In this document: positions 1-64,000 of the stretch, one piece after another
How the letters are laid out: each line of letters opens with the position of its first letter
How positions within the stretch are numbered: position 1 is the stretch's first letter
Source of the DNA: Bryum argenteum
Lineage: Eukaryota > Streptophyta > Bryopsida > Bryales > Bryaceae
Direction: 5' to 3'
NCBI GenBank assembly: GCA_037043015.1
Contig: CM073326.1
Coordinates: 19,662,345-19,726,344 of the forward strand
Length of the DNA stretch: 64,000 nt
Notes under the pieces: generated by a model
What the model saw: the letters and a program-made list of their open reading frames with translations, nothing else
Database searches by the model: none
What the model was told of the DNA's origin: nothing
Translations under genes and position numbers: made by a program

Positions 1-16
1 CCGAACTAAGGTCGAC

Positions 17-1566
17 TTAAGGTAGTCTCGTAAAGCGCCTCCATACATACCCGGCTAACATAGTCCGAAAAAGCTTGTTCAAATCCTCCTCTGTGATATG
101 GCCCTTCTGAAATGCCTCTTCTGCCAAAACGTTGCACGCATGCAATATGTGTTGGCCGTCACATGGTTCCCACTTGATTGTCTGCAACATATCCCTGCAA
201 TTATCGTCTTGAGATGCTTCAACGCTCCAAGTACTACAAACCTCCTTGTAATGTTGTCGTGCTCCTTCGACCTTGAAGTCCACTTGTTCTTGAAAGTCTA
301 CGTCAAAATATGAAATGGGCCTTAATGTTAAGGATGACACGTTTTGTTTTTTCAACAAACGCTCAATATATATCTTTGGCATGCACCATGTCCAATATTC
401 GCATATTGGTAAGTGTTGATGAAGGTGGAAGCACATTCTTCATGTTCACCTCAAATTCTTGGTCTCGCCCAAAAATAAATCCTGCTTCTAGTTCATCAAC
501 GGGAGTTGGTCCTTCAAGTTTGTATTTTGTGTTGTCGCTTCCTCGATTTCTTCGTGTACATCACCCCTATGTCCATTTGGAAATCATCATCATGTACGTC
601 ATGCCCTTGGATTATACCGGGTATACTTCACACTCAAGATCATCTTCTGGACGCCCTCTTCCACGTTCTGCCAACAAACCTGATTTTCACATGTAAAAAC
701 ATTAAAATTGGTTGTAGTTTCTAATAAATATTTTAATATATTATTCAAAAATCTATCAAAATTATTCTTCAATACCTTTACCAAATGCCTATTATGAAAA
801 TTATTCATTGACATTTAAATTTTTTTCAATATTGAAACAACTAAATTCAAAAATACCATCTTCCTCATTTGATATATAATTGTAACAAAACGCCATAAAT
901 CAAATATAACTAACCAATAAGTAAGAACTGAACATACCTGGTGTGTAATTACTGGTTCTTCTTGGTCGGGCAGGTCCAAATGAGGGATGATATGGCTCTA
1001 ATGCGAAACACTTTGCAAACGCGGCTGTTAGTGGATCCTCTGGCGGTGGTGTTGGAGCTGTCATGTCTCTTACAACTTGCGAAGATGAAGCCACACCCTT
1101 GTTTTTCTCCTTCTGTTTTCGTTTATACTTGATATGTCTCAACGCAGCAGCATAATTTTCCTTGTCGGTTGCCATCATGGTTGTCGCAGCTGCCACAACT
1201 GCTTTGCGGCTATCGGCTACTTCAGAAGGTAACTTTGACCACCATTTTGCCACTGTCTTCATCCCGCTAATCATAGGTGTCATTCGAAGCACCAAATCCT
1301 CTATCGGCGACAACAAATTCATCTTCTTCAGCTTATATTTGAATGTTGATCCATCCCTTTTGGTTTGGACGAAAAAATATTCAAGCTTCTCCGCCATGAT
1401 TATGACCTTCTCAATGTTTCCAGAACTTTGTCCGATGCCCGTGATCATACCATCGTTGCCCATATAGTCTTCCGCTATCCAGAGCTCCACCTCGGTTGGA
1501 TTTTTGTATTTCATCCAGTAGCCATAGTCATAAAATGCCGTGCGATGATATATTCCCAGCGTCCAT
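17..1566 (-). CDS. Uncharacterised two-exon gene, copy A (frames partly disturbed)
   Basis: I do not recognise this protein. Exon 1 runs from 1566 down to 938 and exon 2 from 679 down to the stop at 17. They are joined by an intron with a good donor (CAG|GTATGT) and acceptor (TCAG|G). Exon 1 contains a region rich in Tyr, Trp and Met, then WWSKLPSEVADSRKAV and a basic stretch (KYKRKQKEKNK). Exon 2 starts with an acidic segment and ends in FRTMLAGYVWRRFTRLP. The frames of copies A and B do not agree at several CAG/CTG sites; for example, the acidic part of exon 2 is open only in copy B. No host family is evident. It lies divergent to the DUF7869-type gene 7 kb away, so it may be a second gene of the same transposon (inference). 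Confidence 0.45.
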
Positions 1567-4441
1567 GATTGTACCACCGATTGTACAAAAATAAAAACAA
1601 TTAATACCTGAACTGATTGTATATCATATCAGTATAGATTATCCAAAATTGAAAAAGATGTTTATATTTCTTAAAACCGAATTTTTTATATATATATATA
1701 TATATTGTGTATAATTTGTTAATATATTACATGCTTGTTATACACATAATTTTTAAAAAATTGTCTCTCAAAGGCTTCCATTAAACAAGTTCAACATTAG
1801 AGTAAAACAACATCAAAAACATTCATTTCTTGTACCTGTTTCCAAAATATTGTAAGTCAAGTGCAACTTCGGAATCGCTATCGCTTCACCAATTGTGTTT
1901 GTATATGTAGGCCTGTCATTCATAGTATAAGCACAAAAATATGTTTATACAACTACACTTCAACATAATGAAAATGAAAACAAAACTTTTCATTTTGTAC
2001 CACATGCCAATAAAAAACTTATTATTATGTCTTAGGTATTATATTTTTAATTTATGAACGTGTAATTTTTAAATGTGTCGTGATTTTTTTCTAAATTTGA
2101 TATTCAAATAAAATGAATTATCTAAGAAATTGAAAAGATAAACAATCTACAACAAACCAAACTCCACCAAGTATACTTGCAAAAATATATTATCTTAAAT
2201 TTATTACGATTAATATAATAAATTGATAATATTTTCTCTATTATTAAAGACTTTATATCCCTGTTCAAAATTTATAAGGCAATAATTAAAGAATCTTTCC
2301 AAAACCTTTATTTTTCCATGACAATATAATTTTAATTTTTAAATTAGTTTCAATAATTTTTAATAAGATTTTTCCAATACCAAATTTAACCTATTGAAAT
2401 CAAATCTAGAAAATAAAAATTATCAATCATACCATAAATATAATATTATACTAAAAGAACAAAAGTTAATTTATTGCTCACTTAAAAACAATATGACAAC
2501 TAGGGCATTTTTTTTTTTTATTCTACATGAAATTTAATCTCAAATCATGCAAATTTTGACCAACCAAGCATGAAGCGTCATTCAAATTATTAAAACTATT
2601 TGAATAGTGGGAATAAAATCACGAATTTGTTTTGCATTCAACAAGAACCTTATGTCCGCACACATGTCCAATACCAATTTAACCTATTGAAATCAAATCT
2701 AGAAAATAAAAATTATACTCAAAGAACAAAAGTTAACTTATTGCTCACTTAAAAACAATTTGACATCTAAGGCATTTTTTTTTTATTATTTTTTTTTTCT
2801 ACATGGAATTTAATCTCAAATCATGCAAATTTTGACCAACCAAGCATGAAGAGTCATTCAATTTATTTTAACTTTTTGAATAGTGGGAATAAAATCACGA
2901 TTTTTTTTGGCATTCAATAAGAACCTTATGTCCGCACACATGAAAAATCCTAAACAAATTATATACCTTAATATCATATACTAAAACCCTTCATTGGTCG
3001 GTTATGGGTGGCATGCCCTTAAATAAATTCACCAATTTAAAAAAATAACAAGTACAAATGACTCAAAATGAACAATTTGTAAGTGCTCTCACCTACAACA
3101 CCACGTCATTGCAAAAGAGTTCAATATTCTTCTAAAAAGGATTATATAGTCTCAAACAAGATAAGACTAAAATAAATATAGAAAAAGTAAAATTTTCTAA
3201 AGAAAATTCTTTTACTTAAGTCCCAGTAAAGGGTAACAAGTTACAAAGATAATTACAAAACTTAACCTACTCTAATTGATCACTATCACTAAAACTCTAA
3301 TATAACTTCGATGGAAGACCCCAATTGACATGAGGGGCATCACCCTAGAAGTTTCATGGCTTGTACATAAAATACGGAGTGGCCTTTTGTTAGCCCCCTC
3401 TATATTTGGGGCTTCCAAGGATTTCTTTGGGGCTTCCGACTTCTAGGCCTTCTCTGGACTTTCTCGCACATCACAACAAAAACATAAGAAAAGTGGATAT
3501 GACGAGAAATTTGCCAGCAGATGCATGATATTGAAAGAACGAAATAGAAAACTTACCCAACTAGTAAGCTCCTTCACAACACGTTTGCAAACATCTCGAA
3601 TTGTTTCGAGAATCGTTAAATACACTTTGAAATGTGCATATCACTACATGCGATTTATTCAAGCGTTGGAAAATCTGCATGAGAAATGTCAATGACTTGA
3701 AACAATATCCAATATACTCATAAACTTAAAACTTGAAAGGATAAAAACCTTGAGACAAGACTAAGATTTAAAAGTGCTAGATGTTTTTACCCTTGATAAT
3801 ATTATTTACCAATACTTTAAGGAGATTCCCATCTTGACCAATATATAGGGTAAAGAAATTTGTCCATAGTAAAAACTTATAACATGCATCGTCACGAATT
3901 TTTCAATAATAACTTACACTCTTTTTTTCATGCCTTTTCTGTCGCCGTTGGGTTGCGTGAGTAGTCATTTGTCGAGTAGCGCCTACAAATCTCTGAGACC
4001 CACGCCCGTTTTAGATTGACAATTTCTCAATAATCTACAAGATGAGGTTTCGACGCCCCATCCATCTTCCGCAACCAACCGGGGACACAAGATCGATCAG
4101 GCTTAAGGCCTAATTTCTAGATTGTGAAAGAATAGGTGTACCTCATTTGTACATTAGAGTACGTAATCACTTTTGGGTCCTGAAGTGCATTCCACTTCGA
4201 GAAATTCCACGCTTTTCAATATTGGGAAATTATATAAACCAAAAACGTTAGTGCACATCTAACCCTCATTGCACCGGAAAACTTCATCTCATCCTCAAGA
4301 GGAACCTAGCTCCAATGCATAAGAAGTTACTTGCAATTCAGATACACCAAGTCACCCTGTACTTGAATCACAGTGGATGAAGAAGACCTAAACCTCTCAA
4401 CAATTTCTCCTTAACCTTTAGATGCCAGTTATGCCTGCATT
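1567..4441. other. AT-rich spacer, no gene recognised (copy A)
   Basis: Very AT-rich DNA with short homopolymers and a TA dinucleotide tract near 1687-1706. I see no coding potential apart from short chance frames. The one internal structure is the tandem duplication at about 2366-2945. The matching stretch in copy B is 31787-34656. Confidence 0.6.
2366..2945. repeat. Two-unit tandem duplication of about 0.3 kb
   Basis: A unit beginning CCAATACCAAATTTAACC near 2366 recurs near 2666 and both units end in the same run, TATGTCCGCACACATG (near 2650 and 2926). The second unit is slightly shorter and differs by point changes and T-run length. The same pair is present in copy B at about 32590-33160, so it predates the large duplication. 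Confidence 0.8.
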
Positions 4442-5040
4442 TCAGACCGTGGTCATTTGTTGAAAGAATGAAATGCAAAGGAGGAAACATTCCACTTGCA
4501 AAAAAGCAAACAATCTACAAAGACCAGACATGTACCTTGCAAGCTGAAGGCGAGTAGCCAGGGCCCAGTTGATAAGGCGAGGATACCGCACTCCGGGAAT
4601 GGTAATGCACGCCACCGCTCTCTTTCTGGCTTCGATAGCTCGGCTCATCACTGCCACCCACGCTATTTCACTTGTCGCCATGGCATGGCCTAACAGGATT
4701 AAGCCCGTCACATATCCTCTGCCATCCGCATCCACAAGCACATGATCATTCAAATCCTAATTTCCCATCAGAGCTTCGTCCTTATTGGTTTCATAAGAGT
4801 ATAAATGATGGCAGTGTGTCCGAATTATGCACATTCAGGCCTTGAACGCTTCAAGCCTGTTTCAAAGTGTTCGACAATGAAGAATTGTATGCGTCGGAAA
4901 TGGCTAAAGCTGAAGGTGAGGAGGAGCTTACAGGATTGTGCGGTTGTCATTGCTACCAATGAAATGCAAACTGGAATTAAACATCACGGCAAAGCAAGAA
5001 AGTTAATGAGCAAGAAAGTATCCTAATCTGTTGAGTGAAG
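4442..5040. other. GC-richer block of gene-like fragments, origin unknown
   Basis: Base composition changes sharply from the AT-rich spacer. The minus strand is open from 4753 to 4442 (103 codons) with an Ala/Arg-rich stretch (AVMSRAIEARKRAVACITIP) followed by a possible donor (GCAAG|GTACATG). On the plus strand, 4868-4960 reads like a coding piece (FDNEELYASEMAKAEGEEEL). The 103-codon frame is the same in copy B (34657-34968). I recognise no family. These could be captured exons of host genes next to the GT14 fragment, or chance. Confidence 0.25.
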
Positions 5041-5121
5041 CACGTCATACAGGCAGGAGTGGGAGCGTAAGTTCCCTTGTTCCCACGGAGAGTTCCCACA
5101 TGGAGAGTTCCCATCAGGCAA

Positions 5122-5224
5122 AGGTCTGCGGCCGCAGACCTCTGGGTCTCCCCTCGAGGCAAAGGTCTGCGGCCGCAGACCTCTGGGTCTCCCCCTCGAG
5201 GCAGAGGTCTGCGGCCGCAGACCT
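5122..5224. repeat. Three tandem units each holding a 20-bp perfect palindrome (copy A)
   Basis: The 20-bp palindrome AGGTCTGCGGCCGCAGACCT, centred on an 8-bp GC core (GCGGCCGC), occurs at 5122-5141, 5163-5182 and 5205-5224. Spacing is 41-42 bp and the linkers are similar (CTGGGTCTCCCCCTCGAGGC). It lies 0.2 kb beyond the 3' end of the GT14 fragment. Each palindrome could form a cruciform or bind a dimeric protein. Function unknown. Confidence 0.9.
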
Positions 5225-5433
5225 TTGGGTCTCCCCACTTGACACACACAGCTTCTTCTTATACTCTTCGCTCCACATATGGAGGTCTTTTCTGTGTGCT
5301 TCGGTAGCTGAATTGAGAGGACCTCTATACATTTCAAGGAAGCATCGACTCAGCGCAAGCACTTACCAAGGGTGGTGCGGAGCTAGGCTACACGAACCAT
5401 GTACAAACCGTCTGTCCGTCAAGTCAAGTGAGT

Positions 5434-6056
5434 TCACACACCACCAATACATTGTTGTGTCCGGAATTCTCCGGTGACAGGAGGAGTCGCACAACGAGAT
5501 CTTCGAACCTTCGTGCACCAAGGCCGGGTCTCAACAACGTGTAGTCGCCCCGAGCTGCGCACGGGTCGGCACCGGGGCCTACACACCAGCCCCCCGACGA
5601 GAATTTGTTCATGGGCCGTCTCAGAATGTCCTGGTCGATCTTGTCCAGCACAGGATCGTCCTTGTTGAACTTGCGAGCGAACGCCGCCCCGCTCATGGTC
5701 ATGTTGTGGAAGAAATCCAGCGTGAGGCTGAGTGGGAGTGTTGCTTGGGAGGGTTGCCCACGCGATGTAGTGTAGGTCATGGTTCATCGTCGTGTTGCGA
5801 AACTCCTCGCTGTTGCACAGCACAGTGTGGAAATAGCCTTCTGGCGACAACACGAAGCCTTCTCGCTCACGTAGTACATGAGCACTGTCCGTGGCAAATT
5901 GTCCCATCTTGAATTCGTGTACTCTATGAAGTTGCGCGTCAATGCCACCCATGCTGACCCTGTTTCGCAATCATCAGTAACCTCCGCATATGCCTCCAGC
6001 ATCGACTCTAGTAACAGAACCCTGGGGATGATCTTCGCGACAAGTTCCTGCTTGCG
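5434..6056 (-). pseudogene. GT14 glycosyltransferase (GlcAT14/BC10-like), 3' terminal fragment, copy A
   Basis: The minus strand carries, in the right order, the C-terminal motifs of plant GT14 enzymes (Core-2/I-branching family; Golgi type II membrane beta-glucuronosyltransferases acting on arabinogalactan proteins): TGSAWVALTRNFIEY, WDNLPRTVLMYY, SPEGYFHTV, EEFRNTTMNHDLHYIAW, FARKFNKDDPVLDKID, GGWCVG, DPCAARGDYTLLRPG. A good acceptor (CCACTTTCAG) precedes the piece at 6056. The motifs fall in three different frames, with breaks between LMYY and SPEGY, between HYIAW and the DFFHNM segment, and near the C-terminus, so it is not translatable as read. No upstream exons (signal anchor, N-terminal catalytic part) are visible up to the DUF7869-type gene. 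Likely a captured or degenerate gene end. The breaks could also be sequencing errors, since the piece is rich in CAG/CTG. Confidence 0.8.
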
Positions 6057-8914
6057 CTGAAAGTGGAGAAAATCTGAACCGGGTCCTTGATACTTTTTAA
6101 AATATACCTTGAAGAGAGTTTACGAACACGAAAACAAAATTTTAAGTGTCGATGAACGAAACTAGGTACCAGCAATGACGCTCTTGGCAGCAGCGTTTGG
6201 AGATACAAAGATGCCGACTGTGTGCTCTCCCTGCAGTCCGACATTCCCTTAGTAAGGTCATCATTGCTTCCATTGTGAGCTAAGAGTGCAAAATTAATTG
6301 TCTCTGAAGATTCGGAGGGTGCTCTTGACGCTGGTGACAAAGGATGATACTCGACAGACTTGCCCTAATCCTGACCAAAACCCTATTCGCCAAAATTGCG
6401 ATCCCTTCTTGCTTTTCGTTTTTACGAAAGAAAGAAAGCTTTGGTAGGATAACGTTATGAGTTTGTTGTTGGTCAGCTCTGATTTACTAAATTTAGATTT
6501 CATGAAAATGAAAGTTGTTTTCGGTCGTAGAATCATTTCATATCTTTCCAAAAAGATCATTTGTGCTCCAAAATTCCTCATACTTTAGGAGATATTTGAA
6601 ACCAAAGTTTGAAAACTATATTTGGACATGCCGAAATCTGCCCAAAAATGTGGTATATGCTCATATATTCTCAAAATATGTCCAAAATCAATTAAATTTA
6701 TGTAATTTCAATAGTCCACCAAAAATGGAAGTTTTACTTATCTTCAATTTTGTGTTTTGTACATGTAAAGAAGGTTTTATGGCATGATTTCACTCTTTGG
6801 GTATTCAAACCCATAATTCTTGATGCGCCTTTTTTATCGTCAAAGATTGGCCTTTATATTTGAATTTTGAACGTCGTCATGTGAAAAATCAAGCAATTCT
6901 ATAGGTTTTATAGGTTCTGTAAGGGTAAAAATTATACATACGTAATTCCAACTCAGTCAGAAGCAAGATATTGAAGAGCCTCGAATCAAATGCACTCTTA
7001 AAAAGTGATTTCTTTTGCTCACAAGACACTTCAAACCCATTGTGGAAGAAGAAAGAAAGAAAAAGTTCCATCCAACTTTAAATGTTGTGATCTCACTAAT
7101 GGTAAGGAATTTGAAACTAAGATTTGGGGTACATATACATATACAAGTAAGGTGGTAGATCTCACGGTGCCACACTTGAAAATAGGTGAATAACCGAAAA
7201 TTTTCACCTCGCACAAAAAAAAGGCATTACTTAGGGTTTTTGTCAGTTTTGAAGGCTTTTGCCTTTAGGAGTTATGATTTGACAAATTTTGAGGAATTTG
7301 AGTCTAATATTTGATGTACATGATTTTGTACGAGTTATGTGCCGGATTCTACAAATGCATATTTCAAAATACATTATAGATGAAAAATCTCTCCTTGCAT
7401 TGAAAGAGGCAGTTTTGGAGGTTTTAATGGCATGCAAATAGAGCCTTCAAAATTTAGTTGTTAAGTCTATGCCGCACTCACATACATGATGCATGTTATA
7501 CCATATCATTGTTTTTGTACTTTCTTCTAAAATACATTTGCATGAAGATTGCAAAAGTGTAATAAGTTTTTTTTGAGTGGCCTTCTTGTGACTTCTAGTT
7601 TTATCAAATGTATTTCAAATTCGTTATAACCGTGCAAAAAAAAAGGTTTGATAAAGGTTTGACAAAAGTAAAAACTTAGAGCATTTTCAAATCTTATAAT
7701 AATCTAACACTAATTATCAAATCTCGTGTAGACATGTAAGTTACTTTTAACAAAATTCTATATCAAGTTCAAATCATGTTTATTGTTCATAGTATTGCGT
7801 TCTTTTACTTTTATGGAATATAAGAGAACGTAATAAAAATTTCTATGGTCGTCAATCATGTTTCTTTAAAAATGAAAGATTATAGATTTAAGATCCCTTT
7901 GGTATAATCAATTTAGGTACTTTAAGTTTTAATTTAATTACAAAGTTTTAAAGTCAAAATTTATCCCTTGTTAAACTCAAGTAATTTAGTAACTTTGACA
8001 ATTAATGTATGGAAGATCTTGTAACCAATGTTTATTCGTGAGGTTTTGCCAATTGTTTTCTTACTATATGTGGCTTTTATTATTCACTAGATTAAAACGT
8101 TCAAGGAATTAAGGCTATGTTTAGATAAATGGAATTATATACAAATACATACTATACATGCAAGGATTTCAATTGATTTTATTCTTATATTATATATTTT
8201 ACGTATGTAACTCTGCACCAATTTGAGTATAACATTCTACCAATAAGTAGTTGAAAAAATGGATGAGGGTATTTGGTTGTTTATTTAATGGGAACTATAT
8301 TTAGATATGCAAATTTAATCTATCTTTAACTTATCAATTACCATATTACTTGATTGTAAGTCAATTGTAAGTATTCAATTACCATAGTGCTTAATCTAGA
8401 TGAATTTTATCATAAACTAAACTTGAAAGGTTTGCAAATTACAAAACTCCATCCCGAACAAAAACTTATTCCGAGCTCACGTGGTCAAATAAATGTGCAA
8501 GCAATGATGTTTGAGGAATCTTCTAGCTAACTTGCAAAATAACACGTACATAACTCTATTTTATACCATCATGTTATCAATATAGGGTTTATAGCTCAAT
8601 ATTTCATTAGAGTAAGTATATTGTGAATGTTAAATTGAAGGATTTTTATTATTTTAATAAATGTACAATCTATTTGATTGTACTAATCATTTAAATTATA
8701 TGTTGAAAAGATTAAAAACTATATAGTTAGATAATTATAATAGATTTTCCACTAAATTTTGGGACCAAAACAAATTGCTTAGAAATAAGAGCTTTTATAA
8801 ACTCCATGCAACAAAAATATGAATCCATTTGTAAACTTGGGGATTGCCAAAAAAACTCGAGTGTATTGAGCAATGTATCTAATAACAGTCATCTTGTCAA
8901 ATTGTAGGAAGGAT
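6057..8914. other. AT-rich spacer, no gene recognised (copy A)
   Basis: No coding region, RNA gene or clear repeat is visible. Its right end carries a plausible splice acceptor (TCAAATTGTAG|G at 8907), so an untranslated first exon of the DUF7869-type gene may lie here. The equivalent in copy B is 36270-39131. Confidence 0.5.
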
Positions 8915-11215
8915 ATGGATCACGCAGAATATACGAGCAATAAGGAGAATGCTCCCCCGTGTATCAATCATGTTACACCAACCCGTGAACATAGTCGTGG
9001 AAGCCACGGACAATTATCATTGGGGAGACGAATTTTGGCATCCACATCCGCCCATAATCGACGCAACAGTTCCCCTTTGAATTCGGCAAGGAGATTACAC
9101 AAGAGCAATGAACACGTTGGCGTGCACCTAAAAGATGGAAATGGAACAGTGATAGGAAGAGGAATTCTGGAGACACAAATTCAAGCAGGCGACAATGTTG
9201 GAGGTCTTATTTTATTTCCCCATCAATGCGCAGTCCGTATTTTAGGGGTTCATACAACAAGACTCGCGGATATAAATGTAGATGGCGAATCGATGGTAGA
9301 TTGCATTGGGCAGATTATTCGATGGTCAAAGGACTCAATCGAAACGATTGGAGGTTACAATGGTAATTATAGTCCAAGTTTAAGTGAGGTCGCCCGCCAT
9401 TTTGATTTTTCTGAAGAAGGGCCCTCTGGATTCAGAAGCAATGACGAGCAGAATTCAAACTTCAGAAGTGAGGACCACGACATAGGAGGCAATGATTCAC
9501 AACATGAACAAAGTCCGTCAGTGATACAACACATGTGCAGTGTATCCGGAGTTGATGGATTGCCACAAAGCTCACAAAAGCGAAAATATGTTATGGTTCA
9601 ACGTGCAACACAAGAAAGAAGACCGAGAGGGCGGTATGTAAAGACACATTTGTGTGGTGTTCTCGTACACGGAGAAGGATTGTATTCCGACGTTTGGATT
9701 GACTCCCATCATAAGCATGATAGCAATCAGGTGATTACATCCATAATGCATGCAATTGCCGATGTGAAAGCTCGACGTGGTGGCATTCTTCCTCCAACCT
9801 TACGCATCCAAGCGGACAACTGTGGCAGAGAAAACAAGAACCAATACATGTTCGGTATGTGTGCCGCACTTGTTGGTTTGGGCTATTTTGCGGAGATACA
9901 TTTGGCTTTTCTTCTTGTTGGGCACACGCATGAAGACATAGACCAAAGATTTAGTGTTATATCTGGAATACTCAAGCGGCAAGACATCGATTCAATGCAA
10001 CAACTGTTAGATTTGGTGAAGGGAGGCACATCTCCTACAGAAACATTCATAACTTCTCGTCACTTGGAATACATCTGGGATTGGAAGAAATTCATCACTT
10101 CGTACCTGTTTACAGGTCCAGACGCATTTGTGGGGATTTCCAAACCCCATCACTTCAGGTTTTATTTGAAAAACAATAAGCCATTCGTTCAGACCAAGAA
10201 CTATGCCCGAGATTCAAATTGGGAGCCTGCAAATGGCTATCAATGCCTCGAATGAAGTCCGGAACGAGGTTTAAAACCGGAGTTTGCCAAAGTGGAGGAG
10301 GCAATCGAACAAGAGATGCGAGCATTGGAGGAATTTATCAAATGGAAAGAACGTTGCGTCTTGAAGTTGATGCAAGTTGAGCGTAATCTACAAGCCATAG
10401 ATGATACAAAGTGGTTGTTACAATATCTCGGTGAATTTCTTGAGAAGAGCAACTTAGAGGTGTGGGAACAATCAAGCTTTTGGCCCGAAAGAATGGAGTC
10501 GCAATTTCATGTTGAGAGGGAGGAGGATATGCATGGATTGGGTGGACTTCAAAGAGGCGAAGGCGATCTGGACGCACCAACACCGAGTGCAATCTTGAAT
10601 CATCTTCGAGTGCAAGAAAGGGGATATTTTGGGCCGAGACGTCACAAACCACAAAGCAAGAGCTTCAGACCTACAAGGAAGCAAGGACATGTTCGTACGG
10701 CACACGTTACATCTTTGGAGGAAACCACATCGGATCCTTATCCGGAATTTGATCCATTTAACGATGTCAAAGTTGGACATTTTGTTGCTATGAATAGCAG
10801 CATTGATGATATGAGGTTGGGCATACCTTTTTTTCTAGGAAATGTGAAGGCTACAAGAAATGTTTCCACAGAGTCAGGATGCATGAAGATAATATGGTAT
10901 TGGCCGAAACCAACAATTCTGCAAGATGACCTAGGGATGTGGACTCACAGATACAGAAACTGTCTGAAACGAAGATGGATTCCGTCTTATGAGCCGTCGG
11001 ATTGGGTTGACTTAGATACAGCAATCACCTCATGGGCGCCATCTCCAAAAATTGAGACTTGTATGGTTGAAAAAACCATCGTGCAGAAAGAGATATCCAT
11101 TCCAAAAGCAATGACGTTTCATTTGTTGGAGTACATGGCAAATCAATCCCATACAACAAACAACGAGCAAGTGGACAACAATGCACGTGCAACAGAAGAA
11201 AACGACTCCGAGTAG
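8915..11215 (+). pseudogene. DUF7869-type transposon protein gene, copy A (frame split near 10250)
   Basis: Same gene as the whole version at 39132-41435. Reading from the ATG at 8915 (first in-frame Met after the probable acceptor at 8907), the first part is open to 10255 and the rest is open in another frame to the stop at 11215. The switch lies at 10245-10260, where copy A reads CCTCGAATGAAGTCCGG and copy B reads CCTGAATGAAGTGCCGG. Other differences (AACTGAA/AATCGAA, CTCAGCG/CTCGGTG, CCAGCAGTG/CGAGTG) also sit at CAG/CTG/CCG sites. I therefore suspect the break is a basecalling effect on CHG-methylated DNA rather than a mutation; raw reads would decide. Confidence 0.8.
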
Positions 11216-11928
11216 CTGCAAAATAGTATACAAGTTTTTAGTATTAGAATAGATATTTAATATATATTGGTTGAATTTTTATAGTCTTATTAGGTATTGA
11301 TATTCCAGTGTGTATTTTAAGCATATATATACAAGTTTGTGTATATATGTAAATATATAATACATAATATTTTATCATATTTTCTTGATCTAAACATGTA
11401 TAAAACTATGAGATATAAACAAAGTTTCAAGTATTATATTTATTCCGGGCTGCATCAATAAAAGAGGAAATTTTGTCAAGTTTTTTGTAAAACCTCTAGT
11501 TTCACGAATATATGAGGGAGGGAGCAAGTGCGGTTTTCAAAGGCCATGGGCGGTTTTCCTCAATACTGTGTTAATGGTAAACATCCAACGGTCAATTTTT
11601 GGATCGGTACTTTAAAATAGTCTGAGATACAAGATCTTACGGTTAGAAGTTCTAAAAAACAAGAAAAAAAATTGTTCATTCCCCCGGGAGTGCATAGACG
11701 TAGAAAATCGCAGTTTGAGGTTTTAAGCCCTCAAAAAAACACCAAGGAAATTTAGGGGTTAATCACATTCCCATATTATTTTGAGATGTTAAACTAATTG
11801 CAAAATAATGTAGTCATGTGGACAATTTTCTTTACTTATATTGGTAATAATTGCAAGATAACATAGTCATCTGGATAGTTTTTTTACTTAAATTGGTGTT
11901 TGGTTTGTGTATGCCTCAATGTTGTAAT
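11216..11928. other. AT-rich 3' flank of the DUF7869-type gene
   Basis: No gene is seen. A short stretch, AAAATCGCA ... GGTTTTAAG ... GGGGTTAAT, near 11705-11765 recurs in the same orientation near 13350-13400, so it is probably part of the neighbouring repeat element. Copy B equivalent: 41436-42146. Confidence 0.4.
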
Positions 11929-14047
11929 AGAGTTGGTTTAGGTGACTATATACAGTCATGTAGTCATTAGCATGACTAATAGTAGTCATATATTTCAATT
12001 AGATGACTCTACAAAGTCATAAACCTCTAAAAGACTCAGTAAAAAAATGACACGTGGCGAAGGTGGACCTTGCCTCCATTTTTGTTTAGGGTTAGGGTTA
12101 GGGTTGAGAATATTAAGGGCAGCCAGCCTCTAGCCCCTCATTTTTTGAGCTCTCTTTCTTTCTTTCTCTCTCTCTTAGAAGATTCTTGAAGGTAAGAGGA
12201 GTTGAGGAGTACTTGGAGGTAGGAGTCTTGAGGAGTACTTGGAGGTAGGAGTGTAGATGAATACTTAGAGGGTCAGATTTGATAGAGGAGAAGTTATTTA
12301 CATGTTTATTTGCTTTGGCAGATTCTATTGATTGGCAATGAGGCAACAACTCAATTGTCCACCCCAAAAGCTATATGAACTTCTTTGAGGTATTGTGTTT
12401 CATGCATGATCATCTCTCATCTTCAATCAAATTTAGAATCTAAATAGTACTAAGTACAATTGAACATTGTTGCAATTTCTTGAACCTTGTATGTGCCTTC
12501 CATTGAATCCCACGTATATGTCTTCCATTGCATGATTTTGGTACTTGATGTGAAATTTGAATTTCAGTCAAAGAAATCATCACTCTAAGTAGTCATAGGG
12601 CCACATACACGGTAAGAATTTTATCACTACCACGAGTCACTCTTCTTTCCAATCGTGATTGAAACCGGTCATCTACCCTTGATTGAAACCAGTCATCTAT
12701 CCTCGATTGAAACCAGTCATCTACACTCTGACGGTGCAAAGTCATAATCCGTGGCAACTAAAAACATAATTAACATTAATATTCCATGTCAACAACATAA
12801 AATATGACTCCGCAGTCAAATCCACGTTAACGACATTAACTATGACTCCACATAGTCACATTCCACGTTTAACGACATTAACTATGATTCCACATAGTCA
12901 CATTCCACGTCAACCAAAAATATGACTCAATACATTCACCATTACATTACTATGCATGGTGAAAAAAAGATTTATGCGTTGACTAAATGATTTGGGAGAC
13001 CATAACATCCAAAGTTTCTCTCCCAAGTTTATTTGGACATTGTGAAGATTGCTTTTAAACTTTTTAGAGGCTGCCCTTGTAAAATTGGTAAACTTTTTGA
13101 CTTGATTCATTTTGCATGGAATGCAAGTAGTGTTTTAGTAATGAATGTATCTTTAGAAAAAATAAAAATTAAAAAAATTACTTTTTTAAACTGCCCGATC
13201 TTGACTTGAAACCTAAAATTTCTAGATGAAGGTGTAAAATTGGAATTTGACTTTGAAAATTTTGCCACATAAATTTTGTTGTATAAGGAGCACGCAGTAA
13301 AAATCTTATGCAAAAATATCACTTTTAACCCCTTCATGTAAGCTGCCCAAAATCGCAAAAACCCTTTTTCGGTTTTAAGGGAAGTTTGGGGTTAATAATG
13401 GCTCAATTGTCAGCATGGGAAATTTATAGCAAGATTAATAGTACAAGCAATTATCATGCATCTGGAAAGCAAGTGGGAAGCTAGAACAAGTGGAATCATG
13501 GTTTTTAGACTCTCTTGTAATCTAGAAGTTGTATTGTTATTATGTAACTATGAAAATATGTATTAATATTGTGTACCTATAAATGAAGTTTATGGATCTA
13601 CTCCAAATTTACAGCATTCATCCATTGAACCCACAAGTAGAGGACTTCAAAATCATCTAATTGAAATATATGACTACTATTAGTCAAGTTAACGACTACA
13701 TGACTACATAAAGTCACCCAAACCAACTCTATGACTACTCTAAGTCATACCAACTCTATGACTACACTAAGTCATACAGAAATCAAATACCAATACCATA
13801 TGACTATGTTAGTATGACTACATGTAGTAAGCACTCCAAGCATGACTCCAAAAAATGACTAGGGAAACATATATCCCGTTCTCAAAGACGTTCCCACCCA
13901 GGTCCTCAAAAAAATGACTACATTTATGACTAGTCAATGACTGGACCTTATTATGATTGATTTTTGACTAAACTAATGACTGATGTGACTAAGCAGTCAC
14001 ATGGGTCGGTTTACATCTAGTCACATTGGGTTGGATTTGTTGTAGTG
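11929..14047. mobile_element. CACTA-like element remnant with inverted arms and TGACT motif arrays (copy A)
   Basis: The right end reads GGATTTGTTGTAGTG (14033-14047), the complement of a CACTACAACAAATCC terminus, typical of CACTA (En/Spm) elements. Inverted arms of about 80 bp face each other at 11929-12007 and 13651-13730. The interval is packed with TGACT/AGTCA motifs, as in CACTA subterminal regions. Inside are a 24-bp unit repeated three times (about 12655-12725, GATTGAAACCAGTCATCTA), a roughly 46-bp unit repeated around 12770-12910, and telomere-like TTTAGGGTTAGGGTTAGGG (12085-12104). No matching left CACTA end was found, so this is a truncated or non-autonomous copy. No transposase is encoded inside. 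Confidence 0.55.
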
Positions 14048-16652
14048 AACAAATTTCAATAAAAAGATGGACTTTAAGTTCCACTCATTGACCACCCATG
14101 GAGTGAAAATCACCTTTACAATAAAGCACTTGACACAAACAAGAAAATATGTACAAAGAAGTTTTCTTACCAACTTTTGAAAACCAAATCAATAGCTGAA
14201 TAAAGCTAGCATGTTGATTAGTTGACGTGTATACAATAACAAATGGACACGGTAAAATAGTTTGACACAAATGTGTCCCATGTGGAGATAAATTGAATCA
14301 AACCTCATAAATAGGAATGAAGATAGACTCACAACAATATGAAAATTAAAACTTCAATAGAGTAATTAAAGCCAGCATGTGGACTAGTAAACGTGTGAAC
14401 AACAACAACAAATAGACACGTAAAATCAATACGACAAAAATGTCTTCCACTTAACAAAGATTCGTTACTTGAATAGATCCCATTAATAAGAGTGAAGATA
14501 GACTTACAATAATATGAAATCAAACACTCCAATAAAGTTTTGAAAATAGATTCAAGAAAAATACATCAATTTAGGGAAGCGGGCAAAGGGAATTCAAAGC
14601 GGCAGAAAACAAGAAGCAAAGGGAGGAGATGAGAATTGAAAGGAGGAAATGGGAGGCAAGAGAAGGAAGGGGGAATGTATACAACAGAAAATGGGAGGCA
14701 AGAGAAGGAAGGGGGAATGTAGACAACGTGGCTGCATAGATTTGTAGGAATGCGATGGGAACACTTTAGGAACATGGGCGATGTGGCTCCACAAATTTAC
14801 TGGGAACGTCGAACTCCAGGCTACCTTTTCTTTCAAAAAGGAATAAAAATTTACACATCCCTCCATGTGTACGTAGTGGTAGAAAAAACAAAGTATTGAG
14901 TTATTGTGCTCCCAATAAACATAAGGAACGTCAAGGGTAAGGATAGAAAATTTACTATAGAACTATATTCATTGTTGAGTCCAAACCAATAAGTAACATT
15001 GAGATTCATTGGTGGACAAAGGAGTTACATCACGTCAACAAGTATCAATTTTATATTAATTTTTTCTATGTAGATTCTAGAAAAAACATTGAGTGTAAAG
15101 ACTTTTTACTCAAAAAGTTATAAGTCAATTGTAAGAAAAAATTTGTGACTAATTACAATTGTCATCACCACATAAGAGTCTTAATTCACAATTCTAATAC
15201 TACGGTGGTACTTGGATAAGATCAACCTCGTTAAGATCAACATTTAGTGAAAAACGTTGTCCATGTCCCTTTATTATGCAAAGAGGCATTGTTTCGTTAT
15301 GGTCAACGCTTGAATAAGGTCAACGTTTTTTTTGTCCAAAAGCGTTTATCTAATCCAAACACCACTGTAGAGAGAAATATTAATGCAAATCTAGTTGTAA
15401 TGATATTTCAAGAAATAAAACTTCCATATAAATACTTGTTGAGCTTCATCCTTAAATTACACCTGCCTAAATAAAATTATGGAAGAAAATTAATCCAAAA
15501 ACTATTCTGTCATTAGAAAAAAGTCCTCATGCTGTAAAACCCAAAAGGCTTATTTCACAATTATGCTTGCAATTATTACACACAAATCTTATATGTATAT
15601 GCGATCACTAAGTAAATACTAAGTAAATACCACTAAGTAAATACTAGACTTAGGTTGGATTTGAAACCAACAAATCTGATTGGAATCAAACATTAGAATG
15701 AAAAAAAAACATAGCTTTTACTAGTTTCATTCCTTTATCCACTACGTTGATTGTGAGCACAAAGTGCACTTAGGGGTTCGTGTTGTTGTAGTATAGCAAA
15801 TACTTTTGTTGTTGCTCAGATTTGATGGTGCTCATGAAGTGCTAAGGAAATGCTTATCTATGCAATAGTAGGGCCATCCACAGGATGCATTCTAATATGG
15901 CCCCTAAGTGCTTGAGCAACTATAGTATGGTTGTTGCACAACTTTTTCCCACAACCAATTCTACTCCAATTAGTGTAAGAATTGAGCAAATCCCACTTTG
16001 AAGCTCAAGTTTACTACTTTCTAACCTATCTATTTCCCTTAAATACAACTTCGAATGCCTAATGTGATTCGAGATTTTGTTTGAAAGGTTAAATATAGTG
16101 TCAGGAAGCTTTTATTTCTATTGTTTAAGAAATTGAAGTGCATGGAGAAAATGAGTGAAAATAAGTGAGTGAAAACTTGAGAAGTCTGAAGTGAAGTGCA
16201 ATTGCAGAATGCAAGACATTGGTTGCAAGGCTTTCCACGCAGGCAGCACAAGGCATTCTGGGCAAGCTCTGCAGGTGGGCAGCCCAGGTGGCACACCCAC
16301 ACTCGAGGTGCGCTATTGTTCGAGGGATGACGGGGCAGTCAATCGCATTCTTCATTTGCCGCACGGGAGACTGATGTCGTGATCCTCGGCCACCTCCTCA
16401 CTCAACTGCATTGCCTGCAATTTCGTTCCATCTCATTGCTTCGCTGCTCCTCAACACTCGTGAAGCTCCTACACTGTTCCGAGGGAGAGAGATAGCTCCA
16501 GAGAGACACACTCACCTGTCAAGAGGAGCCTCGGCTTATCACCTGCGTCGCTTCTCTGTCTGTCTGTCTGTCTGTATCAATTGTTACATTCCTTCCTTCC
16601 TTCCTTCCTCCCTTCCTTGCTTGCTTCAGTCGTATCAGCAGCAGCAGCAGCC
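14048..16652. other. Spacer with diverged tandem duplications, then the LRR gene leader
   Basis: Two diverged units of about 0.2 kb follow each other (AGCATGTTGATTAGTTGACGTGTATACAATAACAAATGGACACG near 14207 and a similar run near 14371). A 42-bp unit (AATGGGAGGCAAGAGAAGGAAGG core) is repeated at about 14645-14730. From about 16100 the sequence becomes genic: a CT-rich leader with (TCTG)n at about 16555-16575 and (TTCC)n up to 16615 precedes the LRR gene ATG. The site at 15901-15908 (CCCCTAAG) is the empty target of the LINE found in copy B. Confidence 0.5.
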
Positions 16653-19600
16653 ATGCGAGGGGTTTTAGCTTCCACCATCCCCTCTCCTCTTGTCTTCTCT
16701 TCCTCCTTTTCTCCTTCGTCTTCCTCTTCTTCTTCCTTCCTCGCCAATTGCCCCTCGCTCCGGCCCCATGTCGCTCTCACGCCCCGCCCCACTCCCTTAC
16801 CCTCCCCTGCTATCCGTGCTGCTGCCGGTGACAATCCCCGCCCTCGCCGCTCTGTGGGTTCATCTCCTGCCACAACCCAAAAATACTACTTCAGCACGGA
16901 ATCCGATGAACCGTCGTCCTCGTCCCCCTTCAATGCTGGCACCGTGCCCTTGCTCGCTGGCGCTGCTGCTGCCCTCGGATTGGGGTTCGGTAAGGCCCGC
17001 GTCTGCAATTTGCTCTAAACCCTAAACCCAGGCAATTCTGGCTCCTTTTGCATTGAGTGGAGATTACGTTCAGAACATATTCTCGGTTTCTTATGGTGTT
17101 GCCTCCGGGGTGGCATTTTCAGTGGTGTACAAGTTCATAAGCAAGAGTGGTTGGTCGCTGAGCATGCCAAAAATGAACTCGGGAATAGAAGTAGGAGGAG
17201 CAGGAGCTGGTTCCGAGAAGAAGTTTCGTCGCGAATCCATGGCGAAATTGAATGAGTTTTCTCGAGAGCTTCGCACTTTTCGTGAAGTTGATCTATCAGG
17301 TGTTGTAACAAGATACATTCCTGTGGTTCATCTCCGTATGATGAGTGCTTAGTGACGAGCTGTCGCTTGATAGTAGCCCAGGTCACGTCAAGTCTTCTGC
17401 TTCTTGTAGAGCAATTAGCAGTGGAGAGTGAATGGAGTTGATTATAACTGCACCTCATTCGCTTACTCGAAGTTGGTTGAGACTCCACTTGCATAAGTGT
17501 GTAAGCGTGGCATTGTCAGTACTGTTCTCCTTTCATGACTTAGGTGGATGGTACTATGAAATTTATTGCTCTGTAGGTCGCGGATTTGGAGACGAAGGAT
17601 TTATTTATTTAGCCGAGGGTTTGGCATTCAACCAGATCAGTAGCTACTTAAAGCATATACAACGGCATATTTTCTTGTGCGGCCTGGCATTAAACAAGAG
17701 ATTGACTGATGTGTAGAACCTTTTTCCAGTAGTAGCAATTTCGTGGTGTTCACTTTGCAGCAGTTCAAGCCAAGTTGTGAATGTAGCAGACTGAGATTGC
17801 ATTGTCATGGCTTCAATCTTGCCATTTCTGATCTGATTCGTACTTGCAGACGTCTCGAACTCAGACTATTTGAGGTCTATCTCGTATTGGTTCGTTTTGC
17901 TCGGAGTTACTATCGTCCTGAAAATTTTATTTTTTTGCGAGACAGAGTGCCGAGAGTGTCGATTTTTCGGCGAATGGGATTACAGCGGAAGGCGTTAAAG
18001 CTCTGTCTCAAGTGCTACCCACGAATGCTTATCTTAAAAACCTGAATTTCTCCGGCAACAGTATTGGCGACGAGGGCACTGTGGTATGGAGCAATGGTGC
18101 AATTATTTCTGTTTTGTGGGAATATGGAGTTAATTATACCCTAGCTACTCAGAAGTCCAGGCAATCTAGGACTACTATGTTGTGGCGGAGCATTTGTTGT
18201 TACACTTTGACTCTTACTTACGTCTCCTGAGCAGACTCTCTATACTTCTATATTGATGCTCTCACTTTGGCAGGAACTAGCAAGATTACTGGAACAGAAT
18301 CAAGGGATTACAAAGCTTCAGTTGAATAGTATTAACGTTGGTGATGAGGTATGTTCCTTAATCCTATCACAGATCAATGCCTTCACTTGAGTGCGTCTGG
18401 GTCTGCTTCCACCCGAAGTAAGGTTGCACATTCTGGTGGAAACCGTCTGAGTTGCACCGTACTTGCTTTGGAATCACTCATCAATTTGGCCGAATCTCAT
18501 CAATTTTCACACTGTGGTTTGCAGGGAGCTAAAGCCCTTGCTGAAATGCTGAAGAAGAATGTGCATATCACACACCTGGAGCTCAACAATAACGTCATTG
18601 ACTATGCGGTACCACTTTCTGCCTAATTTCGCTCTTTCTGATGTTCGTGGTTTGTCATCAATATTAGACTGTGAATTTGCAATAGCAGGAGGGTTTTTTG
18701 CAGATGGGAATGAGTGGAAGTATAGTGATCATTTTCCAGTATTTTGCAGGGTTTTGCTGCCCTCGCGGATGCTCTAACGGCCAACAAAACTCTTCGCAGT
18801 ATTCACATCAAGTGAGCCCCTTTCTTTGTTTATTATCATCAACTTGCATAAGAGCTTCTTTCTTTCTACTGGAAGATATCGAGTGTGATGTACGGGATTG
18901 ACAGGTCTCAGAGTCTAAGTCGCTCGGCTGACTTAGTTTGTTGAGTAAGATTTGAATTATGAAATTATTTGTAATGCAGTAACAACTATGGTGGTGCTCT
19001 TGGAGGTTCTGCATTTGCGAAAGGGTTGCAGGAGAACAAAAGTTTACGAGTGAGTGCTCAAGTCACTTGTTCTAGCTTTTGAATGTTCTTTAAGCGAGAT
19101 CTGTTCGTTTTTCCAAACACGTTTGCTCTTGACATTTCGTATCCTTACAGTAGATGTCCTCGTGCAGTATAAGCGTCATTGTCTCCTAGTTCGTGTTAAA
19201 ATTTTAGAACATCTTAAGTGTCTCATGTGAATGCTCTCTACTGAAAACTTTTTTTTGCCTTGCTATGGGATATCTGCATGTTGTGGATCTATGAGTTGGC
19301 TACTAACCAGTACATGGATTTGACAGGAGTTGCATCTCCATGGAAACGACATGGGCAACGAAGGTATTCGAGAATTGATGGTGGGCTTGATGAGTCACAA
19401 AGGTACTTCTATGCCCCATTTCACAAGGTTTGATTTTGTAAATTTCAAAATTTGTAAGCAAACGGTCATGTTTTCTGTGGTTGATGTATTGAGACGAATA
19501 CTGTGAAGAAGGTTACATTGATATCTTAAAATCGTCTGCCTACTAAAGTGGGACTTTAATTTGTTTCTCTTGATAGGGAAGATTTCATCATTGGACATCG

Positions 19601-21572
19601 GTAACAACAAAATAGGACCGAAGGGTGCGTTCCATGTCGCGGAATATGTAAAGAAGGTTAAAAGCCTTCAGTGGCTGAACATGTACATGAATGACATTGG
19701 TGATCAGGTTCTACTCTAGTCCTCAGCTTTCTTCAGAACTCATAACTTTCCAGTGTCAATTGCTTCGTTCTTAGTTTTGATGACTTTGTGCCTTTTTATT
19801 TGGCATATTTTGTTGTGCTGTATTGGGTTTCCGTTATTCTATGTGTTTCATGACGTTTTACTTGTGCACATATCTGCTCTATATCCGTCCAATCCAATTT
19901 GCGAGCTTATCTTCTTGCTGTTGTTGAATGCTCAGGGAGCAGAGAGAATAGCTGACGCCTTGAAGCGGAATAGGTCTATCGTTACAATAGACTTGGTAAG
20001 CTCCAATGGCGAGTAACCTAAAGAGCAAGCTTTCCACATGTGGTCCTCAATATCTGTTGTGCTCAAGTGCCAGTGCCACAACTGAAGTGCTCTCGTGTAC
20101 GCAGGGGGGTAATAATATTTCTGCTGAAGGCACTGCCCATTTAGCAGCTGCTCTAAAAGACAACACATCTATCACCACTGTAAGTTTTTTTGTTTTGCGT
20201 AGGAATATCTTATACAGCCCTAAATGGCGGTATAGCATAATAAGGAGATGTTCACTTGAACACATCTTTCCCTATCCCGTTATGAGTTTTTGCAACTTCG
20301 TGTTTCTTGTCGAGATGACTTTCACGTATGTGTAGGCTGATGTATTACTGCCTGTGTCCTTCACAGTTTGAGTTCAGCTACAACCCCATCGGAATGAACG
20401 GTGCCAAGGTGTTGGCTGATACCCTGAAGTTCCACGGTAAAATTGAAACACTCCGCTTAGGCTGGTGCCAGGTACTTCATTCCTACTGCTAACTAATTTA
20501 GGGAGGTCTTTACGAATATCTCGTGCTTTTCCATATTCTAGAAAGTCTCATTGTCGCATGATACTCCTGTTCGCATCTCAATTGTTAATTCTCCTGTATT
20601 CGAAAGAACAGGACTCTGACACCACAATATCTTTACATCTCACTGTGTTGATTGTTTGGATGCGGCTCCAGATAGGGGTGAAAGGAGCGGAGGCTATTGC
20701 TGATTGCCTGCTGTACAATGCTACCATCTCAACATTAGACTTGCGTGCCAACTCCCTTGGTGATGATGTATGGACCTGAGCTCTTCAAGCTTGCATACAG
20801 TGGACTATAGAGTCAATGTGTAGAATAGGAAGTCGGATGAATATCATTCCGGTTTAGAGTCTAGAATATTAGGTTACGTTGTTGGATGATGAATGTTGTA
20901 TGCTTTCTCTGACAAATGAATTTGTGGGAAAAACAGGGTGCGAGTGTGTTGGCGAAAAGTTTGAAAGTAGTCAATGAGCATTTGACGTCACTTGACCTTG
21001 GCTTCAACGAAATCAGGGTGAGACTCTGGCATAATCAGTACATGTTACTCAACAGAGGATATAGAGTTCTTAACTGATGTCTTCGTCCTCGCGTGAACCA
21101 CACAGTACTACGGTGAGCGTAGATCAAAGAAGTGTCTGATGCCGGTTTTGATGCACTCTTTATGACATGATGGATCTGTTGTTCATACCAGGATCAGGGA
21201 GCATTTGCGCTTGCCCAGGCGCTGAAATCTAATGGAGAAGCAGCTGTCTCAACTTTAAATCTTACAAGCAACTTCCTTACGAAATATGGCCAGGTTCGCC
21301 AACATTTGCACAAAACCTTAAGGATGATGCCGACATTGCAGCAGAGTTGTTTTTGAACCTCAAGTTAATGTCAAGATATTAGCCACTCAGACTTTCAGTA
21401 ATTCTGAACTTGAATGAAAGAAAACTAGGACTTCAATCTCTTCATACAGTTCATGTGGTTCTTATGGGACTTGTTCAACTTGAATATCTTGTGCTTGCAG
21501 GTCGCGCTCACCGAAGCTAAGGACCATGTGAGTGAAATGAATGATGGGAAGGAAGTCAACATTTATTTTTAG
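16653..21572 (+). CDS. Plastid-type RNI leucine-rich-repeat protein, EMB2004-like (copy A, complete, one splice donor changed)
   Basis: I can place 17 exons: 16653-16989, 17063-17299, 17577-17635, 17946-18083, 18274-18348, 18525-18608, 18750-18811, 18980-19049, 19327-19402, 19577-19707, 19936-19995, 20105-20179, 20367-20471, 20672-20767, 20937-21017, 21192-21293, 21501-21572. They sum to 1860 nt, or 619 residues. The start of exon 2 is the least certain. The N-terminus (MRGVLASTIP, then Ser/Pro-rich) looks like a plastid transit peptide, followed by a Gly/Ala-rich membrane-type stretch (GTVPLLAGAAAALGLG). The rest is about eleven ribonuclease-inhibitor-type LRRs such as LNFSGNSIGDEG, LDIGNNKIGPKGA and LDLRANSLGDDGA. 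It resembles Arabidopsis EMB2004, a plastid RNI protein needed in embryos (from memory). The donor after exon 3 reads CAG|AT here and CAG|GT in copy B, so correct splicing of copy A is doubtful. Confidence 0.85.
17014..17028 (+). promoter_or_regulatory. Telo-box in intron 1 of the LRR gene
   Basis: CTCTAAACCCTAAACCC contains the plant telo-box (AAACCCTA), often found near the start of housekeeping and plastid-related plant genes. It is repeated unchanged in copy B at 59972-59986. A regulatory role here is inferred. Confidence 0.4.
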
Positions 21573-22331
21573 ATATCTTGTAACTGGCCATTGCCTCGTG
21601 GTTGATTTCAAGCATCCACAAAGAGATTGTAGCTATGAAACTTAGGACAAAAGATTTCTGTAGAACATCCAGGACATGACATGCGAAATCATAGTTGTAT
21701 TTTTATGCCCTTGGCGGTACCAATTTTGTATTAAACTGTGTTGCAACCTGATTGTCATAGTGGCTTCACGTTTATATTTACATGTTCCCGAATACAGTAG
21801 ATGCTAGGGTATCATACGGTACTTTACATGTCATGTTTCCTGTGATTCGGCTAGATACTTCAAATTTTTGACTCATGAGATCCTAATTAGAACTACACAA
21901 GAGTTGATAATTGGGGTTACTTGGAGATTAATGTAACATGTAACTTTTGGTAAATAACACTATTTCTCAACTCTCTTGAGATTAGTGTTCACTTTGGGCT
22001 GCCATTGCAATAAATGTCCCTTGTCTTTTCTTCAAGTGCACCAATTGCACCATTTCCAATATATTCTCCCATTTGCAAGAAAGTTTGTATGCTCGCACAT
22101 TTAGTGTTGGGATTTGATGATTGGTCTTGTAACACTATGGTGACTTGTCCCGCGATTAGCATTTGTAACACTGATTAAGAGCTCTTGTGTAGTACTCATA
22201 AAAGAACACAAAATATCATTATTTTCACTAACTTAAGAATGCTACAAATAAATTTACTCAAACAGAAAAACTTCCAACTAGAAAGTTATTTCCTTCCTGC
22301 TTACAAACACTCTTTTACCTAAATTAATCAT

Positions 22332-22373
<42 letters not shown>

Positions 22374-22984
22374 ACTCAAATTATAACTACGCAATGATGA
22401 AAGTTGCTCAACGATTAAACCCCTTGCACTAAAATAAATGTCACCTCTACTTACCTCTTGGTTTGAGGAAAGATTGATATGATACAAAATTACAAACTAA
22501 ATCCACCACTAAATGAAGGACATATAGTTCAATACCCCTAAAGGCCCTTAACAATATTATTGTTGATTAATTGATCTTCCACATTCACATTGTATGAAAA
22601 TGCAACAAAATTTTCTTTTCATAAAAATCAATGTGCATATGTATGGCAAATTGAGTCAACTTCAAATCAATTTCATTATCAACTTGTGCTATAGACTAAT
22701 AATTTTTATGGTTCATTTTTATTTTAAATACTAGAATAAATATGGTCATATTATGTTCAATGTTGATCAAAAATAGTAATGCAAAACTTGGTATTGAAAC
22801 TCGTTCTTCTTTGAGGTAGTTGATGATTTGGATTGAATGGTAGTAACTGGTTGAATTTCATCTTCATTTGCAGTTGCTAAATTTCCTTGTCCTTCCACAC
22901 TTGTGCTATTCATTGTAGTGGGACTCACGTGCTTCATAATGAAACTAGCTCAATGCCACCTATGATCAATCGAATCATAAAACT
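21573..22984. other. 3' flank of the LRR gene and AT-rich spacer, with a 39-base A run
   Basis: No gene is seen. A pure run of 39 A lies at 22333-22371. It has no recognisable retroposed body next to it, and its length may be inexact. The first 200 bases are probably the 3' UTR of the LRR gene. Confidence 0.5.
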
Positions 22985-23670
22985 TAGATAGATAGATAAG
23001 AACTCCAATCTCCAAGAAGAGATTGGCGTGAATACAGCGTCTGTTCGTAATGTCTTTACCTTAATGGCCACAAGACACAGAGGAAACAAAACAAAACTAC
23101 TCACCCCTTTTGGGAATAGACACTAACTCAACACATAACTGTAACTGGACTAAACTGCTCATAACTGCAACTCGACTAAAATAGAGTTACCAAGATAAAA
23201 TTGTTGATGGTGCGGGGTGTTTGGTGAATCCATGGGTGTGTTAAGTGAGATTTTGGTGGGTTCGTGGTCACCAAGTCATGCAGTCCTAGGGTGGTTGAGG
23301 TGTGGGACATTTGTAATCGTGCTGGTCCGAGTTCAAACCCCGACGGGCTCGTTTGAGCAGTTCGCATGGCTTGGGGCTGTCTGTGAGTATATGGCAGGAA
23401 AATAAATCAACCACCCGGCCCCTACCCGAGAAGCTGAGACTGAAGCATTGCGCTGCTAACAACAGTGGTTTGCACCACTACCCCCCCCCCATTTGTTTGT
23501 CATGGTAGTTCGAGATTGGTAGGCATGGTTTGGTGGTTTTCTAGTTTTCGTTTATGTAGGAGGATTAATGCGGCGTGTCTTATGGCTATTCTGTTAATTG
23601 ATTTGAATGTGTTTTTGATTTGTTTTTTGGTAAGTTTGAGCAGGCTAGAAGACCAAACTTGCGCTTGGTT
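22985..23670 (-). mobile_element. 5'-truncated LINE fragment, same family as the 46-59 kb element
   Basis: The minus strand encodes the last residues of LINE ORF2 (KLTKKQIKNTFKSI, then HAALILLHKRKLENHQ), which match the C-terminus at 58297 closely. The 3' end follows, with the same tRNA-like module and a terminal stem-loop at 23005-23026, and finishes in (TATC)n, seen on the plus strand as GATA repeats at 22986-22999. The poly-A/(TTAA)n spacer of the full-length copy is replaced by a run of C on the plus strand near 23480. The similarity fades upstream of about 23635-23670, so the 5' truncation point is approximate and I could not define target-site duplications. The sequence divergence from the full-length copy shows a different, probably older, insertion. 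Confidence 0.85.
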
Positions 23671-24423
23671 CATAAAACTTACATTCATGGTGGTCATTCC
23701 TCAAATCGTGTTAGCAAATTTGTCCTCCTTGTATTGCTTGAAAAACGTCCCAAATTTCTTTCCACATGTCTCGCCCCTGCGTGAAAATCTAGGAAGTACC
23801 ACTATCACTCGTGCTTGAATTCGAACTCATATATCCACACCTAATTAGTATCATTTCAATTATCTTGCTTATACATGTGCACGAAAAGATGATAAAATGC
23901 CAAAAAATAAGCTCCAAGCCTTCAAAATGGCTTGAAAATTTTACTACAACATATGGAGCTAGAGTAGGAAGTGATACATACAATCTTTTTTTTTTATCAA
24001 GAGGTCATTGTTGGAGAAGTCCTTGAACAAAAAATACCACCACCAAAGCCGACATGTCATTTTTTCATATTCATGACAAAATTTCACCACCTTTTTGATT
24101 CTCCACACCCACTGGTCAAGAATGACATTTTCGACCACTCACAATGGAGAAACGGCCTTTTTTCCTTGACAGATGGACTTCTTCACCGTAGTGTAAACCG
24201 CCCTGAGGTGAAATCCCGTTGGCGCTGGTCGTTACCCTGTATCGTTATATGCTATTGGACGTTACCAACGAGGTGAAAAAGTGCTGCCTCGTTCTCATCG
24301 TCGAGGGTGGCCTCGCCCCTTATCTTGCTCCCCCCGCCCCATTCTTCCTCCCTTTTGCTTCAACTTTGCTGCTCCCTCTCGTCCCCGCGCGCCCCCTCTC
24401 TCCCCCACTCCCGCATCGCCGCC
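23671..24423. other. Upstream region and 5' leader of ACP gene 1
   Basis: No gene of its own. The last 150 bases are strongly C/T-rich (CCCCCCGCCCC, CCCCCTCTCTCCCCC), as expected for a plant 5' leader, and run straight into GCCGCCATGG at the ACP start. Confidence 0.5.
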
Positions 24424-24837
24424 ATGGCCTCCTTCGCTGTCGCTGCGGGCGCTGCCACCTTCACCTCCCCCACGGCCGTGGTGTCCTTCTCCGGCCTCCG
24501 CCCTCTCCGGCTCTCGTGCGCTGCGCCGCGCCTCGTGACTCTTCGCCACTCGCGCTCCATGCCGCTGCGCATTCAAGCCGCCGCCACCGCCACCGAGGAG
24601 ACCTTCAATACGGTGAAGGGTATCATCGTGGAGCAGCTGGCGTGCGCGACGGAGAAGGTCACGCCCGATGCCAAGTTCGTCGACTTGGGAGCCGACTCGC
24701 TGGACACCGTGGAGATCATGATGGCTCTTGAGGAGGAGTTTGACATCCAATTGGACCAGGAGGCCGGTGAGAAGATCCAAACCGTGGGCAATGCGGCGGA
24801 TCTTATTCAGGAAGTGATCAGTGCCAAGAAGGAGTAG
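24424..24837 (+). CDS. ACP: Plastid acyl carrier protein, gene 1
   Basis: A 137-residue, intronless reading frame. The start is set by a strong context (GCCGCCATGG). Residues 1-50 form a typical plastid transit peptide ([16 protein letters not shown], Ser/Arg-rich, no acid residues). The mature part holds the ACP four-helix fold with [18 protein letters not shown], where Ser of DSL is the 4'-phosphopantetheine attachment site. It carries growing acyl chains in type II fatty acid synthesis in the plastid stroma. The gene is GC-rich, unlike the spacers. Plant ACP genes often have introns, so an intronless copy may be a retrogene (inference). A near-identical gene lies opposite it at 28399-28818. 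The long open frame on the other strand here is a by-product of the GC-rich codons. Confidence 0.95.
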
Positions 24838-25200
24838 GACAGATGTCTTACCAGAGCATAGGGTAGGACGCATGCTCACTGCCCCCCTGCCCCCTTTTGC
24901 TAGAATGTGCGGCAGTTTTAACTGAGGTTCGTTGATAGACATTGTCCTGCGGCCTGGGATTTCGTTGTTCTCATATGTGGGTGACACCTTGTCAGGTTTT
25001 AGAATGTGTGTGCATCTTAGAAAGAATGAGGTCAAAAGTGTTGTGGCACTCGGACATTGCGGTGTGGTTTGGTGGTTTATCCGGTCCTTTGCGGCATTGC
25101 TGCATCATGTATTTGAGACATTTGTAAAGAAATAGTGTTGGAATTTAGACCAACGATTTATCAACAGAGCAAAAGTGGTGTGGGCTTGGGGGGTGGGTGT
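24424..25200. repeat. Left arm of the ACP inverted duplication
   Basis: The coding sequence and about 360 bp of 3' flank are similar, in inverted orientation, to about 28050-28818. Shared landmarks include GACAGATGTCTTACC after the stop, CTTAGAAAGAATGAGGTCA and GCATCATGTAT. The similarity fades beyond about 25200. Confidence 0.8.
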
Positions 25201-26761
25201 GCACGATGATGTTGGGAGCGTTTAGGGTTAGGGTATGTATTTTCTGTTTGGAATGCAGAACAGCGCGATGAGAAGTGGTGGGAGTGACTTTGTTTGTCGC
25301 CTGGCTGTCGTCAAGATGCGAATCAGAAAAAGAAAAGCCACATGGTTCCTTAAGGTTTCGATCCGTGGAGGTTGCATCTCACGGGTCTGTGGCCTTGTTA
25401 AACGATTTTAGATCACGTGTGATAGCCGCTGTAGTTCGTAATGCCGAACGTATGCCATTCGTGGACATGTGACGATTGGGAAGGCGGCCACGAATGTTGG
25501 ATTGACAATGAGGATAGTAGCGTGGTACTGAGACCGTATGATGAATGAGTCACGCGCACATCATCGGCGTGTGCATCGTGTGGTGGTGTGCACCTGTTTG
25601 TGTGTATTTTGGCAAGAGATCTGAGAACATAGCACGATGTACCGTTGATCCGCAACTTATGCTTCGGTCTGTGTTACGAATCCGGACTTCGGGGAAGTAG
25701 CCGCCGGAGAACCCCAAGTGTGCAGGCGTGAGGATCTTGGAGATCGTTCAAGCAGGATCTGCTTGACAGAAATCCAGTGTGATCAGATTCAGCCGACATG
25801 CTCTTGCAGTGTCCCCACACTCGTAGGGGATACGTAGTCCAAAAGAGTGCAGGACAAGGTGTCGTTAACAGATAGCCAGACTGATTAATGGAGATGCCCA
25901 GTGAGGTTTCTGGGTGTTGAAGGTTTTGGAGGATAATGTTGATGTTGAGCTGCTGACGGACGCCTTTGTTTGTGAGTCTTCGTGAGAGTGCATTCTGGCC
26001 AGCCAGCCAGAAAGTTAATGGCACTTGGCAGGAAACCCCTTCCTCCCCTTCCTCCAGAGTCCCCTGCCGCTGCTCGGATGCAGGTAGAGTGTAGTCATTG
26101 TAGGGATGGTTGCTTATTATGCTCAGTAAGGTATTTGTGGGAAGGAAAGCATGCGACTTATTCTCTCACTCTAGTAACAGCTTCTTATTATAAGCGAAGC
26201 ATGAGCGACGGGGACTCGAATATTTCAATTCAATTCGGTATGATAGGTGCTGCAGCAGAGAGGCTGCTTCCTGATATCTCGATTTTCCAAGTAATTCTGC
26301 AGTTGTGGTGGGTTGGCTGGAAATGCTTGAGGCAGGCATTGATCTAGCAACTTTCACAATACGTGAAGAGACAAGCTGTGATTTAAAGAGATTCGGTTCT
26401 CACCCGGCCGTTACCAACGTCTAACGTTTGATTGCCACTCATTCTACAATTTTTAGTGGATGCCTTGAGGGTTTATGATTGACGTCTGTGACAAGGTCGG
26501 TTTTTTTTAAGCTTATGATTTTTAGATTGGACGCGAATCATATGGTTACGCTACATGGTCATGCTACAGAATGCCATATGTATACAAAGGACACCGAAAC
26601 ATTCATCTCAAGAAATGATAAAATATTTCACTTTCATAACCTGCCATAGCATATCAAGGCCTTAAAGGAAAGTAGTAAGTAAAAATTTGCTATAACTACA
26701 TACATTTCCACATTAATTTAGAGATTTATAATTCAATGTAAAAAGTAGACTGCATAACCTT

Positions 26762-26911
26762 TACGGTGCACTTTGTGATTCACAGTTTGTATACGGTGCA
26801 CTTTGTGATTCACAGTTTGTATACGGTGCACTTTGTGATTCACAGTTTGTATACGGTGCACTTTGTGATTCACAGTTTGTATACGGTGCACTTTGTGATT
26901 CACAGTTTGTA
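26762..26911. repeat. Minisatellite, five identical 30-bp units
   Basis: Five perfect copies of a 30-bp unit starting TACGGTGCACTTTGTGATTC. The unit length is a multiple of three, so frames stay open on both strands, but no start or context suggests translation. Perfect identity points to recent expansion. Confidence 0.95.
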
Positions 26912-27220
26912 TAATATTGAAGAAAGCGGAAACGATTTCAAAAGTTAAACCATCTGTGATCTTTGGATTTGTCGTGATCGTGAACTTGTTGGCGGATACT
27001 CCACGTCGTTGATCGACATATATAAAAGAAATCACCTTAACTCATGACTATTTGCTGCAGTCCAAGATCGAATACCATCGTAAGGCTAAACTGTACTTAC
27101 TGGACACGAAAGAACTGTGCAACGACTCCTATACTGTCAAATGCCTTCCGAATCCTTTTTACATTGATAACAACGATACTAAGGTCGTCAAAATTGTAGC
27201 ATCTGCCAAACAGCAAACTA

Positions 27221-27286
27221 GACACCGCGCATTTCTCGCCTTCAGCTGACACGCAATTCATCTGAAGGCGAGAAATGCGCGGTGTC
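27221..27286. repeat. Perfect hairpin, 25-bp arms and 16-base loop
   Basis: The left arm 27221-27245 (GACACCGCGCATTTCTCGCC...) is the exact complement of 27262-27286. A third partial copy of the arm (AGCTGAAGGCGAGAAA) follows at 27287-27302. It could be a small foldback element or the scar of a local rearrangement; no flanking duplication is evident. Confidence 0.9.
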
Positions 27287-28049
27287 AGCTGAAGGCGAGA
27301 AACTACGTGTATTCTTGGTCTTTAACGTCACAATCAACCATCTCCAGATACCAATCACCTCTGAAGATTATGTCCCCACCCCTACCCCAGAAACAAAGTA
27401 GCAGAGACAAATGTAGTGCCCATAGTCTTCTCAGGGAAGAGAACAAAAACAACTCAAATACAGGCATCCACAAATACGAATTCAAGTTATTTTCAAGTAA
27501 TCATCACAAAGGTTGCTATCCCGCCCAACCCTCAAACAAGATAATAAGCCCATAGCACTCACTGAAGAACCACCGTAAACGTCAAGTAGAAAGAACATCT
27601 CAAAGTTCAAGTGTCCGGCAGTAACATACGTCGGAACATCTAACGCTACACTATGCGACTCAAGATTCATAATAATCGGGCCTTCCACACATAAGTGTTA
27701 TATAACGTTTACTCAATAACCGACGTAAAACACCCGCGAAGTTGTTCAAAAATCTACCAGAGAGGCAGATGGTGGACGTGCTCCACCATTGCACTTTCTG
27801 GTATTTCAAGAAGGAAGTCGGACCAAACAAACCTCTATAGCGGAACCTCCAGAAGTCTAGGCCATGAGAATTTGCTGAATACGCTTCAACAATCAAGATC
27901 AAGACCGCCTCTCTGCAACGCGCAACCGGCTGATCTGCGATCGCATGATCGCTCAGCACCACAACCCAAAGGACTCCTATGTACAGCATTCCGGACACGC
28001 CAAAGTAAGTCTCTCCCAATCCAACTCGAACGTGTACAGCACCCGAGAC

Positions 28050-28818
28050 AACCTCACGCACGCCCACACCTCTTTCACTCGTTAGTCTACTTTCCAACAC
28101 GGATTCTTTAAGAATGTCTCACATACATGATGCAGCGATGGCGCCACTCCGCACCACAATGTTAAAGTGCCGCGACAAATGACCTCATTCTTTCTAAGCA
28201 CAAACTACATTCCAACAAATTGTGGCCCACGAATGTGCACAGCGTACTCTCAAGCCGCATACTAGGCGCTCAGCCTCGGCCGCAGAACAATGACTATCAA
28301 CGGGCTTACTATCTAAGGACTGATGCACGTGCAATTAGAGTCAGGGGAGGGGGACAATGAGCAGTAGTCAGACCCTATGTTACGGTAAGACGTCTGTCCT
28401 AAGCGGACTCTCCCTTGGCAAGAATCACTTCCTGAATAAGGTCCGCCGCATTGCCCACGGTTTGGATCTTCTCACCGGCCTCCTGATCCAATTGGATGTC
28501 GAACTCCTCCTCGAGAGCCATCATGATCTCCACGGTGTCTAGCGAGTCGGTGCCCAGGTCCACGAACTTGGCATCGGGCGTGACCTTCTCTTGCGGGCAA
28601 GCCAGCTGCTCCACGATGATGTCCTTAACAGTATTGAACGTCTTCTCGGTGGCGGTGGCAGCGGCTTCGATGCGCAGCGGCATGGAGCGCGAGTGGCGGA
28701 GAGACACAAGGCGCGGCGTAGCGCAGGAGAGGCGCAGAGGGCGGAGGCCGGAGAACGACACCACGGCCCTCGGGGAGGTGAAGGTGGCAGCGCCCGCGGC
28801 GACAGCGTAGGAGGCCAT
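28050..28818. repeat. Right arm of the ACP inverted duplication
   Basis: Inverted partner of 24424-25200. The coding parts of the arms are much more alike than the 3' flanks, which suggests selection on the protein or local gene conversion. Confidence 0.8.
28399..28818 (-). CDS. ACP: Plastid acyl carrier protein, gene 2
   Basis: A 139-residue, intronless ACP on the minus strand, facing gene 1 tail to tail. It begins [20 protein letters not shown], has the same [18 protein letters not shown] core with the phosphopantetheine Ser, and ends LAKGESA instead of SAKKE. I chose the ATG at 28818 because it matches the start of gene 1. The frame stays open upstream to 29019, but that part looks like leader sequence (CT-rich on the sense strand). 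Same expected role as gene 1: acyl carrier in plastid type II fatty acid synthesis. Most differences lie in the transit peptide and at the extreme C-terminus. Confidence 0.94.
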
Positions 28819-30216
28819 AGCAGCAATGGCGACGATGCGGGCCTGCAACGCAATGAAAGCGGACGGACGGACGGAGCGGGAGAGCTGAAGCGAGTGCGAG
28901 TGCAGGCGAAGTGAGAGTGTGTGGGGAGGGGTGGCCAAGAAGAGCAATTCTGGAGTGGAGGACGATGCAAACGAGGCAGCGCCCTCCTTCTCCTCCTCGT
29001 TCACATCGTCAGAGGGCACACCAACCGGAGGCTGCTGTCAAGGACGGAGTATCAGAAGCGAGGCCAGCTAAGCTTAAAGGTCCCCTTGTCCCCCTTGGAA
29101 CATAGTTCTTTTATCAATTTCCTGGTATCTATTATGACTTCAGGTGGACGGCGCTTCTGTTCTTTCTGCTAATCTTTCAATGCATGATGATATGATAGAA
29201 ACTCCGGCCCCTTTTTAAGGGGCGACCGTGAATGATACCATCTGGCGCAAGATAGAAAAAGAATAGCAACCATAGAGGCCATTTTCTATATTGTGACTAC
29301 CGATCATAAGCAATAACATAGAGTTTACTTCACCCATGTGGGGAAGGACATGGATCAATGTAAGTAATTTTACTATTAATATTACTATCTCAGTATCAAT
29401 GTAAACCATTACCTTGCAATGGGTAGTCAGTTTCAAGATAGAATATTTCTGGGAATTCTTGGCTAATATTTAAAACTATTGTTACCGTAGCCAACGTTGC
29501 CAACAGGGTGGTCGCGGCCAAGTCGGGAGGATAGGCGCCACCGAACGGCAGCATGGACTTCGGGAGCAGCGGCTACTTAAAGAGCGTAGTCAACAAGATA
29601 GAGATCGGTTGTTGTATTAGCATTGAGATAGGGATTACGTGCAAATGCAAATGTACTCTTATTTCCTTATCAATACAACGGCCATGGCCGATCTTCCCTC
29701 CCCATCTACGTATTCTGTTTGGCATGATCAAGAACTCTAACCGTTTTTCCTCCTATCTCTCTTGCGTAACCGTTGCTCATTGCTTCCCTTGCACTCCGTT
29801 ACCTTAGTCTCCCACACAGGCCCCTTGCGGAGACAGAGAGGCCCCCCTTCCCTTCCCCTTGTGCTTTACACCGCTCCAGCATTTGCCAGTGTAAGGCGAC
29901 GTCGGTGGCCTTGACACTTCTCTTCTGAGTCTCAGTTCTTGGCCTCGTCCTTACTCGCCGATTGTCGGTACCTCCACGGGGTTCCTACCCTCTCATCGAG
30001 GAACTCGCTACCATCGCTGTCCTTTGTTACTACTCTCTCTCTCTCCACTAGCTGACTAAAGTCGTGAGTGAGATTCTGCTGAGGGCCACCCCGCTTCTTG
30101 GCCCCGTCAACGCCGATTTCCGGTGGCACGATTAGACCCCGGTGTTTGTTAAACACCGCCTTCCTCCCACGCCTTGACTCCTCCAGGACAAAACTCCCGT
30201 TGCCTTCGGACACCCT
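28819..30216. other. Upstream region of ACP gene 2 and unassigned DNA up to the repeat boundary
   Basis: The first 200 bases are the probable leader and promoter of ACP gene 2. From about 29460 to 30216 the DNA is GC-richer and open for 110 codons on the minus strand (30264-29932), but I recognise no family and see no exon structure. It runs into copy B at 30217 without any junction signature such as filler DNA. Confidence 0.4.
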
Positions 30217-30232
30217 CCGAACTAAGGTCGAC

Positions 30233-31786
30233 TTAAGGTAGTCTCGTAAAGCGCCTCCATACATACCCGGCTAACATAGTCCGAAAAAGCTTGTTCAAAT
30301 CCTCCCTCGTGATATGGCCCTTCTGAAATGCCTCTTCGCGCAAAACGTTGCACGCATGCAATATGTGTTGGCCGTCACATGGTTCCCACTTGATTATCGC
30401 AACATATCCCCGCAATTATCGTCTTGAGATGCTTCAACGCTCCAAGTACTACAAACCTCCTTGTAATGTTGTCGTGCTCCTTCGACCTTGAAGTCCACTT
30501 GTTCTTGAAAGTCTACGTCAAAATATGAAATGGGCCTTAATGTTAAGGATGACACGTTTTGTTTTTTCAACAAACGCTCAATATATATCTTTGGCATGCA
30601 CCATGTCCAATATTCGCATATTGGTAAGTGTTGATGAAGGTGGAAGCACATTCTTCATGTTCACCTCAAATTCTTGGTCTCGCCCAAAAATAAATCCTGC
30701 TTCTAGTTCATCAACGGGAGTTGGTCCTTCAAGTTTGTATTTTGTGTTGTCGCTTCCCTCGATTTCTTCGTGTACATCACCCCCTATGTCCATTTGGAAA
30801 TCATCATCATGTACGTCATGCCCTTGGATTATACCCGGGTATACTTCACACTCAAGATCATCTTCTGGACGCCCTCTTCCACGTTCTGCCAACAAACCTG
30901 ATTTTCACATGTAAAAACATTAAAATTGGTTGTAGTTTCTAATAAATATTTTAATATATTATTCAAAAATCTATCAAAATTATTCTTCAATACCTTTACC
31001 AAATGCCTATTATGAAAATTATTCATTGACATTTAAATTTTTTTCAATATTGAAACAACTAAATTCAAAAATACCATCTTCCTCATTTGATATATAATTG
31101 TAACAAAACGCCATAAATCAAATATAACTAACCAATAAGTAAGAACTGAACATACCTGGTGTGTAATTACTGGTTCTTCTTGGTCGGGCAGGTCCAAATG
31201 AGGGATGATATGGCTCTAATGCGAAACACTTTGCAAACGCGGCTGTTAGTGGATCCTCTGGCGGTGGTGTTGAGCCGTCATGTCTCTTACAACTTGCGAA
31301 GATGAAGCCACACCCTTGTTTTTCTCCTTCATTTTCGTTTATACTTGATATGTCTCAACGCAATGAAAGATAATTTTCCTTGTCGGTTGCCATCATGGTT
31401 GTCGCAGCTGCCACAACTGCTTTGCGGCTATCGGCTACTTCAGAAGGTAACTTTGACCACCATTTTGCCACTGTCTTCATCCCGCTAATCATAGGTGTCA
31501 TTCGAAGCACCAAATCCTCTATCGGCGACAACAAATTCATCTTCTTCAGCTTATATTTGAATGTTGATCCATCCCTTTTGGTTTGGACGAAAAAATATTC
31601 AAGCTTCTCCGCCATGATTATGACCTTCTCAATGTTTCCAGAACTTTGTCCGATGCCCGTGATCATACCATCGTTGCCCATATAGTCTTCCGCTATCCAG
31701 AGCTCCACCTCGGTTGGATTTTTGTATTTCATCCAGTAGCCATAGTCATAAAATGCCGCTGTGACAGATATTCCCCCAGCGTCCAT
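30233..31786 (-). CDS. Uncharacterised two-exon gene, copy B
   Basis: Better-preserved version of the gene at 17-1566. Exon 1 runs from 31786 (start MDAGGISVTAAFYDYGYW) to 31156 and exon 2 from 30897 to the stop at 30233; together they total 1296 nt. Exon 2 begins with a Gly/Arg then acidic segment (LAERGRGRPEDDLECEVYPG) that reads cleanly only in this copy. Exon 1 here loses frame after TDKENY, where copy A continues into RHIKYKRKQKEKNK, so neither copy is whole as read. All conflicts lie at CAG/CTG-type sites. Family unknown. Its position, divergent to the DUF7869-type gene, suggests a transposon accessory protein (inference). Confidence 0.45.
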
Positions 31787-34656
31787 GATTGTACCCTGAC
31801 TGTACAAAAATAAAAACAATTAATACCTGAACTGATTGTATATCATATCAGTATAGATTATCCAAAATTGAAAAAGATGTTTATATTTCTTAAAACCGAA
31901 TTTTTTATATATATATATATATATTGTGTATAATTTGTTAATATATTACATGCTTGTTATACACATAATTTTTAAAAAATTGTCTCTCAAAGGCTTCCAT
32001 TAAACAAGTTCAACATTAGAGTAAAACAACATCAAAAACATTCATTTCTTGTACCTGTTTCCAAAATATTGTAAGTCAAGTGCAACTTCGGAATCGCTAT
32101 CGCTTCACCAATTGTGTTTGTATATGTAGGCCTGTCATTCATAGTATAAGCACAAAAATATGTTTATACAACTACACTTCAACATAATGAAAATGAAAAC
32201 AAAACTTTTCATTTTGTACCACATGCCAATAAAAACTTATTATTATGTCTTAGGTATTATATTTTTAATTTATGAACGTGTAATTTTTAAATGTGTCGTG
32301 ATTTTTTTCTAAATTTGATATTCAAATAAAATGAATTATCTAAGAAATTGAAAAGATAAACAATCTACAACAAACCAAACTCCACCAAGTATACTTGCAA
32401 AAATATATTATCTTAAATTTATTACGATTAATATAATAAATTGATAATATTTTCTCTATTATTAAAGACTTTATATCCCTGTTCAAAATTTATAAGGCAA
32501 TAATTAAAGAATCTTTCCAAAACCTTTATTTTTCCATGACAATATAATTTTAATTTTTAAATTAGTTTCAATAATTTTTAATAAGATTTTTCCAATACCA
32601 AATTTAACCTATTGAAATCAAATCTAGAAAATAAAAATTATCAATCATACCATAAATATAATATTATACTAAAAGAACAAAAGTTAATTTATTGCTCACT
32701 TAAAAACAATATGACAACTAGGGCATTTTTTTTTTTTTATTCTACATGAAATTTAATCTCAAATCATGCAAATTTTGACCAACCAAGCATGAAGCGTCAT
32801 TCAAATTATTAAAACTATTTGAATAGTGGGAATAAAATCACGAATTTGTTTTGCATTCAACAAGAACCTTATGTCCGCACACATGTCCAATACCAATTTA
32901 ACCTATTGAAATCAAATCTAGAAAATAAAAATTATACTCAAAGAACAAAAGTTAACTTATTGCTCACTTAAAAACAATTTGACATCTAAGGCATTTTTTT
33001 TTTATTTTTTTTTTCTACATGGAATTTAATCTCAAATCATGCAAATTTTGACCAACCAAGCATGAAGAGTCATTCAATTTATTTTAACTTTTTGAATAGT
33101 GGGAATAAAATCACGATTTTTTTTGGCATTCAATAAGAACCTTATGTCCGCACACATGAAAAATCCTAAACAAATTATATACCTTAATATCATATACTAA
33201 AACCCTTCATTGGTCGGTTATGGGTGGCATGCCCTTAAATAAATTCACCAATTTAAAAAAATAACAAGTACAAATGACTCAAAATGAACAATTTGTAAGT
33301 GCTCTCACCTACAACACCACGTCATTGCAAAAGAGTTCAATATTCTTCTAAAAAGGATTATATAGTCTCAAACAAGATAAGACTAAAATAAATATAGAAA
33401 AAGTAAAATTTTCTAAAGAAAATTCTTTTACTTAAGTCCCAGTAAAGGGTAACAAGTTACAAAGATAATTACAAAACTTAACCTACTCTAATTGATCACT
33501 ATCACTAAAACTCTAATATAACTTCGATGGAAGACCCCAATTGACATGAGGGGCATCACCCTAGAAGTTTCATGGCTTGTACATAAAATACGGAGTGGCC
33601 TTTTGTTAGCCCCCTCTATATTTGGGGCTTCCAAGGATTTCTTTGGGGCTTCCAGCTTCTAGGCCTTCTCTGGACTTTCTGCACATCACAACAAAAACAT
33701 AAGAAAAGTGGATATGACGAGAAATTTGCCAGCAGATGCATGATATTGAAAGAACGAAATAGAAAACTTACCCAACTAGTAAGCTCCTTCACAACACGTT
33801 TGCAAACATCTCGAATTGTTTCGAGAATCGTTAAATACACTGAAATGTGCATATCACTACATGCAGATTTATTCAAGCGTTGGAAAATCTGCATGAGAAA
33901 TGTCAATGACTTGAAACAATATCCAATATACTCATAAACTTAAAACTTCAGAAAGGATAAAAACCTTCAGACAAGACTAAGATTTAAAAGTGCTAGATGT
34001 TTTTACCCTTGATAATATTATTTACCAATACTTTAAGGAGATTCCCATCTTGACCAATATATAGGGTAAAGAAATTTGTCCATAGTAAAAACTTATAACA
34101 TGCATCGTCACGAATTTTTCAATAATAACTTACACCTCTTTTTTCATGCCTTTCCTGTCGCCGTTGGGTTGCGTGAGTAGTCGCTGTCAGAGTAGCGCCT
34201 ACAAATCTGCAGACCCACGCCCGTTTTAGATTGACAATTTCTCAATAATCTACAGTATGAGGTTCTGACGCCCCATCCATCTTCCGCAACCAACCGGGGA
34301 CACAAGATCGATCAGGCTTAAGGCCTAATTTCTAGATTGTGAAAGAATAGGTGTACCTCATTTGTACATTAGAGTACGTAATCACTTTTGGGTCCTGAAG
34401 TGCATTCCACTTCGAGAAATTCCACGCTTTTCAATATTGGGAAATTATATAAACCAAAAACGTTAGTGCACATCTAACCCTCATTGCACCGGAAAACTTC
34501 ATCTCATCCTCAAGAGGAACCTAGCTCCAATGCATAAGAAGTTACTTGCAATTCAGATACACCAAGTCACCCTGTACTTGAATCACAGTGGATGAAGAAG
34601 ACCTAAACCTCTCAACAATTTCTCCTTAACCTTTAGATGCCAGTTATGCCTGCATT
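31787..34656. other. AT-rich spacer (copy B)
   Basis: Equivalent of 1567-4441, with the same tandem duplication near 32590-33160. No gene recognised. Confidence 0.5.
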
Positions 34657-35336
34657 TCAGACCGTGGTCATTTGTTGAAAGAATGAAATGCAAAGGAGGA
34701 AACATTCCACTTGCAAAAAAGCAAACAATCTACAAAGACCAGACATGTACCTTGCAAGCTGAAGGCGAGTAGCCAGGGCCCAGTTGATAAGGCGAGGATA
34801 CCGCACTCCGGGAATGGTAATGCACGCCACCGCTCTCTTTCTGGCTTCGATAGCTCGGCTCATCACTGCCACCCACGCTATTTCACTTGTCGCCATGGCA
34901 TGGCCTAACAGGATTAAGCCCGTCACATATCCTCTGCCATCCGCATCCACAAGCACATGATCATTCAAATCCTAATTTCCCATCAGAGCTTCGTCCTTAT
35001 TGGTTTCATAAGAGTATAAATGATGGCAGTGTGTCCGAATTATGCACATTCAGGCCTTGAACGCTTCAAGCCTGTTTCAAAGTGTTCGACAATGAAGAAT
35101 TGTACGTCGGAAATGGCTAAAGCTGAAGGTGAGGAGGAGCTTACAGGATTGTGCGGTTGTCATTGCTACCAATGAAATGCAAACTGGAATTAAACATCAC
35201 GGCAAAGCAAGAAAGTTAATGAGCAAGAAAGTATCCTAATCTGTTGAGTGAAGCACGTCATACAGGCAGGAGTGGGAGCGTAAGTTCCCTTGTTCCCACG
35301 GAGAGTTCCCACATGGAGAGTTCCCATCAGGCAAAG

Positions 35337-35439
35337 GTCTGCGGCCGCAGACCTCTGGGTCTCCCCTCGAGGCAAAGGTCTGCGGCCGCAGACCTCTGGG
35401 TCTCCCCCTCGAGGCAGAGGTCTGCGGCCGCAGACCTTT
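35337..35439. repeat. Three tandem palindromic units (copy B)
   Basis: All three 20-bp palindromes and their linkers are preserved without change in copy B, although the flanking GT14 fragment shows several copy-to-copy differences. Confidence 0.9.
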
Positions 35440-35647
35440 GGGTCTCCCCACTTGACACACACAGCTTCTTCTTATACTCTTCGCTCCACATATGGAGGTC
35501 TTTTCTGTGTGCTTCGGTAGCTGAATTGAGAGGACCTCTATACATTTCAAGGAAGCATCGACTCGGCAGAAGCACTTACCAAGAGGTGGTGCGGAGCTAG
35601 GCTACACGAACCATGTACAAACCGTCTGTCCGTCAAGTCAAGTGAGT

Positions 35648-36269
35648 TCACACACCACCAATACATTGTTGTGTCCGGAATTCTCCGGTGACAGGAGGAG
35701 TCGCACAACGAGATCTTCGAACCTTCGTGCACCAAGGCCGGGTCTCAACAACGTGTAGTCGCCCCGAGCTGCGCACGGGTCGGCACGGGGCCTACACACC
35801 AGCCCCGACGAGAATTTGTTCATGGGCCGTCTCAGAATGTCGTGGTCGATCTTGTCCAGAACAGGATCGTCCTTGTTGAACTTGCGAGCGAACGCCGCCC
35901 CGCTCATGGTCATGTTGTGGAAGAAATCCAGCGTGAGGCTGAGTGGGAGTGTTGCTTGGGAGGGTTGCCCACGCGATGTAGTGTAGGTCATGGTTCATCG
36001 TCGTGTTGCGAAACTCCTCGCTGTTGCACACAGCACAGTGTGGAAATAGCCTTCTGGCGACAACACGAAGCCTTCTCGCTCACGTAGTACATGAGCACTG
36101 TCCGTGGCAAATTGTCCCATCTTGAATTCGTGTACTCTATGAAGTTGCGCGTCAATGCCACCCATGCTGACCCTGTTTCGCAATCATCAGTAACCTCCGC
36201 ATATGCCTCCAGCATCGACTCTAGTAACTGAACCCTGGGGATGATCTTCGCGACAAGTTCCTGCTTGCG
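35648..36269 (-). pseudogene. GT14 glycosyltransferase 3' fragment, copy B
   Basis: Second copy of the GT14 end, with the same motif order and the same shared frame break between the LMYY and SPEGYFHTV motifs. It also has extra differences from copy A, for instance two additional bases near 36030 that spoil the EEFRNTT segment, and a shorter C run near 35805. Nearly all differences lie at CAG, CTG or CCG sites. Confidence 0.78.
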
Positions 36270-39131
36270 CTGAAAGTGGAGAAAATCTGAACCGGGTCCT
36301 TGATACTTTTTAAAATATACCTTGAAGAGAGTTTACGAACACGAAAACAAAATTTTAAGTGTCGATGAACGAAACTAGGTACCGGCAATGACGCTCTTGC
36401 GGCGAGCGTTTGGAGATACAAAGATGCCGATGTGTGTGCTCTCCTGTGATCCGACATTCCCTTAGTAAGGTCATCATTGCTTCCATTGTGAGCTAAGAGT
36501 GCAAAATTAATTGTCTCTGAAGATTCGGAGGGTGCTCTTGACGCTGGTGATAAAGGATGATACTCGACAGACTTGCCCTAATCCTGACCAAAACCCTATT
36601 CGCCAAAATTGCGATCCCTTCTTGCTTTTCGTTTTTACGAAAGAAAGAAAGCTTTGGTAGGATAACGTTATGAGTTTGTTGTTGGTCAGCTCTGATTTAC
36701 TAAATTTAGATTTCATGAAAATGAAAGTTGTTTTCGGTCGTAGAATCATTTCATATCTTTCCAAAAAGATCATTTGTGCTCCAAAATTCCTCATACTTTA
36801 GGAGATATTTGAAACCAAAGTTTGAAAACTATATTTGGACATGCCGAAATCTGCCCAAAAATGTGGTATATGCTCATATATTCTCAAAATATGTCCAAAA
36901 TCAATTAAATTTATGTAATTTCAATAGTCCACCAAAAATGGAAGTTTTACTTATCTTCAATTTTGTGTTTTGTACATGTAAAGAAGGTTTTATGGCATGA
37001 TTTCACTCTTTGGGTATTCAAACCCATAATTCTTGATGCGCCTTTTTTATCGTCAAAGATTGGCCTTTATATTTGAATTTCAGAACGTCGTCATGTGAAA
37101 AATCAAGCAATTCTATAGGTTTTATAGGTTCTGTAAGGGTAAAAATTATACATACGTAATTCCAACTCAGTCAGAAGCAAGATATTGAAGAGCCTCGAAT
37201 CAAATGCACTCTTAAAAAGTGATTTCTTTTGCTCACAAGACACTTCAAACCCATTGTGGAAGAAGAAAGAAAGAAAAAGTTCCATCCAACTTTAAATGTT
37301 GTGATCTCACTAATGGTAAGGAATTTGAAACTAAGATTTGGGGTACATATACATATACAAGTAAGGTGGTAGATCTCACGGTGCCACACTTGAAAATAGG
37401 TGAATAACCGAAAATTTTCACCTCGCACAAAAAAAAGGCATTACTTAGGGTTTTTGTCAGTTTTGAAGGCTTTTGCCTTTAGGAGTTATGATTTGACAAA
37501 TTTTGAGGAATTTGAGTCTAATATTTGATGTACATGATTTTGTACGAGTTATGTGCCGGATTCTACAAATGCATATTTCAAAATACATTATAGAATGAAA
37601 AATCTCTCCTTGCATTGAAAGAGGCAGTTTTGGAGGTTTTAATGGCATGCAAATAGAGCCTTCAAAATTTAGTTGTTAAGTCTATGCCGCACTCACATAC
37701 ATGATGCATGTTATACCATATCATTGTTTTTGTACTTTCTTCTAAAATACATTTGCATGAAGATTGCAAAAGTGTAATAAGTTTTTTTTGAGTGGCCTTC
37801 TTGTGACTTCTAGTTTTATCAAATGTATTTCAAATTCGTTATAACCGTGCAAAAAAAAAAGGTTTGATAAAGGTTTGACAAAAGTAAAAACTTAGAGCAT
37901 TTTCAAATCTTATAATAATCTAACACTAATTATCAAATCTCGTGTAGACATGTAAGTTACTTTTAACAAAATTCTATATCAAGTTCAAATCATGTTTATT
38001 GTTCATAGTATTGCGTTCTTTTACTTTTATGGAATATAAGAGAACGTAATAAAAATTTCTATGGTCGTCAATCATGTTTCTTTAAAAATGAAAGATTATA
38101 GATTTAAGATCCCTTTGGTATAATCAATTTAGGTACTTTAAGTTTTAATTTAATTACAAAGTTTTAAAGTCAAAATTTATCCCTTGTTAAACTCAAGTAA
38201 TTTAGTAACTTTGACAATTAATGTATGGAAGATCTTGTAACCAATGTTTATTCGTGAGGTTTTGCCAATTGTTTTCTTACTATATGTGGCTTTTATTATT
38301 CACTAGATTAAAACGTTCAAGGAATTAAGGCTATGTTTAGATAAATGGAATTATATACAAATACATACTATACATGCAAGGATTTCAATTGATTTTATTC
38401 TTATATTATATATTTTACGTATGTAACTCTGCACCAATTTGAGTATAACATTCTACCAATAAGTAGTTGAAAAAATGGATGAGGGTATTTGGTTGTTTAT
38501 TTAATGGGAACTATATTTAGATATGCAAATTTAATCTATCTTTAACTTATCAATTACCATATTACTTGATTGTAAGTCAATTGTAAGTATTCAATTACCA
38601 TAGTGCTTAATCTAGATGAATTTTATCATAAACTAAACTTGAAAGGTTTGCAAATTACAAAACTCCATCCCGAACAAAAACTTATTCCGAGCTCACGTGG
38701 TCAAATAAATGTGCAAGCAATGATGTTTGAGGAATCTTCTAGCTAACTTGCAAAATAACACGTACATAACTCTATTTTATACCATCATGTTATCAATATA
38801 GGGTTTATAGCTCAATATTTCATTAGAGTAAGTATATTGTGAATGTTAAATTGAAGGATTTTTATTATTTTAATAAATGTACAATCTATTTGATTGTACT
38901 AATCATTTAAATTATATGTTGAAAAGATTAAAAACTATATAGTTAGATAATTATAATAGATTTTCCACTAAATTTTGGGACCAAAACAAATTGCTTAGAA
39001 ATAAGAGCTTTTATAAACTCCATGCAACAAAAATATGAATCCATTTGTAAACTTCAGGGATTGCCAAAAAAACTCGAGTGTATTGAGCAATGTATCTAAT
39101 AACAGTCATCTTGTCAAATTGTAGGAAGGAT
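36270..39131. other. AT-rich spacer (copy B)
   Basis: Equivalent of 6057-8914. No gene recognised. Confidence 0.5.
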
Positions 39132-41435
39132 ATGGATCACGCAGAATATACGAGCAATAAGGAGAATGCTCCCCCGTGTATCAATCATGTTACACCAACC
39201 CGTGAACATAGTCGTGGAAGCCACGGACAATTATCATTGGGGAGACGAATTTTGGCATCCACATCCGCCCATAATCGACGCAACAGTTCCCCTTTGAATT
39301 CGGCAAGGAGATTACACAAGAGCAATGAACACGTTGGCGTGCACCTAAAAGATGGAAATGGAACAGTGATAGGAAGAGGAATTCTGGAGACACAAATTCA
39401 AGCAGGCGACAATGTTGGAGGTCTTATTTTATTTCCCCATCAATGCGCAGTCCGTATTTTAGGGGTTCATACAACAAGACTCGCGGATATAAATGTAGAT
39501 GGCGAATCGATGGTAGATTGCATTGGGCAGATTATTCGATGGTCAAAGGACTCAATCGAAACGATTGGAGGTTACAATGGTAATTATAGTCCAAGTTTAA
39601 GTGAGGTCGCCCGCCATTTTGATTTTTCTGAAGAAGGGCCCTCTGGATTCAGAAGCAATGACGAGCAGAATTCAAACTTCAGAAGTGAGGACCACGACAT
39701 AGGAGGCAATGATTCACAACATGAACAAAGTCCGTCAGTGATACAACACATGTGCAGTGTATCCGGAGTTGATGGATTGCCACAAAGCTCACAAAAGCGA
39801 AAATATGTTATGGTTCAACGTGCAACACAAGAAAGAAGACCGAGAGGGCGGTATGTAAAGACACATTTGTGTGGTGTTCTCGTACACGGAGAAGGATTGT
39901 ATTCCGACGTTTGGATTGACTCCCATCATAAGCATGATAGCAATCAGGTGATTACATCCATAATGCATGCAATTGCCGATGTGAAAGCTCGACGTGGTGG
40001 CATTCTTCCTCCAACCTTACGCATCCAAGCGGACAACTGTGGCAGAGAAAACAAGAACCAATACATGTTCGGTATGTGTGCCGCACTTGTTGGTTTGGGC
40101 TATTTTGCGGAGATACATTTGGCTTTTCTTCTTGTTGGGCACACGCATGAAGACATAGACCAAAGATTTAGTGTTATATCTGGAATACTCAAGCGGCAAG
40201 ACATCGATTCAATGCAACAACTGTTAGATTTGGTGAAGGGAGGCACATCTCCTACAGAAACATTCAGAACTTCTCGTCACTTGGAATACATCTGGGATTG
40301 GAAGAAATTCATCACTCCGTACCTGTTTACAGGTCCAGACGCATTTGTGGGGATTTCCAAACCCCATCACTTCAGGTTTTATTTGAAAAACAATAAGCCA
40401 TTCGTTCAGACCAAGAACTATGCCCGAGATTCAAATTGGGAGCCTGCAAATGGCTATCAATGCCTGAATGAAGTGCCGGAACGAGGTTTAAAACCGGAGT
40501 TTGCCAAAGTGGAGGAGGCAACTGAACAAGAGATGCGAGCATTGGAGGAATTTATCAAATGGAAAGAACGTTGCGTCTTGAAGTTGATGCAAGTTGAGCG
40601 TAATCTACAAGCCATAGATGATACAAAGTGGTTGTTACAATATCTCAGCGAATTTCTTGAGAAGAGCAACTTAGAGGTGTGGGAACAATCAAGCTTTTGG
40701 CCCGAAAGAATGGAGTCGCAATTTCATGTTGAGAGGGAGGAGGATATGCATGGATTGGGTGGACTTCAAAGAGGCGAAGGCAGTCTGGACGCACCAACAC
40801 CGAGTGCAATCTTGAATCATCTTCCAGCAGTGCAAGAAAGGGGATATTTTGGGCCGAGACGTCACAAACCACAAAGCAAGAGCTTCAGACCTACAAGGAA
40901 GCAAGGACATGTTCGTACGGCACACGTTACATCTTTGGAGGAAACCACATCGGATCCTTATCCGGAATTTGATCCATTTAACGATGTCAAAGTTGGACAT
41001 TTTGTTGCTATGAATAGCAGCATTGATGATATGAGGTTGGGCATACCTTTTTTTCTAGGAAATGTGAAGGCTACAAGAAATGTTTCCACAGAGTCAGGAT
41101 GCATGAAGATAATATGGTATTGGCCGAAACCAACAATTCTGCAAGATGACCTAGGGATGTGGACTCACAGATACAGAAACTGTCTGAAACGAAGATGGAT
41201 TCCGTCTTATGAGCCGTCGGATTGGGTTGACTTAGATACAGCAATCACCTCATGGGCGCCATCTCCAAAAATTGAGACTTGTATGGTTGAAAAAACCATC
41301 GTGCAGAAAGAGATATCCATTCCAAAAGCAATGACGTTTCATTTGTTGGAGTACATGGCAAATCAATCCCATACAACAAACAACGAGCAAGTGGACAACA
41401 ATGCACGTGCAACAGAAGAAAACGACTCCGAGTAG
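39132..41435 (+). CDS. DUF7869-type transposon protein, intact (copy B)
   Basis: A 767-residue product starting at the ATG at 39132, directly after a probable acceptor (TTGTAG|GAAGGATATGG); 14 further in-frame codons upstream are probably intron. Residues about 70-145 (VHLKDGNGTVIGRG through IGQIIRWS) resemble the small domain seen in plant En/Spm-type element proteins (DUF8039-like). Residues about 250-380 carry the DUF7869-like core: YSDVWIDSHHKHDSN, then LRIQADNCGRENKNQYMFG, then FLLVGHTHEDIDQRFS. These acidic positions are spaced as expected for an RNase H-fold DDE-like nuclease. The C-terminal part (VGHFVAMNSSID through RRWIPSYEPSDWVD) resembles the tail common in these proteins. Likely a transposase or transposon-derived protein; catalytic activity is inferred, not shown. 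Confidence 0.8.
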   Translation: MDHAEYTSNKENAPPCINHVTPTREHSRGSHGQLSLGRRILASTSAHNRRNSSPLNSARRLHKSNEHVGVHLKDGNGTVIGRGILETQIQAGDNVGGLILFPHQCAVRILGVHTTRLADINVDGESMVDCIGQIIRWSKDSIETIGGYNGNYSPSLSEVARHFDFSEEGPSGFRSNDEQNSNFRSEDHDIGGNDSQHEQSPSVIQHMCSVSGVDGLPQSSQKRKYVMVQRATQERRPRGRYVKTHLCGVLVHGEGLYSDVWIDSHHKHDSNQVITSIMHAIADVKARRGGILPPTLRIQADNCGRENKNQYMFGMCAALVGLGYFAEIHLAFLLVGHTHEDIDQRFSVISGILKRQDIDSMQQLLDLVKGGTSPTETFRTSRHLEYIWDWKKFITPYLFTGPDAFVGISKPHHFRFYLKNNKPFVQTKNYARDSNWEPANGYQCLNEVPERGLKPEFAKVEEATEQEMRALEEFIKWKERCVLKLMQVERNLQAIDDTKWLLQYLSEFLEKSNLEVWEQSSFWPERMESQFHVEREEDMHGLGGLQRGEGSLDAPTPSAILNHLPAVQERGYFGPRRHKPQSKSFRPTRKQGHVRTAHVTSLEETTSDPYPEFDPFNDVKVGHFVAMNSSIDDMRLGIPFFLGNVKATRNVSTESGCMKIIWYWPKPTILQDDLGMWTHRYRNCLKRRWIPSYEPSDWVDLDTAITSWAPSPKIETCMVEKTIVQKEISIPKAMTFHLLEYMANQSHTTNNEQVDNNARATEENDSE

Positions 41436-42146
41436 CTGCAAAATAGTATACAAGTTTTTAGTATTAGAATAGATATTTAATATATATTGGTTGAATTTTT
41501 ATAGTCTTATTAGGTATTGATATTCCAGTGTGTATTTTAAGCATATATATACAAGTTTGTGTATATATGTAAATATATAATACATAATATTTTATCATAT
41601 TTTCTTGATCTAAACATGTATAAAACTATGAGATATAAACAAAGTTTCAAGTATTATATTTATTAAATTTGCATCAATAAAAGAGGAAATTTTGTCAAGT
41701 TTTTGTAAAACCTCTAGTTTCACGAATATATGAGGGAGGGAGCAAGTGCGGTTTTCAAAGGCCATGGGCGGTTTTCCTCAATACTGTGTTAATGGTAAAC
41801 ATCCAACGGTCAATTTTTGGATCGGTACTTTAAAATAGTCTGAGATACAAGATCTTACGGTTAGAAGTTCTAAAAAACAAGAAAAAAAATTGTTCATTCC
41901 CCCGGGAGTGCATAGACGTAGAAAATCGCAGTTTGAGGTTTTAAGCCCTCAAAAAAACACCAAGGAAATTTAGGGGTTAATCACATTCCCATATTATTTT
42001 GAGATGTTAAACTAATTGCAAAATAATGTAGTCATGTGGACAATTTTCTTTACTTATATTGGTAATAATTGCAAGATAACATAGTCATCTGGATAGTTTT
42101 TTTACTTAAATTGGTGTTTGGTTTGTGTATGCCTCAATGTTGTAAT

Positions 42147-44168
42147 AGAGTTGGTTTAGGTGACTATATACAGTCATGTAGTCATTAGCATGACTAATAG
42201 TAGTCATATATTTCAATTAGATGACTCTACAAAGTCATAAACCTCTAAAAGACTCAGTAAAAAAATGACACGTGGCGAAGGTGGACCTTGCCTCCATTTT
42301 TGTTTAGGGTTAGGGTTAGGGTTGAGAATATTAAAGGCGTGACCTCTAGCCCCTCATTTTTTGAGCTCTCTTTCTTTCTTTCTCTCTCTCTTAGAAGATT
42401 CTTGAAGGTAAGAGGAGTTGAGGAGTACTTGGAGGTAGGAGTCTTGAGGAGTACTTGGAGGTAGGAGTGTAGATGAATACTTAGAGGGTCAGATTTGATA
42501 GAGGAGAAGTTATTTACATGTTTATTTGCTTTGGCAGATTCTATTGATTGGCAATGAGGCAACAACTCAATTGTCCACCCCAAAAGCTATATGAACTTCT
42601 TTGAGGTATTGTGTTTCATGCATGATCATCTCTCATCTTCAATCAAATTTAGAATCTAAATAGTACTAAGTACAATTGAACATTGTTGCAATTTCTTGAA
42701 CCTTGTATGTGCCTTCCATTGAATCCCACGTATATGTCTTCCATTGCATGATTTTGGTACTGATGTGAAATTTGAATTTCAGTCAAAGAAATCATCACTC
42801 TAAGTAGTCATAGGGCCACATACACGGTAAGAATTTTATCACTACCACGAGTCACTCTTTCCAATACTGTGATTGAAACCAGTCATCTACCCTTGATTGA
42901 AACCAGTCATCTATCCCTTGATTGAAACCAGTCATCTACACTACGACGGTGCAAAGTCATAATCCGTGGCAACTAAAAACATAATTAACATTAATATTCC
43001 ATGTCAACAACATAAAATATGACTCCACAGAGTCACAGTCCACGTTAACGACATTAACTATGACTCCACATAGTCACATTCCACGTTTAACGACATTAAC
43101 TATGATTCCACATAGTCACATTCCACGTCAACCAAAAATATGACTCAATACATTCACCATTACATTACTATGCATGGTGAAAAAAAGATTTATGCGTTGA
43201 CTAAATGATTTGGGAGACCATAACATCCAAAGTTTCTCTCCCAAGTTTATTTGGACATTGTGAAGATTGCTTTTAAACTTTTTAGAGGCTGCCCTTGTAA
43301 AATTGGTAAACTTTTTGACTTGATTCATTTTGCATGGAATGCAAGTAGTGTTTTAGTAATGAATGTATCTTTAGAAAAAATAAAAATTAAAAAAATTACT
43401 TTTTTAAACTGCCCGATCTTGACTTGAAACCTAAAATTTCTAGATGAAGGTGTAAAATTGGAATTTGACTTTGAAAATTTTGCCACATAAATTTTGTTGT
43501 ATAAGGAGCACGCAGTAAAAATCTTATGCAAAAATATCACTTTTAACCCCTTCATGTAAGCTGCCCAAAATCGCAAAAACCCTTTTTCGGTTTTAAGGGA
43601 AGTTTGGGGTTAATAATGGCTCAATTGTCAGCATGGGAAATTTATAGCAAGATTAATAGTACAAGCAATTATCATGCATCTGGAAAGCAAGTAGGAAGCT
43701 AGAACAAGTGGAATCATGGTTTTTAGACTCTCTTGTAATCTAGAAGTTGTATTGTTATTATGTAACTATGAAAATATGTATTAATATTGTGTACCTACTA
43801 TTAGTCAAGTTAACGACTACATGACTACATAAAGTCACCCAAACCAACTCTATGACTACTCTAAGTCATACCAACTCTATGACTACACTAAGTCATACAG
43901 AAATCAAATACCAATACCATATGACTATGTTAGTATGACTACATGTAGTAAGCACTCCAAGCATGACTCCAAAAAATGACTAGGGAAACATATATCCCGT
44001 TCTCAAAGACGTTCCCACCCAGGTCCTCAAAAAAATGACTACATTTATGACTAGTCAATGACTGGACCTTATTATGATTGATTTTTGACTAAACTAATGA
44101 CTGATGTGACTAAGCAGTCACATGGGTCGGTTTACATCTAGTCACATTGGGTTGGATTTGTTGTAGTG
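42147..44168. mobile_element. CACTA-like element remnant (copy B, with a 97-bp deletion)
   Basis: Same element as at 11929-14047, ending with TTGTAGTG at 44168. It lacks the 97 bp equivalent to 13580-13676, so the inner part of the right inverted arm is gone. The deletion is flanked by CTA microhomology. The telomere-like motif is kept at about 42303-42322. Confidence 0.55.
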
Positions 44169-46022
44169 AACAAATTTCAATAAAAAGATGGACTTTAAGT
44201 TCCACTCATTGACCACCCATGGAGTGAAAATCACCTTTACAATAAAGCACTTGACACAAACAAGAAAATATGTACAAAGAAGTTTTCTTACCAACTTTTG
44301 AAAACCAAATCAATAGTGAATAAAGCTAGCATGTTGATTAGTTGACGTGTATACAATAACAAATGGACACGGTAAAATAGTTTGACACAAATGTGTCCCA
44401 TGTGGAGATAAATTGAATCAAACCTCATAAATAGGAATGAAGATAGACTCACAACAATATGAAAATTAAAACTTCAATAGAGTAATTAAAGCCAAAGATG
44501 TGGACTAGTAAACGTGTGAACAACAACAACAAATAGACACGTAAAATCAATACGACAAAAATGTCTTCCACTTAACAAAGATTCGTTACTTGAATAGATC
44601 CCATTAATAAGAGTGAAGATAGACTTACAATAATATGAAATCAAACACTCCAATAAAGTTTTGAAAATAGATTCAAGAAAAATACATCAATTTAGGGAAG
44701 CGGGCAAAGGGAATTCAAAGCGGCGTAAAAACAAGAAGCAAAGGGAGGAGATGAGAATTGAAAGGAGGAAATGGGAGGCAAGAGAAGGAAGGGGGAATGT
44801 ATACAACAGAAAATGGGAGGCAAGAGAAGGAAGGGGGAATGTAGACAACGTGGCTGCATAGATTTGTAGGAATGCGATGGGAACACTTTAGGAACATGGG
44901 CGATGTGGCTCCACAAATTTACTGGGAACGTCGAACTCCAGGCTACCTTTTCTTTCAAAAAGGAATAAAAATTTACACATCCCTCCATGTGTACGTAGTG
45001 GTAGAAAAAACAAAGTATTGAGTTATTGTGCTCCCAATAAACATAAGGAACGTCAAGGGTAAGGATAGAAAATTTACTATAGAACTATATTCATTGTTGA
45101 GTCCAAACCAATAAGTAACATTGAGATTCATTGGTGGACAAAGGAGTTACATCACGTCAACAAGTATCAATTTTATATTAATTTTTTCTATGTAGATTCT
45201 AGAAAAAACATTGAGTGTAAAGACTTTTTTACTCAAAAAGTTATAAGTCAATTGTAAGAAAAAAATTTGTGACTAATTACAATTGTCATCACCACATAAG
45301 AGTCTTAATTCACAATTCTAATACTACAGTGGTACTTGGATAAGATCAACCTCGTTAAGATCAACATTTAGTGAAAAACGTTGTCCATGTCCCTTTATTA
45401 TGCAAAGAGGCATTGTTTCGTTATGGTCAACGCTTGAATAAGGTCAACGTTTTTGTCTGTCCAAAAGCGTTTATCTAATCCAAACACCACTGTAGAGAGA
45501 AATATTAATGCAAATCTAGTTGTAATGATATTTCAAGAAATAAAACTTCCATATAAATACTTGTTGAGCTTCATCCTTAAATTACACCTGCCTAAATAAA
45601 ATTATGGAAGAAAATTAATCCAAAAACTATTCTGTCATTAGAAAAAAGTCCTCATGCTGTAAAACCCAAAAGGCTTATTTCACAATTATGCTTGCAATTA
45701 TTACACACAAATCTTATATGTATATGCGATCACTAAGTAAATACTAAGTAAATACCACTAAGTAAATACTAGACTTAGGTTGGATTTGAAACCAACAAAT
45801 CTGATTGGAATCAAACATTAGAATGAAAAAAAAACATAGCTTTTACTAGTTTCATTCCTTTATCCACTACGTTGATTGTGAGCACAAAGTGCACTTAGGG
45901 GTTCGTGTTGTTGTAGTATAGCAAATACTTTTGTTGTTGCTCAGATTTGATGGTGCTCATGAAGTGCTAAGGAAATGCTTATCTATGCAATAGTAGGGCC
46001 ATCCACAGGATGCATTCTAATA
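44169..46022. other. Spacer between the CACTA-like remnant and the LINE (copy B)
   Basis: Equivalent of 14048-15897, with the same diverged tandem units and the 42-bp repeat near 44770-44850. No gene recognised. Confidence 0.5.
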
Positions 46023-46033
46023 TGACCCCTAAG
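46023..46033. repeat. Left target-site duplication of the LINE (11 bp)
   Basis: TGACCCCTAAG here is repeated exactly at 58855-58865. The empty site in copy A reads TGGCCCCTAAG at 15898-15908, one base different. Confidence 0.93.
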
Positions 46034-46801
46034 GAGTTTGTAGTGAGCCTCGGTTGTTCTTCTTCTTGGACTTGTAAGAGAGAGCGCATGGAGACGAAGC
46101 GGCTCTGAGCCTCGCAGGGATTGAGTGAAGGACGAGTCTCGGAGGATGCTGGGCGCCTGGGTTTTGCCTCTCTTTTGGCTGTGGGATCGTTTGAACAAGG
46201 CAGCTGGGGATACTCACAACCACAACAGACAAACACTGGCGAACCTCTGCTGGAACTGAATCAAGTGTTGGATTGTATCATCATATGCGGTGCAGTGTTG
46301 GCACCTCCTCGCATACTTGCAGGCTGGGCTGCGGCACAATATCGATTCAGGAGCTTCCTCGGTGCTACTCTTCCAGATCTCTAATCACTGCGACTTCTAA
46401 GCAACTTTTCAACAAGCGTTCTACCCTTAGCATCTCATAGAACACATAGATCTAGCTCTCCATCTCGCACTTAGCTACCGATTTAGTTGTCCATTATCAC
46501 CTTCAAAGCTTTGAGTTTTGAATAGTCACGAGATCCGATATTCCCGGATCCACTGCTCCAAGATCTCCAACAAGGCAACAACGGAGCACCACCGAAGTAG
46601 CAAAGCCCCTTCACCAACCACCTGCCAACAAACGAACACAAGAGCAGCAATAGTACGTCGCACGTTGCAGCCAAGCACAACGTTGGGCATCACCGAAGCA
46701 GCACAACCCGTTTGTCTTCTGCACAGAGCCCACGCGCACACTTAAGATCTTCACACAATACAAAGGTACGCATCTAACCAAGCACAATTCAATTTCATTG
46801 C
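46034..46801 (+). promoter_or_regulatory. LINE 5' UTR, presumed to hold the internal promoter
   Basis: About 770 bases of balanced composition without a long reading frame. Full-length LINEs usually start transcription from within this region. A possible donor (AAAG|GTACGC, about 46763) and an acceptor (AAACAG|ATGG at 47059) would splice directly to a candidate ORF1 start; this is only a sequence match. Confidence 0.5.
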
Positions 46802-48742
46802 ATGTCTTTACTTATTTTCTTGACCATTCATCTTCTGAGTAGTCTGAGCACCCCATGTAATGCCTCGAGGACCTCTGCCTCGAGGAGGGACAATGCTTGG
46901 CCTTCCAGGACATTAGAAACACACTCCAATCCTAAAACACAAGCATGTGGACAAAACTCAACTACTCAGCAATTCTTTGACAAATCTAAACATACACTTA
47001 TAAGTCTAGAGGAAATATACTACATAATTGTGCTACACCCCATGTTATCACTTAAACAGATGGCAGGATCCACTCGCTCTAGCGAACACTCGCACAACTC
47101 CTCACAGATCCCGGAAGAAATTGAAATGGAAGATGCGATGCACAACACCAAACGCGACTCTTCAAACTCCGGCAAATCTGCACACAAAAAGGCCAGAGCG
47201 TCAAGCAACACAATTCTCTCCAAAGGTGCCCAAGTCAACATCGATTTCTGGTACGGTTTCCCTGTAATGGAAATACTAGCATACGAAGCCAATGTCCCCC
47301 CTTTCAGCCTCAAAGCATCGGCAGAAGAACTGATCAAAGAAGGATATGTAGCCAGTGAGGTCGAAGAATTGCAGAAAGGACGCATGTCCTTTCCTCGGGT
47401 TCTGCAAAAGCTGTGGCCAACGGAGAGGCCTGACAACATTGAGGGACAACACTACAACATTACGCAGCTGCCGTTTGATATTGAGGTAAATCCAATCACA
47501 AAACTTTCCCTTGACTATCATATCCTCCTACAATTCGAGAAACCAGCGACAACCTTTAGTCATGACCAGATCATGAAAAAACTGCTTCTACGTTTCTCAG
47601 ATATGGGAATAGCCCTAGGGACACAGATAGGAGAACCCATTGCAGTTTTGTGCCAAGGCCCAAAAAACGCCAGAATCTGGTCTGGCATGGCCAAAGTCCA
47701 TCTGAAAAAACCCAAAGCAGATGGAATCGCCCTCCTACGAGGAACTAGAATCTTTGCCATCTCCTTAGATGATGACGTGCTCACCATAGCTAAAGTAGCT
47801 AAATCCTATGACCCAATAGCACCAACCAACCTGCTGACTGTGAAGATCCAGACAGAGAACATCAGAGAATTAGAGCCTCATCAACTTCTCCAAACTGTAG
47901 TAGAAGAAAGCTTTAAACGTGGACACGAGTTTGAGATTACTCAAGCTCAAAAAAACCCTAGAGAAGCGTATGGGTGGCTTACCACCACTTCCCCAGAGCA
48001 AGTCGCCAAAGTTGGCAGGTACCGAATCCCAGTACACGGTGAACTCCTCTCGCCCGTAGTTCCCTCGGAGGACAAGATGTCCAGAGAAGACATTATCAAA
48101 CGGAATTGCTTAGTTCTCATAGCCAAGGGATTGAATCTCACAAAATCTATAGAAATCACTACAGACACCCTGAAAACCTTTATAGGTCCCAAAAACGTTT
48201 CATCGATTTTCTATCCTAGGGCGAAAGAAACAGTGCACAACGGCGTTGCCAACATAGAATGTCTCAACGCAACAGTCTACAAACAGTTTCTACGCAAGTC
48301 AGTGAAACTCAATGGGAAGTGGATAGAGCTACAACCGCATCCTAACAGCTTAAACGAAAGTGCGCGACCCGACGATGCAACCCTCCGCAAACTTGGATTT
48401 GCAGATATTGACACCGCCATGGCCAACACTGTTGCAGCACTCCAAAACGCCCCCAACACAGCTCCAAAGCCGCTCACGAAGAAGGATATCACTGCAATTG
48501 TCGAGGAGGTCGTCACCAAAGAAAACAGCAAGCTGCGCCATGAGTTTAAAGCGGACATGACTACTCTCCACAGCGAAATGAGTGCGGAGGCGAAAGATTA
48601 TGCTGATCAAAAGCATTTGGAGCTCCAGACAGCGTTAACAAACCTGGAACAAGTCCTAGGGCAGAGCATGCAGGTGTTGAAGAACATCGTGCGCCCCGCC
48701 CTCCCAGCTCCATCCTCCGGCAGCAAGCCAAACATGCTCTGA
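46802..48742 (+). CDS. LINE ORF1 protein (RNA-binding type)
   Basis: The frame is open for 646 codons. The likely start is the ATG at 47060 (MAGSTRSSEHSHN, giving 560 residues), because the codons before it look non-coding and an acceptor-like AAACAG sits right at that ATG. The middle (residues 430-550 of the long form) looks like an RNA-recognition fold with an RNP2-like NCLVLIAKGLNL and an RNP1-like NGVANIECLNATVYKQFL. The C-terminal 100 residues (TKENSKLRHEFKADMTTLHS and on) are predicted coiled coil, fitting trimer or multimer formation. No CCHC knuckle is seen. ORF1 proteins coat the element RNA as an RNP. Composition is balanced, unlike ORF2. No frame break. Confidence 0.8.
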   Translation: MSLLIFLTIHLLSSLSTPCNASRTSASRRDNAWPSRTLETHSNPKTQACGQNSTTQQFFDKSKHTLISLEEIYYIIVLHPMLSLKQMAGSTRSSEHSHNSSQIPEEIEMEDAMHNTKRDSSNSGKSAHKKARASSNTILSKGAQVNIDFWYGFPVMEILAYEANVPPFSLKASAEELIKEGYVASEVEELQKGRMSFPRVLQKLWPTERPDNIEGQHYNITQLPFDIEVNPITKLSLDYHILLQFEKPATTFSHDQIMKKLLLRFSDMGIALGTQIGEPIAVLCQGPKNARIWSGMAKVHLKKPKADGIALLRGTRIFAISLDDDVLTIAKVAKSYDPIAPTNLLTVKIQTENIRELEPHQLLQTVVEESFKRGHEFEITQAQKNPREAYGWLTTTSPEQVAKVGRYRIPVHGELLSPVVPSEDKMSREDIIKRNCLVLIAKGLNLTKSIEITTDTLKTFIGPKNVSSIFYPRAKETVHNGVANIECLNATVYKQFLRKSVKLNGKWIELQPHPNSLNESARPDDATLRKLGFADIDTAMANTVAALQNAPNTAPKPLTKKDITAIVEEVVTKENSKLRHEFKADMTTLHSEMSAEAKDYADQKHLELQTALTNLEQVLGQSMQVLKNIVRPALPAPSSGSKPNML

Positions 48743-48900
48743 GCAGCAACTCCATCGCAGAAGCGCAAGCACCACCGAAGCAGCCTCAAAACACCAAAAA
48801 AAACATACAACAATGCAACAAGAGAAGCCGTAGAAGCTGCCTCGAAAATGGCGTCAGTCACCATCAGCACGTTGCCCAGCCAATCACTACTCAGGGACAC

Positions 48901-50685
48901 ATGTCCCTACAATCATTACCTTTATGTCTCTTCATCGATATTATCTTATATTGCTGTTATAATTATTTCACGTTTTTATATTTATATTTTTATTTCGTTT
49001 ATTACCATATTAATATTCCATATTTTATTGATATTTTTCTCACATTTTTTATTTATTACAAATACTATTACCTATGGTATTACTATCTCTTGGACCCCAA
49101 CCAAAACACTATATTCCCCTATTTTTTCTACAAATACAATGTTATACTTATTCTACAAACACTCTTAAGTATCATCCTAACTACACCCCTTCACCCTAAC
49201 TTTTGCTTTCATACTCTTTATAGGCTTTCACATACACACCTCTCATTCAACAAAACCACCCTCAAAGTCTCAAAACACACACCCTTTCACCCTAACTTTA
49301 GCATTCTTATCTCTTACACGCACCTACACACCAAATCAATTCTAAAAACCCCAAAAAAAATATCAAAACTTCCACACACATATAACTCACACGCAAAAAT
49401 AAGTCGCACACAAATCCCAAAACCAAAAACTACATATAGCCTATTTACAAACACTATCATCCATATTCTATACACAAAAACGACATCACCACTATCCCAA
49501 AATAGAAGACAAACACAAACATACGCCACACATATGAAGATTGAGCGCCCTCTCAAATATACCAAAACAACCCTAAATATCACATCACATAAACAAAACA
49601 CCGTTTTACTACAAACACTATACTCCCTACTTATAAGCAACCTACTCACACGCTTACATCTATCTATGCACAAAACACCTGACATAATAACAATCAACAA
49701 CAACAAACAAACAACTCAACTACAAACACACAAAACCACACAAGATGTATCAATAACCCAAAAACAACACATTATATACCACAACGAAACAACAAACCCC
49801 TTCGTACCCTATATAACACCCTACAATAATCAAACAATAAAATCCCAAACCCACGCCACCCAAATCCAACACATCACCAAAAACAAACAACGCCTAAAAA
49901 CAACTAATAGAATTCCCAAGTCAACAAAACTACACCATATAAATACCAAAACCCCTCCACTTAACAAATCTCGCAACTTACAAAGTTATACCAAAAGACA
50001 AACAAAAAACCAGCACTACATCAACTCCACTCAGGATACTATAAATAAAAGTCGCACCAACATATACATACATCAAAAACAAGCTTGGCCCCTCAGCCTG
50101 GCCATAATTAAAAAGTCACATCAACTACCCTATCCCAACCATTTATACTACCCTAAATGGCTACAACTACTTGGCCTTACCAAACTACAGACAAACACAC
50201 TATACTCTAAAACACACACAAAACATACAAAAAAACATGCACCCTTACGTACACAAATCAACATCAAAAGACCTTACGGCACCCAAGCTAATCCCAAAAC
50301 ACTTCACACATCCTACCAACGCACCAAACCAATACAAACGACTTCAAAAAAACGCAAATATAACAACACATTCATTATAAACCACCATAAAAATGCTCAA
50401 CCTCTCATACTTGCATTTCCAAAGTCACACCAAACTCCAATCGATACAACAAAGAAAACAAGCAACACAAACAATGACAAACACAACACTAAAACCTACA
50501 CAAAACACATAAACAACCATACCCAAACATTATACAAAGATAAAACCAACACCAGAATCACCCACACTAAAAGAAACCAAATCCGCACCACCAAATCCAA
50601 ATCATCCAACGTTATAAACATTAGACAGCGAAGCACACACACACACACAACCAAGCTCGGCCTCCCGGCCTCGCCTGTAGACTAA
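48901..50685 (+). CDS. LINE ORF2 N-terminal part, 594 residues, no known domain
   Basis: A 594-codon open frame in an A/C-rich, G-poor strand. TAA would be frequent in such DNA, so the open frame argues for real coding. Residues 1-70 are extremely rich in Tyr, Phe, Ile and Leu and could form two or three membrane or amyloid-like segments; the rest is rich in Thr, Asn, His, Lys and Gln. A short motif is repeated inside: QAWPLSLAIIKKSHQLP (near 50090) and AQPLILAFPKSHQTP (near 50395). The frame ends just after a (CA)8 tract (50634-50649). In the next frame, the reading is open from 50625 through the 2A motif and endonuclease, so this part and the EN-RT part were probably one polyprotein. A start in another frame at 48848 (MASVTISTLPSQS) is also possible. 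Confidence 0.65.
   Translation: MSLQSLPLCLFIDIILYCCYNYFTFLYLYFYFVYYHINIPYFIDIFLTFFIYYKYYYLWYYYLLDPNQNTIFPYFFYKYNVILILQTLLSIILTTPLHPNFCFHTLYRLSHTHLSFNKTTLKVSKHTPFHPNFSILISYTHLHTKSILKTPKKISKLPHTYNSHAKISRTQIPKPKTTYSLFTNTIIHILYTKTTSPLSQNRRQTQTYATHMKIERPLKYTKTTLNITSHKQNTVLLQTLYSLLISNLLTRLHLSMHKTPDIITINNNKQTTQLQTHKTTQDVSITQKQHIIYHNETTNPFVPYITPYNNQTIKSQTHATQIQHITKNKQRLKTTNRIPKSTKLHHINTKTPPLNKSRNLQSYTKRQTKNQHYINSTQDTINKSRTNIYIHQKQAWPLSLAIIKKSHQLPYPNHLYYPKWLQLLGLTKLQTNTLYSKTHTKHTKKHAPLRTQINIKRPYGTQANPKTLHTSYQRTKPIQTTSKKRKYNNTFIINHHKNAQPLILAFPKSHQTPIDTTKKTSNTNNDKHNTKTYTKHINNHTQTLYKDKTNTRITHTKRNQIRTTKSKSSNVINIRQRSTHTHTTKLGLPASPVD
50634..50649 (+). repeat. (CA)8 microsatellite at the frame switch inside LINE ORF2
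   Basis: Upstream of this tract one frame is open back to 48901; downstream another is open on to 54005. The frames overlap only from 50625 to 50685, which contains this tract. A gain or loss of one or two bases by slippage, or a miscall of the repeat length, would explain the switch. Confidence 0.75.
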
Positions 50686-50924
50686 ACGCGATATATAAAA
50701 CGCTCTCAAAACAAAATATCGTAAAAATCCAATTAACATGCTTAATAACAATCAAATACAACATCCTAACATTAACAACACAAGAATCATCAATCAACAA
50801 CCAAAGTCCAACGCACCCCAATAGACATACAAAACTCACTCCCCTTACCAAAGCCACTATTCACAATAACAGAAAATCCATTAGCCCTATCCTACTTTAT
50901 ATATATTCTTTACATACAAGTACA

Positions 50925-53900
50925 ATGATTAGTCAACATACCCATACCAAAATCAATCCAGACATAAATACAATACACAAACACCCACACTCCGTAACAT
51001 ACACCCCACACACCATTCACCTCAAATACCCACACACCTATGACAACTCCAACAATACCACAAAACAAGAACAAATATACACATACACACACTACCAAGT
51101 TAACACTCTCTTCATACACAAAGTATGGCACATACCCAACTTTAACACATACACCCCTACATGTTTACAAACTTGCAAACATCCTCACTTAGAGACACCA
51201 AAAAAAAAAGTATACAGAGGCAAAGTCATACCAAACTATCTCTTCTTACCCCTATGTGGCGATATTGAGTCTAACCCAGGGCCAATGCCAAATGTTCTAC
51301 ATTTCCACCCTGCATTACACAGACGGCATAGTCGGACCTACTTCATCCCTAGTTCAATAATACTTTACCCCGAATACAAGCACCTAGCAGCAACGTTCTC
51401 TTCCACCATACAAACTAACCACCCTCAACATCAAAATAGCTGCAATGACTACCCATGCCTCACAAGTTACATCCACAACCACCTACACTTCCCTCCCCCG
51501 AATATAATCTACGCTCTCATAACCACCATAGGACCACAATTGAACCTCTGTGAACAAACAATAATGACAAATCCAAATCCTTACTGGACAACAACCCTAC
51601 TTAACAAACTATCACGTCTCCCTAATGCTCCCTCGAGACATTTAAACACTCCACACCCTTACACCCACTTTCAACAAACCAACGAACATCTTATCACACC
51701 AACAAAATCCATTCACAAGGAAATTTATAACCACATCTTGGAACCAGACACCGACACCTCCATCCAAGCACTTAAAACAACGTTTCCATACTTACCTGAA
51801 ACACTACTAATTGAAGCTACACGATGCAAAGAACACCTTCCAGAATACTCACACCCGCCCCCACTACCGCCCACCTACCCCATCAACCCCCAACCTCAAT
51901 TTACTATCCAATTAAATACCGAAATCATCACTTGGAACGCAAGCTCCCTAAACTCGGCCCTCCCTAATCTACACAAAATCACACTAAATCTCCCTGCAAT
52001 CATTACCATCCAAGAAACAAAACTCACCGCCAACAAATCCACAAAATACATCCAACGCATGCTACCACAATACAAACTCATTTTCAATAACACACATGCA
52101 TTAACCCGATGCTTACAACAACGTATGCCATACACTCCAACCAGAGGAGGCCTTCTCACTCTTATACACCAAAACTACGCTTCTCCGGGAAACATTACGA
52201 AGATTCCAACCCCGGTCAACATCTCTCCATACCTCCAAATTATTCACATAGCAAACAAACCCCTCACCCCATGGTTACTCATCCACTTATATATGCCATC
52301 TCACCCAGCAGACATAATATTAATCCCCCTAATTCAACAAACAATCACCACCCAATTACAAACACACCCAAACCATATCCATATTCTTTGCGGAGACTTT
52401 AATAGAGACATTGCTCTAAATGGTAGACAAAACGCACACACCAATACACCGCCACAAGACGAAGATACTCAATGGCGAGCATTCACTGATAATCTTAATC
52501 TTACATATATTCCCACAAATAGCTCATTCTCCAGACAAGGCGGACATAATTATGCCGAAACAAGCCTTATTGACGGTTATTACATAACCACCACAAATTC
52601 CCATCTTTTCACATCTACAACCAATCACACTCTAGAATTAAACTCAGATCACTCACCAGTATCTCTACATATTCCTCAACAATTGCTCATAGCAAGACCT
52701 CCACCAATAACAACCCCAAAACCTCCACGAGTTCTCAACCCCATCCCCCAAGCTAACCTAAACACATTCACCACCACATATTTTGAGTATAATGCACTCT
52801 CCATCAATGACCTCACAACAACTTTGCAAAAAGATCAACTCACCCCCACAGAATGGACCACGGCTTGCGTGCAATTAGACCACCTCATCCACAACATTAC
52901 AAAAACACTACTAACCACATGTTCCGCCCCCCCTATCCCTACCCTCACCACACAAACCAACCTTCAAGGGGGCTTTCTCCCACGAAAATCACAAAGAGAA
53001 TGGAAAAAACACCTTTCTACATACCATCTAACCCGAAAAACAATCTACATTGCTAACAACAATGACAATTGGAGAACGCACCCAATATTACAAGTTACAC
53101 AACAACACACACATACAAACATACCACCACCCCCAGTAATGGACGATACTAAGCAAGAATGGCTAAATGCATTAGCAGACATAGCTAAAACCGCAAACAA
53201 GAAAGCAAGAGCCATTACCACAAAATATACACGTCAATCTATAAAAAAAGCCATAACTAAATACAGACAACTCTATAACACGAGCCCTAAGAAAATAAAC
53301 AACCGTGTGTTCAAAAACCTAGAAACACCACCACTCGACTGTATCACCGCACGCAACAACAAAATCCTCACTAGCCCAGAAGATATAGCCCAAGAAATCT
53401 TTTTACAACAATCACTCACTAATCGCCCTACCGTCCCAACATGTTACTATCAACCAGAACACTCTATAAATTGTACATGTGCAGTCCGCCAATATCCATG
53501 GCATGAATTAGATGGATTTACACTTGAAAAACGAGGCACCCCAGAAACCCCTCTCCATACATACTTTACCTGTGAAACCTTCGACATATGCCTAAAAAAT
53601 CTCTCACATAACAAAACCCCTGGCCCCGACAAGATTCCTAACACCATCCTCAAACATATGCCAGATTCCTTCCAAACACTCCTATATCACTTTTTCTCTC
53701 ACTGTTACAAGCAAAAACAAATACCCGCATCATGGAAAACAAGTCTTACAATTTTACTATACAAGAAAGGCAACCCCTCACTTCTCCCTAACCACAGACA
53801 TATTGCCTTAGCCAACAAATATATAAATTGTTTACCAGCACTCTTACATTTATTCTATCAGCCTACGGAGAACACCACCAAATCCTTCATGATAGCCAAG

Positions 53901-54005
53901 AAGGCTTTCGCGCCGAAAGAAGTACCGCACGACAAATTCAACTTATCACAGCTGCACTTGAAGATGCTAGAATTACAAATCAAGATATCTATATTATGTA
54001 CATAG
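50925..54005 (+). CDS. LINE ORF2 middle part: 2A motif, APE endonuclease, start of RT
   Basis: 1026 codons from the ATG at 50925, although the frame is open back to 50625. Residues 106-120 are a 2A-like motif (51240-51284). Residues 333-582 (51921-52671) are an APE-type endonuclease with ITWNASSLN, IQETKL, CGDFNRDI, LIDGYYIT and SDHSPVSL, so the catalytic Asn, Glu, Asp/Asn and the SDH triad are all present; it would nick the target for target-primed reverse transcription. The last part (NKTPGPDKIPNTIL, PASWKTSLTILLYKKGN) begins the reverse transcriptase. The frame is lost near 53815-53826, at an A/T-rich run where the next frame reads on as IYKLFTSTLT. A single small indel explains this. Confidence 0.93.
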   Translation: MISQHTHTKINPDINTIHKHPHSVTYTPHTIHLKYPHTYDNSNNTTKQEQIYTYTHYQVNTLFIHKVWHIPNFNTYTPTCLQTCKHPHLETPKKKVYRGKVIPNYLFLPLCGDIESNPGPMPNVLHFHPALHRRHSRTYFIPSSIILYPEYKHLAATFSSTIQTNHPQHQNSCNDYPCLTSYIHNHLHFPPPNIIYALITTIGPQLNLCEQTIMTNPNPYWTTTLLNKLSRLPNAPSRHLNTPHPYTHFQQTNEHLITPTKSIHKEIYNHILEPDTDTSIQALKTTFPYLPETLLIEATRCKEHLPEYSHPPPLPPTYPINPQPQFTIQLNTEIITWNASSLNSALPNLHKITLNLPAIITIQETKLTANKSTKYIQRMLPQYKLIFNNTHALTRCLQQRMPYTPTRGGLLTLIHQNYASPGNITKIPTPVNISPYLQIIHIANKPLTPWLLIHLYMPSHPADIILIPLIQQTITTQLQTHPNHIHILCGDFNRDIALNGRQNAHTNTPPQDEDTQWRAFTDNLNLTYIPTNSSFSRQGGHNYAETSLIDGYYITTTNSHLFTSTTNHTLELNSDHSPVSLHIPQQLLIARPPPITTPKPPRVLNPIPQANLNTFTTTYFEYNALSINDLTTTLQKDQLTPTEWTTACVQLDHLIHNITKTLLTTCSAPPIPTLTTQTNLQGGFLPRKSQREWKKHLSTYHLTRKTIYIANNNDNWRTHPILQVTQQHTHTNIPPPPVMDDTKQEWLNALADIAKTANKKARAITTKYTRQSIKKAITKYRQLYNTSPKKINNRVFKNLETPPLDCITARNNKILTSPEDIAQEIFLQQSLTNRPTVPTCYYQPEHSINCTCAVRQYPWHELDGFTLEKRGTPETPLHTYFTCETFDICLKNLSHNKTPGPDKIPNTILKHMPDSFQTLLYHFFSHCYKQKQIPASWKTSLTILLYKKGNPSLLPNHRHIALANKYINCLPALLHLFYQPTENTTKSFMIAKKAFAPKEVPHDKFNLSQLHLKMLELQIKISILCT
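51240..51284 (+). other. 2A-type ribosome-skipping motif (GDIESNPGP) in LINE ORF2
   Basis: The peptide LFLPLCGDIESNPGP fits the 2A consensus D-[VI]-E-x-N-P-G-P with the usual hydrophobic/Cys-Gly run before it. In viruses and several animal and trypanosome LINEs this motif makes the ribosome release the upstream product between Gly and the last Pro and go on translating. Here it lies between the unknown N-terminal part and the endonuclease, the place where separation would make sense. Confidence 0.82.
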
Positions 54006-56317
54006 ATTTCAAAAACGCCTTTGGATCTCTAGATCACGCTAGACTTCTAGCAATAATGAAAGATCTTGGCTACCCAGAAGAAGCTGTTGCGCTAGTTAGT
54101 AATATCTACTCTCACTCCACCACCACATATATAGGAGAACATTTCGGTCAAACAAAACCAATTCCGATTCAACGTGGAACCATACAAGGGGACACATTAA
54201 GCCCATACCTCTTTATCATATTTTTAGAACCCCTCCTTAGATGGTTGCAACGGGGAAACTATGGATATAAATTTGGCACATCAAACACAACCATCAATTC
54301 TGCTGCATATGCTGATGACCTAGTTGCACTCACCTCTACCCTCCCAACACTACAAACAGAAATGAACAAAATAGAGAAATTCAGTGAATGGACAGGCCTC
54401 GAAGTTGGCACACAAAAATGTGCAGTAACAGGATGCCCAAATAAATCCAAACTCACACCCACAGCTTTCAAAAGCCTCCTTCAGACACAAAATATCAACT
54501 ACAAAAATGAGTCACTACCAACGCTACACCAGAACGAAGCCTATCCCTATTTAGGCATCCAAGTGGTTCCGACACTCAAATGGAAACTACAAACGCACCT
54601 CACAACCAAACAACTTACTGAGCAATGCCTAAAACTCTCTAATTGTCCAGCCACAATCAAACAAAAGATTAGCATGGTGGATATAGTAATACGCGCGGGC
54701 ATTGCGTATAGCTTTTATGCAGTACCTTACTCATTACCAATGATCAAAAAACTAGACAATAAAATCTCCAGCATCCAAAAAACTATATGTGGTTTACCTA
54801 AATGTACAACAAATATTATAGCACAATTACCACACGTAGACTTCGGTCTTGAAGCATTTTCCCTTAAAAATGCTTACCTCAGATGCATTGGAGACCAACT
54901 AATAAATGCACTCAATGATAAAGGCAAACTAGGCCCAATTTACCAAGGCCTTATCCAACACATTCTAGCAAAATTTGGTGGATCCAAAGAAATTCCTCGC
55001 ATAAAACACAATGATTGCATTCACTCTCCAATCACAAGAACACTCTTCTTACTCAAAGAAGCTGGTGGAATCCACCTAAAAAGCACACTTGAAAACTTCC
55101 AACTAGACGCCACAGAATTAGAAACACAATGGATGTCCCAAGCATCAAGCCGTTTGCCTCACCTTGATCCCAAATTATCCCTCAAACTATTACATAAGCT
55201 CTTGCGACACAAAATATACAAAATAAAACACCTCACACTACCAAATGGAACCACCCTCATGTCACCCATAGATTTTAGAACATATTATCAAAACCCTACA
55301 AAATTAGAAAGAAGTGCACTAAATTTAGCACAACAACTCTTCTGCAAGAACAATTGTACTCACGAATGTTCAAACCCGTGCAATACACACCCACCAACCC
55401 ATCTTCTAGTTAACGAATATACAATACAGAATCATGAAATATCTCCCCTTACTCCTCCACCTCCAGCACACCCAACTCTCCCACCAATAACATCAACAAT
55501 ACCCCCACCCAAAAAAATCATCAATGACCCCATCAACTATCCCATACACCATATCTCTGCCCACAAAATAGTTACCAAAATAGTCAAATACAACATAACA
55601 CACACCTCTAACATGTATATATGCCATTGGGAAATAAATAACCACCCTACATACCACACTTGGCTATCTCCTAAAGAATTATTTCCCCCTAACTACCCAA
55701 CAGCCAGAAGACATAATCTTAACCTTTTATTTGACTATTATACACAACAAAAACACAAACTGTATAGACACATCATTAACACTTGTTTTACACCACCACA
55801 AATAAAAGACACCCGCTTCATCCCACCCCCAACACACATACCTCTTATACGAATTCATCTCCAAGACTGCAACCCAGACAAAGACATCCTCACAACCTCC
55901 CCCACCATACAAGTCCTCAATGAAACCGCACACTTATTTGACAATACCGGTCATTTCCTCCTCACCATCCCCACCTCAAGACTTACGTGGCTATGGATGC
56001 AATATCACTCATGCCTCCACACTAACCACGGGCTAACCCCCCCCCCCACCCAATCATTTGAAACTGAAATTATTATGCTATATAAACGATATAATCACAC
56101 TCTATCCAAGCGTAACCCCAAAACAACAAACCACCACACCCTCCCTACTACAATAATTGACACACTTATCACAACTTTCCAAATTACACACACATATTTT
56201 TCCTCCCCGGTAACCTGCCCACTACAACTTACAGAATACTACTCCATATTCCCACGTGACAAAATATTTGGCTCTAGTGGCTTGGCCTTTCAATTTAAAT
56301 GGCATGGCATTGGATAG
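53828..56317 (+). CDS. LINE ORF2 continued: RT core, Cys cluster, chromodomain-like segment, methyltransferase-like domain
   Basis: 829 codons in the frame that continues RT after the break. RT motifs are complete: SQEGFRAERST, YIMYIDFKNAFGSLDH, IQGDTLSPYLF, AYADDLVAL (YADD at 54308-54319) and GLEVGTQKCAV. A Cys/His cluster (CKNNCTHECSNPCNTH) lies at 55343-55390. Residues 576-640 look like a chromodomain (55553-55745). From 56057 a PCIF1-like methyltransferase begins and runs into a single TAG at 56315-56317. The same frame is open again immediately after the stop, through the MTase remainder, RNase H and zinc finger. The TAG may be an inactivating change or an error next to a long C run. Confidence 0.92.
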   Translation: MFTSTLTFILSAYGEHHQILHDSQEGFRAERSTARQIQLITAALEDARITNQDIYIMYIDFKNAFGSLDHARLLAIMKDLGYPEEAVALVSNIYSHSTTTYIGEHFGQTKPIPIQRGTIQGDTLSPYLFIIFLEPLLRWLQRGNYGYKFGTSNTTINSAAYADDLVALTSTLPTLQTEMNKIEKFSEWTGLEVGTQKCAVTGCPNKSKLTPTAFKSLLQTQNINYKNESLPTLHQNEAYPYLGIQVVPTLKWKLQTHLTTKQLTEQCLKLSNCPATIKQKISMVDIVIRAGIAYSFYAVPYSLPMIKKLDNKISSIQKTICGLPKCTTNIIAQLPHVDFGLEAFSLKNAYLRCIGDQLINALNDKGKLGPIYQGLIQHILAKFGGSKEIPRIKHNDCIHSPITRTLFLLKEAGGIHLKSTLENFQLDATELETQWMSQASSRLPHLDPKLSLKLLHKLLRHKIYKIKHLTLPNGTTLMSPIDFRTYYQNPTKLERSALNLAQQLFCKNNCTHECSNPCNTHPPTHLLVNEYTIQNHEISPLTPPPPAHPTLPPITSTIPPPKKIINDPINYPIHHISAHKIVTKIVKYNITHTSNMYICHWEINNHPTYHTWLSPKELFPPNYPTARRHNLNLLFDYYTQQKHKLYRHIINTCFTPPQIKDTRFIPPPTHIPLIRIHLQDCNPDKDILTTSPTIQVLNETAHLFDNTGHFLLTIPTSRLTWLWMQYHSCLHTNHGLTPPPTQSFETEIIMLYKRYNHTLSKRNPKTTNHHTLPTTIIDTLITTFQITHTYFSSPVTCPLQLTEYYSIFPRDKIFGSSGLAFQFKWHGIG
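55343..55390 (+). other. Cys/His cluster C-x3-C-x3-C-x3-C-x2-H in LINE ORF2
   Basis: Four Cys at regular four-residue spacing and a nearby His, between RT and the chromodomain-like segment. Possibly metal-binding; it does not fit the common CCHC knuckle. Confidence 0.4.
55553..55745 (+). other. Chromodomain-like segment in LINE ORF2
   Basis: ISAHKIVTKIVKYN, then YICHWEINNHPTYHTWLSP, then LNLLFDYYTQQK follows the chromodomain pattern: a first strand with an aromatic or Ile start, the Y-x-[VI]-x-W core, the T-W-x-x-x-x-x-L step and a closing helix. Chromodomains bind methylated histone tails and, in chromoviruses, guide insertion. Short domains are easily over-called, so this is a moderate call. 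Confidence 0.5.
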
Positions 56318-56595
56318 GCCCACCCCCACAACGATGAAACCGCTCAACAAACCATACATTGGGCCAGATTAGCCGCGCAACATGATCAAAACGCCACAAC
56401 CATTGTTGTCATGCTAGACAAACAATGGTTCCACAATCCTACACCCTACTCCACTGAATTCCCAGATACGCACATTTTAGCACATTTTGCAGCTGATACA
56501 ATAACATATGAAGAACCCACCATACCCGCTAGTCACACAAAACCCCGCACTGAACCAAACACAATCCAAATCCTCTGCATCCACCACAAACGCCA
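56057..56595 (+). other. PCIF1/CAPAM-like adenosine N6-methyltransferase domain in LINE ORF2
   Basis: YFSSPVTCPLQLTEYYSIFP followed by RDKIFGSSGLAFQF lines up, position for position, with the PCIF1 core as I remember it (FASPFNCYLRQYCSAFPDTD then GYFGSRGPCLDF). Further matches are the preceding helix pattern (ETEIIMLYKRY, LPTTIIDTLIT), the following amphipathic helix with a hydrophobic strand (ATTIVVMLDKQW against LSFIVFIPEW), and a final strand (TIQILCIHH against TAVLFLQND). The catalytic NPPF equivalent reads AHPH and touches the TAG at 56315, so this copy may be inactive or mis-sequenced at a C run. PCIF1 methylates the first transcribed A of capped mRNA (m6Am). Confidence 0.65.
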
Positions 56596-58297
56596 TAATA
56601 TCACTACCCCAACAGAAGTACAAAACCTTACAACCACACTTCAAAACCTCTCTATCACACAATTCCGGCTCCAAGAAATTCCTTCTACCCCTGTAAATAC
56701 CACGGTCAACAAAAACAAAAACTGGACGAAACTAATATATCCTCCACTTTATACAGTAGATTTCTCAAATACACCTCCACTACCACAATCCAATACAAAA
56801 CCCCCTATCAAATTCCCTCCTCAATATAGTTATTACACAGACGGCTCTTTTACACCCCCCCAAGAAACATCCTCCGGCCATTGGCTACCTGAAACCGCTG
56901 GCTATGGCATTTACAACCCGACCAAAATAGATATACAAATCTCCAAAAGATTACCGGGCCTCCAAACAATCTTCCGAGCAGAACTTATGGCAATATACAA
57001 AACACTCAAAATCCTTACAACAAAATACATAGACGAACCTGCACATATCTTCACAGACTGCATAAATTGTTTATACGTGATACAAACACATTTAATTCAC
57101 CCTACGATACAAAATAACCACCCATATCGAAATACTCTCATTGACATCACTAACATGCTGAAAATACGCACACAACCTACCACATTCCATAAAGTAAGAG
57201 CCCACGTCAACATCTCTGGAAATGAAAAAGCAGACAAACTCGCGAAAGAAGGAAACGTAAAAAACTACAAATTTGCCCGTAAACCACATGAATTCGCACA
57301 TACCACCCCTTTCTATTTCCAAAAAGACATATGGCCTGGACCACACCATAGGCCAGATAAGGGCCCAGTGAGATGCCTCTCTACATACCTCACCAAATAT
57401 GACCGAGAAAACAACCTCAACATTCTAGCACAAAATTTTCCTAACATAAATAAATGGACATCAAATCGAGATATTCATGCAGAATCTTCAAATGCCTTTT
57501 GGAATAACCCAAAAATCACAGATTCCCAAATAACTAGCATATTAAAATTTCGTACTGGACAATATATGGGCCATGCCCGCAAACAACTATTCTTTGGACA
57601 CACTCGGTTTCCTTCAAAGACATGCCCTATATGTAAATCCACAGATGCAGACACGTGGCTACACGTACTACTTAAATGCCCCCAACCAAACATCCACGCA
57701 CTCAGAGTTACCAGACATAACCAGGCAGTTAAATCCATCAAACAACTCATCCTATCGAATACCAAATCAAGATGCTACACACTCATAAATGCAGGAAAAC
57801 ACCTCAACACACCTCCAAATAACACAGTACCAAGTTGGCTCCTTCCTTGCACGTGCAACATAAGTCGATGCCACTGCAACGCAAGACTTCGACCAGACTT
57901 ACTATGTGTAATAGGCCTCCCACATCAAGGCACACCCCCACAACACCCCAATGATACTATCATCATCCAGTACATCGAATTCACATACTGTAACGATAGA
58001 TTCCCACACGAAACCATCACTAACAAAACCGACAAATACCAATCGCTACTAGACTCAATAGCTGCTCGTGGATGGAAAGTCAACCCACTTATAGTTATCA
58101 CCTCAGGCGCCAGAGGCACAACTCACACTCCATCCATGACCGCCTTGGAAAACACATTTAAACTCACCAAACAACCAATATATAACACATTTAAATCAAT
58201 CAATACCATAGCCATACAACACGCCGCCCTAATACTTCTACACAAACGCAAACTAGAAAACCACCAACCTCTCCCGACCAACCCAACACCACCTTAA
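56411..58297 (+). CDS. LINE ORF2 C-terminal part: end of MTase, RNase H, C2HC zinc finger
   Basis: 628 codons from the ATG at 56411, in the same frame as the part before the TAG at 56315; the frame is open from 56318. RNase H (56831-57255) has the full catalytic set: D in YYTDGSF, E in FRAELMAIYKTL, D in HIFTDCINCL, and H/D in VRAHVNISGNEKADKLAKEG. It removes template RNA after reverse transcription. A zinc finger C-x2-C-x9-H-x4-C (57623-57679, CPICKSTDADTW) matches the one after RT in many LINEs. A second Cys-rich stretch (LPCTCNISRCHCNARL) follows near 57845-57890. The C-terminal HAALILLHKRKLENHQ is shared with the truncated copy at 23.5 kb. Confidence 0.93.
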   Translation: MLDKQWFHNPTPYSTEFPDTHILAHFAADTITYEEPTIPASHTKPRTEPNTIQILCIHHKRHNITTPTEVQNLTTTLQNLSITQFRLQEIPSTPVNTTVNKNKNWTKLIYPPLYTVDFSNTPPLPQSNTKPPIKFPPQYSYYTDGSFTPPQETSSGHWLPETAGYGIYNPTKIDIQISKRLPGLQTIFRAELMAIYKTLKILTTKYIDEPAHIFTDCINCLYVIQTHLIHPTIQNNHPYRNTLIDITNMLKIRTQPTTFHKVRAHVNISGNEKADKLAKEGNVKNYKFARKPHEFAHTTPFYFQKDIWPGPHHRPDKGPVRCLSTYLTKYDRENNLNILAQNFPNINKWTSNRDIHAESSNAFWNNPKITDSQITSILKFRTGQYMGHARKQLFFGHTRFPSKTCPICKSTDADTWLHVLLKCPQPNIHALRVTRHNQAVKSIKQLILSNTKSRCYTLINAGKHLNTPPNNTVPSWLLPCTCNISRCHCNARLRPDLLCVIGLPHQGTPPQHPNDTIIIQYIEFTYCNDRFPHETITNKTDKYQSLLDSIAARGWKVNPLIVITSGARGTTHTPSMTALENTFKLTKQPIYNTFKSINTIAIQHAALILLHKRKLENHQPLPTNPTPP

Positions 58298-58309
58298 ATA
58301 AAATATTAT

Positions 58310-58391
58310 TAAAAAGAATAACAAAAAAAAAATTAAATAAAAAAATTAATTAATTAATTAATTAATTAATTAATTAATTTTTTTAAAAAAA
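58310..58391 (+). repeat. A-rich and (ATTA)n simple repeat after LINE ORF2
   Basis: A-rich DNA followed by about nine ATTA units and a T/A run. The truncated copy has a C/G homopolymer at the same place, so this junction between ORF2 and the conserved 3' end is hypervariable. Confidence 0.85.
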
Positions 58392-58394
58392 TGG

Positions 58395-58610
58395 TACAAA
58401 CCACAGTTGTTAGCAGCGCACTGCTTGTTTTAGATATCGGGTAGGGGCCGGGTGGTTGATACTGCTTTCCTGCCTTATAAACTCACAAACAGCCCCAAGC
58501 CATGCATACTGCTCCAACGAGCCCGACAAGATTCGAACTCGGACCAGAACGACTACAAACGTCCCATACTTCAACCACCCTAGGACTGCACGGCTTGGTG
58601 ACCACGAAGT
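58395..58610 (-). other. tRNA-like (Pol III promoter-like) module, antisense in the LINE 3' UTR
   Basis: Read on the minus strand, the module has a B-box-like GAGTTCGAATC (plus-strand 58530-58540) with an A-box-like TGGTTGAAGTATGGG about 35 bases before it. The same module in the truncated copy reads GAGTTCAAACC (23329-23339) and TGGTTGAGGTGTGGG (23292-23306) on the plus strand. It is one of the best-conserved parts of the 3' end between the two copies. It could be an antisense tRNA-derived SINE fused to the LINE or a structural tRNA mimic. Confidence 0.35.
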
Positions 58611-58814
58611 TCCAAAAACCACATTTAAACATTCATACCTCCTAAACAACCCCCACCACAAACCGTTTTATGTAGGTTACTCTAGACTTAGTCTACCCTC
58701 TGCCACGTGTGTCGTTAGTGTCTATTCCCGAGAGGGGTGAGTAGTTTTGTTCCTTTACCTCTTTGTCCTGTGGCCATCGAGGTAATGACATTACGAACAG
58801 ACACTGTATTCACG

Positions 58815-58854
58815 CCAATCTTCAATTGAAGAGTGGAGTTCTTATCTATCTATC
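58815..58854 (+). other. LINE 3' terminal stem-loop and (TATC)3 tail
   Basis: CCAATCTTC-AATT-GAAGAGTGG (58815-58836), then GAGTTCTTATC and TATC repeats to the insertion end. In the truncated copy the stem is CCAATCTC-TTCTTG-GAGATTGG. The stem sequence changes on both sides while pairing is kept. LINEs whose RT needs a 3' hairpin and that end in short repeats (for example eel UnaL2) have the same layout. Confidence 0.7.
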
Positions 58855-58865
58855 TGACCCCTAAG
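58855..58865. repeat. Right target-site duplication of the LINE (11 bp)
   Basis: TGACCCCTAAG, identical to 46023-46033; copy B then continues colinear with copy A from 15909 on. Confidence 0.93.
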
Positions 58866-59610
58866 TGCTTGAGCAACTATAGTATGGTTGTTGCACAACT
58901 TTTTCCCACAACCAATTCTACTCCAATTAGTGTAAGAATTGAGCAAATCCCACTTTGAAGCTCAAGTTTACTACTTTCTAACCTATCTATTTCCCTTAAA
59001 TACAACTTCGAATGCCTAATGTGATTCGAGATTTTGTTTGAAAGGTTAAATATAGTGTCAGGAAGCTTTTATTTCTATTGTTTAAGAAATTGAAGTGCAT
59101 GGAGAAAATGAGTGAAAATAAGTGAGTGAAAACTTGAGAAGTCTGAAGTGAAGTGCAATTGCAGAATGCAAGACATTGGTTGCAAGGCTTTCCACGCAGG
59201 CAGCACAAGGCATTCTGGGCAAGCTCTGCAGGTGGGCAGCCCAGGTGGCACACCCACACTCGAGGTGCGCTATTGTTCGAGGGATGACGGGGGCAGTCAA
59301 TCGCATTCTTCATTTGCCGCACGGGAGACTGATGTCGTGATCCTCGGCCACCTCCTCACTCAACTGCATTGCCTGCAATTTCGTTCCATCTCATTGCTTC
59401 GCTGCTCCTCAACACTCGTGAAGCTCCTACACTGTTCCGAGGGAGAGAGATAGCTCCAGAGAGACACACTCACCTGTCAAGAGGAGCCTCGGCTTATCAC
59501 CTGCGTCGCTTCTCTGTCTGTCTGTCTGTCTGTATCAATTGTTACATTCCTTCCTTCCTTCCTTCCTCCCTTCCTTGCTTGCTTCAGTCGTATCAGCAGC
59601 AGCAGCAGCC
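58866..59610 (+). promoter_or_regulatory. Upstream region and leader of the LRR gene, copy B
   Basis: Equivalent of 15909-16652. The LINE now separates this 745-bp stretch from the upstream DNA that copy A still has. The CT-rich leader with (TCTG)n and (TTCC)n is unchanged. One extra G is present near 59290. Confidence 0.5.
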
Positions 59611-62600
59611 ATGCGAGGGGTTTTAGCTTCCACCATCCCCTCTCCTCTTGTCTTCTCTTCCTCCTTTTCTCCTTCGTCTTCCTCTTCTTCTTCCTTCCTC
59701 GCCAATTGCCCCTCGCTCCGGCCCCATGTCGCTCTCACGCCCCGCCCCACTCCCTTACCCTCCCCTGCTATCCGTGCTGCTGCCGGTGACAATCCCCGCC
59801 CTCGCCGCTCTGTGGGTTCATCTCCTGCCACAACCCAAAAATACTACTTCAGCACGGAATCCGATGAACCGTCGTCCTCGTCCCCCTTCAATGCTGGCAC
59901 CGTGCCCTTGCTCGCTGGCGCTGCTGCTGCCCTCGGATTGGGGTTCGGTAAGGCCCGCGTCTGCAATTTGCTCTAAACCCTAAACCCAGGCAATTCTGGC
60001 TCCTTTTGCATTGAGTGGAGATTACGTTCAGAACATATTCTCGGTTTCTTATGGTGTTGCCTCCGGGGTGGCATTTTCAGTGGTGTACAAGTTCATAAGC
60101 AAGAGTGGTTGGTCGCTGAGCATGCCAAAAATGAACTCGGGAATAGAAGTAGGAGGAGCAGGAGCTGGTTCCGAGAAGAAGTTTCGTCGCGAATCCATGG
60201 CGAAATTGAATGAGTTTTCTCGAGAGCTTCGCACTTTTCGTGAAGTTGATCTATCAGGTGTTGTAACAAGATACATTCCTGTGGTTCATCTCCGTATGAT
60301 GAGTGCTTAGTGACGAGCTGTCGCTTGATAGTAGCCCAGGTCACGTCAAGTCTTCTGCTTCTTGTAGAGCAATTAGCAGTGGAGAGTGAATGGAGTTGAT
60401 TATAACTGCACCTCATTCGCTTACTCGAAGTTGGTTGAGACTCCACTTGCATAAGTGTGTAAGCGTGGCATTGTCAGTACTGTTCTCCTTTCATGACTTA
60501 GGTGGATGGTACTATGAAATTTATTGCTCTGTAGGTCGCGGATTTGGAGACGAAGGATTTATTTATTTAGCCGAGGGTTTGGCATTCAACCAGGTCAGTA
60601 GCTACTTAAAGCATATACAACGGCATATTTTCTTGTGCGGCCTGGCATTAAACAAGAGATTGACTGATGTGTAGAACCTTTTTCCAGTAGTAGCAATTTC
60701 GTGGTGTTCACTTTGCAGCAGTTCAAGCCAAGTTGTGAATGTAGCAGACTGAGATTGCATTGTCATGGCTTCAATCTTGCCATTTCTGATCTGATTCGTA
60801 CTTGCAGACGTCTCGAACTCAGACTATTTGAGGTCTATCTCGTATTGGTTCGTTTTGCTCGGAGTTACTATCGTCCTGAAAATTTTATTTTTTTGCGAGA
60901 CAGAGTGCCGAGAGTGTCGATTTTTCGGCGAATGGGATTACAGCGGAAGGCGTTAAAGCTCTGTCTCAAGTGCTACCCACGAATGCTTATCTTAAAAACC
61001 TGAATTTCTCCGGCAACAGTATTGGCGACGAGGGCACTGTGGTATGGAGCAATGGTGCAATTATTTCTGTTTTGTGGGAATATGGAGTTAATTATACCCT
61101 AGCTACTCAGAAGTCCAGGCAATCTAGGACTACTATGTTGTGGCGGAGCATTTGTTGTTACACTTTGACTCTTACTTACGTCTCCTGAGCAGACTCTCTA
61201 TACTTCTATATTGATGCTCTCACTTTGGCAGGAACTAGCAAGATTACTGGAACAGAATCAAGGGATTACAAAGCTTCAGTTGAATAGTATTAACGTTGGT
61301 GATGAGGTATGTTCCTTAATCCTATCACAGATCAATGCCTTCACTTGGAGTGCGTCTGGGTCTGCTTCCACCCGAAGTAAGGTTGCACATTCTGGTGGAA
61401 ACCGTCTGAGTTGCACCGTACTTGCTTTGGAATCACTCATCAATTTGGCCGAATCTCATCAATTTTCACACTGTGGTTTGCAGGGAGCTAAAGCCCTTGC
61501 TGAAATGCTGAAGAAGAATGTGCATATCACACACCTGGAGCTCAACAATAACGTCATTGACTATGCGGTACCACTTTCTGCCTAATTTCGCTCTTTCTGA
61601 TGTTCGTGGTTTGTCATCAATATTAGACTGTGAATTTGCAATAGCAGGAGGGTTTTTTGCAGATGGGAATGAGTGGAAGTATAGTGATCATTTTCCAGTA
61701 TTTTGCAGGGTTTTGCTGCCCTCGCGGATGCTCTAACGGCCAACAAAACTCTTCGCAGTATTCACATCAAGTGAGCCCCTTTCTTTGTTTATTATCATCA
61801 ACTTGCATAAGAGCTTCTTTCTTTCTACTGGAAGATATCGAGTGTGATGTACGGGATTGACAGGTCTCAGAGTCTAAGTCGCTCGGCTGACTTAGTTTGT
61901 TGAGTAAGATTTGAATTATGAAATTATTTGTAATGCAGTAACAACTATGGTGGTGCTCTTGGAGGTTCTGCATTTGCGAAAGGGTTGCAGGAGAACAAAA
62001 GTTTACGAGTGAGTGCTCAAGTCACTTGTTCTAGCTTTTGAATGTTCTTTAAGCGAGATCTGTTCGTTTTTCCAAACACGTTTGCTCTTGACATTTCGTA
62101 TCCTTACAGTAGATGTCCTCGTGCAGTATAAGCGTCATTGTCTCCTAGTTCGTGTTAAAATTTTAGAACATCTTAAGTGTCTCATGTGAATGCTCTCTAC
62201 TGAAAACTTTTTTTGCCTTGCTATGGGATATCTGCATGTTGTGGATCTATGAGTTGGCTACTAACCAGTACATGGATTTGACAGGAGTTGCATCTCCATG
62301 GAAACGACATGGGCAACGAAGGTATTCGAGAATTGATGGTGGGCTTGATGAGTCACAAAGGTACTTCTATGCCCCATTTCACAAGGTTTGATTTTGTAAA
62401 TTTCAAAATTTGTAAGCAAACGGTCATGTTTTCTGTGGTTGATGTATTGAGACGAATACTGTGAAGAAGGTTACATTGATATCTTAAAATCGTCTGCCTA
62501 CTAAAGTGGGACTTTAATTTGTTTCTCTTGATAGGGAAGATTTCATCATTGGACATCGGTAACAACAAAATAGGACCGAAGGGTGCGTTCCATGTCGCGG

Positions 62601-63975
62601 AATATGTAAAGAAGGTTAAAAGCCTTCAGTGGCTGAACATGTACATGAATGACATTGGTGATCAGGTTCTACTCTAGTCCTCAGCTTTCTTCAGAACTCA
62701 TAACTTTCCAGTGTCAATTGCTTCGTTCTTAGTTTTGATGACTTTGTGCCTTTTTATTTGGCATATTTTGTTGTGCTGTATTGGGTTTCCGTTATTCTAT
62801 GTGTTTCATGACGTTTTACTTGTGCACATATCTGCTCTATATCCGTCCAATCCAATTTGCGAGCTTATCTTCTTGCTGTTGTTGAATGCTCAGGGAGCAG
62901 AGAGAATAGCTGACGCCTTGAAGCGGAATAGGTCTATCGTTACAATAGACTTGGTAAGCTCCAATGGCGAGTAACCTAAAGAGCAAGCTTTCCACATGTG
63001 GTCCTCAATATCTGTTGTGCTCAAGTGCCAGTGCCACAACTGAAGTGCTCTCGTGTACGCAGGGGGGTAATAATATTTCTGCTGAAGGCACTGCCCATTT
63101 AGCAGCTGCTCTAAAAGACAACACATCTATCACCACTGTAAGTTTTTTTGTTTTGCGTAGGAATATCTTATACAGCCCTAAATGGCGGTATAGCATAATA
63201 AGGAGATGTTCACTTGAACACATCTTTCCCTATCCCGTTATGAGTTTTTGCAACTTCGTGTTTCTTGTCGAGATGACTTTCACGTATGTGTAGGCTGATG
63301 TATTACTGCCTGTGTCCTTCACAGTTTGAGTTCAGCTACAACCCCATCGGAATGAACGGTGCCAAGGTGTTGGCTGATACCCTGAAGTTCCACGGTAAAA
63401 TTGAAACACTCCGCTTAGGCTGGTGCCAGGTACTTCATTCCTACTGCTAACTAATTTAGGGAGGTCTTTACGAATATCTCGTGCTTTTCCATATTCTAGA
63501 AAGTCTCATTGTCGCATGATACTCCTGTTCGCATCTCAATTGTTAATTCTCCTGTATTCGAAAGAACAGGACTCTGACACCACAATATCTTTACATCTCA
63601 CTGTGTTGATTGTTTGGATGCGGCTCCAGATAGGGGTGAAAGGAGCGGAGGCTATTGCTGATTGCCTGCTGTACAATGCTACCATCTCAACATTAGACTT
63701 GCGTGCCAACTCCCTTGGTGATGATGTATGGACCTGAGCTCTTCAAGCTTGCATACAGTGGACTATAGAGTCAATGTGTAGAATAGGAAGTCGGATGAAT
63801 ATCATTCCGGTTTAGAGTCTAGAATATTAGGTTACGTTGTTGGATGATGAATGTTGTATGCTTTCTCTGACAAATGAATTTGTGGGAAAAACAGGGTGCG
63901 AGTGTGTTGGCGAAAAGTTTGAAAGTAGTCAATGAGCATTTGACGTCACTTGACCTTGGCTTCAACGAAATCAGG
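59611..63975 (+). CDS. Plastid-type RNI leucine-rich-repeat protein, EMB2004-like (copy B, first 15 of 17 exons)
   Basis: Exons: 59611-59947, 60021-60257, 60535-60593, 60904-61041, 61232-61306, 61484-61567, 61709-61770, 61939-62008, 62285-62360, 62535-62665, 62894-62953, 63063-63137, 63325-63429, 63630-63725, 63895-63975. The last two exons lie beyond the window. All visible exon bases equal those of copy A, and the donor after exon 3 is a normal GT (60594). Copy-to-copy differences in introns are limited to an extra G near 61346 and a T-run length near 62212. As read, this is the copy expected to splice normally, but it carries the LINE 0.75 kb upstream of its start codon. Confidence 0.85.
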
Positions 63976-64000
63976 GTGAGACTCTGGCATAATCAGTACA

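Follow-up and report, generated by a model that had tools for sequence, protein, structure and literature searches.

A LINE has to select its own RNA and to copy this as far as the 5′ end, and how LINEs sense that end is, to our knowledge, an open question. Among described non-LTR elements, the Dualen/RandI group combines an APE and an RLE-type endonuclease with a reverse transcriptase (RT) and RNase H (PMC4640811, PMC3636483). SymbioLINE-Dnmt, a dinoflagellate LINE that has captured a methyltransferase (PMC5890265), is the nearest precedent found in the openly licensed PMC literature on PCIF1 and retrotransposons for the element considered here, which carries a domain related to PCIF1/CAPAM. 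Mutation of the N and the F of the NPPF motif is the standard way of inactivating PCIF1 (PMC10544176). Drosophila PCIF1 has an F to H change in NPPF and flies have no m6Am; honey-bee PCIF1 has a near-normal motif, with only an F to Y change, yet bees also lack m6Am (PMC9479742), so that the link between motif and mark is not strict.

The window, meaning the whole 64,000-nucleotide stretch of DNA analyzed, contains one segment twice, at positions 1–21042 and at 30217–46033 continued at 58852–64000. The two copies are ~99% identical, with 74 substitutions in ~21 kb (64, 7 and 3 in three aligned blocks; ~0.35% divergence) and 64 gap openings (55, 6 and 3 in the three blocks), and they represent either a genomic duplication or two haplotypes joined in the assembly. 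Because a 12.8-kb block in one copy is flanked by a duplication, TGACCCCTAAG, and is absent from the other copy, the block is a LINE insertion with a visible empty site, which lies at 15898–15908 and holds TGACCCCTAAG once, with one base different. The LINE is a young, full-length copy, and its insertion is younger than the split of the two segment copies. The insertion and the second family member in the window comprise the following features:

46023–46033, no strand: left target-site duplication TGACCCCTAAG, 11 bp
46034–58854, + strand: the whole inserted LINE, 12.8 kb, in one of the two ~99% identical segment copies (right end ± one base)
58298–58854, + strand: 3′ UTR, ending in (TATC)n, with a matching end in the second family copy
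58855–58865, no strand: right target-site duplication TGACCCCTAAG, 11 bp
22986–23669, − strand: second family copy, 5′-truncated, consisting of the C-terminal 46 aa and the 3′ UTR, with its own duplication AAGTTTTATGA

The second copy, the sole other member of the family in the window, is without the methyltransferase region and shows 77–80% DNA identity to the full element in two aligned blocks. Of the 46 shared codons, 14 carry silent differences and 11 encode another residue; with 19 of the 33 base differences at third positions, there are hints that the C-terminal end of ORF2 is under constraint. No Rfam family reached its gathering score over 46000–58900, and a tRNA scan of the window using the bacterial code called none. 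The window also encodes acyl-carrier proteins (PF00550), whose N-terminal extensions resemble plastid transit peptides, which would point to a plant as the probable host.

The modules of the LINE follow the order ORF1, 2A, APE, R2-like RT, PCIF1-like domain, RNase H, CCHC and RLE-type motif. The initial annotation of the PCIF1-like domain mentions neither this Dualen/RandI-like layout nor the 2A motif. Their positions are as follows:

47060–48742, + strand: ORF1, 560 aa, unbroken
50925–58297, + strand: ORF2, from the first ATG of the frame (putative start), with one frameshift near 53813–53830 and one TAG
51261–51284, + strand: predicted 2A/StopGo motif DIESNPGP, the sole match in the six frames of the window
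51927–52451, + strand: APE-type endonuclease (PF03372, E 4.8e-05), with QETK at 52011, GDFN at 52392 and SDH at 52644
53813–54562, + strand: reverse transcriptase (PF00078, E 4.3e-26), with YADD at 54308–54319
55571–55663, + strand: possible chromodomain-like stretch, suggestive only
56042–56419, + strand: PCIF1/CAPAM-like methyltransferase domain (PF12237), firm to 56299 and weak past the TAG
56267–56281, + strand: FGSSG, occupying the position of PCIF1 FGSRG
56315–56317, + strand: in-frame TAG, inside the methyltransferase domain
56318–56329, + strand: AHPH in place of the catalytic NPPF in the MAFFT alignment (phmmer aligns HPHN, one codon later)
56825–57253, + strand: RNase H (PF00075, E 9.8e-15), with TDG, AEL, TDC and HVNISGNEKAD present
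57623–57679, + strand: CCHC zinc knuckle CX2CX9HX4C
57890–58039, + strand: candidate restriction-like endonuclease motif RPD...E...KX2KY

ORF1 matched no Pfam family. NCBIfam searches gave weak or partial matches only. The RT-bearing frame is open from 53792 to the TAG at 56315–56317 and continues in the same frame to 58297; the frameshift near 53813–53830 may reflect decay or an assembly error, the segment copies themselves being separated by 64 gap openings. The RT has R2 proteins as its nearest solved relatives (5.3e-27), with chains named LINE-1 ORF2 farther away (3.9e-13). The PF03372 match to the APE region scored 23.6 bits, 0.9 below the curated cut-off, and came with the three catalytic motifs; the region also matched an exodeoxyribonuclease III model (E 2.7e-4). 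When a home-made chromodomain profile was run against the chromodomain-like stretch and 2,000 shuffles of it, the stretch came third, tied for second (1,601 of the 2,001 scored, among the matches listed). This stretch had no Pfam match, and its single PDB match looks unrelated. RPD is part of the core of LINE restriction-like endonucleases. KX2KY has been described in these endonucleases as well, and the published spacing of the zinc knuckle, CX2-3CX7-8HX4C, is exceeded here by one residue (PMC5678591). Of 20,000 shuffles of the C-terminal region, 7 contained the complete RPD...E...KX2KY pattern, with gap ranges fixed post hoc, after the sequence had been seen, and parts of the pattern are found elsewhere (KX2KY at 52035 and 55577; RPD at 57350 and at two places in ORF1). 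The RLE region had neither a PDB nor a Pfam match. As for the predicted 2A motif, a recent survey reports practically no natural use of 2A in plant viruses (PMC12846837).

The initial annotation had proposed, from the letters alone, that the LINE carries a PCIF1/CAPAM-like domain between RT and RNase H, sharing core motifs with PCIF1 in the same order, and that a profile search should be made with the parts before and after the TAG taken separately. The proposal was borne out. The stop-free piece before the TAG (56042–56299) matched Pfam PF12237 (PCIF1_WW) with an E-value of 3.5e-11 and 43.4 bits, the curated cut-off being 31.1 bits and the searched set comprising 24,736 models; a shorter piece before the TAG gave E 1.8e-12. 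The piece after the TAG, searched alone, matched no Pfam family, and when the TAG was read as X the PF12237 match rose to E 3.6e-13 and 49.9 bits over 56042–56419. For scale, a 151-aa PCIF1 fragment (PDB chain 6irx) scores 225 bits against this model, which other authors regard as a misnamed CAPAM-like methyltransferase model (PMC7641849). In a phmmer search of 177,635 PDB sequences, PCIF1 took ranks 1 and 2, with modest E-values (6irx, 0.0012; 6irv, 0.0018). Both the phmmer and the MAFFT alignments placed SSPVTC, the YYSIFP region, FGSSG and the VVML strand collinear with PCIF1; the ILCIH strand named in the initial annotation falls past the end of the aligned part of PCIF1. A PCIF1/CAPAM-homologous domain between RT and RNase H is confirmed by these sequence comparisons.

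Chance similarity to PCIF1 would be suggested by the low identity (26% between the domain and the PCIF1 fragment) and by the fact that a single sequence is at hand; against it stand the E-value of 3.5e-11 among 24,736 Pfam models, the independent PDB ranking and the shuffle tests. Aligned to the first half of the PCIF1 fragment, the sequence ahead of the TAG reached a score of 78, which none of 5,000 shuffles equaled (shuffle mean, 22.9). By these comparisons chance is refuted for the first half, and for the domain as a whole its probability is close to nil. For the sequence behind the TAG, compared with the second half of PCIF1, the score was 31 and the shuffle mean 20.9 (p 0.027), so that ~2.7% of 5,000 shuffles did equally well. 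Judged by these alignments, the first half of the domain is firm and the second half suggestive. AlphaFold2 run without relatives returned pLDDT values of 36.5 for the methyltransferase region and 38.6 for the C-terminal region, too poor for a fold search.

The PDB alignment to PCIF1 begins at the methyltransferase core. The 640 bases upstream of the domain had no Pfam match, including WW, and the cap-recognizing helical domain of PCIF1 was not detected in the Pfam searches. A recent landing of a host PCIF1 gene copy in the element, with no part in it, would have to be reconciled with a domain that lies in frame with RT and RNase H and has the third-codon composition of its surroundings: G occupies ~5% of third positions in the domain on both sides of the TAG and 5–7% elsewhere in ORF2, against 20% in ORF1. 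A domain that has the composition of the frame around it, and that is 26% identical to the PCIF1 fragment, is unlikely to be a recent capture of a host gene. Nothing was found in favour of such a landing, and we consider it highly improbable. The domain was more probably captured long ago from a PCIF1/CAPAM protein, as we infer from composition and divergence.

We then turn to catalysis. The alignments show that the first half of the methyltransferase core is kept, FGSSG included, and that the catalytic NPPF is not. The earlier observation that the NPPF equivalent is AHPH beside a stop codon proved correct, AHPH following directly on the TAG. By hand count of codons, at least 3 base changes separate AHPH or HPHN from any [DN]PP[FYW]. 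The probability of at least 3 changes in the 12 motif bases since insertion is ~1.2e-5, or 1.6e-6 at half the rate. Over ORF2, 13–26 substitutions are expected, 4.3% of which each give a stop, that is, 0.6–1.1 new stops; the single TAG therefore fits decay after insertion. APE, RT, RNase H and the candidate RLE have their signature motifs, unlike the altered NPPF. Because at least 3 changes after insertion are very unlikely and the motifs of the other modules are intact, the loss of NPPF probably predates this copy and was present in the source element, a conclusion drawn from the age of the insertion. It would be weakened if the source was a defective copy mobilized in trans.

These results bear directly on the suggestion of an active cap-adenosine methyltransferase, encoded by the family to mark the family's RNA, with damage confined to this copy. 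The clear homology to PCIF1, the retention of FGSSG and the position of the TAG next to the motif all agree with such an enzyme, as would a source that was perhaps a defective copy moved in trans, but the at least 3 changes required in 12 bases since insertion (P ~1.2e-5) and the presence of the signature motifs of the other modules argue against it, and we regard it as unlikely. An active cap methyltransferase, which the initial annotation had thought sensible for the element, is thus not supported: NPPF is replaced by AHPH, the age of the insertion argues against damage of this copy alone, and the helical domain was undetected. According to another proposal, the target of the domain is not the cap but DNA or internal RNA, in line with what has been suggested for the cytosine methyltransferases of dinoflagellate DIRS elements (cDNA) and LINEs (RNA); methyltransferases are known from both kinds of element (PMC5890265). 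This proposal is very improbable, as PCIF1_WW was the sole Pfam family matched in the methyltransferase region and the catalytic motif is altered.

Alternatively, the domain may be vestigial, an old capture that has lost catalysis and is now a spacer without use, separating RT from RNase H and in the course of being lost. The altered motif, the weak second half and the TAG within the domain point in this direction; by contrast, a first half well above the Pfam cut-off and a frame that is open from RT to the TAG do not, and we hold this explanation to be rather unlikely. We prefer a non-catalytic, possibly cap- or RNA-binding domain to an active cap methyltransferase with the damage limited to this copy. 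According to this proposal, the source element would already have been without NPPF before giving rise to the present copy, and a captured PCIF1-type fold would have been retained in the replicase as a non-catalytic RNA-binding module. The domain may keep the RNA of the element within the RT complex, perhaps by holding the capped 5′ end, and such holding would give preference to the RNA of the element itself or promote full-length copying. That the PCIF1-like domain is non-catalytic and most likely holds the RNA of the element in the RT complex is a reading to which we give nearly, but not quite, an even chance. The holding of RNA or cap is put forward as a hypothesis by analogy with PCIF1, and cap binding by the LINE domain would be a guess.

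Several properties of PCIF1 are relevant to a non-catalytic role. Its m7G site lies between the helical and the methyltransferase domains, and in flies PCIF1 without catalytic activity retains its binding to the Pol II CTD (PMC9916840). A cellular role independent of methyltransferase activity has been claimed for PCIF1 (PMC12896973). Weighing against a non-catalytic role in the LINE are the single copy seen, the undetected helical domain and the weak second half (p 0.027). The source copy was possibly defective and mobilized by the protein of another element, and bee PCIF1, with its near-normal motif, is likewise associated with an absence of m6Am. A broader proposal is that a dual-endonuclease plant LINE lineage has a PCIF1-derived domain in its replicase and uses it to recognize the capped 5′ end of its own transcripts or, where members are intact, to mark that end, which would link cap identity to cis-preference and full-length copying. 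We consider this proposal tentative and somewhat doubtful.

Searches for relatives were made in prokaryote and virus collections with single-sequence queries that reach close relatives only, so that absence from them says little. Five queries were run against viral contigs, namely the methyltransferase region, the RT, the segment downstream of the TAG, a two-row PCIF1 alignment and the PCIF1 fragment, and none of them gave a relative; contigs of prokaryote genomes gave none with the methyltransferase region or the RT. The tblastn searches of phages, for which the methyltransferase region and the PCIF1 fragment served as queries, were equally empty, as was a search of plasmids with the RT; PHROGs matched neither query. 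A lead to a phage PCIF1-like enzyme (PMC7824862) was rejected: the protein named there is annotated as a DNA N-6-adenine methyltransferase, Pfam Dam, and PF12237 matched neither that phage record nor any of 14 control genomes.

In the openly licensed PMC literature on PCIF1 and retrotransposons, no LINE with a PCIF1-like domain appeared among the matches listed, judged by title and abstract opening. This is weak evidence that such a domain in a LINE is undescribed, and a prior description is possible. If the proposed role is true, a replicase domain derived from a cap enzyme would provide a concrete handle on how LINEs sense the 5′ end, and a PCIF1-type domain kept in a retrotransposon without its catalytic motif would bear on the non-catalytic roles of PCIF1 itself.

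Odon is said to have described 2A sequences in APE-type LINEs in 2013. The present element resembles these in having a 2A motif in a LINE, and differs in that the predicted 2A stands in a dual-endonuclease layout. Compared with PCIF1/CAPAM, it has the methyltransferase core, by Pfam and PDB match, and the FGS.G motif, whereas AHPH replaces NPPF, no WW or helical domain was detected, and the domain sits in a retrotransposon polyprotein. By layout, and in comparison with the description of the group rather than with its sequences, the LINE is Dualen/RandI-like, sharing with that group the APE endonuclease, RT and RNase H, and having a candidate RLE-type motif; it differs in the PCIF1-like domain and 2A, which the available text of PMC4640811 and PMC3636483 does not mention for the group. 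SymbioLINE-Dnmt likewise carries a captured methyltransferase, but there it is a cytosine DNMT whose ORF precedes the RT ORF, present in many copies and under purifying selection (PMC5890265), whereas the PCIF1-like domain lies inside the RT ORF and was seen in one copy. Catalytically dead Drosophila PCIF1 is similar in being a member of the PCIF1 family with an altered NPPF that is kept by its host (PMC9479742, PMC9916840), and differs in being a cellular gene whose motif is altered only by F to H (PMC9479742).

Besides its PCIF1-like methyltransferase domain, the 12.8-kb LINE and the twice-present segment in which it is inserted contain or are accompanied by the following features:
51261-51284, 2A/StopGo motif DIESNPGP, close to the ORF2 start
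55571-55663, chromodomain-like stretch between the RT and the PCIF1-like domain
22986-23669 (-), second, 5′-truncated copy of the LINE family, which has a separate 11-bp duplication and, like the element, terminates in (TATC)n
39087-41432, open frame of 782 aa matching DUF7869 (E 2.1e-53)

If ORF2 begins at 50925, the first ATG of the frame, a leader of about 112 residues would precede the 2A motif. When scored against a home-made chromodomain profile, the chromodomain-like stretch came third, in a tie for second place, in a set made up of the stretch and 2,000 shuffles, and a Pfam search of it returned no match. From the end of ORF1 onward (48743-58297), G was scarce on the RNA strand, at 6.5-12% per block, and third-codon G amounted to 5-7% in ORF2 as opposed to 20% in ORF1.

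The two family copies have in common a 3′ UTR stretch (window positions 58400-58600 in the element), possibly a relative of a tRNA-derived SINE. A B-box-like sequence was noted by eye on the minus strand of this stretch. ARAGORN, run with the bacterial code, called no tRNA in the window.

The segment of about 21 kb is present twice in the window (1-21042 and 30217-46033 plus 58852-64000), its copies being about 99% identical with numerous small gaps, and the DUF7869 frame corresponds to two separate frames (8870-10252 and 10256-11212) in the other copy. The pair represents either a tandem duplication or an assembly that joined two haplotypes.
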